Assembly (NCBI GenBank): GCA_021404565.1
Contig: JAAWWF010000040.1
Coordinates: 1 to 64,000 of the forward strand
Direction of reading: 5' to 3'
Origin: Roseivirga sp.
GTDB taxonomy: Bacteria; Bacteroidota; Bacteroidia; Cytophagales; Cyclobacteriaceae
DNA: 64,000 nucleotides
The translations under genes were made by a program, and so were the position numbers. The notes beneath the pieces are model-generated. The model was not told the origin of the DNA. It ran no database searches and was given only the letters and a program-made list of their open reading frames with translations. Positions 1 to 64,000 of this stretch are shown in pieces. Position 1 is the stretch's first letter. Each line of letters begins with the position of its first letter.

Positions 1-3000
1 GTATGGGTATCGCCTGTATCATTGTCTGTTGTGGTCAGAATTGCTACTACATCTCCTACTGTATTGTTTTCCAATATGCTGCTGCCGGAGAGCGTGATAT
101 CTGTCGGAAAGAAGTTGGTATTGTACACTTCTCCGGTAAAGGTTCCCGAAAGGGCATTACCGGCTACATCTGTGACACCTGTCAGGTCACTCAGGTTGAG
201 ACCGAAGGTACCTGATCCGGTAATATTGTCAACCGTAACAGAAATACTGGTTCCCGAGTCAGCAGACAAGCTGGCGATATTCGCATTCTGTGTACCTGTC
301 AGAGCCAGAGAGAAGTTGTTGGTAGTTAAACCGTGTACTTCTTCGCTAAAGGTGACCGTAAAATCCACACTGCTGGCGGATGTTGGGTTGGCATCTGCCC
401 TACTGATACTTTGTACTGTCGGCATGATTGTATCAATAGTGATCAGGAAGGTGTTGGTATTGGGACTGGCATTTCCTGCTGCATCCGTAGCTGTAATGAA
501 TATGGTGATAGAACTGCTAAAGGGTCTGAATGTAACATCTGCTGTCCAGTCTCCATTCGCATCAGCTGTAGTCGTCTGTAATGTAAAGGGCCCTGCACCA
601 ATAATCACTGTAGCAAAAGGTTCTGCTGTACCTGTGTAAACAAGAGTCTGATCGTTGGTAATGATGTCCGTACTGCTGATACCATTATCGTCCGAGATAC
701 CACTCAATACCGGATCAGCCGGAACAACTGTATCAACGGTCAGGGCTAAGGCTGTACTTAAAGCACTGGTGTTGGTGGCGGCATCTGTAGTGGTTGCGGT
801 AACATTGTAGTTGGCATCAGCCAGTGTAATTGTGCTATGATCGTAGGTCCAGTCACCCGCTCCATCAGCTATGATGGTGCCGATGCTATTACCATCTATG
901 AACACCTCTACAGTGCTGTTGGCTTCAGCAGTTCCAGTAAAACTCAATGCATTGTCGCTGGTGACCCCGTCCATAGCATCATCACCTGTATCATCAGATA
1001 TACTGGTAATCACAGGTGCTGCAGGGGCGTTTATATCTGCCTGGATAGAGAATTGTGTAGCAGCGATATTATCATGACCCGCTGCATCTTGTACTTTGGC
1101 AGCAGCCAAATCTATCATCACCGATCCGTCTGTGGTGGGTGTGATGGTCACTGTATACACTGCTCCTAATACAGTAAGGTTTGAGGCGGTACTATTGACC
1201 ACTGTCAAATCTGTAAGTTCTAGTCCGGTGACTGGCTCAGAAAAAGTAATGGTAATATCGAAGGCCCCGTTGATAGGATCATTGGCCATAGAGCTAATAA
1301 CTACCGTTGGCGGGGTCTCATCATTTTCTATACTGAACTGGGTAGCGGCTGTATTGTCATTACCGGCAGCGTCCTGCGCCACCGCTGATGCTACATCTAC
1401 TGTAACTGTACCGTCAGCTGATGGGGTAATGGTAGCGGTATAGGTAGTTCCCGATCCTGCAAAGCTACTGGCCGTTCCGTTTCCTACTGATATATCTCCT
1501 ATGGCAAAACCAGCTACGGCTTCAGAGAAGGTGATGGTGGCTGTAAAGGCTCCGCTGACCGGGTCACCGGCTGTGGTGTTGATGGTAACAGCAGGATCGG
1601 TCTCATCATTGTCAATGCTGAACTGGCTGGCGGCTGTATTGTCATTGCCTGCGGCATCCTGCCCTGCACCAATGTTGACATCAACCGTTACCGTGCCATC
1701 AGCTGACGGTGTAATGGTGGCGGTGTAGGTATCTCCGGAACCGGCAAAGCTGCCGGCTGTACCGTTTCCTACCGCCAGGTCATTCACATCAAAACCTGCC
1801 ACATCTTCTGAGAAAGTAATCGTAATATCGAAAGCTCCACTGGTGGGGTCTGTCGCTACAGAGGTAATGGTCACGGAAGGAGCCGTCTCATCGTTTTCAA
1901 TATTGAATTGTGTGACAATTGTATTATCGTTACCCGCTGCGTCCTGAGCCACATTCCCGGCCACATCTAGCGTCACCGTACCATCAGCAATTGGGGAGAT
2001 AGTAGCAGTGTAAACAGCACCTGATCCGGTAAAACTACCTGGAGTACCATTGTCAACTGCAATGTCATTTACATCAAATCCTGTTACGCCTTCGCTAAAG
2101 GTGAACATGATTTCGAAGGTTCCGCTGACAGGATCATTGGCGGTACTGGTTATGGCTAACGTTGGTGCCGTCTCATCATTTTCTATGCTGAATTGTGCAA
2201 CGGCTACATTATCATTACCAGCAGGGTCATTTGCCACGGCTGCCGCTACACCTACAGTCACCGTACCATCAGCAGTTGGGGTGATAATAGCAGTGTAAAC
2301 AGCACCTGATCCGGTAAAACTACCTGGGGTACCATTGCCAACTGCCAGGTCATTCACATCAAACCCTGCCACCTCTTCAGAAAAGGTAATGGTAATATCA
2401 AAAGCTCCTATGGTCCAGTCGTTGGCCGGACCGGATATGGAAACTTCAGGAGCAGTTTCATCATTTTCTATGGTAAACTGAGTGGCAGCTGTATTGTCAT
2501 TAGTGGCCGCATCCTGCCCGGCCCCGGCAGGAATATCTATGGTTACCAACCCATCAGCAACCGGGGTAATGGTTACTGAATACTCAGCACCTGAGCCTGC
2601 AAAATTGTCGGCCGTACCATTGCCAACGATGAGGTCTGAAATTTCAAAATCAGTAACCTCTTCTGTAAATGTAATGATGATATCAAAAGCACCACTGGTT
2701 GGATCATTCGCTGCACTGGTCACTGATACTCCCGGGGAAGTTCCGTCATATTCAATGCTGAATTGTACTGCCTCCAGATTGTCATTTCCGGCATCGTCCT
2801 GTGCAACAGCTGAAGCGATGTCTATCGTCACATTGCCTTCTGTAGCCGGGCTTATGGTAGCCGTATAGACATGGCTTGTGCCTGAGAAATTACCTGCGAT
2901 ACCATTACTCACCGTAAGGTCATTAATATCGAACCCTACCACATCTTCATCAAAAATAATCAGGATATCAAAAGGTCCATTGACGGCACCACTGAAAGCA

Positions 3001-6000
3001 CTGGATATTAAGGGTCTCGGAGGAAAGGGGTCATTAAAGAGTCCTAATTGACTGGCAGCTGTATTCAGATTACCGGCTTCATCTGCGGCCACATCCACGG
3101 CAATGTCTACTAACACCGGAAACAGTTCTAAACCAGCTGTAATGGTGACTGTGTATAAAGCCCCTGAACCCATTAGATTACTGGCCGAACCATAGGTGAC
3201 CGTAATATCCTCAAGATCGAACCCGGTTACTTCTTCAGAGAAAGTAATAGTTAAATCAACGGTTTCGCTGAAGTGATTACCGGTAACCGAAGTAATGGTA
3301 ACATCCGGGCTTGTTTTATCAAATTCAAACTGAGCCTGAGATAAAGTCTCATTTGTATTACCTGCAAGGTCCTGGACGCTTCCCGCTGCAAAATCGACTG
3401 TAATAATGCCTTCGGCCAAAGGTGTTATGAATACCCTGTACTGCAATCCATGAGGAGTTATATTACTCACAACAGCATTGGTAATGACAATATCACTTTC
3501 TTCAAATCCGGTTACTTCTTCATCGAATACAAATACGATATGCCCACCATCTTCCGGAATGTAGTAGCCTGATCCGCTAATACTCCCTGTCGGTTTTGTG
3601 ATATCATAATCAACGGAGAGTTGATCCGCTGCGGTATTACCATGCGCGGCCTGATCTTCCGCCATATCCGCTGCAATGTCAATGGTTACTTCTCCTTCGG
3701 CCACTGGGGTAATGGTAGCTGAATAAACAGAGCCGGTTCCTGAGAAGTTGCTTACGGTGCCGTTGTTAACTGACAGGTCGGCCACTGTAAAACCGGTTAC
3801 CTCTTCGGTAAAATTAACCGTAATGTCAAAAGCCTGACTTACAGCCTCTTCTGATGTGTTAAGGGTTACTTCCGGCACATTAGTGTCCAGAATCATTTCA
3901 AATACATCACTGAACGGGCTTTCATTGCCGGCTGCATCTATCGTCTGTGCTCTTACCTGATACGTGCCGTCAGGAAGTGTCACATGCTGGTAGTCAACCA
4001 GCCATGCGCTGACTCCATCTCCATCGGGATCTTCATAGGCATCCATTGTAGTATGATTAAAAGGGGTGCCAAAATGCGTAATCATTGAAATATGTATTCT
4101 TGAATTGGCTTCTGTCGTACCCTCGAAACTCAAAGTGTTGTCCTCAATAATCCCTCCGACAGTATTCAGTCCGTCATCCGTAATCACCCCCGTAATCACA
4201 GGTGCATCAGGTATGGAAGTGTCTATGGTGAATTTTACCGGAATACTCTCAGCGCTTTCCAGTCCCAGGTCTTCATTGATCGCTTTAGTGGTCACTTCAT
4301 ATTCGCCATCTGTCAGTCCAATAGTCTCAGAAGTTATCCAGACTCCTGATGTATTCACGCCAATATCGCTAAATGTGAGATTTCCGTTCAGATATACATC
4401 TACGGTTGAACCCGTTAAAGATGTACCTGAGAAAGCAACGGTTTTGTCGGAGACAAATAATTCACTGTCAAAGCCGAAGCCTTCAGAATCGGTGAGCAGG
4501 AAGTTAACTTTAGGAGCGGGAACATTCCGTATGTATTTCTCTTCCGATTCAGTCGCTTCCAAAGTGACCAGGGGCTCCTCTTTCTCTTTTGAGGTAATGG
4601 TATGGTTCCCTGCAATATTCAGTTCAAATTCGCCATAACCCTCCGTGATTTTCGCCTTGACAAAAGCTTCTTTTTCATCGGTATCTACGATGAATACTAC
4701 CGATTCCACTTCCCCCTCAACGTTATCTCCCGAAATTTCAAAATCAGTGGCTGACAGGTTGACCCCCCGGTCAAAGGCAACCTGAAACAGTACAGATTCC
4801 TCATTACTCTCCACTAACGCTTCGGCTGGTTCAAACCTTTCAATTTTCAAAAGGTTAGGCTCCCTGGAAAGCACTTCAATGGTAAACTGAAGTGCTGTTT
4901 CTCCTCCATTATCATCAGTCGCGACTAAGGTCACCTCATGCAGGCCAACCTGATCTGTGGTATTTCCTGAAAGCGTGAATTCAGGATCCGCATTGCTTAC
5001 TTTTTCTATTTCTGAGCTGCCTTTGGTTAGAAAAAGATCTCCTTCTTCGTTAAAGGCCATGCCATCCCTGCCAGCAAGAAGACTTAAATCTGTTAAAGTG
5101 GTCACATTCGCATCCTGATCAATGACCCGAATTTTTCCACCATCGGTCACATATAAAGTTCCGTCCTGATTGAAGGCCAGTTTCCTTAAAAAACTAAACT
5201 CCGCTTCGTCTCCTGGTCCATCTTCAGTACCTGACTCACCTGATCCGGCAAATGTAGTCACGCTGTTATTATCCGGGTCTATTTTCCTTATGCGATAATT
5301 GTTATTGTCATTTACATATAATGCACCATTTTTATCTATGGTAATTCCCATAGGGGAATTAAACCGGGCTTCTGAAAGGCTCCCATCCTTAAAACCCCCG
5401 ATTGAATTGACACCAGTCGAAGAAGTTACCTCACCGGCAAATGTGGTTACTGTCTGGTCAGGAGTTATTTTTCTGATCAGGTGATTCCCTCTCTCAACTA
5501 CATATATGTTACCATCTGCATCACTTACTACATCTTCAGGAAGCCAAAAGGCAGCGTTTGTTCCTTTACCATCACTATAATCAGCCTGAAACTGTCCTGC
5601 GTAAGTACTGACTACTCCATCGGGAGTAATTTTTCTGATCGCATGGTTCAGGTTATCTGCAACAAACAAATTACCGTCCGGATCAAAGGCAATACCTTCC
5701 GGGTGAGCGAAAGATGCATTAGTACCTTGACCATTTACCTTCCCCCGTTCACCTGATCCTGCAAATGTGCTGACGTTACCATTCCTATCAATTTTCCTGA
5801 TAACATGGTTACCATTATCAGCCACGAATACATTTCCTTCTTTATCTATAGCCAAACCGGCAGGATTTTTAAATTGGGCTATATCAGAAGAACCATCCAG
5901 GTAGCCAAAGGTACCTCCGGCATAGCTGTTGACTTCAGGAGTATGCTCTGCAGATAATGCAAGCCAGGCAGGTAGTATTCCTGATAGCTGGATTGGATCA

Positions 6001-9000
6001 CCTTCAGGGTCAAAAACATCTATCAGTTCATCATAGTCTTCTCCTTCACAAATGGTGATCAGGGGCAGAGAACCAAAAGCCGGATCATGGCTGGCTATTT
6101 TGGTATAAGTCTGTTCGGTCAGCGGACTGTCAGTAGGCAGTAACTTACCATTTATATCTTCAACATCATGAGAAGCCTTCAAATCCAGGTCAATGATGCC
6201 TGACCCGATAATGGATTTGACTTCGACAAGGTACATGCCGGTCTCACTAAATACCGTTACCGAGGATATAATCCCAAAAGTCGTTCCGGCCTTCAGTTCA
6301 AAATCATTTATATCCAGATTATGGGCAGGTTTACTAAAATCAACTCTGAAAGTAACACCGGTGGTGGTAACCTCTTCATCTACAGGATCATGCCTAAGGA
6401 TATTTAACAAGCTAAAGTTCAAAGGGCCTTTGTAAGACTGTTTTGGGTTGGGCAGCAGTGCGTCTTTATTCATCAGGTTGCCCTCCTTGTCCCGAATGTC
6501 GTGATCGTCTCTCACATCGAGGAATAAAATTTCCTCACTGGCGGCATCTTCAAAATAAACATCATAAACAAGATCATCCGATACATGGGCTACCAGGGTA
6601 AGGCTGGCCTTGTCACCTCTTACCTTAAAATCAGTGACACTTATGCTCGAAACCTCCCGGTTAAAAGTGACCCGGTAGGCCCCTCCTGTTCCGGTGAGTC
6701 GTTCACTGGAAGGGTCTTGTCTCATGACGGTGACAATGCCAAAGGGATCGGGTCCGGTGAAGGTCTCCTCTCCTTCTATGGCATCTAACAGTCTGTTCAG
6801 GCCATTTCCGTTTTCATCTTCAATGTCATGATCCGCATGAAAGTCAAGGTCAATGAGGGCATTGTCTGCTATGTCAACCACGGTGACGGACCAGGTGGTA
6901 TTTGAAACCTTACTCACCAGACCAATCCTGCCATTGGCATCTCCTCCTTTGATCTCAAAATCGGCAGCGCCCACCTGTACTGCGGGTTCATTGAAGGTGA
7001 CTATAAATTCTGCCGTGCTACCGTTGAGTTTTTCTTCAAGAGGGTCTTGCCTTAGAATACTCACCAATCGCGGAGCGGTGCCATCCACAATCTCAATGGT
7101 GAATGCCTGGGTAGTACTTGTACCATTGGCATCCGTAACTTTTAAAGAAACATGGTGGCTTCCGAATTGATTTTTCGGATCACCGATCAACTGTGTGTCT
7201 GACTTGGTTATCTGAATTCTTCTGATCTTATGGTTTCCTTCATCGGCCACGTACAGCAGACCGGTTTTATCAATAGCTAGTCCCCTGGGTTTGTTGAACA
7301 GGGCTTCTGTACCACTACCCTCAGTATCCCCGGCTGTACCATTACCGGCAACGGTAGTCACCAGTCCGTTCGTATCAATCCTGCGGATGGTATGATTGCC
7401 CAGTTCTGAAAAATAGACATTACCTTCTTTGTCTACCGCAATACCAAAGGGGGCGTTGAGCTCAGCCTGCTCTCCCTGCCCGTCTTTAAATCCAATAGCT
7501 TCATTACCTGCCAGGGTGGTCACCTGGCCGTTTTTGGATATTTTTCTAATGCGGTTGTTTCCTGCATCCACCACATAAAGATTGCCCTCGGTGTCCAAAT
7601 CAATATGGGTGGGTTGGTTAAAACGTGCCTCGGTCAAAGAGCCATCTGCATAGCCCGCTGTACCATTACCGGTTAAGGTAGTAACCGTTCTGGTAGCACT
7701 CGACAACCCGGTCACTTTCCTGATGGCATGATTATTACGATCCACTACATACAGTATGCCGCTGTCATCATCATATACCATACCCATAGGGTTGTTCATT
7801 CGGGCAGAATGATTTTCCCCATCGACAAATCCGGAACCGAAGGCGATAAAGGTCCCATCGACTCCTTCAAGGTAATGCAGATCATTTTGAGTGGCAAAGA
7901 TCTTACTTTCAGCGATCACCCCTACCGGTTCCTCAAGCGCAGTACTGAAAGAAGAAACATCTCCAGTGACTTCTACCGAGCGCAATAAGTCGTTCCCAAA
8001 ATCAGCTACGATAAGCGTACCGTTATCTGCAAATGACAAATCGTATGGAGAGTCAAAAGTAGCCACATTACTACTACCATCCCTTTTCCCTTTGGTGCCG
8101 GTACCTGTAAATGTTTCTACCTCTGCCTCTATATCATCGACCAGTTTAAGCCAGTCGGGCAGAATAGGAGCAGAAAAAGTCAGCTCATCGTTCTCATAAT
8201 CAAAGGCAGTGGGTAGGTATTCATAAATTTCAAAATCGCTGATACTGGTTACCGGCTCAGAATTAAATTCCGGTGGGTCATTGCCATTGGTAACGGTGAT
8301 GTTCACATCCTGACTGGCCTCCAGCGCGCCATCAGAAGCAATGATCTCAATTTCATAAATATTGTCAGTATTTGCGTCATCAGGATCTTCAAAATCGGGT
8401 ATGCTTAAAAAGGTCAGCTCTCCTGTGCTCTCATCAATACTGAACAGGTGTTCGTCTTTACCGGTACCCAGGGAGTAGATGGGAATGGCTTTGTCTTCTG
8501 CCACAGCCGTGTACACCACTCCGGTTTTGTTCTCTTCAAACAGGGCACTGGTACCTGAAGTAAAAACCGGGGCACTGCCATCGAAAATGACGATATTATA
8601 GTTAAGTACGGTGGTGGCTCCAAAAAAATCAGAGGCAGCTACCTCTACCGGAAAAGCCCCTGACAGATTGTTGGGTGTTCCTTCCAGTGTTACGTTGGAG
8701 GCATGAAACCTTTTCAGGTAGGTATCGGTGACAAAAAAAGTACCGTCTTTGGTATACTTAATGCCTATGGGTGCAAAAACAAAACCGGAATTAAACTCAG
8801 CATCACTTACCTCTCCACTCTGCGTTATCTTTCTGATCTGACCATAGCCTGTATCTGCTACGTAAAGGTTGCCCCTGGAATCGATAGTAATGCCTACAGG
8901 TGAATCGAAACGCGCCTTGGTTCCCGGCCCATTTGTGCTGCCTTGTTTTCCATCCCCGGCAACCGTGCTTACATTGCCCTCCTGGGTTACCTTTCTTATT

Positions 9001-11387
9001 CTGAAATTACCCTGATCTACAACATAGAGGTTCCCTTCACCGTCTATGGTAATGCCCCTTAAATCACCAAATTTAGCAAAGCTGCCTGAGTTATTGCTAA
9101 AGCCTTTTGAGCCACCTGCCAGTGTAGAAACCTGCCCGTCTTTCGAAATTTTTCTGACACTGTAAAAACCTGCATCGGTAAAAAACAAGTCACCTTCATC
9201 GTTCATTACCAGACCATAGGGCTCCTTTACAGTGGCTTCATCAAGAGGTCCGTCTAGCATTTGAGAAGGACCACTCCCGGGTCCGTCTCCTATCAGGGTA
9301 GTCACATTTCCCTCCGTATCAACTTTTCTGATCGACCGGTTCTCTGCATCGGCTATATAGAGATTGCCTTCTTCATCGGCTGCTATATCGTCTATTCCTC
9401 CAAAAAGTGCTGCATCGCTGGCCCCGTCTGCATAGCCCCGGGTTCCACCTAACACATCTTCATAGCTTTCTCTTCCCGTGGCCCTTTTCAGGCTTGCCGC
9501 ATTGTTACTGACTACGCCATAGTATATGTCACCGTCTGGGGTAATACCTACGCCCTGAGGGTTTCCTTCCGGGCCGGTGATTTCAAAAAAGGAATAAGAT
9601 TTTTTTATTGAGATCCAATCGGGTAGTGTTTCTTCATAAATCTCTACACTTCCTCCTTCGGGATCCCTGGCTACGAGTCTATGGGAATACTCCTGCCCAT
9701 CAGCCACTTGGGTCAAAGGCGGGTCAAAAACAGGAGATAAATTAGGACCCATATACGTCTCATAGGTACCGATAACGCTACCCTCCTCAATGGTGTAGCC
9801 GGCATCGTTTACAATGTCAGAGCCGGCTTTTAGTTCAATACCTAACGGGGCTATACCTAAGATATCAGTAACCATTACATCGTAGTTTCGGGTATCTACA
9901 GCCAGCACAGTACTGACCGTCCCAACAGCTCCACCGGCCGCAACACTAAAATCGGTCTCATCCACATTGGTGACAGGGTCGTCAAAAACTACCCTGAAAG
10001 TTGCCTGTGCAGTGGATAAACGAACCTGCATCGGGTCCTGGCGTAAAATATCCACAATTACTGGTGGCGTTTCATCCACTACGTTGATCTGGAAATCCTG
10101 AGTACTCCGGTTTCCGTGTACGTCTTCTACTTCAATGCTCACATCATGCACACCCGGGTAGCCCTTGGGACTGCCGGAAAGTACCGTACCGGAAAGTCTT
10201 CGCAGTGACTGACTGCCTATTTCCGTAACATAGAGGTTGCCCTGTGAATCGAAGGCCAGAGACCAGGGTTCCTGAAAAGCGGCTTCATCCCCGTAGCCAT
10301 CAATACGCGCCCAAACGTCCTTTTGGCCTGCCAGGTGAAATACCTTTTTACCATCGGGGCTGATTCTCTTAACCTTGTAATTTCGGTCCGTAAGGTAAAC
10401 ATTGTCTTCACGGTCAATGGCAATGCCCTTTGGGTCCCAGAATTTGATAAACTGTGCCGTCCCCTCCTTATCCTCTACATCGCCCTCGCCTCCAGCCCCG
10501 GAAAACACCTCGATCACGCCTTCAGGATTCACTTTAAGTACTCTGTTACCGTCTGTGGTAATCACATAAATATTGTCTTTCGAATCAATTGCCAGCGCCT
10601 CTACTGACGAAAAGCCTTCCACTATCCCTGATTCATATATTATTCCAGGATGTTCGCCTATGCCGGCAAAGGTGGTCACCGCTCCATCGGGAGTTATTTT
10701 TCTGAGGTTAAAATTCCCGTGATCTGCTACAAACAAATTGCCTTTGCTATCAAACACCAGTCCCATGGGGGTTTTGAATGTAGCTGAGGTACCATCTTCA
10801 GAATCCAGGTCACCCGTTCGTTCACGTCCGGCAAAATTCGATACTTCTCCTTCCGGTGATATTTTTCTGATACGATGGCTCAGCTTACCATCCGTACCGG
10901 TACCCGCTTCGGAGACATAGATGTAGCCATCGGGGCCTACGGTTATTCCCTGCAACTCTACAAAGCTGGCAGCCGTACCTTTTCCATTCTCGTATTTGTT
11001 TTCTCCCGAGCCGGCCAGTATAGAAGCGGACCCTGATGCTGAAATCTTGCGCACTACATAATGACCTGCATCTGCCATGTACAGATTACCCAAATCATCT
11101 CCGGCAATCAGCTTGGGCAATCTTTCGGTCTCACCCGGGTTAGAGAAAGTCCTGATCGTGCTAACCCTGGCCTTGTCGGTCATACCAAAGTTGAGCCACT
11201 CGGGCAGAATCAGCGCCTTAAAGCCATAAGCATCCCCCTCCGGGTCTTCTGCATCTATATTGTACTCATAATAGCCGTCCTCAGCGACCTGAGTTATGGG
11301 TGTGGAAGTGAATTGGGGTGCCTGCGATTGATCGGCTGTAAAAGCAAAAAGCGGCAGAACGAGCAACAGTAAAAGCCTGAATTTCAT
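1..11387 (-). CDS. Giant secreted adhesin-like protein with NHL-type propellers and Ig repeats (3' end outside window)
   Basis: The reading frame is open from ATG at 11387 down to base 1, giving at least 3,795 residues; the C terminus is not seen. It begins with a signal peptide (MKFRLLLLLVLPLFAFTA). Four blocks of NHL-like repeats, with the pattern 'P.GI..D..GNLYVADxGNH.IRKI...G.VTTLAG', lie near residues 80-395, 600-895, 1085-1395 and 1820-2120. They alternate with Ig-like domains opening 'ILRQDP' (near 435, 1434, 1549, 1659) and cadherin-like units. From about residue 2500 come ten tandem Ig-like units of about 95 residues, then other Ig domains. The last visible part (FFPTDITLSG...) aligns with the stretch about 300 residues before the end of the second adhesin (17534-27775). 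By analogy about 265 residues and a T9SS sorting domain should lie to the left. The likely role is a cell-surface or released adhesin. It is divergent from the regulator at 11692. Confidence 0.9.
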   Translation of the reverse strand, partial: MKFRLLLLLVLPLFAFTADQSQAPQFTSTPITQVAEDGYYEYNIDAEDPEGDAYGFKALILPEWLNFGMTDKARVSTIRTFSNPGETERLPKLIAGDDLGNLYMADAGHYVVRKISASGSASILAGSGENKYENGKGTAASFVELQGITVGPDGYIYVSEAGTGTDGKLSHRIRKISPEGEVSNFAGRERTGDLDSEDGTSATFKTPMGLVFDSKGNLFVADHGNFNLRKITPDGAVTTFAGIGEHPGIIYESGIVEGFSSVEALAIDSKDNIYVITTDGNRVLKVNPEGVIEVFSGAGGEGDVEDKEGTAQFIKFWDPKGIAIDREDNVYLTDRNYKVKRISPDGKKVFHLAGQKDVWARIDGYGDEAAFQEPWSLAFDSQGNLYVTEIGSQSLRRLSGTVLSGSPKGYPGVHDVSIEVEDVHGNRSTQDFQINVVDETPPVIVDILRQDPMQVRLSTAQATFRVVFDDPVTNVDETDFSVAAGGAVGTVSTVLAVDTRNYDVMVTDILGIAPLGIELKAGSDIVNDAGYTIEEGSVIGTYETYMGPNLSPVFDPPLTQVADGQEYSHRLVARDPEGGSVEIYEETLPDWISIKKSYSFFEITGPEGNPQGVGITPDGDIYYGVVSNNAASLKRATGRESYEDVLGGTRGYADGASDAALFGGIDDIAADEEGNLYIADAENRSIRKVDTEGNVTTLIGDGPGSGPSQMLDGPLDEATVKEPYGLVMNDEGDLFFTDAGFYSVRKISKDGQVSTLAGGSKGFSNNSGSFAKFGDLRGITIDGEGNLYVVDQGNFRIRKVTQEGNVSTVAGDGKQGSTNGPGTKARFDSPVGITIDSRGNLYVADTGYGQIRKITQSGEVSDAEFNSGFVFAPIGIKYTKDGTFFVTDTYLKRFHASNVTLEGTPNNLSGAFPVEVAASDFFGATTVLNYNIVIFDGSAPVFTSGTSALFEENKTGVVYTAVAEDKAIPIYSLGTGKDEHLFSIDESTGELTFLSIPDFEDPDDANTDNIYEIEIIASDGALEASQDVNITVTNGNDPPEFNSEPVTSISDFEIYEYLPTAFDYENDELTFSAPILPDWLKLVDDIEAEVETFTGTGTKGKRDGSSNVATFDSPYDLSFADNGTLIVADFGNDLLRSVEVTGDVSSFSTALEEPVGVIAESKIFATQNDLHYLEGVDGTFIAFGSGFVDGENHSARMNNPMGMVYDDDSGILYVVDRNNHAIRKVTGLSSATRTVTTLTGNGTAGYADGSLTEARFNQPTHIDLDTEGNLYVVDAGNNRIRKISKNGQVTTLAGNEAIGFKDGQGEQAELNAPFGIAVDKEGNVYFSELGNHTIRRIDTNGLVTTVAGNGTAGDTEGSGTEALFNKPRGLAIDKTGLLYVADEGNHKIRRIQITKSDTQLIGDPKNQFGSHHVSLKVTDANGTSTTQAFTIEIVDGTAPRLVSILRQDPLEEKLNGSTAEFIVTFNEPAVQVGAADFEIKGGDANGRIGLVSKVSNTTWSVTVVDIADNALIDLDFHADHDIEDENGNGLNRLLDAIEGEETFTGPDPFGIVTVMRQDPSSERLTGTGGAYRVTFNREVSSISVTDFKVRGDKASLTLVAHVSDDLVYDVYFEDAASEEILFLDVRDDHDIRDKEGNLMNKDALLPNPKQSYKGPLNFSLLNILRHDPVDEEVTTTGVTFRVDFSKPAHNLDINDFELKAGTTFGIISSVTVFSETGMYLVEVKSIIGSGIIDLDLKASHDVEDINGKLLPTDSPLTEQTYTKIASHDPAFGSLPLITICEGEDYDELIDVFDPEGDPIQLSGILPAWLALSAEHTPEVNSYAGGTFGYLDGSSDIAQFKNPAGLAIDKEGNVFVADNGNHVIRKIDRNGNVSTFAGSGERGKVNGQGTNASFAHPEGIAFDPDGNLFVADNLNHAIRKITPDGVVSTYAGQFQADYSDGKGTNAAFWLPEDVVSDADGNIYVVERGNHLIRKITPDQTVTTFAGEVTSSTGVNSIGGFKDGSLSEARFNSPMGITIDKNGALYVNDNNNYRIRKIDPDNNSVTTFAGSGESGTEDGPGDEAEFSFLRKLAFNQDGTLYVTDGGKIRVIDQDANVTTLTDLSLLAGRDGMAFNEEGDLFLTKGSSEIEKVSNADPEFTLSGNTTDQVGLHEVTLVATDDNGGETALQFTIEVLSREPNLLKIERFEPAEALVESNEESVLFQVAFDRGVNLSATDFEISGDNVEGEVESVVFIVDTDEKEAFVKAKITEGYGEFELNIAGNHTITSKEKEEPLVTLEATESEEKYIRNVPAPKVNFLLTDSEGFGFDSELFVSDKTVAFSGTSLTGSTVDVYLNGNLTFSDIGVNTSGVWITSETIGLTDGEYEVTTKAINEDLGLESAESIPVKFTIDTSIPDAPVITGVITDDGLNTVGGIIEDNTLSFEGTTEANSRIHISMITHFGTPFNHTTMDAYEDPDGDGVSAWLVDYQHVTLPDGTYQVRAQTIDAAGNESPFSDVFEMILDTNVPEVTLNTSEEAVSQAFDITVNFTEEVTGFTVADLSVNNGTVSNFSGTGSVYSATITPVAEGEVTIDIAADMAEDQAAHGNTAADQLSVDYDITKPTGSISGSGYYIPEDGGHIVFVFDEEVTGFEESDIVITNAVVSNITPHGLQYRVFITPLAEGIITVDFAAGSVQDLAGNTNETLSQAQFEFDKTSPDVTITSVTGNHFSETVDLTITFSEEVTGFDLEDITVTYGSASNLMGSGALYTVTITAGLELFPVLVDIAVDVAADEAGNLNTAASQLGLFNDPFPPRPLISSAFSGAVNGPFDILIIFDEDVVGFDINDLTVSNGIAGNFSGTSHVYTATISPATEGNVTIDIASAVAQDDAGNDNLEAVQFSIEYDGTSPGVSVTSAANDPTSGAFDIIITFTEEVTDFEISDLIVGNGTADNFAGSGAEYSVTITPVADGLVTIDIPAGAGQDAATNDNTAATQFTIENDETAPEVSISGPANDWTIGAFDITITFSEEVAGFDVNDLAVGNGTPGSFTGSGAVYTAIITPTADGTVTVGVAAAVANDPAGNDNVAVAQFSIENDETAPTLAITSTANDPVSGTFEIMFTFSEGVTGFDVNDIAVDNGTPGSFTGSGAVYTATISPIADGTVTLDVAGNVAQDAAGNDNTIVTQFNIENDETAPSVTITSVATDPTSGAFDITITFSEDVAGFDVNDLAVGNGTAGSFAGSGDTYTATITPSADGTVTVDVNIGAGQDAAGNDNTAASQFSIDNDETDPAVTINTTAGDPVSGAFTATITFSEAVAGFAIGDISVGNGTASSFAGSGTTYTATITPSADGTVTVDVASAVAQDAAGNDNTAATQFSIENDETPPTVVISSMANDPINGAFDITITFSEPVTGLELTDLTVVNSTASNLTVLGAVYTVTITPTTDGSVMIDLAAAKVQDAAGHDNIAATQFSIQADINAPAAPVITSISDDTGDDAMDGVTSDNALSFTGTAEANSTVEVFIDGNSIGTIIADGAGDWTYDHSTITLADANYNVTATTTDAATNTSALSTALALTVDTVVPADPVLSGISDDNGISSTDIITNDQTLVYTGTAEPFATVIIGAGPFTLQTTTADANGDWTADVTFRPFSSSITIFITATDAAGNASPNTNTFLITIDTIMPTVQSISRADANPTSASSVDFTVTFSEEVHGLTTNNFSLALTGTQNANIASLSADSGTSISVTVDNITGSGTFGLNLSDLTGVTDVAGNALSGTFTGEVYNTNFFPTDITLSGSSILENNTVGDVVAILTTTDNDTGDTH
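1050..3885 (-). repeat. Ten tandem Ig-like units of about 95 codons
   Basis: Units of about 285 bp encode the pattern 'TAP.V.I.S.A.DP.SGAFDITITFSEEV.GFDV.DL.VGNGT'. Neighbouring copies are close even at DNA level. TAGCAGTG at 2003 and 2288 marks one phase exactly 285 bp apart and is followed in both copies by about 40 nearly identical bases (aacagcacctgatccggtaa). Units between roughly 1050 and 2900 are the most alike and those above 2900 are more diverged. This points to recent expansion at the C-terminal side of the array. Confidence 0.85.
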
Positions 11388-11541
11388 AACACAAATGTTT
11401 TGGTTCACACGGGCCCGGCAATGGCAGAGCCTGAACAGGTCATTGAGCGTCTGGTCATAATGGTCATGTTCAAACCGTCTTATTTGTCGAGGTATTTGAA
11501 GGTAGTCTGATGTGTGCCTTCAGACTTCAGGCAATCGGTTC

Positions 11542-11576
11542 AAAAAATGGACACCTTACTGTAAAAAAATGGACAC
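11542..11576 (+). promoter_or_regulatory. Direct repeat AAAAAATGGACAC x2 in the divergent intergenic region
   Basis: AAAAAATGGACAC occurs at 11542-11554 and again at 11564-11576, 22 bp apart, or about two helical turns. The 304-bp space (11388-11691) separates the divergent starts of the giant adhesin (minus) and the hybrid regulator (plus). The spacing would suit a dimeric or tandem regulator site. An alternative is a remnant of an insertion-sequence end. No clear promoter was recognised elsewhere in the gap. Confidence 0.35.
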
Positions 11577-11691
11577 ACAGGAGTTAACAGACTATCTATC
11601 AGCAAATTATCTTATCTATCATTTTTTAAGATATCTCGGTCTCATACGAATTTATCTGATGGATTTCGTAGCATTGTAAGGACTTATTCCA

Positions 11692-14600
11692 ATGCCGGCT
11701 TTTATAACCATAGCTCTTTTAAAGCATGTCAGTCGATCTGTTTTTCTGCTGATCTGCCTGAATATCTGCCTGACTGTATCGGGTCAGGATTACCGGTTTA
11801 AGGTGAAGTCTATTGGTGTGGAGGATGGCCTTACCAGCAGAAATATTAAGAGTTTTTTCCATGACAGGGATGGCCTTATATGGATGGGCAGCGACTTCGG
11901 TCTCAATCGATATGATGGTCATGAGATCAGGACCTTTACGCAGGAAAAAGGTCAATTGGTATCCAACTACGTAAGGTGGTATGCAGAAGATACCAACGGT
12001 AAACTCTGGCTGCTGGGCAAGGATCCCAACCTCGGAAATGGTTCAGCTCTGCAGGTCTTTGACCCGAAGACCGGTAAAGCGGAATCTGTCTCTGTTTATT
12101 TTAAAGACAAGTTGCCCTTTAAGCCCACAAGAGTACAGGGTATTGGCTCGTTTTATGGCTCTGCAGATGTCTGGATTGTTTCAGATAATGGCCTTTTCAG
12201 ATACAACCCGCAAGAGTCAGCCCTACCCATAATGGTGGTTCAGATGACACCGCAAATCATTGATCTGCAAGCCTGTTCCAGAGGTATCTGGATCAGTGAG
12301 AGGGGGAAAATAAGTCTCTTCGATTTGAATGGTCAGAAAATTCAGCAAATCGATACCAACACGGCTCAGGAAATCTACCTGCACGGCCTCGACAGATTTG
12401 ATAATGTTTATTATCGCAGGTTTCTGAGTGGGAACAAGGCCAACAATGTTACCGTTGCCGTCATAATGTCCTCTAACAGGCTTTTCGGTAACTCTGAAGA
12501 GTCATTCTGGTTAGGGAAAAGGTTCATAGGTATTGATGCTGTTCAAGGTCACGTTTGGTACGATGATGAGGATGAGAATATCTATATCTACAATGAAAGT
12601 CTTAAAGAGATCCATCGCTTTAAAAAGGACAAGGGCTTCTTTTCCTATCCCAAATCGGTCTATTTTGATCGTTTTGGTAATGGCTGGACCAATCACAATG
12701 GTCGTGTCAATATTATCAGCCTTAAAAAGTCAAATTTCACGAATTACCTGACGGACGTCCGCACCTTTGGCACTAATGGTTATGGTGCCAGGGGTCTTTT
12801 TGTTGATAAAGAAAATCACCTGTATACCAACGGACTTGGCAGTTCATACAGAATTAATCTCTCTACCGGTGAACGAGAGGAGTTTGGCCCGGGCCAGGGT
12901 TTTTACAATGCTGCCAACTGGGGGGATCAGGTCGATGGCAAGCGGCTTTCACTATTGGGAGACAACCGTGGAAACATTTGGTATACAGATGAAGGGTATC
13001 GCATTACCCGACTGAATCCTGTCACGGGTGATCAACGTGATTTCACTTATAGCAAAGAGGAAAAAGAGATGAATGAAGCGGACCCCAACAGAGAGGAGCT
13101 GCTAATACACTGGTCCAGCTTTATTGACAGCCAGGGCCGTCTGTGGCTGGGCAAAGATGATGGTCTCTCCTACATCGATTCCCGGGACAGCACGGTCAGG
13201 CGTTATTTAGATTACCAACGGTTTCCTGAACTGAAAAAATCCCAGGTATTGGCTTTTAAGGAGACTGATGAGGGTATTTGGATAGCCACTCAAACCGGGC
13301 TCTATAAAATGAACCTCAATTATGAACTGATCCAGCGATTTCATCGTGGAGGTGAAAAGGGTGCAGTCATTCCACATAACGCTATTGCTTACATCTATTC
13401 TGAAAATGAATATACCCTTTGGCTGGCCAGTAAAGGTGGTGGCCTGATAAGGCTTGACACCAAAACGGGTAACTTCCGTCAGTTCACGGAGCGTGACGGT
13501 CTGTCCGACAACACTACCTATGCCATCTATGCCGACCATCTGGGCAGATTTTGGGTACCTTCCGATAAGGGCATTATGCTAATAGACACCACCGGGTTTG
13601 TCGTGACTACCTATCTTAAAGGAGACGGTCTGGCCCAGGAAGAATTCAACACCCTTTCGCATTTCCAGGCAAAAGACGGTCGTTTGTTTTTCGGACATCT
13701 GAATGGCGTTACGGCTTTCGATCCGCAACATTTCCAAAGGCCTGAAAACATCAATGCCAACTTACTGGTGACCCGCTTTGAAAAACAGTCGCGTCAGACC
13801 GGTCTCTATACCAATAGCCTTTCCCAATTCGATATAGAGAATGGCGTTTCACTTCGACCCAGTGAGGTGGGCTTCACGGTAGGTTACAGCCTGCTTAACT
13901 ACTCAGATTCGGAGTCCAACAGGTATTCGTATAAGATTGAGGGCATCGATCAGGAATGGAATTACATTAACGAACCTTTCATACGAATCAATGCACTACC
14001 CTTTGGGCAACACCGCCTGATGCTTAGAGGGCAAGCTTCACAAGGACTCTGGTCAGAAGTGCTTTCGATACCCATTCGGGTGTTACGACCTTTTTATCTT
14101 AGTCCTTACTTTATTATGGCTTTGATCCTTGTCTTGTCGGGGATTACGTTTCTGCTGATCAAAATCCGGGAGCGATCCTTGCTGGCCAGACAGGTGTTTC
14201 TGGAGCAGGAAATTGACAAACGGACCCTGACTATCCGGGAACAGGCCAATGAGCTAAAAGAGCTTGACGGGCTCAAATCAAAGTTCTTTGCCAATGTATC
14301 TCATGAACTGCGAACTCCTCTCAGTTTAGTAGTCGCTCCTATTCGCAACCTTATTAAAAACCCAAGTATTGATGAGTCTGGCAAGAAAGACGTATTGCGA
14401 GTAAAGAAGAACAGTGAACTGATCGAGAAACTCGTGGAAGAAATACTGGACCTTACCAAACTTGAAAACAAAAAGGTTACCCCTCACTATAAGGCCATAC
14501 GACCCACTCAGTTTTTTTCACGGCTTCACAATAACTTTGAATCCAAAGCCCAGGCTGAAGGTATCCAGTTCCTTTTTGCCTTTAAGGGTGAGGACTCGGG

Positions 14601-15786
14601 ATTTGCACTGGATGTGGATATGACTGAACGGATTCTCAACAACCTGCTGTCTAATGCTTTTAAATTTACACCCCCGGGAAAGCAGATCGAAATACATATT
14701 GAAATTAATACCAGGCAATTGCAGGTGACGGTGAGAGATGAGGGCATCGGTATTTCTGAGAAAGACTTACCACATGTATTCGATCGTTTCTTTCAAACCA
14801 AAGATTCGCAAAGAGCTGCTAGTGGAGGTACCGGAATCGGGCTTGCTTTGAGTAAAGAGTTGGCACAGGCTATGAATGGTGACCTGACTGCGGAAAGTAA
14901 TTCCGGTCAGGGAAGCAAGTTTACTTTAACCTTACCCAATACAAAAGCTGAAATGTTTCCACAGCCCTCCCAGGCAAATAGTAAGGCAAAGGTTAAAGGA
15001 GATCGAACAAGGACATTAGTTCCGGGTAAAAAACAACAGCGGATTCTCGTGGTGGAAGATCATGTGGATATGCGCACCTTTATTACTGAAAACCTAATGC
15101 CACATTATCATACTATGGAAGCGGGTAATGGACAAGAAGCGCTGTTGGTTCTGGAAAAATCCGATCAGAGGCCCGATGTGATTATTTCAGATATGATGAT
15201 GCCTGAGATGGACGGTATGGAACTCCTGGAAAACATCAGGGATCGTGAAAATTTAAGGCCTATTCCCGTGATTATGCTTACCGCCAGAACAGCAGATACG
15301 GATAAACTGGAGGCTTTTCGACTGGGAGTCGATGACTATCTGATCAAACCTTTTTCTGTCGATGAGCTCAAAGCGAGGATCAGAAATCAGTTAAGGGTCT
15401 CTGAGTCCAGGAGGGTGGCGAATCTGGTGAGTGAAATAGACTACAATCATGATCATACTCCTGGGGACTCCATGGAAAACTGGCTTTTGAAGGTAAAGGA
15501 ACTGACTCAGGAAAATGTGCACAAAGTTGACTTCAATATTGGCAGTATTGCGGAGAAACTGAGACTGAGCCAACGCCAATTTCAAAGAAGACTTAAAGGA
15601 GCAACAGGCTATACCCCTGGGGTCTATCTCAAAGAAATAAGGCTTCAAATGGCCAGGGTTTATCTTGAAAAGAGAGAATACAGCCGGGTACAGGAGGTAT
15701 CGATGGCTGTGGGTTTTACCTCCGTTAATTACTTCTCCCGGCTTTATAAAAGCAGGTTTGGCAAAAGTCCCGGAGAGTATTTTTGA
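11692..15786 (+). CDS. Hybrid two-component system protein (Reg_prop sensor, kinase, receiver, AraC output)
   Basis: This single 1,364-residue protein joins a periplasmic sensor, histidine kinase, receiver and DNA-binding output. A signal peptide (about 1-31) is followed by Reg_prop propeller repeats ('F.DRDGLIWMGSDFGLNRYDG', 'DSQGRLWLGKDDGLSYID'), a Y_Y_Y domain (about 740-800) and a membrane segment (about 806-824). A HisKA domain has its H-box SHELRTP with His871. The ATPase domain has its N-box near 983 and DEGIGIS near 1015. The receiver starts near 1116 with phospho-acceptor Asp1167 (SDMMMPEMDG), and an AraC-type HTH occupies about 1282-1364. Such proteins usually control polysaccharide-use loci, but no SusC/SusD genes are visible here. 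Its position between two giant adhesins suggests it may control surface proteins, though that is inference. All catalytic motifs look intact. Confidence 0.95.
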   Translation: MPAFITIALLKHVSRSVFLLICLNICLTVSGQDYRFKVKSIGVEDGLTSRNIKSFFHDRDGLIWMGSDFGLNRYDGHEIRTFTQEKGQLVSNYVRWYAEDTNGKLWLLGKDPNLGNGSALQVFDPKTGKAESVSVYFKDKLPFKPTRVQGIGSFYGSADVWIVSDNGLFRYNPQESALPIMVVQMTPQIIDLQACSRGIWISERGKISLFDLNGQKIQQIDTNTAQEIYLHGLDRFDNVYYRRFLSGNKANNVTVAVIMSSNRLFGNSEESFWLGKRFIGIDAVQGHVWYDDEDENIYIYNESLKEIHRFKKDKGFFSYPKSVYFDRFGNGWTNHNGRVNIISLKKSNFTNYLTDVRTFGTNGYGARGLFVDKENHLYTNGLGSSYRINLSTGEREEFGPGQGFYNAANWGDQVDGKRLSLLGDNRGNIWYTDEGYRITRLNPVTGDQRDFTYSKEEKEMNEADPNREELLIHWSSFIDSQGRLWLGKDDGLSYIDSRDSTVRRYLDYQRFPELKKSQVLAFKETDEGIWIATQTGLYKMNLNYELIQRFHRGGEKGAVIPHNAIAYIYSENEYTLWLASKGGGLIRLDTKTGNFRQFTERDGLSDNTTYAIYADHLGRFWVPSDKGIMLIDTTGFVVTTYLKGDGLAQEEFNTLSHFQAKDGRLFFGHLNGVTAFDPQHFQRPENINANLLVTRFEKQSRQTGLYTNSLSQFDIENGVSLRPSEVGFTVGYSLLNYSDSESNRYSYKIEGIDQEWNYINEPFIRINALPFGQHRLMLRGQASQGLWSEVLSIPIRVLRPFYLSPYFIMALILVLSGITFLLIKIRERSLLARQVFLEQEIDKRTLTIREQANELKELDGLKSKFFANVSHELRTPLSLVVAPIRNLIKNPSIDESGKKDVLRVKKNSELIEKLVEEILDLTKLENKKVTPHYKAIRPTQFFSRLHNNFESKAQAEGIQFLFAFKGEDSGFALDVDMTERILNNLLSNAFKFTPPGKQIEIHIEINTRQLQVTVRDEGIGISEKDLPHVFDRFFQTKDSQRAASGGTGIGLALSKELAQAMNGDLTAESNSGQGSKFTLTLPNTKAEMFPQPSQANSKAKVKGDRTRTLVPGKKQQRILVVEDHVDMRTFITENLMPHYHTMEAGNGQEALLVLEKSDQRPDVIISDMMMPEMDGMELLENIRDRENLRPIPVIMLTARTADTDKLEAFRLGVDDYLIKPFSVDELKARIRNQLRVSESRRVANLVSEIDYNHDHTPGDSMENWLLKVKELTQENVHKVDFNIGSIAEKLRLSQRQFQRRLKGATGYTPGVYLKEIRLQMARVYLEKREYSRVQEVSMAVGFTSVNYFSRLYKSRFGKSPGEYF

Positions 15787-15838
15787 TCAAATCGTCATAT
15801 GAATAACCGACAAACTATAATTCATTAAACAAAATGAA

Positions 15839-15864
15839 GCCGCTTCAGAAAGTTCTGAAACGGC
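15839..15864. terminator. Bidirectional hairpin between convergent genes
   Basis: GCCGCTTCAG...CTGAAACGGC forms a 10-bp stem with one C/A mismatch on the plus strand and a G-U pair on the minus strand. It lies in the 105-bp gap between the convergent regulator and PorP/SprF-OmpA genes, so it can serve both. There is no long U tract. Confidence 0.6.
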
Positions 15865-15891
15865 CTCTAACATGAAGTAATTATATAAAGG

Positions 15892-17529
15892 TCACTGAAC
15901 TATCTTCATCTCAACCCTACGATTGATGGCTCTGCCTTCAGCCGTGGCATTATCTGCAAGCGGCCTGGCAATACCAAAGCCTTCAGCGGTGATTCGCCCT
16001 TCAGAGCCCCCCTGGCCTATCAGGTAGGTCTTTACAGCTGCTGCTCTTTGTTTTGAAAGCATCAGGTTATTATCCGCATTACCGGTGTTATCCGTATAGC
16101 CTGAGAGCACCAGTTTAACCTCAGGATTGTCTTCCAGCAGTTGGGCTACTGCATTAAGTGACTCATAGGACTCCGTTTTAAGAGTAGCACTACCGCTATT
16201 GAAGGCAACAGACCTGGTAGCCAATGATAGTACTTTGTCAATCTCTTCTTTCTTCTGCTGTGCAAGGCGCTGACGTTCTTGCAGCTCAAGTCTCTCAATC
16301 TCAGCCAGTCGCTCACGCTCTTTCTCTGCGGCTTCGGCTTTCCTCTTCTCTTCATCTTGTCGCTCCTGCTCCAGTTTTGCTTGTCTTACGGCTTCCTGAC
16401 GGGCCAGCTCATCTGCTTTTACTTTAGCAAAAAGGGCCTGGTAGGCTTCTTCACCTTTCAGGTTCTTCTCCTTGCGTTTGCCCTCCTCCAGGCTGGACAG
16501 GTAGCAAAGAGCCAGAGAGCGGTCTTCGGCACTGACCAGGTTTTCGTCAAAGATCTTCTCGTCTATGATTTTGTTAACCACGGCTTCTCCTCCGCTGATG
16601 CATTCATCTTCCCTTTCTTCCTTATCATTAAGTCTAAGGTGAAGACCGAACTCATTGAAGCCGTCTGCCAAAAAGGGCACATCACTCTGGCCAAAGTCAT
16701 AATGGTAGGTAAAGAGCAGCTTTGGAAAGAGCTTGATCCCCACTCCTCCTGTTACACCATAGTTGGCCCTGTAGCCTCCGGAGATATAGAACTTATCTTT
16801 CAGGTCCAGTCTGGTCAGAAAGTCTACTTCTGAACCAATGGTTTCCCTTTGCCTTAGCGTCACATTAGGCGTCAATGTAGCTTCTGGTCCAAGTTCTATA
16901 GCGTAACTGGCACCTACGATAAAGTCAGGAATGTTATCGTCATTGATTTGAATATAGGCATCGTCTGAAAGGCTCTCATTGATGATATTGGGGACGGCCA
17001 GGTCTAAAGAGAACTGACTGACCCTATAACTCAGCGACAGGTCCAGGCTAACGGAGCTACCGTTACTCCCCAGCAGGTCTATGATTACATTATCTGCCGG
17101 ATTCTCGGGGTTGACCCGGTCTTCGTTGAGACTGAACAGGGAAAGCCCAACCTGGGTGCCCAGAGACAGACCATTGCTGCCTTCTCCGAAAAGTTTATAG
17201 CCTCCTCCCGCTGAAAGTTTAGTTTGGCTGATAAAGCCAATATCAGCCGAGGTCACATTGGCATTTAAACCCATCTTATTACGGACCGAACCGGTATAGG
17301 CCAGCGCAAAATTTCTCGGAGAACCGATAAGGCCTCCAAACTGATCGCGGAATACAAAGCTGATCTGCCTGTTTTGCTCAAAGGCATTGGTGGATGTATA
17401 CACCAGCGACTTTATGTTGTAGTACTGATTGAACAGGGGTACTTGCTGGGCCGTAACCCTCATGGTTGCTCCAACCATGAAGAAGAGAACAGCAGTAATA
17501 ATGGCGTGTTTTATGATTTGCTTTTTCAT
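15892..17529 (-). CDS. PorP/SprF-family outer-membrane protein fused to an OmpA domain
   Basis: This is a 545-residue protein. A signal peptide (MKKQIIKHAIITAVLFFMVG...AQ) leads into a PorP/SprF-type barrel region starting 'QVPLFNQYYNIKSLVYTSTNAF', about residues 28-300. A linker and a strongly charged E/R/K/Q-rich coiled coil (about 355-425) follow, then an OmpA-like peptidoglycan-binding domain (about 436-545) with 'SGYTDNTGNADNN..LS.QRA' and the closing 'NRRVE'. In Flavobacterium, SprF is needed for export of the partner adhesin SprB by T9SS. Here the gene starts 4 bp after the stop of a giant T9SS-signal adhesin, so an equivalent pairing is likely. PorP/SprF proteins are commonly about 300 residues, so the coiled coil plus OmpA extension is notable and could tie the adhesin to the cell wall. 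The barrel assignment is by overall pattern. Confidence 0.88.
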   Translation of the reverse strand: MKKQIIKHAIITAVLFFMVGATMRVTAQQVPLFNQYYNIKSLVYTSTNAFEQNRQISFVFRDQFGGLIGSPRNFALAYTGSVRNKMGLNANVTSADIGFISQTKLSAGGGYKLFGEGSNGLSLGTQVGLSLFSLNEDRVNPENPADNVIIDLLGSNGSSVSLDLSLSYRVSQFSLDLAVPNIINESLSDDAYIQINDDNIPDFIVGASYAIELGPEATLTPNVTLRQRETIGSEVDFLTRLDLKDKFYISGGYRANYGVTGGVGIKLFPKLLFTYHYDFGQSDVPFLADGFNEFGLHLRLNDKEEREDECISGGEAVVNKIIDEKIFDENLVSAEDRSLALCYLSSLEEGKRKEKNLKGEEAYQALFAKVKADELARQEAVRQAKLEQERQDEEKRKAEAAEKERERLAEIERLELQERQRLAQQKKEEIDKVLSLATRSVAFNSGSATLKTESYESLNAVAQLLEDNPEVKLVLSGYTDNTGNADNNLMLSKQRAAAVKTYLIGQGGSEGRITAEGFGIARPLADNATAEGRAINRRVEMKIVQ

Positions 17530-17533
17530 GGTC

Positions 17534-20500
17534 TTATCTGTTTCTGATAATGGTTAGGAAGCCTTTGATAATGCGTTCTCCGTCATAGACATTGATTTCA
17601 TAATAATAAGTACCGTCTGGTATGGGGTCGCCTTTAAAGGTGCCATCCCAGTCGTTTTGATAGTTCACCTGGCTGAAGATGAGTTTTCCGCCCTGGGCAT
17701 AAACTTTTACTTCATTGACAGGGTTATCGAGCAGGTCTTCAATCACCCAGGTCTCATTGACACCGTCTCCATTGGGTGAGAAAATATTCCTCACTGCTCC
17801 TCCGGGAATGTTGGCTTCATACTCTCTGAGTGGCTCGATGACCACTTCTCCGATATTGATGGTGAACTGCTGGTCCAGGGTAAGCCCTCCTGAGTCGGTA
17901 ACTCTGACCAGGATGCTACGCGAAGCTCCGTCCTCAAAGTTGATCAGGCCAGCCGTTCTCAGGGTGTTTCCATTTATCTCAAACTCGGCATTATCTGTAT
18001 CGCCTGTACCAGATACAAGGCTGTAGGTGAAGGTTTCACCTCCATCCTGGTCTAATGTAGCCAGCATGCCTACGTCCTGCGCATTGTCATCTTCATCGAT
18101 GGAGATATTACTCAGGCTCAGCATAGAGGGCACTTCGTTCACATCGTTGATCGTACAAGTGAAGGCTTCTTCATAGATACCGCCTTTGCCATCATCGGTT
18201 CTGAGTCTGAGGCTGTAGTTATCTCTGTCTTCAAAGTTGAAGGAGATACTATTGGCTCTCAGGTTGGTACCGTCAATGGTAAAACTGGCATTGTCCGTAT
18301 CGCCCGTACCCGCTACCAGTGTATAGGTATGGCTGTCTCCGGCATCTGCATCGGTGGTACTGATGGCTGCAAGCACTTCCGTGAGGTTATTGTTCTCATC
18401 AATCGCACTTACACTCAACCCAATATCAGTCGGTATAAAATTGGTGGTGTATACCTGCCCGGTGAAGGCGGCTGAAAGCGGATTGGTAGCTGCATCGATG
18501 ATGGTATCATCATCTTTTACATTCAGGCCAATGGTTCCCTGCCCGCCAATACCGTTGATATTTACATCATAGGTACTGCCATCTACCGGGGTGATGCTAT
18601 TGAGCACTCCTGTAGCGGAAGCCGTCAATACTACTTCCAGATCGGTCAGGTCTACCCCGGTAACCTCTTCTGAGAAGGTGACGCGGAAGCTGGCCTCGGT
18701 AGTGCCTGTGGTCAGCGGATCGGCATCAGTTCTGTTGACACTGATTACTTCGGGGGCTGTACCGTCAAAGTCTCTACTGATACTGTTAGAGGCATTACTC
18801 TCGTTCCCGGCTAAATCGTTAGCAGTGGCTACCGGTAATGTCACGGTTACGGTACCATCAGCGGTTGGCGTGATATCTACCGTCCAGGTAGTACCTGTAA
18901 CAGTATTTACCAGGTTTGCAGCCGTTCCGTTGGTTACTGTCAGGTCTGCTACAGTGAAGTTCTCAACAGCTTCATTGTAGGTGATGGTGGCGCTGAAGGT
19001 TCCGTTTACCAGATCAACGGCAGTAGATGTGATGACAGGTGTAGGTTTGACGCCATCTACCAGCACCGCTGTGGTAGATGCCACGCCATTGAGCGTGAGT
19101 ATGGCGTCAACCCCAAATTCATCCTGCATAGTACCTCCGTTAAGGTCTATGGTTGATCCTACTACAATTCCATCAGCGTCCAATTCATCTTCTACGACTG
19201 TGTAGCGGAAAAGAATGCTATTGCTGTTACTTATCGTGCCTACCTGGGTGGCATTGACTGTAGTACTGCCAATGGTCACCGGAATGGTAGCCGTACCGCT
19301 TATGCTGACGGGTAGAATCATATTGACTGTAAAGTCAAGGTTATCACCAATCATATAGGTACCGTCAGCGGGTACATCTACACTGCTTACTACACTGGCG
19401 GCTATGATGGTAAAACTCCAGGTAGCATTATCGGAGATCCCTGCAAAAGGAGCACCTGCTTCGTTTTGAAAAGCGCCTTCATCGATGTTGACATAGAACT
19501 CGGTATCAGGTGGCAATATGTTAGCAGCCGGATCGATGGTGACTGTAGCACCTGATACCGTTACATTGCTGCCTGCCACATCAATGGTCTGCTGCACAGC
19601 ATCATTGCTACTTTGGATGATCTGGATATTGCCCGTACCTTTTACCACATTCTTATCGAAAGTGATCGTCAGGTTAGCATTGGGCAGCACATCTATCTCG
19701 CCATCAGTTGGAGAGGTAGTACTAATGGCCAGGTCCTGATCCACAGTAATGCTCAGAGCATCGCTCTCGGAACTCTCATTACCTGCCAAATCTGTCGCAA
19801 TGGCGATGAAGTCATAAGTTCCCGAGGGAATCTCTTCGTCTAGCGTCAAAGACCAGTTACCGTCTATGTCAGTTGTCACGGCTTCTCCTGCAGGTCCAAG
19901 ATCAGGGATACCCACCAAGACGGATGTCCCGGGCTCGGCTGTTCCCTGAATGATCAAAGTTCCTCCACTGGTCAGGTTATCACTGTCACTTATACCCAAA
20001 TCGGTGGATGCCACTAAATCGAGCACTGGTGCTGGCGGAGCAGTCGTATCAACTGTTATATCTAAACTCATGCTTTCAGGGCTCAGATTACCGGCTTCAT
20101 CGGTAGTTTTAGCTGTAATACTATAATTCGCATCCGCCAATGTAGTTCCCGTATGGTCATAGGTCCAGTCTCCGGCACCATCAGCAGTGGTGGTACCTAT
20201 GCTGGTTCCATCAATGAATACTTCTACACTACCATTGGCTTCTGCTGTACCAATAAAGCTGAGGGTCTGATCATTTGTCAGTTCATCATCCGAGACATTG
20301 CCGCTGTCCTCAGTAATACTACTCACCACAGGGGCCTCCGGAGCTGTTGTATCAAGTACCAGGTCTGCCAGTATAGTTTCGGCATTATTACCGGCTGCAT
20401 CGGCCACATTGGCTGTTACCTGAATGGCTCCATCAGCCAGTGAACTGATGTCTACCTCTTCGGTTGCCCATACATCCGCCATCACTGCAGTGGTTATCTC

Positions 20501-23500
20501 AATCGGAGTGTTGACGCCATCTGTGAACCTGATGGCTACTTCCAGACCGTCAGTCACTCCACTGGTTCCTCCTGTTACAACTACATCCGTTTTTTCGCTG
20601 TTGTTGATGATATCATCCTCTTCGATCGGAGGGAAGAAAACATTGGTGGGAACTGTCGTGTCGATAGTCAATGACAAAGCACTCCCTGCTTCACTGGTAT
20701 TGCCTGCAATATCTGTGGCTTTAACAGTAACGTCATATACTCCGTCAGCCCAGTCGGTGGTGATAGTAAAAGACCAGTCCCCTGAATCATCTGCGGTTGT
20801 ATTGCCCACGGAACTACCATCTACCAATATCTCAATCGGTGCATTGGCTTCTGAGACACCTTGCACCGTAGGCGTAATGTCATTCGTAATATCGTCTGTA
20901 TCACTGGTACCTGAATCACTTGAAGCAACCAGATCAACTGCAGGCGCAGCCGGTGCAGTGAGGTCTACTGTTACATCAAAGTCCGCACTGACTTCACTTA
21001 CATTGCCTGCGGCATCAGTGGTCGTTGCGGTATAAGTATGTACACCTTCATCAAGGGTAAAGGTACCCTCTCCTACAGGGTCAAACTCCCAGTTGCCATC
21101 ACCATCTACTATAATGGTAATGCCCCCAAAAGGCCCTACTCCATCTACCAGGAGTGAAAGCGTGCTATTGGCCTCAGCGGTACCATTTACCAGAAGTGTC
21201 TGGTCATTGGTTATTTGGTCCGAATTGCTCGTACCTGTATCGTCTGTGATGCTTACAATCACTGGTGCAGTCGGAACGACACCATCTACCAATACTCCAC
21301 TGGTAGCGGCTACATTGTTCAGGCCGAGGATGGCATCTACATCAAACTCATCTTTCATAGTACCACCGTTCAGGTCCATGGCAGACCCTATGGCAATGCC
21401 ATCGGCATCCAGGTCGCCTTCCACTACTGTATAGCGAAAGGTAAGCGCAGATGCATCCGTGGCCGTGCCTACCAGCGAAGCATTTACCGTTTGGCTACCA
21501 ATGGTCACCGGAATGGTTGGTGTGCCCGTTACGGTTACAGGCAATACCATATTGACCGTAAAATCCAGGTCATCTCCTATCTTATACATACCATCAGAAG
21601 GTACACTCACGCTACTTACAGTTGATGCAGCAATGATGGTGAAACTCCAGGTTGTCTTGTCAGAAATACCGCTAAAGGCCGCACCCGCTTCATTTTCAAA
21701 GGCGCCTGCGTCTATGTTCACATAGAATTCTGTGTCGGGAGGAAGGATATTGTCTACCGGGTCGATGGTTACCTCTGCTCCACTTACGGTTACATTGCTA
21801 CCCGTCACATCTATCGTCTCAATCACTGCATCATCGCTTACCTGCTTAATGCTAATGTTGCCGGTTCCTTTCACCACATTCTTGTCAAAAGTGATGGTGA
21901 GGTTGGCATTGGGCAGTACATCTGTTTCATCATCTGCAGGTGACAATGTGCTGATAGCTAAATCCTGATCTACTTCTACATCAAGGGCTGTACTTGACTC
22001 GCTCTCGTTGCCAGCAATATCAGTCGATACAGCAACAAATCCGTAGGTAGCTGAAGGAATTTCATCATTCACTGTCAGGGTCCAGTTACCGTCAATATCG
22101 GCTGTCACCGCATCTCCGGCCGGCCCCAGTCCGGGAATGCCAACCAATACAGAGGTACCAGGCTCTGCCGTACCTTCGAAGGTCAGGGTACCCCCACTAG
22201 TCAGGTCATCACTATCACTAATCCCTAAATCGGTAGAAGCTACCAAATCAAGCGTGGGAGCAACTGGTGCCGTAAGGTCAACAGTCACCACAAAGTCATC
22301 ACTGACTTCACTCACATTGCCTGCTGCATCTTCTGTTGTGGCCGTGTAAGTATGCTCACCCTCATCGAGTGTAAAGGTACCTTCCCCTACCGGATCAAAC
22401 TCCCAGTTGCCATCACCATCAGTAGTGAGCGTAACACCTCCAAAGGGGCCCTCACCATTGACTAAAAGTGATACTGAGCTATTCGCCTCAGCAGTACCTT
22501 TTACAACCAAAGTCTGGTCATTGGTAATCTTGTCCGAATCACTACTACCCGTATCATCGGTAATGCTTACAATCACCGGTGCTGCCGGGGCAATGGCATC
22601 TACCAATACCGCTTCTGCAGAGGCTACATTATTGAGTGTGAGTATAGCATCCAATGCATTGGTATCTTGTATGGTAGCTCCATTGAGATCAATGGTAGCC
22701 CCTACCTCTATTCCGTCAGTGTCTTCTTCACCAGACTGAACTGTATAAGTGAAAGTAGCTGTAGTGGCATTCGTTACGGTACCGCTTAAAGTAGCATTCA
22801 CCGTACTGCTCCCTATGGTCACAGGTATCTGTGGTGTTCCCGTAATGGTCACAGCAGGATTAAAGGTCACCTGGAAGTTCAAATCTTCTCCGGCCGTATA
22901 AGTATCATTAGCAGGTACCGATACTGCAGTTACAGTTGGATTCAGTGCCACTTCTATCCCCGTAAGGTCATCCTGCAAGGCATTTCCGCCAAAGTCAGAG
23001 ATATCTGAACAGTCGACCTGATAGATCACGGTCAATGGGCCGGTGGCAGTACTAAAATCTGCTACGGTCAGAATGATCTTATCATCCTGGGCGGTACCAT
23101 CTGCGATCTGTGTCACAGCAAAAGGTGTATTATTGGCATCCTGTACCGTGAAATCATCAGGGTTATCACCGATGATCTGAACGGCCTCACTGAAGGTAAT
23201 CGTCAACTGCGTATCACTGTCTCTTGTACCACTGACCAATGTAGGACTGGTAGCATCCGTGTCAATACTCACCCCAGTAGCATCGGTATCCAGATCGTTT
23301 CCGGCCAGGTCGCTGATCTCTCCGTTATTGTTCGCATAAGTCACTTTCAGGTCACCTATAGCACCTGACAAGTCAGCTACAGTCAAAACAATATCTGCAT
23401 CATCCGCGGTTCCATCTGCCTGGGTACTCACCGCATAGGAATTGCCAAGTCCATCCGTCACCGTAAAATCAGTCGGGTTGGTGCCATTGGTCTGCACCAC

Positions 23501-26500
23501 TTCGTCCAGGCTTACCGTGATTTGTGTATCACTGTCCTTAGTCGCGCTCATCAGAGTTGGCGCTGTCATATCTATAGTATAGGTCTCCTCGCTGGAGATG
23601 GTGCCTGCGAAAAAGTTTCCAGCTACATCCCCCAATGAATGGAACACGAAAATATCCAGATTCAATTCTCCTTCCGTGTTGATATTACTGACCGTAACAT
23701 CAATTTCTGTGCTTAACTCCTGGGTGGACACAGCTGAAACTACAGCTGTCCCCCCACCGGCATCTCCTGAAAGTTCAAAGTCTTTGGTTCCGGCATTGGT
23801 TACCTCTTCAGAAAGCGTAACCCGGAACACCACACTATTGGCATTGGTTATCTCTGAATCCGGGCTATTTCTGGTGATACTCGTAATAGTCGGCTGGGTC
23901 AGATCTATCGTGTAAGTTTCTTCAGTACTGATGGTTCCGGCAAAAGCATTACCTCCAAAATCTGATATATCCTGTCCGGCATCAAAATCCAGGTCCAGCT
24001 CTCCTTCTGTATCAATGGTGCCGACCGTTACATCAAAAACAGTATTGGCAGTTTCGGTAGTGATACCGGTAATGGCAGCCGTCCCCCCTGCTCCGGCACC
24101 TGAAATACTGAAATCGGTGACATCGACATTATCAACCAGTTCAGAAAAAGTGACCCTGAAAATGACAGTTGATTTATTGGTTCTTTCAGCAGTCGGGTCT
24201 TGCCTTACAATACTGGATACTGTTGGAACTGTACTGTCCAGGTCAATGGTAATCCCTGTAGCATCAGTAGCCAAATCGTTACCTCCAAAATCACTGATTT
24301 CATTGTTGTTATTGGTATAAGTTACGGTCAGGTCTCCTACAGCACCACTCATGTCGTTCACTGTCAAAACAATGTCTGTGTCTTTGGCTGTATCATCTGC
24401 TTGAGCCGTGACGGTAAAAGCTGTGCCCTGTCCGTCTGTCATGGTAAAGTCAGTGGGATTGGTACCATTGGTTTGAACCGGTTCACTGAAGGTTACCGTG
24501 ATTTGCGTATCAGAGTCTTTAGTGGCTGCGGACAGTGTTGGGGCTGTGACATCTGTATCTATGGTAACTCCTGTGGCATCTGTTTCCGCAAAAGTTGCTC
24601 CTGAATCGTCATCACTGATTTCATTATTGTTATTGGTGTATGTTACCGTTAAATCCCCCACTGCAGAAGATAAATCGGCTACTGTGAGTACAATGTCAGT
24701 ATCTCCTGCTGTACCATCGGCTTGCCCCGTAACAGCAAAAGTGGTTCCGACACCGTCAGTCACTGTAAAGTCTGAGGGGTTACCACCGTTGGTCCGTACG
24801 TTTACATCATAGGTAACCGTAATCTGTGTATTGTTGTCCAGCACGGCAGACAACATTACCGGTAATAGCGGCAAATCTATGCCTGTAGCATCGGTGGCCA
24901 GGCTATTCCCTCCAAAATCAGTGATTTCGTTATTATTATTGGCATAAGTAATGGTTAATGGACCTGTTGCGCTGCTTAAATCAGCCACAGTTAATACAAT
25001 GTCCGTATCCAGGGCTGTACCATCAACCTGCGCGCTTACCACAAAGGGGCTGCTATTTGCATCTACAATCGTGAAATCCGTAGGATTGTTGCCATTGGTT
25101 TGAACTGGCTCGCTTAGGGTAAGCGTAATTTGAGTATCAGAGTCTAAAGAGGCACTCACCAGTGTAGGTGCCGAAGTATCAAGGTCTATAACCACCCCAG
25201 TGGCATTGGTTGCAAGTGCTGCACCACTTAAGATACTGTTGATCTCATCGTTGTTATTATTATAGGTTATGGTAAGATCTCCCACAGCCGTACTCATATC
25301 GGCTACTGTGAGTAATATATCAGTATCACCCCCAATCCCATCTGCCTGAGCGCTTACCATAAAGTTATTTGCCAGACCATCCGTTACGGCAAAGTCAGTG
25401 GGATTCCCCCCATTAGTCTGTACGGGTTCATTTAACGTTACCGTAATCTGAGTATCGGAGTCTTTAACAGCGCTGACCAAAGTAGGCGCACTTGACACTC
25501 CCTTCATCCAGAAGAATTCAGTCGGATTAAAGGAACTGAGCATCACATCCTTCACACCATCTCCATTCAAGTCTCCAAAATCAATGGTACCAAACTGTAC
25601 CACATCAATAATTCCCATGTCTCCTCCGAAACCATTTAACAATTGTCCTTTGACCTCATCATCCGAATCAACAAAATCAGGTGTAGTCGCGGTGCCAAAA
25701 TTTTCAATTACAGCTACCAAACCATCTTCTCTCACAAAATAGATATCAAAGTCTCCATCCTGATCAAAATCTTCTAACCTGGGAGTTGGAGCCAGAAAGG
25801 ACAAATCTTTCCACTTTGTTAAAGCCCTTCCTATTCCCTGATCGAAGGGGTTGTCCAGATCAAACTGCTGCTCAAAAACAGGAGCCATGAGTGTACCGGT
25901 ATTCTTAAAATATGAGAGAGAATCACTCCCCCCTGCAATCATATCTTTATCACCGTCATTATCAAGATCGGCAAAATCTACACCGGGAAAATTAGATTGG
26001 TTTACCAACAGGCCCGTTATATCAGCGAAAGTGAATTTAGGAACTGATGCAGAACCAGTGTTTTCCAAAAAGAAAAAATCCTGAATAAAATTGAACCCCT
26101 CGTAGTCATACCTTGGCATTACAAAAAGATCTAAATCCCCATCGTTATCAATATCTTCAAGGGCTGTTCTTGTTTCGTTAGCAACCTGACCAACAAAGTC
26201 CAGTGTGTCTAGCGTGGCAATTGATCTACGGCCGAAACGTGGTTCACTAACGGTACCAACATTTTCGTAGTAATGCACCCCTCCTACCCTATTACCTGAG
26301 ATAAAGTCGAGGTCACCATCGTTATCAAGATCGCCCAGAGAAACACTGCCATACCTGTTGCCAGCCCCGGCATCCGGAAACTGAAGCGTATCCAGGCCTG
26401 CCGAAACTACCTGGGTGGTAAACTTTCCATTGGCATCTCCACCGGTAGGACCTCCCTGGAAAACCCAGGTGATTTTTCCCGATAAAGGAGAGAATGAAGA

Positions 26501-27775
26501 TTGTCTGTCGATAGTAACCCCGGTGGCGTCTGTTGCCAATGCATTATTGCCAAAATCAGTGATTTCAGAATTGTTATCAGTGTAGGTGATGGTAATGTCG
26601 CCACCAGCATTACTCATATCAGCTACTGTCAGTACAATCTGATTATCCTGTACTGTACCATCCGCCTGGGCACTCACTACATAATCCGTTGCCAGCGCAT
26701 CCGTCACAGTAAAGTCTGTCGGGTTCCCTTCATTTGTCTGCACTGCCTCGCTAAATGTGAGCGTAATCTGTGTATCGCTGTCTAATGTGGCACTTACCAG
26801 CGTAGGCGCTGTGGCATCCAAATCTATGGTAACCCCCGTAGCATCGGTACTGGTTTTATCTACCCCGGTCAGGTCACTGATTTCATTATTGTTATTGGTA
26901 TAGGTTACCGTGAGGTCACCCACTGCTGCAGAAAGGTTTGCAACAGTCAGTACAATGTCTGTATCTCCTGCAGTGCCATCTGCCTGGGCACTCACGGAAT
27001 AAGTAGCTCCTACCCCATCTGTTACTGTGAAGTCGGTTGGGTTTCCGCCATTGGTCAATACATTATCATCATAGGTGACCGTGATTTGCGTATCAGAATC
27101 TTTGGTTGCACTCTGCATGGCCGGAGCTGCCGGTATCCAGGTAACCCTAAGGGAGGTAGAATCAGTGAATAGCTGACTGCAGTCTGTCAATGCTGAAGCA
27201 ATCGTCACGGATGTTCCATCTCCTGTATTGAAGGCTGTAGTTCCGGGCTGTAAATCAATAGCCGCATAAATCACCCCAGTATAGGTGGCCGTATACTCCA
27301 ATTCCGGCAGTTTTTCAGTTACACTTGCATCTTCATTAAAAGCGAGCACTGTACCTGTTAGTGTATTACTGGCTGTCGAGCCCGAGTTATCGTAGAGGGT
27401 AAGCATGGGGTCATGGTCCACTTCAGGACGAGCGAATGTAAAGTTGGGAGTAAGGCCATCAGGAAAACCATGAATAGATGAACCGAATTGATCTATCAGT
27501 CGCTGCTCAGAACCCACCAGCGAAAACTTATACTTATTGCCACTGATTACATTTACCCTTACATAATGCCCGGCCCAGGTTGCATTGGCATCTACCGGAG
27601 TATTCAAAGTGGCCGGAGTTAAACCTGCAACACCAGAAGCAATGTGCTGGAGTTGAAAGGTATTGGGTGAAGGGCATTGGGCAGTTACACTCCTGCCCAT
27701 ACCGAGCATCAAGCAAAGTATGAGCAGGGTTTTGGCAAAAATCGCTGGTCTGAAAAAAGAGAAGATTTTGGACAT
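17534..27775 (-). CDS. Giant SprB-like adhesin with type B T9SS sorting domain
   Basis: The frame reaches up to 27841 (3,435 aa). I prefer ATG at 27775 because it begins a good signal peptide (MSKIFSFFRPAIFAKTLLIL), giving about 3,413 residues. An N-terminal domain of about 180 residues precedes Ig-like units of about 98 residues marked by 'DSDTQIT.T..E.VQTNGGNPTDFTVTD'; eight copies are visible. A VCBS/FG-GAP module ('GDLDNDGDLDFISGN') at about 25500-26460 interrupts the array. Further Ig blocks ('APVIVSITDDTG...'), a large internal duplication and cadherin-like domains follow. The last ~85 residues are a gliding-motility C-terminal domain: 'RNIFSPNGDGVNETWVIEDL', then 'IPDGTYYYEINVYDGERIIKGFLTI'. 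That is a T9SS type B sorting signal, so the protein should be exported to or through the outer membrane. It is the first gene of an operon with the PorP/SprF-OmpA gene. A palindrome and a -7-like box lie about 170-220 bp upstream of the start. Confidence 0.93.
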   Translation of the reverse strand: MSKIFSFFRPAIFAKTLLILCLMLGMGRSVTAQCPSPNTFQLQHIASGVAGLTPATLNTPVDANATWAGHYVRVNVISGNKYKFSLVGSEQRLIDQFGSSIHGFPDGLTPNFTFARPEVDHDPMLTLYDNSGSTASNTLTGTVLAFNEDASVTEKLPELEYTATYTGVIYAAIDLQPGTTAFNTGDGTSVTIASALTDCSQLFTDSTSLRVTWIPAAPAMQSATKDSDTQITVTYDDNVLTNGGNPTDFTVTDGVGATYSVSAQADGTAGDTDIVLTVANLSAAVGDLTVTYTNNNNEISDLTGVDKTSTDATGVTIDLDATAPTLVSATLDSDTQITLTFSEAVQTNEGNPTDFTVTDALATDYVVSAQADGTVQDNQIVLTVADMSNAGGDITITYTDNNSEITDFGNNALATDATGVTIDRQSSFSPLSGKITWVFQGGPTGGDANGKFTTQVVSAGLDTLQFPDAGAGNRYGSVSLGDLDNDGDLDFISGNRVGGVHYYENVGTVSEPRFGRRSIATLDTLDFVGQVANETRTALEDIDNDGDLDLFVMPRYDYEGFNFIQDFFFLENTGSASVPKFTFADITGLLVNQSNFPGVDFADLDNDGDKDMIAGGSDSLSYFKNTGTLMAPVFEQQFDLDNPFDQGIGRALTKWKDLSFLAPTPRLEDFDQDGDFDIYFVREDGLVAVIENFGTATTPDFVDSDDEVKGQLLNGFGGDMGIIDVVQFGTIDFGDLNGDGVKDVMLSSFNPTEFFWMKGVSSAPTLVSAVKDSDTQITVTLNEPVQTNGGNPTDFAVTDGLANNFMVSAQADGIGGDTDILLTVADMSTAVGDLTITYNNNNDEINSILSGAALATNATGVVIDLDTSAPTLVSASLDSDTQITLTLSEPVQTNGNNPTDFTIVDANSSPFVVSAQVDGTALDTDIVLTVADLSSATGPLTITYANNNNEITDFGGNSLATDATGIDLPLLPVMLSAVLDNNTQITVTYDVNVRTNGGNPSDFTVTDGVGTTFAVTGQADGTAGDTDIVLTVADLSSAVGDLTVTYTNNNNEISDDDSGATFAETDATGVTIDTDVTAPTLSAATKDSDTQITVTFSEPVQTNGTNPTDFTMTDGQGTAFTVTAQADDTAKDTDIVLTVNDMSGAVGDLTVTYTNNNNEISDFGGNDLATDATGITIDLDSTVPTVSSIVRQDPTAERTNKSTVIFRVTFSELVDNVDVTDFSISGAGAGGTAAITGITTETANTVFDVTVGTIDTEGELDLDFDAGQDISDFGGNAFAGTISTEETYTIDLTQPTITSITRNSPDSEITNANSVVFRVTLSEEVTNAGTKDFELSGDAGGGTAVVSAVSTQELSTEIDVTVSNINTEGELNLDIFVFHSLGDVAGNFFAGTISSEETYTIDMTAPTLMSATKDSDTQITVSLDEVVQTNGTNPTDFTVTDGLGNSYAVSTQADGTADDADIVLTVADLSGAIGDLKVTYANNNGEISDLAGNDLDTDATGVSIDTDATSPTLVSGTRDSDTQLTITFSEAVQIIGDNPDDFTVQDANNTPFAVTQIADGTAQDDKIILTVADFSTATGPLTVIYQVDCSDISDFGGNALQDDLTGIEVALNPTVTAVSVPANDTYTAGEDLNFQVTFNPAVTITGTPQIPVTIGSSTVNATLSGTVTNATTATFTYTVQSGEEDTDGIEVGATIDLNGATIQDTNALDAILTLNNVASAEAVLVDAIAPAAPVIVSITDDTGSSDSDKITNDQTLVVKGTAEANSSVSLLVNGEGPFGGVTLTTDGDGNWEFDPVGEGTFTLDEGEHTYTATTEDAAGNVSEVSDDFVVTVDLTAPVAPTLDLVASTDLGISDSDDLTSGGTLTFEGTAEPGTSVLVGIPGLGPAGDAVTADIDGNWTLTVNDEIPSATYGFVAVSTDIAGNESESSTALDVEVDQDLAISTLSPADDETDVLPNANLTITFDKNVVKGTGNISIKQVSDDAVIETIDVTGSNVTVSGAEVTIDPVDNILPPDTEFYVNIDAGAFENEAGAAFSGISDKTTWSFTIIAASTVSSVSVPSDGMYKIGDDLDFTVNMVLPVTVTGTPTIPVTIGSQTVNASLVGTATDASALTFRYTVVEGDLDADGIAIGSAMDLNGGTMKDEFDVDAILGLNNVAATSGVLVDGVVPTAPVIVSITDDTGTSNSDQITNDQTLLVNGTAEANSTLSLLVDGVGPFGGITIIVDGDGNWEFDPVGEGTFTLDEGVHTYTATTTDAAGNVSEVSADFDVTVDLTAPAAPAVDLVASSDSGTSDTDDITNDITPTVQGVSEANAPIEILVDGSSVGNTTADDSGDWSFTITTDWADGVYDVTVKATDIAGNTSEAGSALSLTIDTTVPTNVFFPPIEEDDIINNSEKTDVVVTGGTSGVTDGLEVAIRFTDGVNTPIEITTAVMADVWATEEVDISSLADGAIQVTANVADAAGNNAETILADLVLDTTAPEAPVVSSITEDSGNVSDDELTNDQTLSFIGTAEANGSVEVFIDGTSIGTTTADGAGDWTYDHTGTTLADANYSITAKTTDEAGNLSPESMSLDITVDTTAPPAPVLDLVASTDLGISDSDNLTSGGTLIIQGTAEPGTSVLVGIPDLGPAGEAVTTDIDGNWSLTLDEEIPSGTYDFIAIATDLAGNESSESDALSITVDQDLAISTTSPTDGEIDVLPNANLTITFDKNVVKGTGNIQIIQSSNDAVQQTIDVAGSNVTVSGATVTIDPAANILPPDTEFYVNIDEGAFQNEAGAPFAGISDNATWSFTIIAASVVSSVDVPADGTYMIGDNLDFTVNMILPVSISGTATIPVTIGSTTVNATQVGTISNSNSILFRYTVVEDELDADGIVVGSTIDLNGGTMQDEFGVDAILTLNGVASTTAVLVDGVKPTPVITSTAVDLVNGTFSATITYNEAVENFTVADLTVTNGTAANLVNTVTGTTWTVDITPTADGTVTVTLPVATANDLAGNESNASNSISRDFDGTAPEVISVNRTDADPLTTGTTEASFRVTFSEEVTGVDLTDLEVVLTASATGVLNSITPVDGSTYDVNINGIGGQGTIGLNVKDDDTIIDAATNPLSAAFTGQVYTTNFIPTDIGLSVSAIDENNNLTEVLAAISTTDADAGDSHTYTLVAGTGDTDNASFTIDGTNLRANSISFNFEDRDNYSLRLRTDDGKGGIYEEAFTCTINDVNEVPSMLSLSNISIDEDDNAQDVGMLATLDQDGGETFTYSLVSGTGDTDNAEFEINGNTLRTAGLINFEDGASRSILVRVTDSGGLTLDQQFTINIGEVVIEPLREYEANIPGGAVRNIFSPNGDGVNETWVIEDLLDNPVNEVKVYAQGGKLIFSQVNYQNDWDGTFKGDPIPDGTYYYEINVYDGERIIKGFLTIIRNR
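19035..22260 (-). repeat. Large internal duplication in the second adhesin (two ~1-kb copies)
   Basis: Copies lie at about 21240-22260 and 19035-20030. Both run from 'LDLVASTDLGISDSD' through 'TFDKNVVKGTGNI', 'ILPPDTEFYVNID' and 'DLDFTVNM' to 'VLVDGV'. The base match TTACATTGCT at 19561 and 21790 gives an offset of 2,229 bp, exactly 743 codons. This indicates an in-frame duplication that has since drifted moderately. Confidence 0.8.
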
Positions 27776-27948
27776 AGCTTGTATGCCCGCATCCCTTTGT
27801 GGGTAAAATGGTTCCATATACACTTCTGATGTTTGGTTCAAACAGGCTCAAAAGAGCCTCTTATCAGGAAGTGAGTCACTGGCTATATGACTAAATCATT
27901 GAGGAGCGATACACTTCAGGATAAAATATGTGTATCACTTGGTTGACT

Positions 27949-27996
27949 CAAAACTATGAACTAAAGCAGCGGCAGTAAATAGACCTTAAGGTCTAT
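27949..27996 (-). promoter_or_regulatory. Candidate promoter and 18-bp operator of the adhesin-SprF operon
   Basis: On the minus strand TAGTTTTG (27956-27949) fits the Bacteroidota -7 consensus TAnnTTTG. The perfect palindrome ATAGACCTTAAGGTCTAT lies at 27979-27996, centred about 35 bp upstream of that box, roughly -42 from an expected start. No -33 TTTG element is seen, which would fit an activator-dependent promoter. The adhesin start is about 170 bp downstream of the -7 box. Confidence 0.55.
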
Positions 27997-28219
27997 ATTT
28001 CCGAAAACACAGCCTGAGTTAAGCAGTAAGTAGTTTTGAGAATATTTTCAGTAAACAAATATGTTAAATCAACATTTTTCCCTTCTTTAAATACAAAATG
28101 ATTTACTCATTCTGTAGAGACTTTGCTGAGAAGGCCAAACATTCCATTTGATACCATAAAGCCAGGGGGTGAGAGAATACCCCATGATCGCGGTATAACT
28201 AACTCTCCCGGCCAGGCCC

Positions 28220-28237
28220 ATAGACCTTAAGGTCTAT
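28220..28237. promoter_or_regulatory. 18-bp palindrome upstream of the VCBS/ASPIC lipoprotein gene
   Basis: A second perfect copy of ATAGACCTTAAGGTCTAT, 241 bp centre to centre from the first. It ends 73 bp before the start codon at 28311. No good -7 box is seen at the spacing used by the other two copies. The intergenic region 27776-28310 contains nothing else that I recognise. Confidence 0.55.
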
Positions 28238-28310
28238 TTTTATTTCGGAGCAGTTCATTTTATCCAAATAATCACATATTGCGGGATCACTAAGCACAAT
28301 TTTCCTGTAT

Positions 28311-31300
28311 ATGCGTTTTCAGGCTTTTTTTTCAACTTGTTTGGTCCTTCTCTTTGTTGTTTTACTATTTGGTTGCGACAAGTCTGTGCAGGAAGGTTCT
28401 ATAGAACAACCCCCTCTTTTTAGCCTGACCGACCCTGACAGTACGGGGCTTTACTTTATCAATGAGGTGACGGAAAGCCCCCAACTCAACATTCTCACCT
28501 ATGAATACCTCTACAATGGCAGTGGCGTAGCGCTGGGCGATGTGAATAAGGATGGTTTGCTGGATGTATTTATGGGTGGTAACCTCTTTGGCGGACGGTT
28601 ATTCCTGAATAAAGGGGATTTGAAATTTGAACAGATCTCCGAAACTGCCGGAGTTTTTGTAGGTGGATGGAGTACCGGGGTCAGTATGGTGGATATCAAT
28701 GAAGATGGCTACGATGATATTTACATTTGCCGTTCGCTGACAAGTGATATTGACCTGAGAAGAAATGTGCTGCTGATTAACAATCAGGACAATACCTTCA
28801 CAGACTGGGCAGCCGAATACGGGCTTGATGACCCAAGCTTTTCTCACTACGCGAGTTTTTTCGACTATGACCGGGATGGGGACCTGGATATGTATCTGCT
28901 CAACCATCGGATTGACTTCAAAGAGGCATTGAAATTGAAATACACTACCAATGAGGCTGGTAAAGAGGTAAAATACACGGAAACTGACGTACAGTATGTA
29001 ACGGACAAGCTCTACCGTAATAATGGCAATGGCAGCTTTACTGATGTGACCGAAAAAGCAGGTCTGATCAACAGGGCTTTCGGACTCAGCGTAACCACTG
29101 CTGACATCAACCGGGATGGCTGGGCAGATATTTATGTGGCCAACGATTACGCTGACAAGGACCACATCTACCTCAACAATGGAGATGGTACATTCACCGA
29201 TAAAGTAGATGAGATGCTCTTTCATATGAGCAAAAACTCAATGGGCTCGGACATAGCTGATTTTAACAATGACGGTCTGCCGGATATCATCAGCCTGGAT
29301 ATGATGGCCGAAGACAATGAGAGACAGAAGCTGCTAAAGGGCCAGGAACCGTATGACCTCTACCATGCAGCCGTAGACTATGGCCTGGGGCACCAGGTGA
29401 TGCGCAATACGCTGCAACTTAATAATGGTAATGGTACTTTCAGTGAAATCGGTCAGCTGGCAGGCATCTCTCATACCGACTGGAGCTGGTCTCCCCTAAT
29501 CGCAGATTTTGACAATGACGGATACAAAGACCTTTTTATCACCAATGGTCTGTACCGTGACCTGACGGATATGGATTACCGAAACTATACATCGCCCCAG
29601 GCGATCAACCGCTTTGCAGGTGATGTGGCAGGACACAGCCTGGAATTGACACAATTGATGCCTTCTAACCCGGTTCCCAATTACATTTATCAGAATCAGG
29701 GAAACCTTACCTTCACCAATAAATCAAAGACCTGGGGCCTGGATCAGGCAGCCTTTTCAAATGGTGCCGTTTATGCCGACCTGGATTTGGATGGAGACCT
29801 GGACCTTATTACCAACAACTTTAACAGCGAGGCCTTTCTCTACCGGAATAACGCCCGCGAGCAGGCTACCGCCAATGCATTCCTGACAGTCAAGCTTAGG
29901 GGTAGCTCCGCCAATCCTGATGGCATAGGAGCCAAAATCACCCTGACTACTGATGAGGGTATCCAATATCAGGCAGTCTCCCCCTACCGGGGCTTTGCAA
30001 GTAGCGGTGACGCGGTAGCCCACTTCGGGCTCGGTAGCCAGGTTTCAGAAGTTTCATTGCAGATAGAGTGGCCTGATGGAAGGCATGAACAGATGAACAA
30101 TGTAGCCATCAACCAAACAATAGAGGTTTTTATAGATGATGCTGTGGAAAAAGAGTCAAAGGACCGAGGCAATACCACTACACTGCTAAAGCAAGTCAGC
30201 AATGCCCTGACGAGTGATTTTGAGCATAAAGAAGATGATTTTATCGACTTTAAACGTGAGCCTTTGCTGGAACATATGATCTCAAACAAAGGTCCCTTTG
30301 CCACCAAGGGAGATGTAGACGGTGATGGTTTGGAAGATATCTACCTGGGTGGCTCGGCAGGCTTGGCCGGGCAGTTGTACTTACAGCAGGCCAATGGTGG
30401 CTTTGCCCTGGGATCACAACCTGATTTTGAGACAGATGCTGGTTTTGAAGATGCACAGGCCGTCTTCTTTGATATAGAGGGAGATGGTGATCAGGACCTG
30501 TTTGTGAGTAGCGGAAGCTATGCCTTTGCTGCAGGTTCCGGCAAATATCAAAACCGCCTTTACCTCAACGATGGCCAGGGCAATTTCAACCGATCAGGTA
30601 CTGCTTTGCCAGATTTCAGGGAAAACAGTACCGCTGTAGTGGCTGATGATTTTGATAAGGATGGTGATCCCGATTTGTTTATTGCCGGGGGTACTCTACC
30701 CGGGAGTTATCCCTTTTCAGCCAGGAGTCAGCTCTTGCTCAATGATGGAGCGAAATTCTCGGATGCTACAGCGCTACTGCCTGACAATGCCCAACTGGGA
30801 ATGATCAATGATGTTCTGCTGGCAGATATAGACGGAGACGGTACCAATGAGCTGATTATAGCCGGTGAATGGATGCCTCTGAAAGTTATGAAGTGGGATG
30901 GGTCTGGTTTCGGGATGATGGATATTCCGGGCTTTGAAAACAGTTCTGGCTGGTGGAATGTGCTTACAGCTGCCGATATGGACAATGATGGTGACCTGGA
31001 CATAATTGCCGGGAACCGGGGAGAAAACTCATTCTACAAGACTTCCGCTGAAAAACCGGCTACACTATATGCTAAAGACTTTGACAGTAACAGCCAGGTA
31101 GATGCTTTTCCTTTTTACTACTTCAGCGATGGTAAGAGCCACCCGAAGCACATTCTGGATGAAGTAGCTAAACAGTATCCTGCTATTCGAAGGAAATTCA
31201 CACGATATGCGCCCTATGCTAAGGCTGCGGTCAACGATATATTCTCTTCCGGAGACCTGAACGGAGCTTTACAACTCAAGGCAGAAACCTTTGGCTCTAC

Positions 31301-31646
31301 CTGGTTTGAGAATCAGGAAAATGGTAGTTTCAAAGCCCATACATTAGCCACTCAGGCACAGTTTTCAGAAGTGCATGGTATACTCCCCATAGACCTGAAT
31401 AAGGATGGCTATCTGGATCTGATACTCACAGGCAATAACTATGGTGCAGACGTGGAGGCCGGTCAAAATGATGCTAGTATTGGCACCGTACTTTTGGGCA
31501 ATGGCCGGGGAGAATTCTCATTTCTTCCGGTAACTGAAAGCGGTTTTTCCATCCCAGGAGATACAAGAGGTATCATTCAGATCGGAGACCTCCTCCTGGT
31601 AATGGTTAATGGTGGTAAGCCATATGGGTTTGAAGTCAGAAAATGA
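28311..31646 (+). CDS. Large VCBS-repeat lipoprotein with ASPIC/UnbV domain
   Basis: This 1,111-residue protein has a lipoprotein signal (LLFGC, Cys22). Residues about 55-500 hold VCBS/FG-GAP repeats with calcium-loop motifs such as 'DVNKDGLLDVF', 'DINEDGYDDIY', 'DYDRDGDLDMY' and 'DLDLDGDLDLI'. An ASPIC/UnbV domain follows at about 524-608 ('NPDGIGAKITL', 'HFGLGSQ..VSLQIEWPDG'). A second VCBS block occupies about 655-1000 ('DVDGDGLEDIYLGG', 'DIDGDGTNELIIAG'), and another loop lies near the C terminus. The architecture resembles the CRTAC-like proteins abundant in Bacteroidota. These are thought to sit on the outer membrane and bind calcium and glycans or proteins; exact function is unknown. 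It is divergent from the second adhesin, with two shared palindromes between them. A strong hairpin follows the stop codon. Confidence 0.92.
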   Translation: MRFQAFFSTCLVLLFVVLLFGCDKSVQEGSIEQPPLFSLTDPDSTGLYFINEVTESPQLNILTYEYLYNGSGVALGDVNKDGLLDVFMGGNLFGGRLFLNKGDLKFEQISETAGVFVGGWSTGVSMVDINEDGYDDIYICRSLTSDIDLRRNVLLINNQDNTFTDWAAEYGLDDPSFSHYASFFDYDRDGDLDMYLLNHRIDFKEALKLKYTTNEAGKEVKYTETDVQYVTDKLYRNNGNGSFTDVTEKAGLINRAFGLSVTTADINRDGWADIYVANDYADKDHIYLNNGDGTFTDKVDEMLFHMSKNSMGSDIADFNNDGLPDIISLDMMAEDNERQKLLKGQEPYDLYHAAVDYGLGHQVMRNTLQLNNGNGTFSEIGQLAGISHTDWSWSPLIADFDNDGYKDLFITNGLYRDLTDMDYRNYTSPQAINRFAGDVAGHSLELTQLMPSNPVPNYIYQNQGNLTFTNKSKTWGLDQAAFSNGAVYADLDLDGDLDLITNNFNSEAFLYRNNAREQATANAFLTVKLRGSSANPDGIGAKITLTTDEGIQYQAVSPYRGFASSGDAVAHFGLGSQVSEVSLQIEWPDGRHEQMNNVAINQTIEVFIDDAVEKESKDRGNTTTLLKQVSNALTSDFEHKEDDFIDFKREPLLEHMISNKGPFATKGDVDGDGLEDIYLGGSAGLAGQLYLQQANGGFALGSQPDFETDAGFEDAQAVFFDIEGDGDQDLFVSSGSYAFAAGSGKYQNRLYLNDGQGNFNRSGTALPDFRENSTAVVADDFDKDGDPDLFIAGGTLPGSYPFSARSQLLLNDGAKFSDATALLPDNAQLGMINDVLLADIDGDGTNELIIAGEWMPLKVMKWDGSGFGMMDIPGFENSSGWWNVLTAADMDNDGDLDIIAGNRGENSFYKTSAEKPATLYAKDFDSNSQVDAFPFYYFSDGKSHPKHILDEVAKQYPAIRRKFTRYAPYAKAAVNDIFSSGDLNGALQLKAETFGSTWFENQENGSFKAHTLATQAQFSEVHGILPIDLNKDGYLDLILTGNNYGADVEAGQNDASIGTVLLGNGRGEFSFLPVTESGFSIPGDTRGIIQIGDLLLVMVNGGKPYGFEVRK

Positions 31647-31678
31647 ACGACTAACCTGTTTGAGGTTCCGGTAAAACA

Positions 31679-31703
31679 AAAGCCACCCCATATGGGTGGC
31701 TTT
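31679..31703. terminator. Hairpin terminator between convergent genes
   Basis: A perfect 10-bp stem, AAAGCCACCC / GGGTGGCTTT, with loop CATAT. It lies 33 bp after the lipoprotein stop and downstream of the minus-strand response-regulator genes. Flanking A and T runs make it usable from both sides. The rest of 31704-31953 holds nothing I recognise. Confidence 0.75.
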
Positions 31704-31953
31704 GTAAACTGGCTATTTAAACCCGGATAATACAATGGACTTTCTATTACAACCGTAACTAGCTTCAGATCAGTCGTTTACTCTGCCTTTGGCAGACAGA
31801 CTTCGTTTATCTTTTCACCATAGCCCTGCTATGTCCTCAAAGCTAAACTTCCTGATTTATTGCTATTTACGGTCTCATAACGATTTCCATTCTACTATCC
31901 GGGTTATACCTCAACCAAATAACCATCAACAAATTTCTTTTCAGGCAACCAGC

Positions 31954-32568
31954 TCAAAAAGAGAGCTTTTGCTGATTGCGTAGCACCCAGTTGAGGAGTG
32001 AGTGTGTGGTAGCCGGTAGTTTTAATTTTTTACAAATGTTATGTCGGTGATTCTTCACCGTGCTTTCACTTACATTGAGGGCCATGGCCATCTCCCTGGT
32101 AGATGACTCTTCGAATATCTTTCTCAGGATTACTTTCTCCATAGAAGTAAAAGCCGGCATTTCTTCATCCTTGACAACGATTCCTCCTTTTTTGAACCAA
32201 TTGTGATTGCTGAGAGCAAGATCCACCGTGATGCGGATATCATCTTTTTCAAAAGGCTTTACCAAAAAAGCATAAGGCATTGTCGCCTTGGCCAATTCCA
32301 GGGTTTTATGGTCGGCATGACTGGTGAGGTAAATAAAGGGGGTATCGGCATGATTACGGATATAATTAGCCACTTCAATCCCCTGGTTCTTACCATTGAG
32401 CTGCACATCGAGTATGACCAGATCAGGCTCTTCTTTGATAAAAGTACGTACGGCCCCTTTATAATCGATAGCAGGTTCCATCACTTCATAATCCAGTTGC
32501 TTTAGTACATGACAAAGGAGCTTTCTAGACATATTATCATCTTCTACAACCAAGATTCGCTTCTTCAT
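31954..32568 (-). CDS. Response regulator, receiver plus LuxR-type HTH
   Basis: About 204 residues from ATG at 32568 (MKKRILVVED). An upstream in-frame ATG at 32595 overlaps the preceding gene; the chosen start lies one base after that gene's TGA. The receiver has the acidic pair 'VEDD', the phospho-acceptor in 'LVILDVQLNG' and the lysine in 'FLVKPFE'. The C-terminal LuxR/NarL HTH reads 'STREMAMALNVSESTVKNHR', and the helix 'LPATTHSLLNWVL' follows. It is closely similar to the regulator at 33473-34087, so a paralogous pair. It is probably the DNA-binding output for one or more of the kinases at 34094-40002. Confidence 0.92.
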   Translation of the reverse strand: MKKRILVVEDDNMSRKLLCHVLKQLDYEVMEPAIDYKGAVRTFIKEEPDLVILDVQLNGKNQGIEVANYIRNHADTPFIYLTSHADHKTLELAKATMPYAFLVKPFEKDDIRITVDLALSNHNWFKKGGIVVKDEEMPAFTSMEKVILRKIFEESSTREMAMALNVSESTVKNHRHNICKKLKLPATTHSLLNWVLRNQQKLSF

Positions 32569-32569
32569 C

Positions 32570-32974
32570 TCAGCAATCATAAAGTTTAGGCCCAACTGTC
32601 CTTTGATTCAATTCGCTCTCAAAAACCTTATCTAAAACCGCTTTTAGCTCAGCAATAGTGAAGGGTTTAGTCAGATAGGCGCTGGGATTAGTTTCCACTG
32701 CCTTTTCCATAAGGCCTTCCCCGGTTTGAGCGGTGAGGAAGAGGAAAGGCACAGTTCCATGAGTCCGAATGTAATGGGCCATATCTATACCCGTTTTCTC
32801 ACCTTTTAACTGAACATCAAGGGTTACCAGGTCCGGACTATGCCGATCAAAGAGTTGAAGGGCCTCATCATAGCTCCGGGCTTCAGGCAATGCCCGGTAC
32901 CCGAGCAATTCCACAATCTGCCTTAGATTGTCGGCAATCATCTTGTCATCTTCAACTATCAGAATCTTCTTCAT
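32570..32974 (-). CDS. Stand-alone receiver-domain protein (CheY-like)
   Basis: A 134-residue protein consisting of one receiver domain. 'ILIVEDDKMI' supplies the acidic pair, 'LVTLDVQLKG' the phospho-acceptor Asp, 'FLFLTAQ' the conserved Thr and 'AYLTKPF' the Lys. There is no output domain. It lies immediately upstream of the receiver-LuxR gene and overlaps the preceding small frame by ATGA, so translation is probably coupled. It may be a phosphate sink or relay competing with the two full-length regulators for the nearby kinases (inference). Confidence 0.9.
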   Translation of the reverse strand: MKKILIVEDDKMIADNLRQIVELLGYRALPEARSYDEALQLFDRHSPDLVTLDVQLKGEKTGIDMAHYIRTHGTVPFLFLTAQTGEGLMEKAVETNPSAYLTKPFTIAELKAVLDKVFESELNQRTVGPKLYDC

Positions 32975-33159
32975 GGATACTTACAGGAAAAGGTGATGGA
33001 AGCGATGCCTTCAGATGAAATATCAAATTTCAGTATACAGTCTACTGCATATTTGATACAGGCATGAATGCCAATATGGTTCTTAGTGGTCCTCAGCGTG
33101 TGAATAGGTAGTGGTGTTAAGTATACCAAATCAACTATAATGCGTCTGATATGACTCAT
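32971..33159 (-). CDS. Small hypothetical frame upstream of the receiver gene
   Basis: A 62-residue frame whose TGA overlaps the ATG of the receiver gene (ATGA), as expected of a real coupled gene or leader. No family is recognised. The second half ('IHACIKYAVDCILKFDIS...') vaguely follows the N-box region of the neighbouring kinases ('NSYKHALL...LELTIGL'). It could therefore be a remnant of a fourth kinase, but the match is too weak to claim. It lies downstream of the third palindrome and its -7-like box. Confidence 0.35.
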   Translation of the reverse strand: MSHIRRIIVDLVYLTPLPIHTLRTTKNHIGIHACIKYAVDCILKFDISSEGIASITFSCKYP

Positions 33160-33286
33160 TTCTTATCACCTGCTCTACGTTGATAAAGTCAGCCGTAGCG
33201 ATGCTATGCCTTCCTTTCCCGCCTTGATCAAATGATAACAATTTGAGTCCTATCTTAGTCACATTACAATTGAACTGGTATGGACG

Positions 33287-33334
33287 TAAAGCTATACTGA
33301 CTTTTGGTACCAGTAAATAGACCTTAAGGTCTAT
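33287..33334 (-). promoter_or_regulatory. Candidate promoter and 18-bp operator of the response-regulator genes
   Basis: Third perfect copy of ATAGACCTTAAGGTCTAT at 33317-33334. It shares six further flanking bases, CAGTAA, with copy 1. The minus strand has TAGCTTTA at 33294-33287, one base off TAnnTTTG, starting exactly 30 bp from the palindrome as in copy 1. Transcription would run into 33159-31954. The remainder of 33160-33472 shows no gene. Confidence 0.5.
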
Positions 33335-33472
33335 TTTACCTAAATCGGTAAGATTTTTTAATGAAGGTGGGTTTGAACAAAGTCAGCTTATTTGAAAAAG
33401 CGTAGAAAACACAGTTATTGACATATTTTGCGCTAAAGGGAGAAGAGCAGGTGTAAAAAAATTATTTCGACA

Positions 33473-34087
33473 TCAGGAGTTGATCACCTTTTTGTTTCTG
33501 AGTACCCAGTTGAGCAGTGAATGTGTGGTGGCCGGTAAATTCAGCTTGACACAGATGTTGTGGCGGTGGTTTTTGATGGTGCTCTCGCTCACGTGCATCA
33601 ACTCAGCTATCTTCTTAGTGGTCAGATTTTCGGCAATATTGCGGAGTACCGCTTTTTCCGTAGTGGTAAACTCGGGTGCGGGCTCTTCTTCCATGTCCCC
33701 GTTATTATTGATATAGCGTGCGTGATTATTGAAGGCAATTTCCAGTGTGGTAAGTACATCTGCAGGCTCAAAAGGCTTTACCAGGTAAGCATAAGGCATG
33801 GTTACCTTGGCCAACTCCAGGGTGCGTGTGTCGGAAAATGAGGTGAGGTAAATAAAAGGTGTATTGGAGTTTTTGCGAATGTGATTTGCCACATCCATGC
33901 CCGTCTTTTTTCCTCCCAGATTAATGTCGAGAATTACCATATCCACGGGTTCTTCATCAAAACTCGTAATGGCTTCTCTGTAGGTAAGCGCAGGCTCCAG
34001 TGTTTCATACCCCAGCTTGTTCAGTGTATTACACAGATCATCGGCAATGATCACTTCATCTTCAACTACCAGTATTCTCTTTTTCAT
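33473..34087 (-). CDS. Response regulator, receiver plus LuxR-type HTH
   Basis: 204 residues, starting MKKRILVVEDE 6 bp after the stop of the first kinase gene, so probably the last gene of the kinase operon. The receiver has 'VEDE', the phospho-acceptor in 'MVILDINLGG', 'YLTSFSD' and 'YLVKPFE'. The LuxR-type HTH reads 'TTKKIAELMHVSESTIKNHR', followed by 'LNLPATTHSLLNWVLRN'. Its recognition helix is nearly the same as that of the regulator at 31954-32568, so the two may bind the same sites. Confidence 0.93.
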   Translation of the reverse strand: MKKRILVVEDEVIIADDLCNTLNKLGYETLEPALTYREAITSFDEEPVDMVILDINLGGKKTGMDVANHIRKNSNTPFIYLTSFSDTRTLELAKVTMPYAYLVKPFEPADVLTTLEIAFNNHARYINNNGDMEEEPAPEFTTTEKAVLRNIAENLTTKKIAELMHVSESTIKNHRHNICVKLNLPATTHSLLNWVLRNKKVINS

Positions 34088-34093
34088 ATTCCT

Positions 34094-36085
34094 TTATTCA
34101 ATCAGTTTGCTGCGTGCCTCTTCATTGGCAAAATTAATGGTAAACCTGTTTCCCTGATCATAATTGTAGTCAAGCTTGCCCTGTAGCTGTTTGGCAAGCC
34201 GTGAAGCCAGTCTTAACCCAAAACCTTTCTTGATTACTTCGGCAAATGGCTCTTTAATGGCCTCTCCATTATCCTTATACACCAGGTTGAACATCCCTGC
34301 CCCTAAGGCCTCCAAACCCACGGTAAGCTCCAGCTTTCTTTGTAAAAGTAATGCATGCTTGTAAGAATTGGTTACCAGTTCGTTGAGTATCAGCCCTAGA
34401 GAAATTGAAGTATCAATATCGAAGATGGTATTACTCTCAAACTCAAGCTGCAGTTTATACGGAACCCTATCCACTTGTATCGCATCCAGCTTGTTTATCA
34501 GCTCTTCGGTATATTCTTTAAAATCGATGGTGGCAATATCATCAGTGCGGTACAGAAACTGATGGATCATAGACATGGCCACTACCCTGCTGCGGCTGTC
34601 TTCTATGGCTTTGGCAGGATCTTCCGTGCTACTCCACTCCTGCTGCATATTCAGCAGACTGGAAACTAACTGCAGGTTGTTTTTTACCCGATGGTGCACT
34701 TCTTTAAAGAGTGTTTCAATACGCTCATTACGCTCCTGCAATTCCAGTTTCTGCTGGTTTACCTTGGCAGTTCTGTCCACTACCTCCTGCTCAATTTTTC
34801 GCGTTTGATCTGCCTGCACCTGATTGAGCCGTGTCAAAGCCTTATTCTTATCTACCTCATGCTGCCGCATTTCTATGCCCAGGGCAATGGTAAACAAAAG
34901 TGTTTCCAGTAGTGTAACCGTAGAACTCATAAGAGAGGCAGCCTCCCGGGCTATGGCCTGAAACACCCAGAAATAGCCTACCACGACTACACCTACCGCA
35001 TAGATCACCAAACCTGTAGCAAAAACCTTCTTACCCAGATTGAGTTTTCTGAAAACGCTGATAACAAAAGCAATGTAAATAACATTAGTGATAATGGCCG
35101 TGACCGAACCTATGAGGGTAGAAAGCCCAAAGGCTTCATTCGCCACTGTTACATAATACATGTAAGCAAACCTGACCAGGTACATCACGATCAGCCCCTG
35201 AAAGACCCGATACCACCTGATATATTTCTTTTTCACCTCCAGGAATGAAAGCAGTAGCATAAGCATACAAAACTTGCCAAACTGTCCGATAGGCGGTGTA
35301 AAGGTCTTACTGAACTTAGGGTACTCAGGGAAGAGCCAGTCTGTATGATAACCATTTACAGCGAAAGTGTAAGCCGCAAAACCAAGTACCATCAATGAGA
35401 GCCATAAATAAGGTCTGTAACGATGCACCACGTACAATACCAGTGCATAGAGTATGAGTATGGAAAGTGCCCCGAGCAAAACGAAATCAGAGGTGGTTTT
35501 TGTTCTTTGATCAGCATAAAACCGGGTTGTCCCTTTGAGCCTGACCAGCAGTTTAGGTCCACGATCACGGGTATTTTGTATCCTGACATAAACGTCTTCC
35601 CTGGCATTGGCATCAAGCCGGAAGAACAGGTGGTACCGGCTCTCTGTTTTCTCCATTTCGCTTCCCTTCAGGTATTCACCTGATCTGCCGCTGAAAAGCA
35701 GGCTATCTTCCCTAACGAGGTGCAGTGATGCATTGCTCATTCTGGAGTGAAACCAGGCAATGTCTATGTCTTCATCACTAGTATTAGTCAGGGTAAATTT
35801 CATCCAATAGATGCCTTTTTTGTTACCCCGGGTAAACTGCTCAGAAAAAGGTTGAAGCCTCACCATATCATCAACCGTCATCGTGGCCGATGAATCTTCA
35901 AAAGCCAGCAGTTGTTGCCCCACAAAGAGACTGATATCAAAATCAGCATCGCTTACTTCTATGACTTCCTGTGCATCAACCCCGCAAGGCAACACCAAAA
36001 AGCAACCAAGCACAAGCAGGGCCGATATCCTCGATTTTAAGGTACCGAGCACCGTATTTTGTAAGTTATTTAAGGAAAAAATCAT
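34094..36085 (-). CDS. 7TMR-DISM sensor histidine kinase (HisKA_2 type), copy 3 of 3
   Basis: 663 residues. A signal-like N terminus is followed by a 7TMR-DISM extracellular domain (about 40-190, 'GIYWMKFTLTNTSDEDID'), seven membrane segments (about 195-410), a coiled coil, and a transmitter with 'LFKEVHHRVKNNLQL'. The phospho-acceptor His is in the HHR at 464-466. The ATPase domain has its N-box at 'LGLILNELVTNSYKHA', then 'YKDNGE' and 'KKGFGLRLASRL'. HisKA_2/HATPase kinases of this kind pair with LuxR-type or stand-alone receivers, as found just downstream. It is last of three tandem paralogues. The transmitter is almost identical to the other two while the sensor differs. Confidence 0.93.
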   Translation of the reverse strand: MIFSLNNLQNTVLGTLKSRISALLVLGCFLVLPCGVDAQEVIEVSDADFDISLFVGQQLLAFEDSSATMTVDDMVRLQPFSEQFTRGNKKGIYWMKFTLTNTSDEDIDIAWFHSRMSNASLHLVREDSLLFSGRSGEYLKGSEMEKTESRYHLFFRLDANAREDVYVRIQNTRDRGPKLLVRLKGTTRFYADQRTKTTSDFVLLGALSILILYALVLYVVHRYRPYLWLSLMVLGFAAYTFAVNGYHTDWLFPEYPKFSKTFTPPIGQFGKFCMLMLLLSFLEVKKKYIRWYRVFQGLIVMYLVRFAYMYYVTVANEAFGLSTLIGSVTAIITNVIYIAFVISVFRKLNLGKKVFATGLVIYAVGVVVVGYFWVFQAIAREAASLMSSTVTLLETLLFTIALGIEMRQHEVDKNKALTRLNQVQADQTRKIEQEVVDRTAKVNQQKLELQERNERIETLFKEVHHRVKNNLQLVSSLLNMQQEWSSTEDPAKAIEDSRSRVVAMSMIHQFLYRTDDIATIDFKEYTEELINKLDAIQVDRVPYKLQLEFESNTIFDIDTSISLGLILNELVTNSYKHALLLQRKLELTVGLEALGAGMFNLVYKDNGEAIKEPFAEVIKKGFGLRLASRLAKQLQGKLDYNYDQGNRFTINFANEEARSKLIE

Positions 36086-36094
36086 TGTCTTTAT

Positions 36095-38035
36095 TTACTC
36101 CGATAACGCTATTCTGGCCTCTTCGTCAGCAAAGCTGATGGTAAAGAGATTGCCGTTGTCATATCTGTATTCCATTTTGCCTTGCAATTGTTTGGCCAGA
36201 CGAGATGCCATTCTTAACCCAAAGCCCTTCTTGATAACTTCAGCAAAGGGTTCCTTAATAGCTTCTCCATTGTCTTTGTATTGCAGATTAAATATGCCCT
36301 CGCCTATGGCTTCCAACCCGATGGTCAACTCCAGCTTTCTTTGCGAAAGCAGCGCATGCTTGTAGGAATTGGTTACCAACTCGTTCAGTATCAATCCCAG
36401 GGATATAGACGTATCGATATCGAAGGTTCTGTTACTTTCGAATTTGAGCTGTAGCTTATAGGGGACCCTTTGTACCTGAATGGCATCGAGCTTATTGACC
36501 AGCTCTTCTGCATATTCTTTAAAATCGATGGTGGCAATATCATCAGTGCGGTACAGAAATTGGTGGATCATAGACATGGCCACTACCCTGCTGCGGCTGT
36601 CTTCTATGGCTTTTGCCGGATCTTCCGTGCTGCTCCATTCCTGCTGCATATTCAGCAGACTGGAAATGAGCTGTAGGTTATTTTTTACGCGGTGATGCAC
36701 TTCTCTGAAAAGCGTTTCTATACGTTCGTTTCTATTCTCAAGCTGAAGCTTCTGCTGGTTAATCTCAGTCGTGCGGTCTATTACTTCCTGCTCTATCTTC
36801 TTATTCTGGCCTTTGAGCGTGGCGTTCAGTTCATCAAGAGCTATATTTTTATCTACTTCATGCTGTCGCATCTGAATCCCCAGGGCGATGGCGAAAATCA
36901 GAATCTGACCGAGCGGAGCTATGGCACTAACAGCTGTCGCTGTAGTGCGTCCCAGCTCATCGATAAGAAACCATGAGATTACTGCAAAAACCACGGCACT
37001 GATAAAAAACAAAATGCCATACCCGAAGACCCGCTGGGTTCGGTTAAGATGCTTCCAGATTACTAAAACCATCGCTACCAATAGCAGCACAGTCAGTAAC
37101 AGAAAAAAGAGACTGATCAGGGTCGATAGCACAAATCTTCCATACCCGGCAATCATGATGACGCTGGTTATCATTTGGGTTACAGACAGACCAACCAGTA
37201 CGACCAGTATTCTATGCCATTTCCGGAAGTGTTTGCCAGTTTCCAGAAAGTTCATGACCAACATAAGCAGAGCACTGACTCCCAGCATGGCCCAGGGGGT
37301 GGCAACTCCGATAACAGGGTTTTCAGGAAAAAACCAGTTGACCAGATAATCGCGTGCAGTAAAGCTGTACATCATAAGCCCCAGCGAGTGTAGTGCCAGC
37401 CAGAAATATGGTAAATGACGGTGAATGATCAGCAAGGCAATGGCATAGATCATCATCACCAGGAGGGCACCAAACATCAGAAAGTCGCGCGTATGCCTGC
37501 TCTCCTTTTCCTGGTGCCAACCTGCGGTATCTACAAAGCGTACGCTGAAGTCAGGCAAATAATCGGTTTCATTAGTAAAGCGCATATAGAATTCCTGCTG
37601 TTCTCCAACAGGTAGTGTCAATCCGATATGGTTGTGATCGTCACCAGGGTGCATCTGGCTGAGGGGGCGGCCTCCTCCTGATTTTGCATGGAATCTTTCC
37701 CCCTTTGGTCCAAACTGCCAGAGGTCAATCAACGAGGTACGGTCAAACTCCAAAACTGCTACCAGATCAAAGGCAGTCCTGTTCACCGCCCTGAAACGAA
37801 TCCAGTAAACTCCTGCAGCTTCTTCGGTTCCGGTAAACTCTCTTGGGAGGCCCTTTTGCTTCCTTATCTCAGATATGGTCAACCTGGTTGTCAAATCTTC
37901 AAAGATACTCAGTGAGTCACCCGGACTTATCGTAATATCAAACCGGGGCTGACCTATCTGTACAACGGTCTGAGCTCTCGCGTAGGACACCGAAAGAATG
38001 GACAACAAGTATAATATCAGGTGCGTTCTACTCAT
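36095..38035 (-). CDS. 7TMR-DISM sensor histidine kinase (HisKA_2 type), copy 2 of 3
   Basis: 646 residues with signal peptide, 7TMR-DISM extracellular domain ('GVYWIRFRAVNRTAFDLVA'), seven membrane helices, coiled coil ('ALDELNATLKGQNKKIEQEV') and HisKA_2 transmitter. The histidines are near 447-448 in 'EVHHRVKNNLQL'. The ATPase N-box and glycine-rich motifs are intact. It starts 2 bp after the upstream kinase gene and is followed 9 bp later by the next, so the three are co-transcribed. The ligand is unknown; DISM domains in other bacteria often sense carbohydrates or small molecules. Confidence 0.93.
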   Translation of the reverse strand: MSRTHLILYLLSILSVSYARAQTVVQIGQPRFDITISPGDSLSIFEDLTTRLTISEIRKQKGLPREFTGTEEAAGVYWIRFRAVNRTAFDLVAVLEFDRTSLIDLWQFGPKGERFHAKSGGGRPLSQMHPGDDHNHIGLTLPVGEQQEFYMRFTNETDYLPDFSVRFVDTAGWHQEKESRHTRDFLMFGALLVMMIYAIALLIIHRHLPYFWLALHSLGLMMYSFTARDYLVNWFFPENPVIGVATPWAMLGVSALLMLVMNFLETGKHFRKWHRILVVLVGLSVTQMITSVIMIAGYGRFVLSTLISLFFLLLTVLLLVAMVLVIWKHLNRTQRVFGYGILFFISAVVFAVISWFLIDELGRTTATAVSAIAPLGQILIFAIALGIQMRQHEVDKNIALDELNATLKGQNKKIEQEVIDRTTEINQQKLQLENRNERIETLFREVHHRVKNNLQLISSLLNMQQEWSSTEDPAKAIEDSRSRVVAMSMIHQFLYRTDDIATIDFKEYAEELVNKLDAIQVQRVPYKLQLKFESNRTFDIDTSISLGLILNELVTNSYKHALLSQRKLELTIGLEAIGEGIFNLQYKDNGEAIKEPFAEVIKKGFGLRMASRLAKQLQGKMEYRYDNGNLFTISFADEEARIALSE

Positions 38036-38037
38036 TT

Positions 38038-40002
38038 CTATTCTGACAGTGCCATTCTGGCTTCTTCGTTGGCGAAAGTGATGGTAAAAAGATTGCCCTG
38101 TTGGTATTTATATTCCAGCCTACCCTGAAGCTGCCGGGCCAGGCGCGATGCCATTCTAAGTCCGAAACCCTTTTTCACTACTTCAGCAAAGGGCTGTTGA
38201 ATGGCCTCCCCATTGTCCTGATATGCCAGACTGTACATACCTTCTCCTAAATCTTTCAGGCTTACATCCAGTTTCAGGTCTCGCTGATCTAATACCGCAT
38301 GTTTATAAGAATTAGTTACCAGTTCGTTCAATATCAACCCCAGTGAAATAGACGTATCGATATCAAAGGCAGGGTTGTCTTTAAAATCAAGCCGCAACTT
38401 GTAAGGTACTCTTTCTACCTGTATAGCATCCAGCTTATTCACCAGCTCTTCGGTATACTCTTTAAAGTCAATGGTAGCAATATCATCGGTGCGGTACAGA
38501 AACTGATGGATCATTGACATGGCCACCACCCTACTGCGGCTATCTTCTATGGCCTTGGCGGGGTCTTCCGTGCTGCTCCACTCCTGTTGCATATTCAACA
38601 GACTGGATATCAGCTGCAGGTTATTTTTCACCCGGTGGTGCACTTCTCTGAAAAGCGTCTCTATCCGCTCGTTTCGCTCTTCCAGCATCAGCTTCTGGGC
38701 ACTGATTTCTTTGGTCCGGTCAATTACCTCCGATTCAATTTTTCTGTTTTGTTCCTTCAGAGTGGTATTAAGTTTATCAAGTGCTATGTTTTTATCTACC
38801 TCATGCTGGCGCATGCGAATGCCCAGGGCAATGGAGAAAATGATTACCTGTGAAAGGGAGGCAATGGAGGCCGTGTAGAGCAATACAAGCCTGAAATTGG
38901 TAATGAAATTAAACTTCCAGGTAATCAGCGCCATAATGAGGGCGAAGCCAAACAATACGAGCCCTATCAAAAACACCTTCTGGCTGGCATTCACTTTTTT
39001 CCAAAGGGCAAAAAGCATCACTTTAAAGATCACAATATCGATCAACAGGGTATAAAGCCCCATATTGGTCATGCCCCCATAATCCTGGTGTACAGCAGTG
39101 AGATAAACCCCGTAAGAGGTTCTGAAAATCATCAGCAATACCAGGGCCACAAACACCTTATGCCATTTGGGAAATTTCTGCTTTAGCTCCAAAAAATTAA
39201 TGGCCAGTAAGAGTCCTCCCAGGTGGCCCAATTGTGCCCATACCAGAGTGAAATTCAATCCCTCTTCCGGCAGATCGGGCATAAACCAGTCTACAAAAAA
39301 ACCTCTCACCGCAAAGGCATACATGGCATTACCCAGTGCAAAAAGTGTGAGGTACAGAAACATGCGCTTTCGGTACACCAGGTATTGAATCAAAGAGTAT
39401 AGGATGAGAATAAAACAGGCGCCAAAAAAGAGATAGTTCTGCAACAAGTCTTTGTCTCTGGCTTGCTGAAAACTCAGAGCATCTGTAAAGCTCCCTGTAA
39501 ATGCCCGGCCGTGTACTTTGAAATAGATATCCTCTTTTACTCCTGCTCTTAGCGTAAAAGCAGTATGCGTTCGGCTATCTCCGGGTTTCAAATCTTTCTG
39601 AGCCACAAATGACCCGAAAACACCCCGGTAGATGCTTCCGTTAGGGTTCTTTTTAAACAGTTGGCTGTTTACAGTACGTGGGCCTGTCGCCATGACCTTT
39701 AAATCATAAGGAGTGGTGTTGAGTAACGACACCCTTACCCAGTAAAAGGCCCTGGTACTTTTAGTCCCGGTAGCTCCCTGGTCGAAAAGCGAGTCTACGC
39801 CCCAGACATCATTAATATCCAATACTCCATGAGTGTCTTCAAAAAACTGCCGATACTCTTTCCGCACAGCAATATTGAAGCGCTCAGTATCAATTTCGGT
39901 GACCTTTTGGGCTAGCAGGTCAGTTTGAAATGTGCTTAGAGTTAAAAAAACCAGTACAGCGATCAGCCGCTTTGAGAGCAGCGTTTTGGTGATGATCATC
40001 AC
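38038..40002 (-). CDS. 7TMR-DISM sensor histidine kinase (HisKA_2 type), copy 1 of 3
   Basis: 654 residues and the first gene of the kinase operon. A signal peptide (TLLSKRLIAVLVFLTLSTFQ) is followed by a divergent DISM extracellular domain ('AFYWVRVSLLNTTPYDLKV'), seven membrane helices (about 195-400), a coiled coil ('DKLNTTLKEQNRKIESEV') and the HisKA_2 transmitter with His near 455-456. The ATPase motifs 'LGLILNELVTNSYKHA' and 'KKGFGLRMASRLARQLQG' are intact. The 178-bp gap to the divergent gene at 40181 should hold its promoter. The 18-bp palindrome is not present there. Confidence 0.93.
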   Translation of the reverse strand: MMIITKTLLSKRLIAVLVFLTLSTFQTDLLAQKVTEIDTERFNIAVRKEYRQFFEDTHGVLDINDVWGVDSLFDQGATGTKSTRAFYWVRVSLLNTTPYDLKVMATGPRTVNSQLFKKNPNGSIYRGVFGSFVAQKDLKPGDSRTHTAFTLRAGVKEDIYFKVHGRAFTGSFTDALSFQQARDKDLLQNYLFFGACFILILYSLIQYLVYRKRMFLYLTLFALGNAMYAFAVRGFFVDWFMPDLPEEGLNFTLVWAQLGHLGGLLLAINFLELKQKFPKWHKVFVALVLLMIFRTSYGVYLTAVHQDYGGMTNMGLYTLLIDIVIFKVMLFALWKKVNASQKVFLIGLVLFGFALIMALITWKFNFITNFRLVLLYTASIASLSQVIIFSIALGIRMRQHEVDKNIALDKLNTTLKEQNRKIESEVIDRTKEISAQKLMLEERNERIETLFREVHHRVKNNLQLISSLLNMQQEWSSTEDPAKAIEDSRSRVVAMSMIHQFLYRTDDIATIDFKEYTEELVNKLDAIQVERVPYKLRLDFKDNPAFDIDTSISLGLILNELVTNSYKHAVLDQRDLKLDVSLKDLGEGMYSLAYQDNGEAIQQPFAEVVKKGFGLRMASRLARQLQGRLEYKYQQGNLFTITFANEEARMALSE

Positions 40003-40180
40003 CGAAAATTATGAGGAATAAGCGAGAATTAAAACAGATACCAGCATATGATGGTCAACCTTCATTCACCACTCGCAGATCATTCATAGCATTTCCGCTA
40101 AAAAACTATTCTATTCAAATTCTTTATGAAATATTGGTGGTGAACAGAACTCATCTGCCAATACCATAATCTATACATCC

Positions 40181-41269
40181 ATGGACAAAAGACATTTCTT
40201 AAAAAACCTGGGCCTGGGTGCTTCCGCTGCGCTCATCGCCCCTTCCCTCCTTACTTCATGTGATTCAGCCAGTACAGACTCCTTTAAGTTTTGGATATGG
40301 ATCAATGGCAACAATAAAAAGACACTGGATGAATGGAAAACTGAACTGACTTCTCTGAGAGAAGCAGGCATTACGGGCCTGCTCGTAGGTGGAGGCCGCA
40401 ATATGCTGGAAAAACTCATTCCTATTGCTACTGAGCTCGGTCAGGAGGTGCATGCCTGGCTTTGGACCCTCAACCGCCCGGGTGATAAAAAAGCACAGGC
40501 TCACCCTGACTGGTATACGGTCAGTCGCAAGGGAGAATCAAGCCTGGAGGTAAACCCTTATGTAGGCTATTACCAGTGGCTCTGCCCTTCTAAACCTGAG
40601 GTGCAGGAGTTTGTAAAGCAGGGTATGGTAGACCATTGTGATATAGAGGGGCTGGCAGGTATTCATCTCGACTATGTGCGCTACTGCGATGTGATACTGC
40701 CCAATGGTCTCTGGGCCAAGTACGACCTGGTGCAGGATCATGAAATGCCTGAGTTTGACTTCTGCTACTGCGATACCTGCCGTGGTAGCTTCAAAGCGCA
40801 ACATGGATACGATCCAAAGGATCAGGAAGACCCCAGCCAGGATGAAAAATGGAGAAAGTATCGATGGGATAGTGTTACTCAGCTGGTAAATCAAATTTCT
40901 GAAGCGGTACACGCTGAGGGAAAATTGCTTTCTGCAGCTGTATTCCCCTACCCTGAGCTCGCCCGCAAGCTGGTACGACAATCCTGGAACGAATGGAACC
41001 TGGACATGGTTTTCCCCATGATCTACCATAATTTTTATGAAGAGGAGGTGGAATGGATCGAGTATGCCACTGCCCAGGGAGTAAATACACTTAATGGCAG
41101 ATTTCCCTTGAACACGGGTATTTACCTGCCTCCTACCCAGCCGCACGAAATAGCGAAGGCGATAGAGGCCGCAAAGGCGGGAGGTGCCAAAGGAATGTCC
41201 TTCTTCTCAAATGGCTCGTTGAAAGACGAAAAACTGGCTGCCTTTCAGCAGCTGGGCATGGGAAAATAG
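40181..41269 (+). CDS. Exported GHL10-like glycoside-hydrolase-type lipoprotein
   Basis: 362 residues. The N terminus (MDKRHFLKNLGLGASAALIA) looks Tat-like, with KR rather than RR, and ends in a lipobox LTSC with Cys27. The body fits a TIM-barrel of the GHL10/DUF187 sort: 'LREAGITGLLVGG' and 'YQWLCPSKPEVQEFV' are early strands, 'GIHLDYVRYCD' carries the probable catalytic Asp, and 'WNEWNLDMVFPMIYHNFY' matches the later conserved strand. 'CYCDTCRGSF' is cysteine-rich and unusual. The substrate is unknown, probably a glycan. It is monocistronic and divergent from the kinase operon. Confidence 0.8.
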   Translation: MDKRHFLKNLGLGASAALIAPSLLTSCDSASTDSFKFWIWINGNNKKTLDEWKTELTSLREAGITGLLVGGGRNMLEKLIPIATELGQEVHAWLWTLNRPGDKKAQAHPDWYTVSRKGESSLEVNPYVGYYQWLCPSKPEVQEFVKQGMVDHCDIEGLAGIHLDYVRYCDVILPNGLWAKYDLVQDHEMPEFDFCYCDTCRGSFKAQHGYDPKDQEDPSQDEKWRKYRWDSVTQLVNQISEAVHAEGKLLSAAVFPYPELARKLVRQSWNEWNLDMVFPMIYHNFYEEEVEWIEYATAQGVNTLNGRFPLNTGIYLPPTQPHEIAKAIEAAKAGGAKGMSFFSNGSLKDEKLAAFQQLGMGK

Positions 41270-41445
41270 CATTTAATAAGCGAGATATTTCGCCTATCAC
41301 AGGGCGATCAGCTAACCAATCTCAATGATCGGACGAATAGTCACGCAGTTGAGTATGCTTTTCTTAGAAGCTTCGTCACCTCAGCATAAAAATGAAAAGC
41401 AAGGAACGATAACCAACTTCCACCAACCACCCCATCCTTCGGACA

Positions 41446-41466
41446 CCCCTCCTTGAAAAGCAGGGG
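41446..41466. repeat. Small palindromic non-coding element
   Basis: CCCCTCCTTGAAAAGCAGGGG forms a near-palindrome with one mismatch. It resembles the common Bacteroidota intergenic 'CCCCTCCTTGAAAAGGAGGGG' element. It lies in the gene-free stretch 41270-41690. Two copies of TCGGACGAATA, near 41333 and 41535, lie on either side of it, so the stretch may be a patchwork of repeat debris. Confidence 0.4.
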
Positions 41467-41556
41467 ACTTGTACAGAGATAGCCAATGCCTGACACGAAT
41501 ATCAGTAAGGTTTAGAGGAACAAAGCTCAAATGGTCGGACGAATAACTCTTACCCA

Positions 41557-41596
41557 TTTGCAATGTGTAAGTACGAGAAAGGCATTTCTAATGCCA
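41557..41596 (+). repeat. REP-like hairpin element (solo copy)
   Basis: A 40-bp element with GAGAAAGGCATTT followed by CTAATGCCA. GGCATT/AATGCC forms a 6-bp stem with a 3-nt loop. It aligns without gaps with 56726-56765, which stands directly before a broken REP-associated tyrosine transposase. This copy is therefore probably a solo REP from the same family. Confidence 0.6.
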
Positions 41597-41642
41597 GTAT
41601 AAAACAACTTAACTCCCTCTCCTAATACCCCTTTTTCCATAA

Positions 41643-41672
41643 AAAAACCCTGACGGTCCGGTCAGGGTTTTT
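41643..41672. terminator. Terminator after the SPOR-like gene
   Basis: A 12-bp perfect stem, AAAAACCCTGAC / GTCAGGGTTTTT, with loop GGTCCG and a U run on either strand. It lies 19 bp past the stop of the minus-strand gene at 41691 and may also stop plus-strand transcription. Confidence 0.85.
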
Positions 41673-41690
41673 AATTTCTTTCTTTACCAA

Positions 41691-42032
41691 TTACCTGGTT
41701 CCGGGAGGTACAGCCTTTGCCCAAACCTTTGGCAAATCTTTGTGCTCCTTTTTCAGCCACCACACTGCATAATCGGCACCAGACTTGGCATAATAGCGCT
41801 CTACGTACACATAATACTGCTTTGAATCAGCATCATAGTACATACCTGCATCATCGAATTTCGACTTCACATCGGCCAGTACTTTTTCGTTAGCTGCTTT
41901 GTCGCGGGAGTTAGAAACCACGATCAGATAATCTTGTTTTTCTTCAGCAACCTGGGCCAGTGCTGAAGTGCTTGCAACAGAGAAAAAAGCGAAGCAGGTA
42001 ATCAAAAAGAGGGATCTTGTTAGAGTCTTCAT
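41691..42032 (-). CDS. Small exported SPOR-like protein
   Basis: 113 residues with a clear signal peptide (MKTLTRSLFLITCFAFFSVA...ALA). The mature ~85 residues fit the SPOR fold in outline: 'DYLIVVSNSRDKAANEKVLADV', 'YYVYVERYYAKSGADYAVWWL', then 'PKVWAKAV'. Similar domains bind denuded peptidoglycan glycan strands. The match is by pattern only, and the protein lacks any other domain. It lies between two strong terminators and is probably a single-gene unit. Confidence 0.75.
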   Translation of the reverse strand: MKTLTRSLFLITCFAFFSVASTSALAQVAEEKQDYLIVVSNSRDKAANEKVLADVKSKFDDAGMYYDADSKQYYVYVERYYAKSGADYAVWWLKKEHKDLPKVWAKAVPPGTR

Positions 42033-42085
42033 GTGTCAGTAAAAATTTTGGTGACTTAAAAGTATATAATAAGAATAGAAAAGAA

Positions 42086-42116
42086 AAAGTCTTGTCCCAA
42101 AATGGGACAAGACTTT
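42086..42116. terminator. Strong hairpin terminator
   Basis: A perfect 13-bp stem, AAAGTCTTGTCCC / GGGACAAGACTTT, with loop AAAAT. It lies 61 bp past the stop of the sortilin-like gene on the minus strand and 53 bp upstream of the small SPOR-like gene. Confidence 0.85.
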
Positions 42117-42177
42117 GATCTAATTTCGTTTAGCGCCTCTAACCAGCCCAAAAGACCGGTTTGACTTGCTTCAGGAC

Positions 42178-45100
42178 CTATGTGGTCTTTTTCTTCTTCT
42201 TCTTGATGACAATAGCATCGACTGATTTCTGCTTCACCTTATTGTTGAATTCAGGCAGATCATTAGACATGATGCGCTGTAGCTTCTCCAATTGTGTATC
42301 AATCTGCCCGGTGATTTCCTTTCTTACCGACTCGGCCTGAGCCGTGGGTCTCCATGAACCACTACCAGCCACACCCGTAAGAGCTGCCAGCTTGTTGTTC
42401 AATCGGATCGGATAATTCAGCGGATCCTGACCAGACTGGTTCTTCGTCTGGTAAAGCGTCTCCTCTACCTCGGTCATCTTATCGATCAGCTCCTTACCCG
42501 CATCAATCAGGTCTTTATACTCTTCGTCTCCCTTGATCTTATCCATCAGTTGCTTCATTTGCTCCTTAGCACTTCTGATATCTTTGATGGCCTGATGCGT
42601 TTCAGTCACTTTATCACGCACTTTGATCAAAAAGTCAAACTGCGCCTGCAGATCTGCATCAGTAGAAGGATATCGGGGGTCTCTCAGTAGTTTGAACCTT
42701 TGCTCTTCTGTACGGTCCCCGATTGTTAGCTTGGCAGTATACTCTCCGGGAGGAGCCATTGGCCCTCTGAGTGTACCGGCCCACATAATCAGTCCCTCAA
42801 AGCCCTCAGCATTGTCGTACATCATGTTCCAGTTAAAGGAATTCAATCCCTTCTTAGGTTTCTGCTTGTACTCTTTAATCAGCTCACCATTCGGGTCAAA
42901 CACTTCCATGGTCACTTTTGTACCTTTTGCCAGATCTTCCTTCAGGTTGTAATACATGGTGGCGCCACCGGGTTTATTCTTACCATAAAGCAGACTCAGG
43001 TTGTTTCCACCACCTCTGCCAAAACGGAAACCACCACCAATTCTATAAGCATCCATGGGCTTGAAGAGGTGAAAGTCTTTTTGTGCCACCTCATCAGAAA
43101 GCTGGTGCAACACCGTCAGGTCATCGATCATCCAGAAGCTTCTGCCCTGCGTGGCGGCAATGAGGTTATCCTCTTTGATAGCCAAATCCGTAATCGGCAC
43201 AATCGGCAGGTTCATCTGGAAAGATTTCCATGAGCTGCCATCATCGAAGGATACGAACATACCCCGCTCAGTACCGGCATACAGCAAGCCCTGACGATGC
43301 GGATCGGCCCTTACTACACGGGTAAAGTGATCGTTGGGGATACCGCTCGTAATGCGGGTCCAGGTTTTACCATAATCCTTTGTTTTGTACAGGTAGGGCT
43401 CGTAGTCGCCCATCTTATACTGGGTACCGGCTATATAGGCTCCACCCTTTACAAAAGGATCCGCATCAATGCTATTGATCATCAGGTATTTTGGCATATC
43501 CGGAGAGGTTACATTCTCCCAGTTTTTGCCCCCATCACGGGTTACATGGATCAAACCATCATCCGAACCCGCCCAGATCAGGTCTTTTTCGTAAGGTGAC
43601 TCAATAGCCGCAAATACGGTGGCGTAATACTCTACGGAAGTATCATCAAAGGTGATAGGTCCACCGGATTTGCCGAGTTTGTCCGGCTCAGCGCGGGTGA
43701 GGTCGGGGCTGATCAATTCCCAGGATTGCCCCTCATTATAGGTTACATGTACCTGGTTAGAGGTGGTATACAGCTTTTTGCTGTCGTGTGGAGAAAAGAA
43801 GATGGGGAAGTTCCACTGAAAGCGGTACTTATAATCTTCAGCACCGTGTCCCATGGGGTTATCGGGCCATGCATTGATGTTCCGGTTGATGCCCTTATCG
43901 TGATCTACACGGGTAAGGAAACCACCGTAGCTACCACCATACACGATATCGGCATTGTCGGGGTTAGGTGCAATATGGGCACTTTCTCCACCGGCAGTAG
44001 ATTCCCAGTTATCTTCGGTAATGGCAAAGCCAAATGAACGGTGATCGATGCGCACTGTTGAGTTGTCTTGCTGAGCACCATAGATGCGATATGGGAAGCT
44101 ATTGTCTGTCGTTACCCTGTAAAACTGTGAGGTAGGCTGGTTCATATAGGTAGACCAGTTGTCGCCCCCATCATAAGAAACCTGGGCACCCCCATCATCG
44201 GCAATCACCAATCTCTTATTGTCTTCCGGTGCTATCCATAAGTCGTGATGGTCACCATGTGGAGCTCCTCTGGCAGCAAAAGTCCTGCCGCCATCGGTTG
44301 AGGTATGAAAACGTACATTCATTACATACACCTTGTCTTCATCCTCGGTATCGGCATAAATGCGCGAGTAGTACCAGGCACGCTGCCTCAGGGCTCTTGA
44401 CGAGTTTGTCTTTCTCCAGGTTTCACCAGCATCGGTTGATTTAAAAACACCTCCGTCTTTTGCCTCAATAATGGCATAAACAGTCTTGGAGTTCACCGGT
44501 GAAATGGACACACCACTGATCCCGATCGGGCCTTCCGGCATACCATCATTTTCGATTACACTTTTCCAGGTGTTACCACCATCGGTCGATTTCCATACTT
44601 CAGAACCTTCTCCACCTGAAGAAAGGCTGTAAGGAGTTCTGCGGATACGCCAGGTGCTGGCCATCATAAAATCGGGATTGTTGGGATCCATGGAAATGTC
44701 CACGGCACCAGCATCGGCATTGGCAAAAAGCACGCGCTGCCAGTTATTACCACCATCGGTGGTTTTGTAAACGCCCCGGGTTTCTGAAGACTTAAACAGG
44801 TCTCCCATTACTGCTACCCAGGCTACATCAGGATTATCAGGGTGAATACGGATTCTGCCTACATGCATAGCATCTTTCAGGCCCATATTTTGCCAGCTTT
44901 CACCACCATCGGTTGATTTCCAGACACCTTCAAAACCTGAGGATACGTTGCCCCTCACGGTCTCTTCACCCTGGCCGACATAGATCACATTATTGTTCGA
45001 TTCGCTTACGGCTACAGCACCGATAGAGCCACCAAAATAGCCATCGGAAATATTTTGCCAGGTGGTACCACCATTTTCGGTTTTCCACACCCCGCCACCG

Positions 45101-45351
45101 GTAGCTCCCATGTAAAAGAGCTGTGGTTTGCCGGGCACCCCGGTTACGGTAGAAGCACGGCCACCCCGGTAGGGTCCGATAGAGCGCCATTCTACACCTT
45201 TGTAAATTTCTGCCTGTAAATCTACCTTGGGAGCTGCAGGCTTCGCATTCCGCCTGTTTCTACGCTGGGCCTGAAGGTCACTGCTCCATACAAGGGTCAG
45301 TAGCAAAAACAGACCAGCCAACAGCCGGTTTGAAATATTCCGTTTGTTCAT
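42178..45351 (-). CDS. Exported sortilin/VPS10-like BNR-repeat propeller protein
   Basis: 1,057 residues. A signal peptide (about 1-28, ending LQA) and a basic stretch (QRRNRRNAK) precede a long propeller built of BNR/Asp-box repeats: 'GVWKTENGGTTWQNIS', 'GVWKSTDGGESWQNMG', 'GVYKTTDGGNNWQRV', 'VFKSTDAGETWRKT', 'TYNEGQSWELISP' and 'HVTRDGGKNWENV'. It follows the common Bacteroidota protein of about 1,050 residues often labelled glycosyl hydrolase or VPS10-domain protein. A C-terminal region has a bundle-like helical part ('ETHQAIKDIRSAKEQMKQLMDKI') and a closing run of lysines. No catalytic residues can be assigned and function is not known. It has its own terminator. Confidence 0.88.
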   Translation of the reverse strand: MNKRNISNRLLAGLFLLLTLVWSSDLQAQRRNRRNAKPAAPKVDLQAEIYKGVEWRSIGPYRGGRASTVTGVPGKPQLFYMGATGGGVWKTENGGTTWQNISDGYFGGSIGAVAVSESNNNVIYVGQGEETVRGNVSSGFEGVWKSTDGGESWQNMGLKDAMHVGRIRIHPDNPDVAWVAVMGDLFKSSETRGVYKTTDGGNNWQRVLFANADAGAVDISMDPNNPDFMMASTWRIRRTPYSLSSGGEGSEVWKSTDGGNTWKSVIENDGMPEGPIGISGVSISPVNSKTVYAIIEAKDGGVFKSTDAGETWRKTNSSRALRQRAWYYSRIYADTEDEDKVYVMNVRFHTSTDGGRTFAARGAPHGDHHDLWIAPEDNKRLVIADDGGAQVSYDGGDNWSTYMNQPTSQFYRVTTDNSFPYRIYGAQQDNSTVRIDHRSFGFAITEDNWESTAGGESAHIAPNPDNADIVYGGSYGGFLTRVDHDKGINRNINAWPDNPMGHGAEDYKYRFQWNFPIFFSPHDSKKLYTTSNQVHVTYNEGQSWELISPDLTRAEPDKLGKSGGPITFDDTSVEYYATVFAAIESPYEKDLIWAGSDDGLIHVTRDGGKNWENVTSPDMPKYLMINSIDADPFVKGGAYIAGTQYKMGDYEPYLYKTKDYGKTWTRITSGIPNDHFTRVVRADPHRQGLLYAGTERGMFVSFDDGSSWKSFQMNLPIVPITDLAIKEDNLIAATQGRSFWMIDDLTVLHQLSDEVAQKDFHLFKPMDAYRIGGGFRFGRGGGNNLSLLYGKNKPGGATMYYNLKEDLAKGTKVTMEVFDPNGELIKEYKQKPKKGLNSFNWNMMYDNAEGFEGLIMWAGTLRGPMAPPGEYTAKLTIGDRTEEQRFKLLRDPRYPSTDADLQAQFDFLIKVRDKVTETHQAIKDIRSAKEQMKQLMDKIKGDEEYKDLIDAGKELIDKMTEVEETLYQTKNQSGQDPLNYPIRLNNKLAALTGVAGSGSWRPTAQAESVRKEITGQIDTQLEKLQRIMSNDLPEFNNKVKQKSVDAIVIKKKKKKTT

Positions 45352-45967
45352 AGTTTCATTTTTTGGTCAAAGACAAGGAGAATCCGGTTGTTTCTCTTCT
45401 CTGAAATTTATGAAAACCCGTTGGATTTGAGGCCTGCACGAAAGCATTTTATATGAGTGGACGCAGATCGCCCGTTCAGCTTCCCTGGCAAATCAGGCTC
45501 CATAGAACAAGACCAGCCCATCCTTTTTATTAGCCATGTGCATAACTTTTACAAAATTCTTTTCCACAATATCATTTTGATTTAATTTATTTTAAATAAA
45601 TTCATGGAGAAAGTCGTCAATATATTGGATTGTCGTTCAAATATTCGCTGTCGATACTACTAACATCTTCCGTTAGCGCGGATCACCAACATCACAATAC
45701 CGCTGGAGAGTTTTTTTGAAGAGAAACGATTCATCTGATGTTCAGGACCTCTCGCCCTGAACAAGGAAGGAAGACGATCGGGTACTGAGGAACTCCCGAT
45801 CAACCATGTTGTCGACCTAAAGTCGTCATCTTTTTAATTGCAAATACGCATCATACCCGGCCCATCCGTCAGGTATAGTGCTGAATATATCATGCTGGTT
45901 TATACAGCTTACAACAGGCCTGGGGGCCTTTATACTCAATAATTGTCAAACATTAAATCCAACCAAA
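45352..45967. other. Divergent intergenic region with AT palindrome
   Basis: 616 bp between the sortilin-like gene (minus) and the RHS operon (plus). It holds a 19-bp AT-rich inverted repeat, AATTTATTTTAAATAAATT, at 45584-45602. The 18-bp palindrome seen elsewhere is absent. I see no RNA gene and no convincing promoter. Confidence 0.4.
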
Positions 45968-47359
45968 ATGAAAGTCAAAATCTTATTCTCCGCTTTATTA
46001 ATGATCAGTGTACTGACACTTAAGGGGCAAAATGAAGCCTACACCAATGTAAACAACCTGTTTACCACCCATCAAAGAATTGAGGGGAGTATCAGGCCAC
46101 TTTATACTCCCCTTGAGCTAAACCACAATAATCTTTCAGAGGCTGATTTTCAAAGCGGCATAAGCTATTATAATCTCAGCGGAAGTGTAACGAATTATCC
46201 ATTCACAACAGGGCAGGTATGGTCTTTAAAAGCCTCCACCTCAAGAATGCATCAATTATATTTCAGGAAGAATTCAACTGATTTTTACATCAATGCCTGG
46301 GACACTGGAAGTAGCAGTTGGGATGGCTGGGCCAAGGTGTTGACTGATAATAATTACTCAACCACGCTGGATGCCAGATACTTGCAAAGTGAAGGAGGAA
46401 GCCAAACCATAGACGGCACGAATGAGGCCAACAATACGGGACTTAACGTGATCGCAAGCAGGCCTTTTATCAATTTGTACAAGAGCAATACCAGTACAGA
46501 ATGGACTATAAATGCAGGAGGTAACGACCATCTCTATTTTAAACCTTCAGCCGCTTCGACTGTCGATGATGGAGCGGTAATGACCTTTAAGACCAACGGA
46601 ATGGTCGGTATTGGTACTATATCTCCCGATTACAAACTTGAAGTAAACGGCACGGGCCATTTCTCTGATAATGTCACTTTTGACAATTACGTGGCCATCA
46701 ATCGCAACACGGTTGGCGGAGCACCGCTGGAAATGCAGTCCAAAGGGTCAGGCTATGCCTACTCCATTTTCTACAACGATGATGCCAGCTACCGTCTGAT
46801 GGATTTTGTGCAAAACAGCAGCACACAAGGTTATATTCGCATGTATAATGCCGGGGCTGTCAGCAATTACTTCAATACCAATGGTAACTCCTACTTCTCC
46901 AATTCGCTTTCCATCGGTACCTCAAACGCACAGGGAAATGACCTTTTTGTTGATGGCACCAGCCAGTTCAACGGCAAATTGACGGTAGACAATGACATTA
47001 TCACCAAAAAACTCCGGGTAACTGCCAACCCTACAGCCGTACCGGATTACGTCTTCCAGCCAGGCTATAACCTCAAATCCCTGGCAGAGGTAGAAGCTTA
47101 TATCAAAGCCAACTCGCACCTGCCCGGCATTGCCAGTGCCACCGAAATAGGTGCCAACGGTCAAGATGTGGGCACCATGCAGCTCAACCTGCTGGAGAAG
47201 ATTGAGGAATTGACGCTTTACACCATTGAGCAAGAGAAGCAGCTAAAAGAACTTAGTGAAGTGAAAGCTGAGAACAAAGCCCTTAAAAACACCTTAGCTG
47301 AGCTTTTAAAGCGTGTGGAGAAGCTGGAAAACAAGGGCAAAAACTCAAACGACCAGTAA
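45968..47359 (+). CDS. Tail-fibre-like exported protein, first gene of the RHS operon
   Basis: 463 residues from ATG at 45968 ([20 protein letters not shown]). An upstream in-frame ATG at 45878 would add 30 residues that spoil the signal peptide. The middle holds phage tail-fibre motifs: '[24 protein letters not shown]' in two part-copies and '[17 protein letters not shown]'. The C terminus carries the common Bacteroidota segment '[20 protein letters not shown]' followed by '[10 protein letters not shown]', then a coiled coil with '[21 protein letters not shown]'. The next gene follows after 3 bp. It probably forms a surface fibre or acts with the two RHS-type proteins; that role is inference from the operon. 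Confidence 0.85.
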
Positions 47360-47362
47360 GCC

Positions 47363-50300
47363 ATGAGCATCAGAAAATATATAACAGCCTTGCTGGCTGT
47401 ATGCCTCTGTGGCTATACGGCTATGGCTCAGGAGATGCCCTCAGTGGTACCTCCGGCCCCGGAAGCGGCCAGCCTTGGCAAGTACACCGATATGCCGGTC
47501 AACTATTCCAGTGGTTTGCCACAGATCAGCATTCCTATGTTTACAGCCACCAGCCGTGATATCTCGGTTCCCGTATCCCTCAGCTATCATGCCGGGGGTA
47601 TTAAGCTTGAAGAAATCGCCTCCAGGGCAGGCCTGGGCTGGAACCTGCAGGCGGGGGGCAGCATTAGCCGTACCGTGCGAGGCATTGCCGATGACGGGCC
47701 TGATGGCTGGCTGGACCCAAGACGTACAGTAGCTGACTTTGAAGCGGCTAACCTGGGTAATAAATACATTTGGATTACCGAGGCACTGGACGGAAGCAAT
47801 GACTTTGAACCGGATGTATTTAACTTCAGCTACCCCGGTGGGGGCGGCAAATTCTTTTTTGACGACAGCGGGGACGTTGTCACCATACCGGCTTCGGAAC
47901 ATAAAATCACCTATACCATGGGTGGGGCTAACCTGGCGGGCATTACCAGCTTTGTAGTGACCAATACCAGTGGTTATAAATATTATTATGGTGAATACAG
48001 CGGCTTTGTAGCACGAGACAGCACTGGCACTACCCAGTCTTTTACTGATGATGGTAGTACCGGAGGGGTTACTGCTCCGAGTGATAAAGCGAGAAACCAG
48101 TACAGCAGTTGGCACTTGCTGGCTATCCAAAGTCCCATATCGGATGCTACGGTTACTTTTAGCTATGGATCACAGAATACCAAATCACTCAACCGGGGTT
48201 CACAAACCAAAATGTATGATTTTGTATCAGAACAAACCTGCCCTGCACCCATGGGCATGCGCACCAGCTATGTCTTAAGCGAAAACCGTGAAACGGTACT
48301 GAACACCATCACTTTTGAAAACGGGACCATAGACTTTATCTACGATACTACCGAACGCACTGACCTGGAGGGCAGCAAGGCACTGGACAAAGTCCGGCTA
48401 AAGAATGCTCAGGGGACTATCTTAAAGACCTTTGACCTGGTTCAGGGGTATTGGACCAGTACTGACCATGCAGGTACCTCTTCTCCTTTTGCCTTTGTCG
48501 ATAAGGAACATCTGACCAAGAGGCTCTACTTACAGAAAATTACCGAATCGGGTGAAAACAATAGTGATCCCAAGGACTATCTTTTCGATTATGAAGATGC
48601 CAATGGCATGCCTAATCGCTTTTCTTTTGCACAGGATGTCTGGGGCTTTTATAATGGACAAACCGGCAACACTTCGCTGATTCCGGAATTTATCGATCCC
48701 GACACCCTCTCCTCCCGACCATCGAGTGAAACACTATTGATCACTAACGGGGCCAACCGCAGATCGGACACTGAATCTTCCAGGGTGTATGCCATAAAAA
48801 GTATCACCTACCCTACCGGAGGCAAAACCAATTTCACATTTGAATCAAATGGTGTTCATCTGTCTAAGCTTGACACTATTTTTCAAACAACGCCTTACGA
48901 AATTGATGAGGAGATACTGGCAAATTATGTCTACACCAGCGGGACGAACAGTACCGAAATTCAATTTGATATTGATGATGCTCACCTGAATGGCATGGTT
49001 CGCTTTAACTATACCCTCGATGGTTGTTCTCAGGGCGAGGGAGAGCCCGGGGGGATAAATTACTGTGGGGTTCAGGCTACTTTAAGAGGGGTCACTGATA
49101 CGGGTTATAACCGGGTGCTTTCTCTGAATGAGGGTGCACATTTTAAATTGCCTGAGGGCACCTACAAACTTGAGATTGATATTATTGAACCGGATAGTGT
49201 CAACGCTGCCACGGCCAGGATCACGGCCTTTAATAATGCGAGTCCTTATGCCGACCGGGGAGAGTTTGAGGTAGGCGGACTCAGGGTTCTTCGCACTACC
49301 ATGGACGATAATTTTGGCAATCAGCTGATTAAGGAATATAGTTATATCACCAATGAATATGCTACCAATGCCAGTGATTATGGCACTAGTGGTGTACTGG
49401 GAGTTCAGAAATGGGTCTTTCATGAGGAGGATGTTGAATATTGTAATAACGTAACGGCTGTTGCCAAACAGCTTAGCTCCCAGAGCCCGGTGCCTGCGGC
49501 AGGTACAGGGGCGGGCCATGTGGTCTATACCATGGTGGTAGAGACTTCTCTGCCCGACAATGGCTCATCTCCCGGAAATAGCTCGGGAACTGCTTTCCTG
49601 CATGGCTTTGCACTGAATCAATACGATTTTGCGGCCGATACGGCTCAGGCTGAAACGGAAAGTTTCCCTTTTGCTCCTTATGCTCAGGCGGACTGGAAAC
49701 GTGGTAACCAGATCAAACAGAGTGTTTTTGAAAGGGATGGCAGCGCTTTGAAGCAAATCCAGTTGGACTCTATCCAGGTGGCCTATACTACTTCTTCGGA
49801 TGTGCTTTATAAAAAGGTTCGGGCCATGAAGATAGACCAGCGGGGCAGCCGAAAGGACTGGGCTTATTATTATGTGTACTCGGGGGCTAATCATGTGACT
49901 AAGAAGATCACCAAAACCACCCAGGACAATGGGGTGATTGAGCAGAGCACTGATTTTGAGTATAACAATCATTACCTCAGGCCGGATAAAACCATCACCA
50001 ACCACAGTGATGACCAGAAGACGATTACGAAAACGCTGTACACTGATGATACCTTTGGTAATGAGCTAACCCTGGCTGAAAAGAATGTGATTGCTGACAT
50101 GGTTACGGCCAATATCTTAAGCCCGGTACTGACAGAGACTTTTGCGGAAAATGAAAACACACCCATCGCTAAAAGCCTGACGGCCTTCGGAGACCTGACT
50201 CCGGGCTTTCTGCCGGTGTCTACCAGGATATGGAATCGTGACACGGGTGGCTACGAGGAACTACTGACTTTCAGCTATACAGCTAATGGTAATTATGAAC

Positions 50301-50920
50301 ACCTGGTCAAGGATGGCCACCAACAGATGGCTTATATCTGGAACTATGGCAATACCCGCCCTACGGCTCAGGTAACGAATGTTTCGGATGTAGCGGATAT
50401 CGCTTACAGTAGCTTTGAGTCTACGGGCAAGGGCAACTGGACTTACAGTGGTACTACAACAGCGGCCGCCAACCTGCCCAGTGGGGCTAAGTATTATAAC
50501 CTGAACGGCAATGCGGTTACGAAAACGGGCCTGACCAGCGGCCGCAAATATGTGGTAAGTTTCTGGGCCAAGGATGGTACGCCTGCGGTGACTTATGTGG
50601 ACAGCAGCCATGATGCGGCCAGCGCGAATGCTTTTGGCTGGAAGTATTATGAGAAGGTGGTCACGGGTACTACGAGCTTTACCATTTCTGGTAATGCTAA
50701 AATAGATGAGCTGCGGCTTTATCCGCTGCATGGGCAAATGAGTACTTATACCTATGATCCGCCTCGGGGGGTCACTTCTATGGGCAACCCGAATAACTTG
50801 TTTACGCATTATGAGTACGATGAGCATGGCCGCCTCTCGGTGGTCCGCGATCAGGATGGTAATATCCTGAAGATGAACAAGTATGCTTATAAGGTGGATG
50901 TGAATGAGGTACAGAACTAA
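47363..50920 (+). CDS. SpvB-like / YD-repeat partner protein of the RHS system
   Basis: 1,185 residues with signal peptide (MSIRKYITALLAVCLCGYTA). The N-terminal part has the motifs 'YTDMPVNYSSGLPQISIPMF' and 'VSLSYHAGGIKLEEIASRAG', then 'LGWNLQAGGSISRTVRG', typical of the large Bacteroidota proteins that precede RHS proteins. A carbohydrate-binding-like module lies near the C terminus ('YNLNGNAVTKTGLTSGRKYV'). It ends with YD-type repeats ('FTHYEYDEHGRLSVVRDQDG'). The stop at 50920 is immediately before the RHS start, so the pair is co-translated. Glycine and alanine codons are rich in GGG/GGC/GCG towards its end, unlike the genes outside this operon. Confidence 0.9.
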   Translation: MSIRKYITALLAVCLCGYTAMAQEMPSVVPPAPEAASLGKYTDMPVNYSSGLPQISIPMFTATSRDISVPVSLSYHAGGIKLEEIASRAGLGWNLQAGGSISRTVRGIADDGPDGWLDPRRTVADFEAANLGNKYIWITEALDGSNDFEPDVFNFSYPGGGGKFFFDDSGDVVTIPASEHKITYTMGGANLAGITSFVVTNTSGYKYYYGEYSGFVARDSTGTTQSFTDDGSTGGVTAPSDKARNQYSSWHLLAIQSPISDATVTFSYGSQNTKSLNRGSQTKMYDFVSEQTCPAPMGMRTSYVLSENRETVLNTITFENGTIDFIYDTTERTDLEGSKALDKVRLKNAQGTILKTFDLVQGYWTSTDHAGTSSPFAFVDKEHLTKRLYLQKITESGENNSDPKDYLFDYEDANGMPNRFSFAQDVWGFYNGQTGNTSLIPEFIDPDTLSSRPSSETLLITNGANRRSDTESSRVYAIKSITYPTGGKTNFTFESNGVHLSKLDTIFQTTPYEIDEEILANYVYTSGTNSTEIQFDIDDAHLNGMVRFNYTLDGCSQGEGEPGGINYCGVQATLRGVTDTGYNRVLSLNEGAHFKLPEGTYKLEIDIIEPDSVNAATARITAFNNASPYADRGEFEVGGLRVLRTTMDDNFGNQLIKEYSYITNEYATNASDYGTSGVLGVQKWVFHEEDVEYCNNVTAVAKQLSSQSPVPAAGTGAGHVVYTMVVETSLPDNGSSPGNSSGTAFLHGFALNQYDFAADTAQAETESFPFAPYAQADWKRGNQIKQSVFERDGSALKQIQLDSIQVAYTTSSDVLYKKVRAMKIDQRGSRKDWAYYYVYSGANHVTKKITKTTQDNGVIEQSTDFEYNNHYLRPDKTITNHSDDQKTITKTLYTDDTFGNELTLAEKNVIADMVTANILSPVLTETFAENENTPIAKSLTAFGDLTPGFLPVSTRIWNRDTGGYEELLTFSYTANGNYEHLVKDGHQQMAYIWNYGNTRPTAQVTNVSDVADIAYSSFESTGKGNWTYSGTTTAAANLPSGAKYYNLNGNAVTKTGLTSGRKYVVSFWAKDGTPAVTYVDSSHDAASANAFGWKYYEKVVTGTTSFTISGNAKIDELRLYPLHGQMSTYTYDPPRGVTSMGNPNNLFTHYEYDEHGRLSVVRDQDGNILKMNKYAYKVDVNEVQN

Positions 50921-50924
50921 AACA

Positions 50925-53900
50925 ATGACTACGATGAAAAAGATTTTCAACTTTCTTCTCAGCACGGTCATGGTTTTGACCTGCTTTGCTTTGGGTATCT
51001 CGGGGCTACAGGCCCAGAACAAGCCTAAAACGGAATCGACTCCTACGGCTACGGTGAATCTGCCGGGGCTGCTACCGACTGTGAGCTATAGTAATAGCGA
51101 TACGGTGAATTATGTACGCACTTTTGATTTTTACAAGCCTATGACGACTGCGCCTGTGGGCTCTGCTTTGACTTCGGCTATCAATGGGTATAATATCATG
51201 CAGGCGACTCAGTATATGGATGGCCTGGGCAGACCCTTGCAAACGGTGAGCCGCAGGGGCTCGGGCAATGCTACCGACCTGGTGAGCTTTGTGGTCTATG
51301 ATGAGTATGGCCGGCCGGCCCTCTCTCCTATGCCGTACAGAGCGGCTTCCACTTCAGGGGATATCCAATTGACGCCTTCTGCGGACCAGAGCTCTTTTTT
51401 GAATGGCCACTTTCCGGGTGAGGATGTGTTCTTTGGGAAAACTGAGTTTGAGGCTTCTCCACTGAACAGGCCGCTGAAGCAAATGGCTCCTGGCAATAGC
51501 TGGACGGGCCGTGGGGTCGGGGTAAGCTCTGAGTACCTGACCAATACGACTGCGGATGGGGTACGGATCTGGACCCTGGGGGCGACTCCGGCTACGACTG
51601 CGGTATACCAGACGGGGGAGCTTTCGGTCATGGCGACTACGGATGAGAATGGTAACCGGGTAAAGGAGTATACGAATGGCAAGGGCCAGGTAGTGCTGAA
51701 AAAGGTACAGCTTGCTGCGACTGCGGGTAATGGGCATGCCGACTGGCTGAATACTTATTATGTCTACGATGATTATGGAAACCTGCGCTATGTGATCCCG
51801 CCCAGGGCTGTGGAACTGATCTCTAATAACTGGATCTGGACGGCTTCTGAAACGGACGATCTGGTATTTGTTTATACTTATGATGGCCGCAATCGTATGG
51901 TGACTAAAAAGGTACCGGGCAGCGGCCGGGTGGATATGGTCTATGATAAAATGGACCGCCTGGTGGCTACCCAGGATGCCAACCAGCGGGCTTTGGGGGA
52001 ATGGACTTTTACCAAGTACGATGAGCTGAGCAGGCCGGTACTGACGGGCTTTTTGACCAGCGCTTTAGACCGCGACAGCTTACAGAGTATTACCAATGCC
52101 TGGGCGGGCGACCTGAACGTTAAGCGTGAGGGCCTCAGCACGGCCAATGTGCTGGAGGGGGCGAGTATTACTACGAGTGTAAGGGATACCGATGTAGATA
52201 CGTATCGCACCAGGGATGCGGGCTTTGTGGATTACCTGCCGGGCTTTGTCTCGGTTACGGATGATGACTTTGTTACTGAAAGGGTGGCTTCCTTAAGTCA
52301 TGAGTATACTTTTTATGAGGGTTATCATGATGCTACTTTTCCGCTATTGGCTACCGGTAGCTGGGAGATGAATACGGTGAATTATTATGATGATTATGGT
52401 TTTACGGCCAAGGTCTGGAGTACGGATTTCAATGGTTTTTATAGCGCGGGTACGGAAAATGCGGTGACTCCCGCGGCTTATGGGAATGTACGGGGCATGG
52501 CTACGGGCAGCAAGGTGCGTATCCTCGGGGCTGACGACTGGCTGACTACGGTGATGTTTTATGATGATCGTGGCCGGGTGGTACAAACGCAAGGGGAAAA
52601 CCACCTGGGGGGTACGGACATCAGTACTACGCAGTATGATTTTGCGGGCAGGGTTTTGCATACTTATACGGTGCACAACAATCCCCTGGCGACTGCGAGC
52701 AGTACGACTCGCATTCTCAAGGAGTTTGATTATGATCATGCGGGCAGACTGCTGACAATTAAGGAGAAGCTGAACGATACGGGAAGTTTAAAGACTTTGG
52801 TGACCAACAGTTATAATGCGCTGGGTGAGCTGGAGACAAAAACACTGGGCAATGGCCTGGAGGACCTGGACTATGTATACAATGTGCGGGGCTGGCTCAA
52901 AAGCATCAATGGTGATTATGTGGCCAGTGGCACGGGGGGACATTTCTTTGGGATGGACCTCTACTATGACTATGGTTTTGAGACTAATCAGCTGAATGGC
53001 AATATTGCGGGGGTGACCTGGCGCTCACAGAGCAGCAGTAAAAAGCGGGCTTATGGCTTTGAGTATGACAGGGTAAGTCGCCTGACGGAGGCTGATTATC
53101 ATCAGAATGACGGGGTGGCGAATGCCTGGAGCCAGGCTACTGCTGATTTTAGCACGGGCTATGGTTATGATCCTAACGGCAATATCCTCAAACTTATGCG
53201 CAAAGGGCTGGTTGCGGGTACCATCACTACCCTGGATAGCCTGAGCTATGGTTATGGCTCTGGCTATACCAAGGCGGGCCTCGGCAACCAGCTGATGCGC
53301 GTAAAGGATGCTGAAGGGGACCTGGGCCAGGGTGATTTTAAGGATGGTAATGTTTCGGGGGATGATTATGATTATGATGCGAATGGCAATATGAAGGATG
53401 ACCTGAACAAGGGCATTACCAATATTACTTATAACCACCTGAACTTGCCGCTGGTGGTAAGCTTTGGCAGCTCTAAGAGCATTACTTATACTTATGATGC
53501 GGCTGGTATTAAGCTGAGCAAGCTGGTAAATGATAATGGCAGCTTAACGACTACGGATTATGCGGGGGGCTTTATTTATGAGAATAATGCTTTACAGCAT
53601 TTTGCGCATGAGGAGGGTCGGGTAAGGCTGGAATCGGGTACGGCTAAGTATGATTACTTTATCAAGGATCATCTGGGCAATACGCGTATGACCCTCACCG
53701 AGGCCCGGGATAGTACAGTGTATGATGCTACCATGGAAACAAGCCTGGCGACCTTTGAGGAGTCGGTGTTTTTAAATATTGCGGCTACCCGCAGCACTGA
53801 GGAGGCTTTTGAGGGTACGGCTTCTGCCAAGCTGGGCCCGGAGAGTATTGGCCCTGCTAAAATGCTGGTGGTAAGCCCGGGAGATACGGTGGACCTTTCG

Positions 53901-55190
53901 GTATATGTAAAGTACCCGAGTGGTTTTACAAGTACCAATTCTGGTAGTAGTTCAAATATCGGGTTGGCACTCGCAGGGCTCTTCGGGGCCACTGGTGGCG
54001 GGGCTACGGTATACGAGCAGGGGGTGTATAATAACCTCAACAACAATGCGGCTACTTTCCTGGCTTCTGCTATCAATACGGGCAGTAGTACGGTACCGAA
54101 GGCTTATCTTAATTATGTCTTCTTCGATCAGGACTTTAACCTGGTCATGGCTAAGTCTGGTTATCAAAAGGTGGATAATGGGGCTTCCGGGGCTTTTGAT
54201 ATTTTAGAGGCGAATGGCCTGATTATGGAACAGGCGGGCTATCTTTACGTATATCTCTCTAATGAGGGACGTACCACAGACGGTGGTAATGTGTATTTTG
54301 ATGCACTTAGGGTCAATCATAAAAAAGGGCATATACTCCAGGAAGATCATTACTATCCTTTTGGCTTGAGCATAAATACACTCTCAAGCTCCGCCCCCCT
54401 ATCCAAACCAAACAAGTTCAAATACAACGGGAAAGAAGAACAGCCAGAGTTTGATCTGAACTGGTATGATTATGGGGCCAGGAACTATGATCCCCAGTTA
54501 GGGAGGTGGTTTAATGTTGACCCACTTGCCTTTGATTATCATGATAACTCACCATATCATTACTCTGGTAACAATCCGGTTCTATTTATGGATATTGATG
54601 GCAGGTATTATGTAGATGCCGATGGGAATAGAATTGAAACTAGCACCGATGAAAATGGTAAGATTGTACTCGGTGAAAACGCTACAGATGATCTGTCCAA
54701 AATGGTTCAGTTAATTAATGAGAGTGGTAGTGAAACAGCTACTTCCCAATTCTTGAAAGTAGGGGCAAATGAAACTAAAGTTCATTTTCAATTCTCTAAT
54801 GAATTTGTAATAGATACCAAAACTGGAAATTGGCTGTTAGGTTTACACCAAGCTCACGATTCAGAAGGGAAAGCTTTGGAATGGGATCCTATAAAAGGCG
54901 AGTTTGATGGGGAAATAAGTTTTATTCAAGACTCTGAAGGAAATTCTGTTTACAAAGAGGCCACAATTACTGTGTATGATTTAGCAATCAATCTTCTATC
55001 TCCAGATAAAAAAACAACCAATGCATTTATCGTTAGTACAAATGCTCATGAAAATGAGCACGATCTAAACAAGGAAGATATCAAAGCAATTAAAGATCGA
55101 CAAGAAGGTGTGAAAAATGATCGTGATGTCGAAGTTGTCGCAACAGAAATAGGAAAACGAGTAATTCGAGAGATAAATGGTAGCAAATAG
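50925..55190 (+). CDS. RHS-family polymorphic toxin candidate with metallopeptidase-like tip
   Basis: About 1,421 residues from ATG at 50925; ATGs at 50904 and 50934 are also in frame. A signal peptide (MKKIFNFLLSTVMVLTCFAL...) and a DUF6443-like N terminus ('NGYNIMQATQYMDGLGRPLQ') lead to YD repeats ('DYDHAGRLLTIKEKL', 'YEYDRVSRLTEADY'). The RHS core runs to about residue 1227 ('YYPFGLSI', 'YDYGARNYDPQLGRWFNVDP', 'NPVLFMDIDGRY'). The remaining ~194 residues form a separate tip that is visibly more AT-rich. The tip holds HENEH (about 1375-1379), an HExxH-type zinc-peptidase signature, with acidic residues after it ('DVEVVATEIGKR'). In RHS systems such tips are exchangeable toxins cut free by the core. 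The tip's enzyme activity is inference. The next gene overlaps by 14 bp. Confidence 0.9.
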   Translation: MTTMKKIFNFLLSTVMVLTCFALGISGLQAQNKPKTESTPTATVNLPGLLPTVSYSNSDTVNYVRTFDFYKPMTTAPVGSALTSAINGYNIMQATQYMDGLGRPLQTVSRRGSGNATDLVSFVVYDEYGRPALSPMPYRAASTSGDIQLTPSADQSSFLNGHFPGEDVFFGKTEFEASPLNRPLKQMAPGNSWTGRGVGVSSEYLTNTTADGVRIWTLGATPATTAVYQTGELSVMATTDENGNRVKEYTNGKGQVVLKKVQLAATAGNGHADWLNTYYVYDDYGNLRYVIPPRAVELISNNWIWTASETDDLVFVYTYDGRNRMVTKKVPGSGRVDMVYDKMDRLVATQDANQRALGEWTFTKYDELSRPVLTGFLTSALDRDSLQSITNAWAGDLNVKREGLSTANVLEGASITTSVRDTDVDTYRTRDAGFVDYLPGFVSVTDDDFVTERVASLSHEYTFYEGYHDATFPLLATGSWEMNTVNYYDDYGFTAKVWSTDFNGFYSAGTENAVTPAAYGNVRGMATGSKVRILGADDWLTTVMFYDDRGRVVQTQGENHLGGTDISTTQYDFAGRVLHTYTVHNNPLATASSTTRILKEFDYDHAGRLLTIKEKLNDTGSLKTLVTNSYNALGELETKTLGNGLEDLDYVYNVRGWLKSINGDYVASGTGGHFFGMDLYYDYGFETNQLNGNIAGVTWRSQSSSKKRAYGFEYDRVSRLTEADYHQNDGVANAWSQATADFSTGYGYDPNGNILKLMRKGLVAGTITTLDSLSYGYGSGYTKAGLGNQLMRVKDAEGDLGQGDFKDGNVSGDDYDYDANGNMKDDLNKGITNITYNHLNLPLVVSFGSSKSITYTYDAAGIKLSKLVNDNGSLTTTDYAGGFIYENNALQHFAHEEGRVRLESGTAKYDYFIKDHLGNTRMTLTEARDSTVYDATMETSLATFEESVFLNIAATRSTEEAFEGTASAKLGPESIGPAKMLVVSPGDTVDLSVYVKYPSGFTSTNSGSSSNIGLALAGLFGATGGGATVYEQGVYNNLNNNAATFLASAINTGSSTVPKAYLNYVFFDQDFNLVMAKSGYQKVDNGASGAFDILEANGLIMEQAGYLYVYLSNEGRTTDGGNVYFDALRVNHKKGHILQEDHYYPFGLSINTLSSSAPLSKPNKFKYNGKEEQPEFDLNWYDYGARNYDPQLGRWFNVDPLAFDYHDNSPYHYSGNNPVLFMDIDGRYYVDADGNRIETSTDENGKIVLGENATDDLSKMVQLINESGSETATSQFLKVGANETKVHFQFSNEFVIDTKTGNWLLGLHQAHDSEGKALEWDPIKGEFDGEISFIQDSEGNSVYKEATITVYDLAINLLSPDKKTTNAFIVSTNAHENEHDLNKEDIKAIKDRQEGVKNDRDVEVVATEIGKRVIREINGSK

Positions 55191-55722
55191 AAAACTTCAG
55201 AAAATCATCGGGTGTTTACTTTTGATTTTTATACTTGACATCACCCAAGCGCAAAATGAGCCTAACCAAATGGAGGTTATGGCATCCACATTAACTAATG
55301 CGCTTAAACCTGAAAATGAACAATATTATTTTCCAGGAGGATTTCGCATTAAAAATAATAGCATACCAGTCAATTTCTTTGTTTTTGATATGATTGATAC
55401 CACTCAAAATTGGTATCCTCCTGAAGTAAGTATTGGAAAATCAGTTAAAATAAAAAAGTCAGGGATTTATCATTTTGCTCCTATAAGATTCGCTATTTCA
55501 TTCAGTCATATTGCAGTTATCAAAAATGGTTCTCTAAAGACATTTAGTTTCCTTAACTGCGAAGAAAAAGGAAACACCGTTGATGAGGTTGTCGAATATA
55601 TTAGGGAAAATTTTGATTTTGATGAGGAGATAATTGATAGAATACTTAGGTACAGAGACCATGGTACATACTTTGCTATTGACCCAATGGCGAAAGTTAA
55701 TTGTAATGAAGCTCTGAGGTAG
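55177..55722 (+). CDS. Exported protein overlapping the RHS tip; candidate immunity protein
   Basis: 181 residues with a signal peptide (about 1-25, 'KIIGCLLLIFILDITQAQ'). It is not recognised as a known family. The mature part is a mixed alpha/beta-looking sequence with an acidic helix 'VDEVVEYIRENFDFDEEIID'. It starts inside the last codons of the RHS gene (14-bp overlap) and shares the tip's AT-rich composition. Both are usual for the cognate immunity gene of a polymorphic toxin, and an exported location would fit a toxin acting outside the cytoplasm. Its TAG stop lies inside an IS1-like end (GGTAGTGCC), so the original C terminus may have been changed by insertion. An alternative is an accessory or chaperone protein. 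Confidence 0.7.
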   Translation: MVANRKLQKIIGCLLLIFILDITQAQNEPNQMEVMASTLTNALKPENEQYYFPGGFRIKNNSIPVNFFVFDMIDTTQNWYPPEVSIGKSVKIKKSGIYHFAPIRFAISFSHIAVIKNGSLKTFSFLNCEEKGNTVDEVVEYIRENFDFDEEIIDRILRYRDHGTYFAIDPMAKVNCNEALR

Positions 55723-55741
55723 TGCCTCCAATTATCTGTAA
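55718..55741 (+). repeat. IS1-like terminal repeat, copy 1
   Basis: GGTAGTGCCTCCAATTATCT resembles the left terminal repeat of IS1, which begins GGTGATGCTGCCAACTTACT. It overlaps the stop codon of the candidate immunity gene. No partner end in opposite orientation is seen nearby. Confidence 0.5.
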
Positions 55742-55809
55742 TGTACCAAGTTATCTGATATTGAAAACTAAAGACCTAAGTCTCTGATTTTCAAATATAA
55801 TTTTTACGA

Positions 55810-55835
55810 GGGTGTCTCAAAAGGGCACCCTTTTT
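55810..55835 (+). terminator. Probable terminator of the RHS operon
   Basis: GGGTGTC...GGGCACCC pairs over 7 bp (one G-U) and is followed by five T. It lies about 90 bp past the last gene of the RHS operon. Confidence 0.6.
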
Positions 55836-55836
55836 C

Positions 55837-55884
55837 GGTAGTGCCTCCAAATAGTTGATGGGTAGTGCCTCCAAATAGTTGATG
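55837..55884 (+). repeat. Perfect 24-bp tandem repeat of IS1-like ends (copies 2 and 3)
   Basis: Two identical 24-bp units, each GGTAGTGCCTCCAAATAGTT plus GATG, lie head to tail at 55837-55860 and 55861-55884. Both match the IS1 terminal repeat layout. A related sequence, GCTACCAACATAAG, follows at once. Direct abutment of two ends in the same direction is not the structure of a simple insertion. Confidence 0.8.
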
Positions 55885-55912
55885 AAGCTACCAACATAAG
55901 AATAACGCAAAT

Positions 55913-55938
55913 AAAGGCCGGTTTTTACCGGTCTTTTT
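55913..55938 (+). terminator. Rho-independent terminator upstream of the IS
   Basis: AAAGGCCGGT / ACCGGTCTTT forms a 10-bp stem (one G-U) with a TTTT loop and a following U tract. It would protect the transposase gene from readthrough out of the RHS operon, a common arrangement in IS elements. Confidence 0.8.
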
Positions 55939-56015
55939 GTTTTTGGCGATGACTATAAGCCACTAACTGGTACTAAAAAGTGACTTAGAAGTGAAATATA
56001 GAGATCCAAAGCTCC

Positions 56016-56699
56016 TTAGTGCTACCAAATAGTTGATAAGAAATGAACTGTCAGTATTGTCAAGGTGATTGTGTCAAAAACGGAAGACAAAGTAATGGAC
56101 AACAAAGGTTTCGTTGCAAAACGTGTTGTAAGAGTCAACAAGCCACATACCACTACAAAGCCTGCCAAAAACCCATTCGAGATTTATTCCTGAAATGCCT
56201 GAAAGCCGGAAACAGCCTGAGAGGTATCACATTTATTACGGGCATCTCGGTAAATACACAAATCCGCTGGATCAGAAAGCTAGGAAAGGTGCTCAAACCA
56301 CCATCAGCTATTCGGCTTTACGATGAATATGAGTTGGACGAGTTATGCACCTATGTCGGTAATAAAAACAGGCGCAGATGGGTCATCAGTGCTATTTCCA
56401 GAAGCACGGGAAAGGTAGTCGCCATCAAAACAGGTACACGCACCGCACAAAGCCTGAAGGTAGTAGTCGACAAATTGCTTTGCCTCTCACCCATTGCCAT
56501 TCACACAGACCGATTAATTGCTTATCGGTCTTTAATTCCACCAGAAATCCATAAGATCAAAGCCCATGGAATCAATAAAATAGAGAGGTATCATCTTAAC
56601 CTTCGCACCCATATCAAACGCCTCAATCGCAGAACCATTTGCTTTGCAAAAAGAATCGATATGCTCAACCATCTCGTCAGACTACATGCATGGAACTGA
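56016..56699 (+). mobile_element. IS1-family element, right end not found
   Basis: The left end is taken as the IS1-like repeat at 56017-56038 (TAGTGCTACCAAATAGTTGA), only a few bases before the transposase start. Relative to the tandem copies it has TT in place of the leading GG. No inverted copy (…GGAGGCACTACC or …GGTAGCACTACC) is found in the 300 bp after the transposase, where instead a REP element and a transposase remnant of another family begin. The element is therefore probably damaged or has an unusual right end. Confidence 0.65.
56043..56699 (+). CDS. IS1-family transposase (single frame)
   Basis: 218 residues. An InsA-like zinc ribbon (C3-x2-C6 ... C25-x2-C28) and HTH ('NSLRGITFITGISVNTQIRW') are joined in one frame to an InsB-like catalytic part. 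Candidate catalytic residues are D99 in 'ELDELCTYVGNK', D156 in 'IHTDRLIAYRS' and E181 in 'NKIERYHLNLRTHIKRLNRR'. The length is close to InsAB' of IS1 (about 230). No programmed frameshift is needed, as in many IS1 relatives outside enterobacteria. All motifs are intact, so the enzyme may still be active even though no right end is visible. Confidence 0.92.
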   Translation: MNCQYCQGDCVKNGRQSNGQQRFRCKTCCKSQQATYHYKACQKPIRDLFLKCLKAGNSLRGITFITGISVNTQIRWIRKLGKVLKPPSAIRLYDEYELDELCTYVGNKNRRRWVISAISRSTGKVVAIKTGTRTAQSLKVVVDKLLCLSPIAIHTDRLIAYRSLIPPEIHKIKAHGINKIERYHLNLRTHIKRLNRRTICFAKRIDMLNHLVRLHAWN

Positions 56700-56725
56700 A
56701 ATTTAAAACAAAAACCTCCTACGCG

Positions 56726-56765
56726 TTTGCAACTCGCAGGTATGAGAAAGGCATTTATAATGCCA
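56726..56765 (+). repeat. REP-like hairpin before the transposase remnant
   Basis: A 40-bp element with GAGAAAGGCATTTATAATGC; GGCATT/AATGCC forms a hairpin. It matches 41557-41596 along its full length with few differences. Its position directly before a REP-associated tyrosine transposase remnant is what is expected for the element's own end. Confidence 0.65.
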
Positions 56766-56800
56766 TATAACATACCAAGGCATTCTGTTAACAGATTAGA

Positions 56801-56974
56801 ATGGAATTAGCACCTATAAGCCTATATTCATACCCTATGTCTGGTGATAGTTACAAAATTCAGGATCAGCAAGGTTATTACTTTCTCAACTTAACAGTAG
56901 TACTATGGATCGATCTTTTTAGCAGAATGGATTACAACGACATCATCTTTGACTCACTCATGTATTCGGTGTAA
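56801..56974 (+). pseudogene. Truncated REP-associated tyrosine transposase (RAYT/IS200-like)
   Basis: A 57-residue frame. The part from Met13, 'YKIQDQQGYYFLNLTVVLWI' and then 'DLFSRMDYNDIIFDSL', matches the start of Bacteroidota IS200-like REP transposases ('YKF.D..G.YF.TF.VV.WIDVFTR.EY.DI..DSL.Y'). The His-hydrophobic-His motif and catalytic Tyr, which lie further on in intact enzymes, are missing, so this is a 5' fragment. Its TAA overlaps the ATG of the next gene, marking the break point. The family call is from memory of the conserved start and is fairly specific. Confidence 0.7.
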
Positions 56975-57300
56975 TGATATTTCTGTTAAAAATCTCCCTG
57001 TTAATAACCACCTGGCTCAAACTCCATAGCCATTGGAACTACTATAAGCAAATTCATAATCTGGACGAGGATGTTGAATTTAAAGATTTCATGTACGAGT
57101 CAATCTCCAAAGAAAACAGCATTTGGAATGCCTTTTTCATCATGTTGAAGTTTTTAGCTCCGGTCTTCATTAGGGAGTTTCCCGACTTAAAGGAGACTGA
57201 ATATCAAGCATCAAAAAAGAACATTCTTAAATGGATACTAATCTGGTGGGCAATCGCTATAGGGATATTGGTACTGTCCGTTATAGGTAATAGTGGCTAG
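56974..57300 (+). CDS. Small hypothetical membrane protein
   Basis: 108 residues, no family recognised. A hydrophobic N terminus (MIFLLKISLLITTWL), a central hydrophobic segment ('NAFFIMLKFLAPVFI') and a C-terminal membrane helix ('ILIWWAIAIGILVLSVIG') flank charged stretches. The ATG overlaps the stop of the transposase remnant (TAATG), so the true start may have been lost or fused. Its stop codon runs into GGTGCTACCCCCTGCTGAT, weakly like the IS1-type ends nearby. The location in the RHS-distal hot spot suggests a displaced immunity or accessory gene (inference). Confidence 0.55.
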   Translation: MIFLLKISLLITTWLKLHSHWNYYKQIHNLDEDVEFKDFMYESISKENSIWNAFFIMLKFLAPVFIREFPDLKETEYQASKKNILKWILIWWAIAIGILVLSVIGNSG

Positions 57301-57356
57301 GTGCTACCCCCTGCTGATTGGGAATAGGCCTGATTTAAAACCAACCTGACTAAAAC

Positions 57357-57827
57357 ATGAGAACTGTATTGCTTTCTGTATTTATGGTTTTGTTGTTGCT
57401 CTCTTGTAGCAGCCGAGACCATAGCTCAATCCGGACTGACATAGCCGGATTAAGGAAAACAATTAACATTCCGTATAAGCCAAAAGATTTAATCTGGGAA
57501 ATAAAACCCATAGGTAGCAATAGGTCAATTGGCCCGACAGATTACATTTTAATGGCCTCATTTAGTTTAGAGAAGGGAGAATTTGGAGAACTGAAATCAA
57601 AATATGCTGTAGCAGATGACATTAGTAATGAAGTCGTGTTAAAAGAGGAGTTTGTGAGTGATTGGTTTTTGAATGCAATCCAATCAATCTCAACCAGGGA
57701 CAAGGAGGCGTATAAGGTTGAAAACCCTGCTTATAAAGCCAGGGAATTCTATAAATCACCATACCTTAATGGCATCTGTTTTTTCAAGGATGATGGGACT
57801 GTATTTTTGCTTTTAGGTACTAGTTGA
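57357..57827 (+). CDS. Small hypothetical lipoprotein
   Basis: 156 residues with a lipoprotein signal (MRTVLLSVFMVLLLLSC, Cys17) and a soluble domain that I do not recognise ('DLIWEIKPIGSNRSIGPTDY', 'FFKDDGTVFLLLGTS'). It is AT-rich like the RHS tip and its neighbour. It is followed 7 bp later by another GGTAGTGCCTCC element. As an exported orphan gene behind an RHS locus it is a candidate orphan immunity protein, on position alone. Confidence 0.7.
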   Translation: MRTVLLSVFMVLLLLSCSSRDHSSIRTDIAGLRKTINIPYKPKDLIWEIKPIGSNRSIGPTDYILMASFSLEKGEFGELKSKYAVADDISNEVVLKEEFVSDWFLNAIQSISTRDKEAYKVENPAYKAREFYKSPYLNGICFFKDDGTVFLLLGTS

Positions 57828-57834
57828 GATTCGA

Positions 57835-57858
57835 GGTAGTGCCTCCAAACACAAAAGT
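57835..57858 (+). repeat. IS1-like terminal repeat, last copy
   Basis: GGTAGTGCCTCCAA is identical to the first 14 bases of the tandem copies at 55837-55884; the next bases (ACACAAAAG) differ. It has the same orientation as all other copies and sits just past the lipoprotein gene, at the right edge of the hot spot. Confidence 0.55.
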
Positions 57859-57867
57859 GAGTAAGCC

Positions 57868-59529
57868 CTACTCCTCCTTCAGCTTTCTTCTCAGAATCTT
57901 ACCCACATTGGTTTTGGGCAAATCATCTCTGAACTCATAATGCTTAGGGCGCTTATAACCAGTCAGGTTTTCATGGCAGAAATCGCGTAGCTCCTGCTCG
58001 GTAAGTGAAGGATCAGATTTTACCACAAAGGCCTTTACACACTCCGTAGATTTATCGTGAGGAACCCCAATCACGGCAACTTCCAGCACCTTCGGATGGT
58101 CAGCAATCACGTTTTCCACCTCATTGGGGAATACATTAAAGCCTGAGACATTGATCATGTCTTTTTTACGGTCCACAATGGTAAAGAAGCCATCGGCATC
58201 CATCACCCCAATATCACCGCTTCTGAAATAGCCTCCATCAAAGAAAACGCCTTCATTGTCTTTGCCCCAATAACCACTCATTACCTGGGGACCTTTGATA
58301 CAAATCTCCCCTACCTCTCCCTGGGCGAGACGGTTACCATCATCATCAAAAATGGCCAGCTCGGTCGAAGGGGTCGGAATGCCTATCGTACCCATCTTGT
58401 GGGTACCATCCAGCGGATTACAGCAGACTACCGGAGAAGTTTCACTGAGCCCATAGCCCTGCACCAGCGGACTGCCGGTTAGCTTTTCCCATTTCTTAGC
58501 CACGGCATCCTGCACAGCCATACCACCGCCAATAGAGCCCTTGAAATTCGAGAAGTCTACATCCTTAAAATCAGGATTATTCAGCAACCCGTTGAAAAGG
58601 GTATTTACTCCCGTAAACAGGGTGAAAGGGTGCTTCTTAAGCTCTTTCACAAAGCCCGGCATATCCCGTGGATTGGTTACGAGTACATTTTTAGCCCCGA
58701 TATGCGCCATAAAAGTGCAGTTTACATTGAGGGCGAAAATATGATACAAAGGGATAGCCGTGATCATAATTTCCTGCCGGCCCTGCTCTAAAAGCGGTTT
58801 GAAAACATGGGTAACAATAATGGTGTGTGACACCACATTGGCGTGAGAAAGCACCGCTCCCTTAGATACCCCGGTGGTACCACCTGTATACTGTAGAAAG
58901 GCCGTATCGCTGCTTTTTATATCAGGCTTGGTGTACTTCATTCTGGCTCCTTCAGCCAGCGCTTTGGTCAGCTTTACGGAGCCCGGCAGACTATAGGCCG
59001 GCACCATTTTCTTGACTCGCTTTACCACAAAGTTTACCAGTTTCCCCTTAAAGCCCCCCAGCAAATCACCCAGCTCGGTGACAATGACATGCTTGATAGA
59101 CGTCTTACCCAGCACCTCCTGCAGGCTATGTGCAAAGTTGGCGATAATCACTATGGCCTTTACCCCGGAATCATTGAACTGATGCTCCATTTCCCGGGGT
59201 GTATAGAGTGGGTTGGTATTGACCACCACACAACCGGCCCTTAAAGCCCCAACGAGCACAATGGGGTATTGCAGACAGTTAGGCATTTGTATCGCAATGC
59301 GGTCGCCTTTGACAAAGCCCAGCTTATTTTGTAGGTAGGCTGCAAAGTTGGCCGAAGCCTGATCAATCTCCTGAAAGGTCAGCACCTTCCCCATATTCTC
59401 AAAAGCCTCGCGGCTCCCGAATTTGTTAAAGGCATTTTGGAAGATTTCCAGAATGTTTTCCGGCATCTCCTGATCTATCTCGGCAGGGATGCCCTGTGGG
59501 TAATGGGCGATCCAGGGAAAGGTACTCAT
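57868..59529 (-). CDS. Long-chain fatty acid-CoA ligase (FadD-like)
   Basis: 553 residues, close to the usual length. It activates fatty acids to acyl-CoA through an acyl-AMP intermediate. The P-loop-like AMP-binding motif 'YTGGTTGVSKGA' is at about 214-225, 'GYGLSETSP' near 356, 'YFRSGDIGVMDADGFFTIVD' near 430 and the FACS-like 'DRKKDMINVSGFNVFPNEVE' after it. The C-terminal catalytic Lys is in 'PKTNVGKILRRKL'. All motifs are intact. It is probably cytoplasmic or membrane-associated. It is a single gene, convergent with the hot spot, and unrelated in role to its neighbours. Confidence 0.93.
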   Translation of the reverse strand: MSTFPWIAHYPQGIPAEIDQEMPENILEIFQNAFNKFGSREAFENMGKVLTFQEIDQASANFAAYLQNKLGFVKGDRIAIQMPNCLQYPIVLVGALRAGCVVVNTNPLYTPREMEHQFNDSGVKAIVIIANFAHSLQEVLGKTSIKHVIVTELGDLLGGFKGKLVNFVVKRVKKMVPAYSLPGSVKLTKALAEGARMKYTKPDIKSSDTAFLQYTGGTTGVSKGAVLSHANVVSHTIIVTHVFKPLLEQGRQEIMITAIPLYHIFALNVNCTFMAHIGAKNVLVTNPRDMPGFVKELKKHPFTLFTGVNTLFNGLLNNPDFKDVDFSNFKGSIGGGMAVQDAVAKKWEKLTGSPLVQGYGLSETSPVVCCNPLDGTHKMGTIGIPTPSTELAIFDDDGNRLAQGEVGEICIKGPQVMSGYWGKDNEGVFFDGGYFRSGDIGVMDADGFFTIVDRKKDMINVSGFNVFPNEVENVIADHPKVLEVAVIGVPHDKSTECVKAFVVKSDPSLTEQELRDFCHENLTGYKRPKHYEFRDDLPKTNVGKILRRKLKEE

Positions 59530-59664
59530 AGGTTAAAATTTGGCTAACATCAAATATAAGAGAATTGGCCAGCCAATTGTTTTGCGCACAAAAAAATATG
59601 AGTACCGATCCAGATTGCTCTTCCCACCCTTAGCGCCAGACTCCCCTGGCCTTAGTTTGATACG

Positions 59665-59906
59665 GGTTTAACCTTGGAGGCCTGATCCAGGCTTCTAAGA
59701 TGAGGGTGAGACGGATGTTCAACACAGAGCACAGGCTTTGAGTTATTCCTTACTGTCCACAGAATCATATGCCGTACCTAAAGGCACGGAGCAATACATT
59801 CTGAGCTGCGTTACCTACATTTTGTCCCTACGGGACTACATAGTATAGGCTTACATATCACTTTGTACATAGGTTTAAGTCTAGAGGCCTGATAAAGACT
59901 TCCAAG
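59665..59906. repeat. Non-coding interspersed repeat with two hairpins
   Basis: Two 35-bp direct repeats, about 80% alike and marked by GAGGCCTGAT, lie at 59665-59699 and 59872-59906. Between them are CCGTACCTAAAGGCACGG (59772-59789) and TTTGTCCCTACGGGACTACA (59821-59840). Both match by memory the 'tgccgta..cacgg' and 'gtccctacgggac' words of non-coding repeats common in Bacteroidota genomes. A weaker third copy (TTTAACCCCAGAGGCC) follows near 60181. No gene is seen in 59530-60388. Confidence 0.5.
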
Positions 59907-60388
59907 CCCCAGGTCGGACGGATGTAACAGAGTGGAACCGACTTTATGGCCATCTCACAATCCAGGGTCGATACCATTGAGTGAAGGCTTCACCCTTTAA
60001 TTCCCTAAAAGGAGTGGCAAAAACCTTTTTCATCACCCTTCAGGGCCAGGGGTGCAATGGAAGTTCAAATATCCCATCTCTTTACTTAATCGCATTGGAA
60101 CCCAGTTAAGTACCTCAGGACTCCAACTCCCCCGTCAGTACCGATGTTTATGGAAACCGGCCTATCATTTTCTATAGAGATTTAACCCCAGAGGCCACTG
60201 AACTCCATGCTATCGCTTGTGTACTGATTTAATGAAAAGTGAATCAATTTCCATAAAGTGGTCAGTTGATTATCAACACATAGACCAACTAATAACTATT
60301 AACTGATTAACCAATCACCACATTTAAGGCACGGTCTATGACTAGAATGACCAAATGTTCTTAATTATGACCATTCAGGAAGCAGCCT

Positions 60389-61489
60389 TTATATATCCGC
60401 CTTCGCCACCAGCTTTAGCTGTGATACCTCCTTAGCCTTGTCTCTCACTAATATCAGAAAATGCTCTTCATCATAATCAGCGATATGGCTGATACTACCC
60501 AGCTTTACATTCTCCCGCTTAACTCCCCGTTCTTTCATGGGGGCAGTCAGAGCTTTGGCCCGGAACAGATCTTTGCCGGTAATTTTGGTAAGAGGATGGA
60601 CATTGTTACCAACCAGCACATAATCCTGCCCCTCGTATTGGTAAGAAATAATCCCGGTGGGGGTATTGCCTGCCCCGATCTCAGCTACAGTTTTACCAAT
60701 CAGCTTGTTGTTGCCGTTCAGCTCATCGAGCTTAAAGGTCACCAGCGGAGTGCACATATAGCCCGCGACTACATGCCACTGTCCTTCCAATTGCACCGGT
60801 AAAAACCGGTAAATAGGAGCATGTGTTTCATTGCGCCCATGGGTGACATGATATACCTGTACATTGGTGGTGGTCATTTCTTCATTAAAGGGAAAAGGCA
60901 CCCTGCGCAGCCCGGAAGAAAACTCCTCGTTGGAAAGCCCCGAAACAATCAGCTCACCATTAGCATAGTGCAGGTCGGTTACCGTATAGGTGCGTGAAGG
61001 ACGATTCCAGGTCTGGTGTGAGGCAGTTGGCGCATCCTTGAGTTTCATTTTAGAGTGACTAACCTCTTCCAGTGAAAATTCTTTGAGGCCCTTATCTGAA
61101 AGCCTGAACAGGGCGTAATGGGTTTCCTCCCCTCTCTCCCGGCTTACGGCAAAGAATACGTTTTTGGAAAGTGGGTTGACCGCCATATCCTGGATGGAAA
61201 TCTCATCGGCTTTGGCACCCATAGCCGCTGCCAATCGCTGATCAATCCGCTCCAGGTTCAAAGCCTCCCTGGATATGCCCGGCTGATCCTTTACATCGAT
61301 GGCATAAAGACTCATACCACTGTTATCTCCTACAAAGAGAATATTTTCCGGCCCGAAGGCAATGGCCTTTATGGAGTTGATTTCAGGATTACCTGTTACA
61401 AATCCAACTTTCAGGTCCTCCTTTCCAGTGGCCATCACCATCACACAGGACAGTAGCCCAAGGATGGTCAGAAGTGATCTTGTTTTCAT
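60389..61489 (-). CDS. Exported beta-propeller-like hypothetical protein (paralogue of 62505-63647)
   Basis: 366 residues with a signal peptide (MKTRSLLTILGLLSCVMVMA). No named family is recognised. The start 'IKAIAFGPENILFVGDNSGM' and repeated strand patterns suggest a propeller. It shares with the gene at 62505 the strings 'SGLSNEEFSS', 'PFPF', 'YH..HG..ET..PI', 'CTPL.T', 'TVAEIG.G' and 'DMAVNP.S.NV', so the two are clear paralogues. It overlaps the TolB-like gene by 4 bp (ATGA), so translation is coupled. It is last in a four-gene exported-protein operon. Confidence 0.82.
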   Translation of the reverse strand: MKTRSLLTILGLLSCVMVMATGKEDLKVGFVTGNPEINSIKAIAFGPENILFVGDNSGMSLYAIDVKDQPGISREALNLERIDQRLAAAMGAKADEISIQDMAVNPLSKNVFFAVSRERGEETHYALFRLSDKGLKEFSLEEVSHSKMKLKDAPTASHQTWNRPSRTYTVTDLHYANGELIVSGLSNEEFSSGLRRVPFPFNEEMTTTNVQVYHVTHGRNETHAPIYRFLPVQLEGQWHVVAGYMCTPLVTFKLDELNGNNKLIGKTVAEIGAGNTPTGIISYQYEGQDYVLVGNNVHPLTKITGKDLFRAKALTAPMKERGVKRENVKLGSISHIADYDEEHFLILVRDKAKEVSQLKLVAKADI

Positions 61490-62373
61490 TTTGTTTTTGG
61501 TTTAAGGTTAAAACTATTCTTGTCGCTGAGCATCTGCTCTTCCCCCTCCAGGCTCACCTGAAACAATGCCGGCAGTCCATCCGCTGTTCCTTCCATGATG
61601 TCGCGGGTAAAGGTGATAGACTTGCCATCAGGGGCCCATGAGGGGTAAAAAGCCTGGTAGCCCTTTTTACTTACAATGCTCAGCCCTTTGCCCCCTTCAG
61701 CTGAGACAATGGCTATCTCAAATACGCCATCAACCACCTGGATATAGCAGATCTTCGATCCATCAGGCGACCAGCTTTCGTGGAACTCCCCTATATCCGG
61801 AGTATTGGTAATCCGTGTCAGATTGCCCCCATCCACATCAATGGTATAGATATCGGAATCGCTCTCGTCTGTTTCAGCGCCCAGAAACATAATGCGTTCA
61901 CCATCGGGCGACCACCGGGGGGTATTTTCCACCATGGTAGAGTGTGTGAGTCTTCTTAACCCTCCACCATCACTATCCATGATAAAAAGCTCATTGCTAC
62001 CGGTACGGTTGCTCGCAAAGACAATGGATTTTCCATCCGGAGAGTAGTCTCCATCCATGCTGTCAAAGCCAGTTTCTGTCAGCTTTTTCAGCTTTTTACC
62101 CCGGGTATTAAAACGGTAGATTTCGTGGTGCCCATCTCTGACGGAAGTAAAAATAAGCTGCTTTCCATCGGGTGACCATTGTGGAGAAAAATCCCTTTCA
62201 GGGTGCCCTTCGAGAATTTTGAAGTTGCTGCCATCCGCATTTACCAGGTAGATGTCTTCAATGGAATGGATATAGAAAAAGGCAATCTTTTTACCATCAG
62301 GAGACCATACCTGGGCCTTCAGCCCAAATGAGATTAACAGAGAGAGTATGATGATATTCCGTATTCTTCGCAT
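61486..62373 (-). CDS. TolB-like exported WD40/PD40 propeller protein
   Basis: 295 residues with a signal peptide (MRRIRNIIILSLLISFGLKA). Six PD40/WD40-like repeats carry the signature 'WSPDGK.I.F': 'WSPDGKKIAFF', 'WSPDGKQLIFTS', 'YSPDGKSIVFAS', 'WSPDGERIMFLG', 'WSPDGSKICYIQ' and 'WAPDGKSITFTR'. These make up nearly the whole protein, which would form a six-bladed propeller. It lacks the N-terminal TolB domain. It is probably periplasmic and protein-binding. It lies between two paralogous genes in the operon. Confidence 0.88.
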   Translation of the reverse strand: MRRIRNIIILSLLISFGLKAQVWSPDGKKIAFFYIHSIEDIYLVNADGSNFKILEGHPERDFSPQWSPDGKQLIFTSVRDGHHEIYRFNTRGKKLKKLTETGFDSMDGDYSPDGKSIVFASNRTGSNELFIMDSDGGGLRRLTHSTMVENTPRWSPDGERIMFLGAETDESDSDIYTIDVDGGNLTRITNTPDIGEFHESWSPDGSKICYIQVVDGVFEIAIVSAEGGKGLSIVSKKGYQAFYPSWAPDGKSITFTRDIMEGTADGLPALFQVSLEGEEQMLSDKNSFNLKPKTK

Positions 62374-62504
62374 TCGTTTTTGTTTATGATTAGGGTTTGA
62401 TTATTTCTTTTCCGTAAGTAAGTCGGGTCACAGCCCTGGTCGCCAGCTGCATCAGGTAGATATCGGCAGGCAACACAAACCATATCTTAGCTTCATAACC
62501 CCGA

Positions 62505-63647
62505 TCATAAACTGGAAACAGCTACTGATTCCAGATCAAAACCCCGGCCCGCTGCATGCTTCAGGAGCAACACATAGTCCTGATTGAGAACATCCATTTG
62601 CTTCAGGTGCCGGCCCGGAATCAGGGTTTTATAAGGCACTCCTGCTTTAGAGGTCGGCCGGCTGATGGAGCTCTTTTGTGCCGCCAGATCCGCAGGGTTC
62701 ATCCTGATCAGACCCCTTCGGCTATTGGCTATCAGAATATATTCCTGTCCGCCTTTCCTATAGCTTCGGATATCAATCGGGTGGCTACCGGGACCAATTT
62801 CTGCCACGGTTCTTGCCCTTATTTTCTTACCATCTTTCAGCTGATCCAGGGGTACTGTAATGAGGGGTGTACAAGAGTAGGCTGCCAACAGATGGTCCTT
62901 CCCTTCTATCTTGTACTTCATAAAAGTGTTGATGGGTGAGCTGGTTTCATATTGACCATGGGCTCCGTGATAAAACTCCACTCCTGTAGTGCTATGGCTT
63001 TCCTGAAATGGAAAAGGCGCTATTCTGAAGGTAGACGAGAACTCTTCGTTGGATAGTCCCGAAATATAGAGTTGTCCCTGGTCAAAGCTGAGATAACGTA
63101 TGGTAAAGATGTTTTTAGATCGGCCGCTGTTGAACTTCTCCCTGGAAGAAAATACTGAGGACAGCTTAAGTTGGCTGTAATAGACACTTTCCAGCACTAC
63201 CTCGCTGAGTTTTCCTCCCCGATCGATCTTCATCAACAGGGTGGCATCGTTTACATAATTAGCATCGAAAATATCGCGTTCCTCCCGGTTTTCACCTCCG
63301 TATGACACGGTGAGATATACGTTCTGAGATATGGGATTGACAGCCATGTCATGAATCAGAATATTCTCCCTTCTCTTACCAAGCAGTGCTCCGATTTGCT
63401 TGTCAATGTCCCTGACATTCAGGGCCTTCTTTTCAGAGATCGGCTTATTGTCTTTAAAGTCAAAGGCATAGACCGAAGCCCCTTTGGAATCGCCCAGGAA
63501 GAGAATTCCATCAGGACCAAAGCTAAGCTTGGACATAGATTTGATGTCGGGAGTACCGAGCACAAAGGAATCGTGATACGGGCCGTCATTGGCCATGACT
63601 CCTGAGGCAAGGCTGAGGATCATCCAGGTAAGCATAAGTTTTTTCAT
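62505..63647 (-). CDS. Exported beta-propeller-like hypothetical protein (paralogue of 60389-61489)
   Basis: 380 residues with a signal peptide (MKKLMLTWMILSLASGVMA). The opening 'IKSMSKLSFGPDGILFLGDS' is propeller-like. It shares many conserved strings with the gene at 60389 ('DMAVNPISQNVYLTVS', 'ISGLSNEEFSSTFR', 'CTPLITVPLDQL'), so a duplication is clear. It begins 5 bp after the upstream Ig-like gene. The 131-bp gap before the TolB-like gene holds no recognised feature. Function unknown. Confidence 0.82.
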   Translation of the reverse strand: MKKLMLTWMILSLASGVMANDGPYHDSFVLGTPDIKSMSKLSFGPDGILFLGDSKGASVYAFDFKDNKPISEKKALNVRDIDKQIGALLGKRRENILIHDMAVNPISQNVYLTVSYGGENREERDIFDANYVNDATLLMKIDRGGKLSEVVLESVYYSQLKLSSVFSSREKFNSGRSKNIFTIRYLSFDQGQLYISGLSNEEFSSTFRIAPFPFQESHSTTGVEFYHGAHGQYETSSPINTFMKYKIEGKDHLLAAYSCTPLITVPLDQLKDGKKIRARTVAEIGPGSHPIDIRSYRKGGQEYILIANSRRGLIRMNPADLAAQKSSISRPTSKAGVPYKTLIPGRHLKQMDVLNQDYVLLLKHAAGRGFDLESVAVSSL

Positions 63648-63652
63648 AGGGA

Positions 63653-64000
63653 TCAGTTGTTTTGAGTGATTTGAAAAGGAAGTGTTACTTCTTCAAGCTC
63701 TTTAGGGGTGTCTGCGGGGTTTTGCAGGTCGATATCAAATTTTCTTCTCAGGTTGTTTCCGGCCAGATCTTCCAGCCAGGGATTGATTACCAGCTTGTAG
63801 CCTCCTACCAGCCAGGGGCGTTCTGGTTTAAAATACCAGCTGCTTTCCTCATTACTCAATGAGATGGTTCCTCTAACGGGGTTACCTGAGGAATTCAGTA
63901 CGATGAGTGCACTGTGCAGCAGGCCATAATCCAGACTTTCTCCGAAATTGACTACCAGGGCATCCACGGTGTTAAGCCCAGGAACCTCAAGCTCCCAAGC
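63653..64000 (-). CDS. C-terminal part of an SbsA-type Ig-like domain protein (5' end outside window)
   Basis: At least 115 residues, open to the right edge; a GTG at 63967 is in frame but the frame continues beyond it, so this is not the start. The visible part ('VDALVVNFGESLDYGLLHSA', 'YKLVINPWLEDLAGNNLRRK') matches the SbsA/Big_5 Ig-like pattern, with the usual 'L..G..Y.L.V...L.D..GN' ending. It is the first visible gene of the operon running to 60389. Confidence 0.72.
   Translation of the reverse strand, partial: AWELEVPGLNTVDALVVNFGESLDYGLLHSALIVLNSSGNPVRGTISLSNEESSWYFKPERPWLVGGYKLVINPWLEDLAGNNLRRKFDIDLQNPADTPKELEEVTLPFQITQNN

Follow-up and report, generated by a model that had tools for sequence, protein, structure and literature searches.

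An exact 18-bp palindrome, ATAGACCTTAAGGTCTAT, probably serves as operator in a small two-component regulon of its own, at which LuxR-type response regulators would act on adhesin and receiver promoters of Roseivirga sp. The sites lie at a fixed spacing from the promoter and in a fixed orientation to the gene, are conserved between genomes and co-occur with the regulator. We propose that membrane-bound HisKA_2 kinases would phosphorylate the adjacently encoded response regulators LuxR-A and/or LuxR-B, and that a dimer of LuxR-A and/or LuxR-B would bind the dyad, which is closely followed by a sigma-A type -7 box. The bound regulator would then recruit RNA polymerase from a class II position, centered at approximately -43.5, with the operator edge TTTAC taking the place of the usual TTG near -33. 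The targets would be the giant type IX secretion system (T9SS) adhesin operon, the receiver/LuxR-B genes (as feedback) and a second giant adhesin on another contig, C69. Activation rather than repression is suggested by the position of the operator; which regulator binds, its phosphorylation, the start sites and the signal are what we infer. The type of regulon is known, this regulon appears to be new, and its prediction is unusually precise. The features of the window (the whole 64-kb stretch of DNA analyzed) are as follows.

15892..17529, minus strand: PorP/SprF-OmpA protein, its gene immediately following that of the adhesin
17534..27817, minus strand: giant adhesin with Big_13/Big_5/Big_12 Ig-like repeats and a CHU_C type IX secretion signal, the predicted first target gene
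27949..27956, minus strand: -7 box TAGTTTTG of the predicted adhesin promoter, 22 bp after the 18-mer
27979..27996, minus strand: copy 1, candidate operator of the giant adhesin operon, predicted center at approximately -43.5
28220..28237, no strand: copy 2, the same 18-mer, center approximately 82 bp before the VCBS/ASPIC start
28311..31646, plus strand: FG-GAP/ASPIC (VCBS-like) lipoprotein gene beside copy 2, a candidate target only
31954..32568, minus strand: LuxR-B, receiver and LuxR-type HTH, start taken from the alignment with its G009 orthologue
32570..32974, minus strand: single-domain receiver protein (Pfam Response_reg)
32971..33159, minus strand: 62-aa ORF overlapping the receiver start (ATGA)
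33287..33294, minus strand: -7 box TAGCTTTA of the predicted receiver/LuxR-B promoter
33317..33334, minus strand: copy 3, candidate operator preceding the small ORF and the genes for the receiver and LuxR-B
33473..34087, minus strand: LuxR-A, receiver and LuxR-type HTH, the proposed binder of the palindrome
34094..36085, minus strand: 7TMR-DISM HisKA_2 histidine kinase (domain search)
36095..38035, minus strand: 7TMR-DISM HisKA_2 histidine kinase (domain search)
38038..40002, minus strand: 7TMR-DISM HisKA_2 histidine kinase (domain search)

The start codon of the giant adhesin is uncertain (27817 or 27775). The 62-aa ORF is partially conserved in the sibling genome G009 (65% over 37 aa) and may be non-coding.

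The sequence-only reading had described three exact copies of the palindrome, all intergenic and found nowhere else in the 64 kb. This was borne out: none of the copies (27979-27996, 28220-28237, and 33317-33334) lies inside an ORF of ≥100 aa, no fourth match was detected in the window when allowing up to three mismatches, and 100 dinucleotide shuffles yielded no matches at all (largest count 0). The dyad has the structure ATAGACC-TTAA-GGTCTAT. A scan of the whole genome of 8.57 Mb (G000) identified a single additional exact copy (C69, 129769-129786), likewise outside ORFs of this length, and no copies with one or two mismatches; with three mismatches, the 7 matches equal the 7 obtained with a reversed control pattern. 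The sibling genome G009 (Roseivirga sp. UBA6061 contigs; Cytophagales) contains two exact copies and a third of 16 bp, and 37 of the 39 genomes searched, our own included, lack a copy. In a wider scan of a contig database seven stretches carried the palindrome, two from Roseivirga sp. UBA6061 and five from unrelated phyla, which is about the number expected by chance (approximately 4 by simple arithmetic). A genome-wide scan that included relatives had been suggested on the basis of the window, and it places copies before adhesins at other loci, both in this genome and in those of relatives. No Rfam matches were found in the window or the C69 locus, and no tRNAs in the window.

On the side of the gene, a TAGnTTTR is separated by exactly 22 bp from the 18-mer in copies 1, 3, and C69. 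The -7 box of Bacteroidota, TAnnTTTG, has been assigned to positions -12 to -5 (PMC9723704). With the -7 box placed there, the predicted start sites lie near 27944 (adhesin) and 33282 (receiver/LuxR-B), and the 18-mer would span approximately -52 to -35 with its center at -43.5. Relative to these starts, predicted from the -7 box, the operator would occupy the position of a class II activator, for which a fixed distance, overlap with the upstream promoter element and a center near -42 are typical. A TTG is usual near -33; here this place is occupied by the operator edge TTTAC.

The spacing is strict. In 10 loci, four picked by the palindrome and six by the regulator, the composite GGTCTATTT-N(k)-TAnnTTTR gave 20 matches at k = 20 and none at any other k between 10 and 31. 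These loci contain 29 half-sites, comprising 20 strict fits, 3 near fits, and 6 without a box (5276, 12657, 28231, and 33328 in the window, 11255 in L010, and 19176 in L061), which were counted as misses; one further regulator locus, that of G015 (L065), was omitted and contains no GGTCTATTT. The full collection of 26 sites comes from 10 genomes; the -7 box is strict in 23 of the sites and imperfect or near in 3. All 26 face the ORF that follows on their own strand, and 24 lie outside ORFs (≥95 aa, any start codon; 25 when only ATG starts are considered), the other two overlapping the ends of receiver ORFs (L064 and L066). The left half retains CC in all sites and an exact AGACC in 17; since the site table was collected in part with the pattern itself, which fixes the right half by construction, base conservation is inflated, and we do not rest the case on it. 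The three imperfect -7 boxes, and the exact AGACC in only 17 of the 26 sites, count against the model.

Comparison of the adhesin promoters of G000 and G009 shows 26/27 identical positions in the dyad and its edges and 7/8 in the -7 box, against 106/208 in the remainder. Among six promoter regions compared, the shared stretch extends over only 21–53 bp around the motif, apart from 11-bp matches. Searching our own genome for the half-site plus box with up to three mismatches recovered three promoters with no mismatch and 8 matches with three; as the reversed control gave 22, we claim no further members of the regulon.

The sequence-only reading held that the palindrome marks control regions, and for copies 1 and 3 this agrees with their place in asymmetric promoters directed toward the adhesin and toward receiver/LuxR-B. 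Its assignment of copy 2 (28220-28237) as a control site of the VCBS lipoprotein was not supported, as no -7 box occurs at the conserved spacing in either direction. Copy 2 has no counterpart in G009, where the single dyad of this region aligns with copy 1. The center of copy 2 is 82 bp, and the G009 dyad 89 bp, away from the respective VCBS start, so that a role of copy 2 at this gene is possible. A T run comes after copy 2, which was marked as terminator-like; this copy stands outside the proposed promoter model.

LuxR-A and LuxR-B both contain Response_reg and GerE domains above the Pfam cut-off, which places them by domain content in the NarL/FixJ class, and solved structures of their relatives include NarL (1a04). 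Their orthologues in G009 are 95% (LuxR-A) and 90% (LuxR-B) identical, and the 16-bp version of the palindrome lies between them. An orthologue search identified LuxR-A relatives in eight other members of the genus (58–95% identity). A palindrome scan independent of the motif, covering the LuxR-A loci of seven genus members and that of G009, found TAGACC-type dyads in five of these eight stretches; strict composite sites are present in six of the same eight loci, near ones in G012, and none in G015. The G015 orthologue has the same helix, no site was found there, and the contig ends inside the adjoining kinase. The helix [SN]T[VI]KNHRH[NR]I is common to the regulators, with the NT variant in one G171 regulator, and differs in four other LuxR-type regulators caught by the motif script. 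All 12 regulator loci examined have a HisKA_2 kinase beside the regulator, and a 7TMR-DISM sensor part was found in 11 of the 19 kinases tested.

The association with LuxR-type response regulators, put forward on the basis of the window, is supported by a survey of 295 genomes of the family: site and regulator occur together in 9, the regulator only in 1, the site only in 1, and neither in 284, so that 9 of 10 co-occur in either direction (Fisher 2.4e-15, kinship ignored). Sites were counted with at most one mismatch, because the full composite with three mismatches is at noise level (59 genomes), and the regulator as a LuxR-A orthologue at E up to 1e-45. In the regulator-only exception, G012, there are two sites with 2 and 3 mismatches, respectively, and in the site-only exception, G135, the match lies inside an ORF. 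Within our own genus, sites were found in 7 of 8 genomes with the regulator and in 0 of 9 without; in genus g22, these values were 2 of 2 and 0 of 4. An order-wide sample (E up to 1e-45) had the regulator in 4 of 390 genomes, all from our own genus; the two regulator-bearing g22 genomes were not among these matches and had evidently not been drawn. As many sites lie within the regulator locus, presence and absence partly reflect one inherited locus. Sites on other contigs (G000 C69, G009 C54, and G171 C83), together with unrelated flanks, argue for a common factor, even if, in draft genomes, another contig is no proof of distance. Co-occurrence and position together thus point to binding of the palindrome by the LuxR-type regulators.

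The dyad might instead be bound by another transcription factor encoded elsewhere, with the LuxR-type regulators as fellow targets. Sites also precede the receiver and LuxR-B genes, the genome holds many receiver-type relatives (51 matches), and regulator binding is deduced from the DNA. This appears unlikely, however, given that the presence and absence of sites follow LuxR-A in two genera, that all genomes in which the KNHRH helix was caught bear sites, except G015, where the contig is broken at the place in question, and that the length and position of the dyad suit LuxR-type dimers, as in the lux box. An incidental palindrome, in which the invariant right half and TTTAC form the upstream element of an alternative sigma factor, would account for the fixed distance of GGTCTATTT from the -7 box and for the missing TTG. 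We regard it as quite improbable: 23 of the 26 sites have a -7 box of the sigma-A form TAnnTTTR, the left half holds as well (CC in 26/26, AGACC in 17/26), a sigma element has no need of an 18-bp dyad, and the invariance of the right half is partly due to the way the sites were collected.

That the palindrome works at the RNA level, whether as terminator, attenuator or leader hairpin, is very improbable. The hairpin does fold (-7.8 to -14.1 kcal/mol, z-scores -1.2 to -3.3 in seven stretches), and copy 2 has its terminator-like T run; yet in the 26 sites the dyad is upstream of the -7 box and hence outside that transcript, copies 1, 3, and C69 continue into TTTAC toward the gene, and the fixed spacing to the -7 box would be left unexplained. 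The exactness of the copies, two of which lie 241 bp apart in a single intergenic region where G009 has just one, could suggest a REP-like or mobile repeat or a site at which promoters are inverted by recombination, but this is the least credible reading, as orientation to the genes is fixed and the flanks are unrelated. Many scattered copies without relation to promoters, the outcome named at the start as refuting a control element, were not found: there are only four in 8.57 Mb, all intergenic, and a REP-like repeat was rejected on this ground.

For the preferred reading, an operator bound by LuxR-type regulators, a close parallel is the class II lux-box promoter of the LuxR family in Proteobacteria, whose box is described as a 20-bp dyad centered near -42.5 from the start site (PMC4471428). 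Dyad length and center are similar and the HTH is likewise LuxR-type, whereas the regulators here carry a receiver instead of an autoinducer-binding domain and the promoters a Bacteroidota -7 box. Quorum-sensing LuxR proteins are ruled out by this N-terminal receiver domain. The lux box differs in sequence from the dyad described here. Regulators of the NarL/FixJ class with local regulons likewise combine a receiver with a GerE HTH, and a kinase-regulator cluster with a feedback site. The literature matches listed included no described counterpart of the operator, the helix signature or the target set. To our knowledge, the control of when Bacteroidota produce giant type IX adhesins is little understood. 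PorXY-SigP, a two-component system of Bacteroidota controlling T9SS-related genes, is described as working via an ECF sigma factor, with secretion-machine genes as its targets (PMC4800418); here, individual cargo adhesins have a candidate operator beside a sigma-A type -7 box. From the sequence it is possible to name a regulator, a probable base-level operator, the geometry of the promoter and a regulon of three promoters. Operator and regulator are also a candidate pair for building inducible promoters in Bacteroidota.

The proposed circuit from kinases through LuxR-type regulators and the palindrome to surface proteins agrees with the co-occurrence, the spacing and the adhesin sites, but not as far as copy 2 and the VCBS gene are concerned. 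Autoregulation, also proposed, would hold for receiver/LuxR-B (32974-31954), which copy 3 faces, and not for LuxR-A (33473-34087) or the kinases, located on its other side. As to the nature of the control element, the sequence-only reading appears largely right. In our own genome, the genes downstream of sites are the adhesin and PorP/SprF-OmpA gene, receiver/LuxR-B and the second giant on C69. Judged from the genes alone, the window adhesin is SprB-like, having CHU_C and an adjacent PorP/SprF protein. The center of the C69 copy is approximately 207 bp upstream of the giant gene L005, which starts at 9571 on the opposite strand. Its product has a length of at least 3190 aa, contains FG-GAP and Ig-like repeats and, unlike the window adhesin with its CHU_C, carries a C-terminal Por_Secre_tail type IX sorting domain.

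Giant genes are site targets in G009 and G007; in G009, the palindrome separates the orthologues of the VCBS gene and the adhesin and also occurs before a second giant on C54. G171 has two targets: a collar-domain protein of 320 aa, after which a laminin-G protein (at least 1473 aa) is encoded, and a cadherin-like protein (at least 1090 aa). The G235 target is at least 1275 aa long. For G004, G006, G014, G012, and G018, the stretches read contain no adhesin behind a site, which counts against the model; their sites precede receivers, LuxR-B or a GH3-family gene. Feedback on signaling genes therefore looks like the older core, and the surface proteins like added cargo. Sites also precede giant or large secreted proteins on contigs without the regulator (G000 C69, G009 C54, and G171 C83). 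At G171 C83, target and neighbors resemble the G235 locus, the site is kept and the regulator-kinase pair is absent; the two targets are 36% identical and have no match to the genus-1 giants at E up to 1e-3. Non-orthologous genus-1 giants align with each other in repeat regions (units of approximately 210 aa) and not in their N-termini, judging by the top two alignments per pair. It is conceivable, and we suggest it tentatively, that this is a promoter-regulator cassette for surface display, in which kinases, KNHRH-type regulators and a strict operator would be kept over two genera while the secreted cargo is exchanged. The cargo consists of Ig-repeat giants in one genus and of cadherin-like, laminin-G and collar-domain proteins in the other, and the exchanged cargo is located either beside the regulator or away from it.

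Two genomes of genus g22, G171 and G235, carry the locus in related form: the neighbouring genes of the G171 stretch (L123, contig C83) and the G235 stretch (L125, contig C27) are alike, judged by their first residues, and their target genes are related to each other. The regulator and kinase present in the G235 stretch are absent from the G171 one, whereas the palindromic site and its target are kept there.

In the genome under study, the second giant adhesin gene, on C69, lies behind a fourth copy of the palindrome and is accompanied by signalling genes, assigned by eye:

L005 11635-18949, two kinase/regulator sets beside the C69 adhesin

In one set a LytTR-like regulator accompanies a kinase of the TPR type; the other consists of a PAS-type kinase and a LuxR-type regulator. 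The recognition helix of this LuxR-type regulator (RTVEAHKRNL) differs from the LuxR-A/LuxR-B-type helix.

Composite promoters, in which the palindrome precedes a -7 box at a fixed distance, were located in related stretches:

L060 12223, L061 9031, L062 9788 and L066 10976, with predicted transcription starts at receiver ORFs
L060 13396 and 13571, L061 7899 and 7725, paired promoters between LuxR-B and a GH3-family gene

Each of these transcription starts is predicted 1 nt before the first ATG of the receiver ORF, so these transcripts may be leaderless or the actual start codon may be more internal. Within the pairs, which follow in succession, no clear conserved small ORF was seen between the promoters in the ORF listing; the first promoter could be a small RNA source.

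In the window, copies 1 and 2 (28220-28237) are 241 bp apart, approximately 23 helical turns; a DNA loop joining them is conceivable. Two further features were noted:

32971-33159, minus strand, 62-aa ORF with an ATGA overlap at the start codon of the receiver gene
31720-31905, between the VCBS gene and LuxR-B, a long inverted repeat, imperfect, whose 54-nt arms are 70% complementary

Sequence comparison with the sibling genome G009 showed the first part of the ORF to be 65% conserved over 37 aa and divergent beyond; it may be a candidate leader peptide, a remnant or a chance ORF. A terminator-like hairpin (31679-31703) adjoins the inverted repeat.
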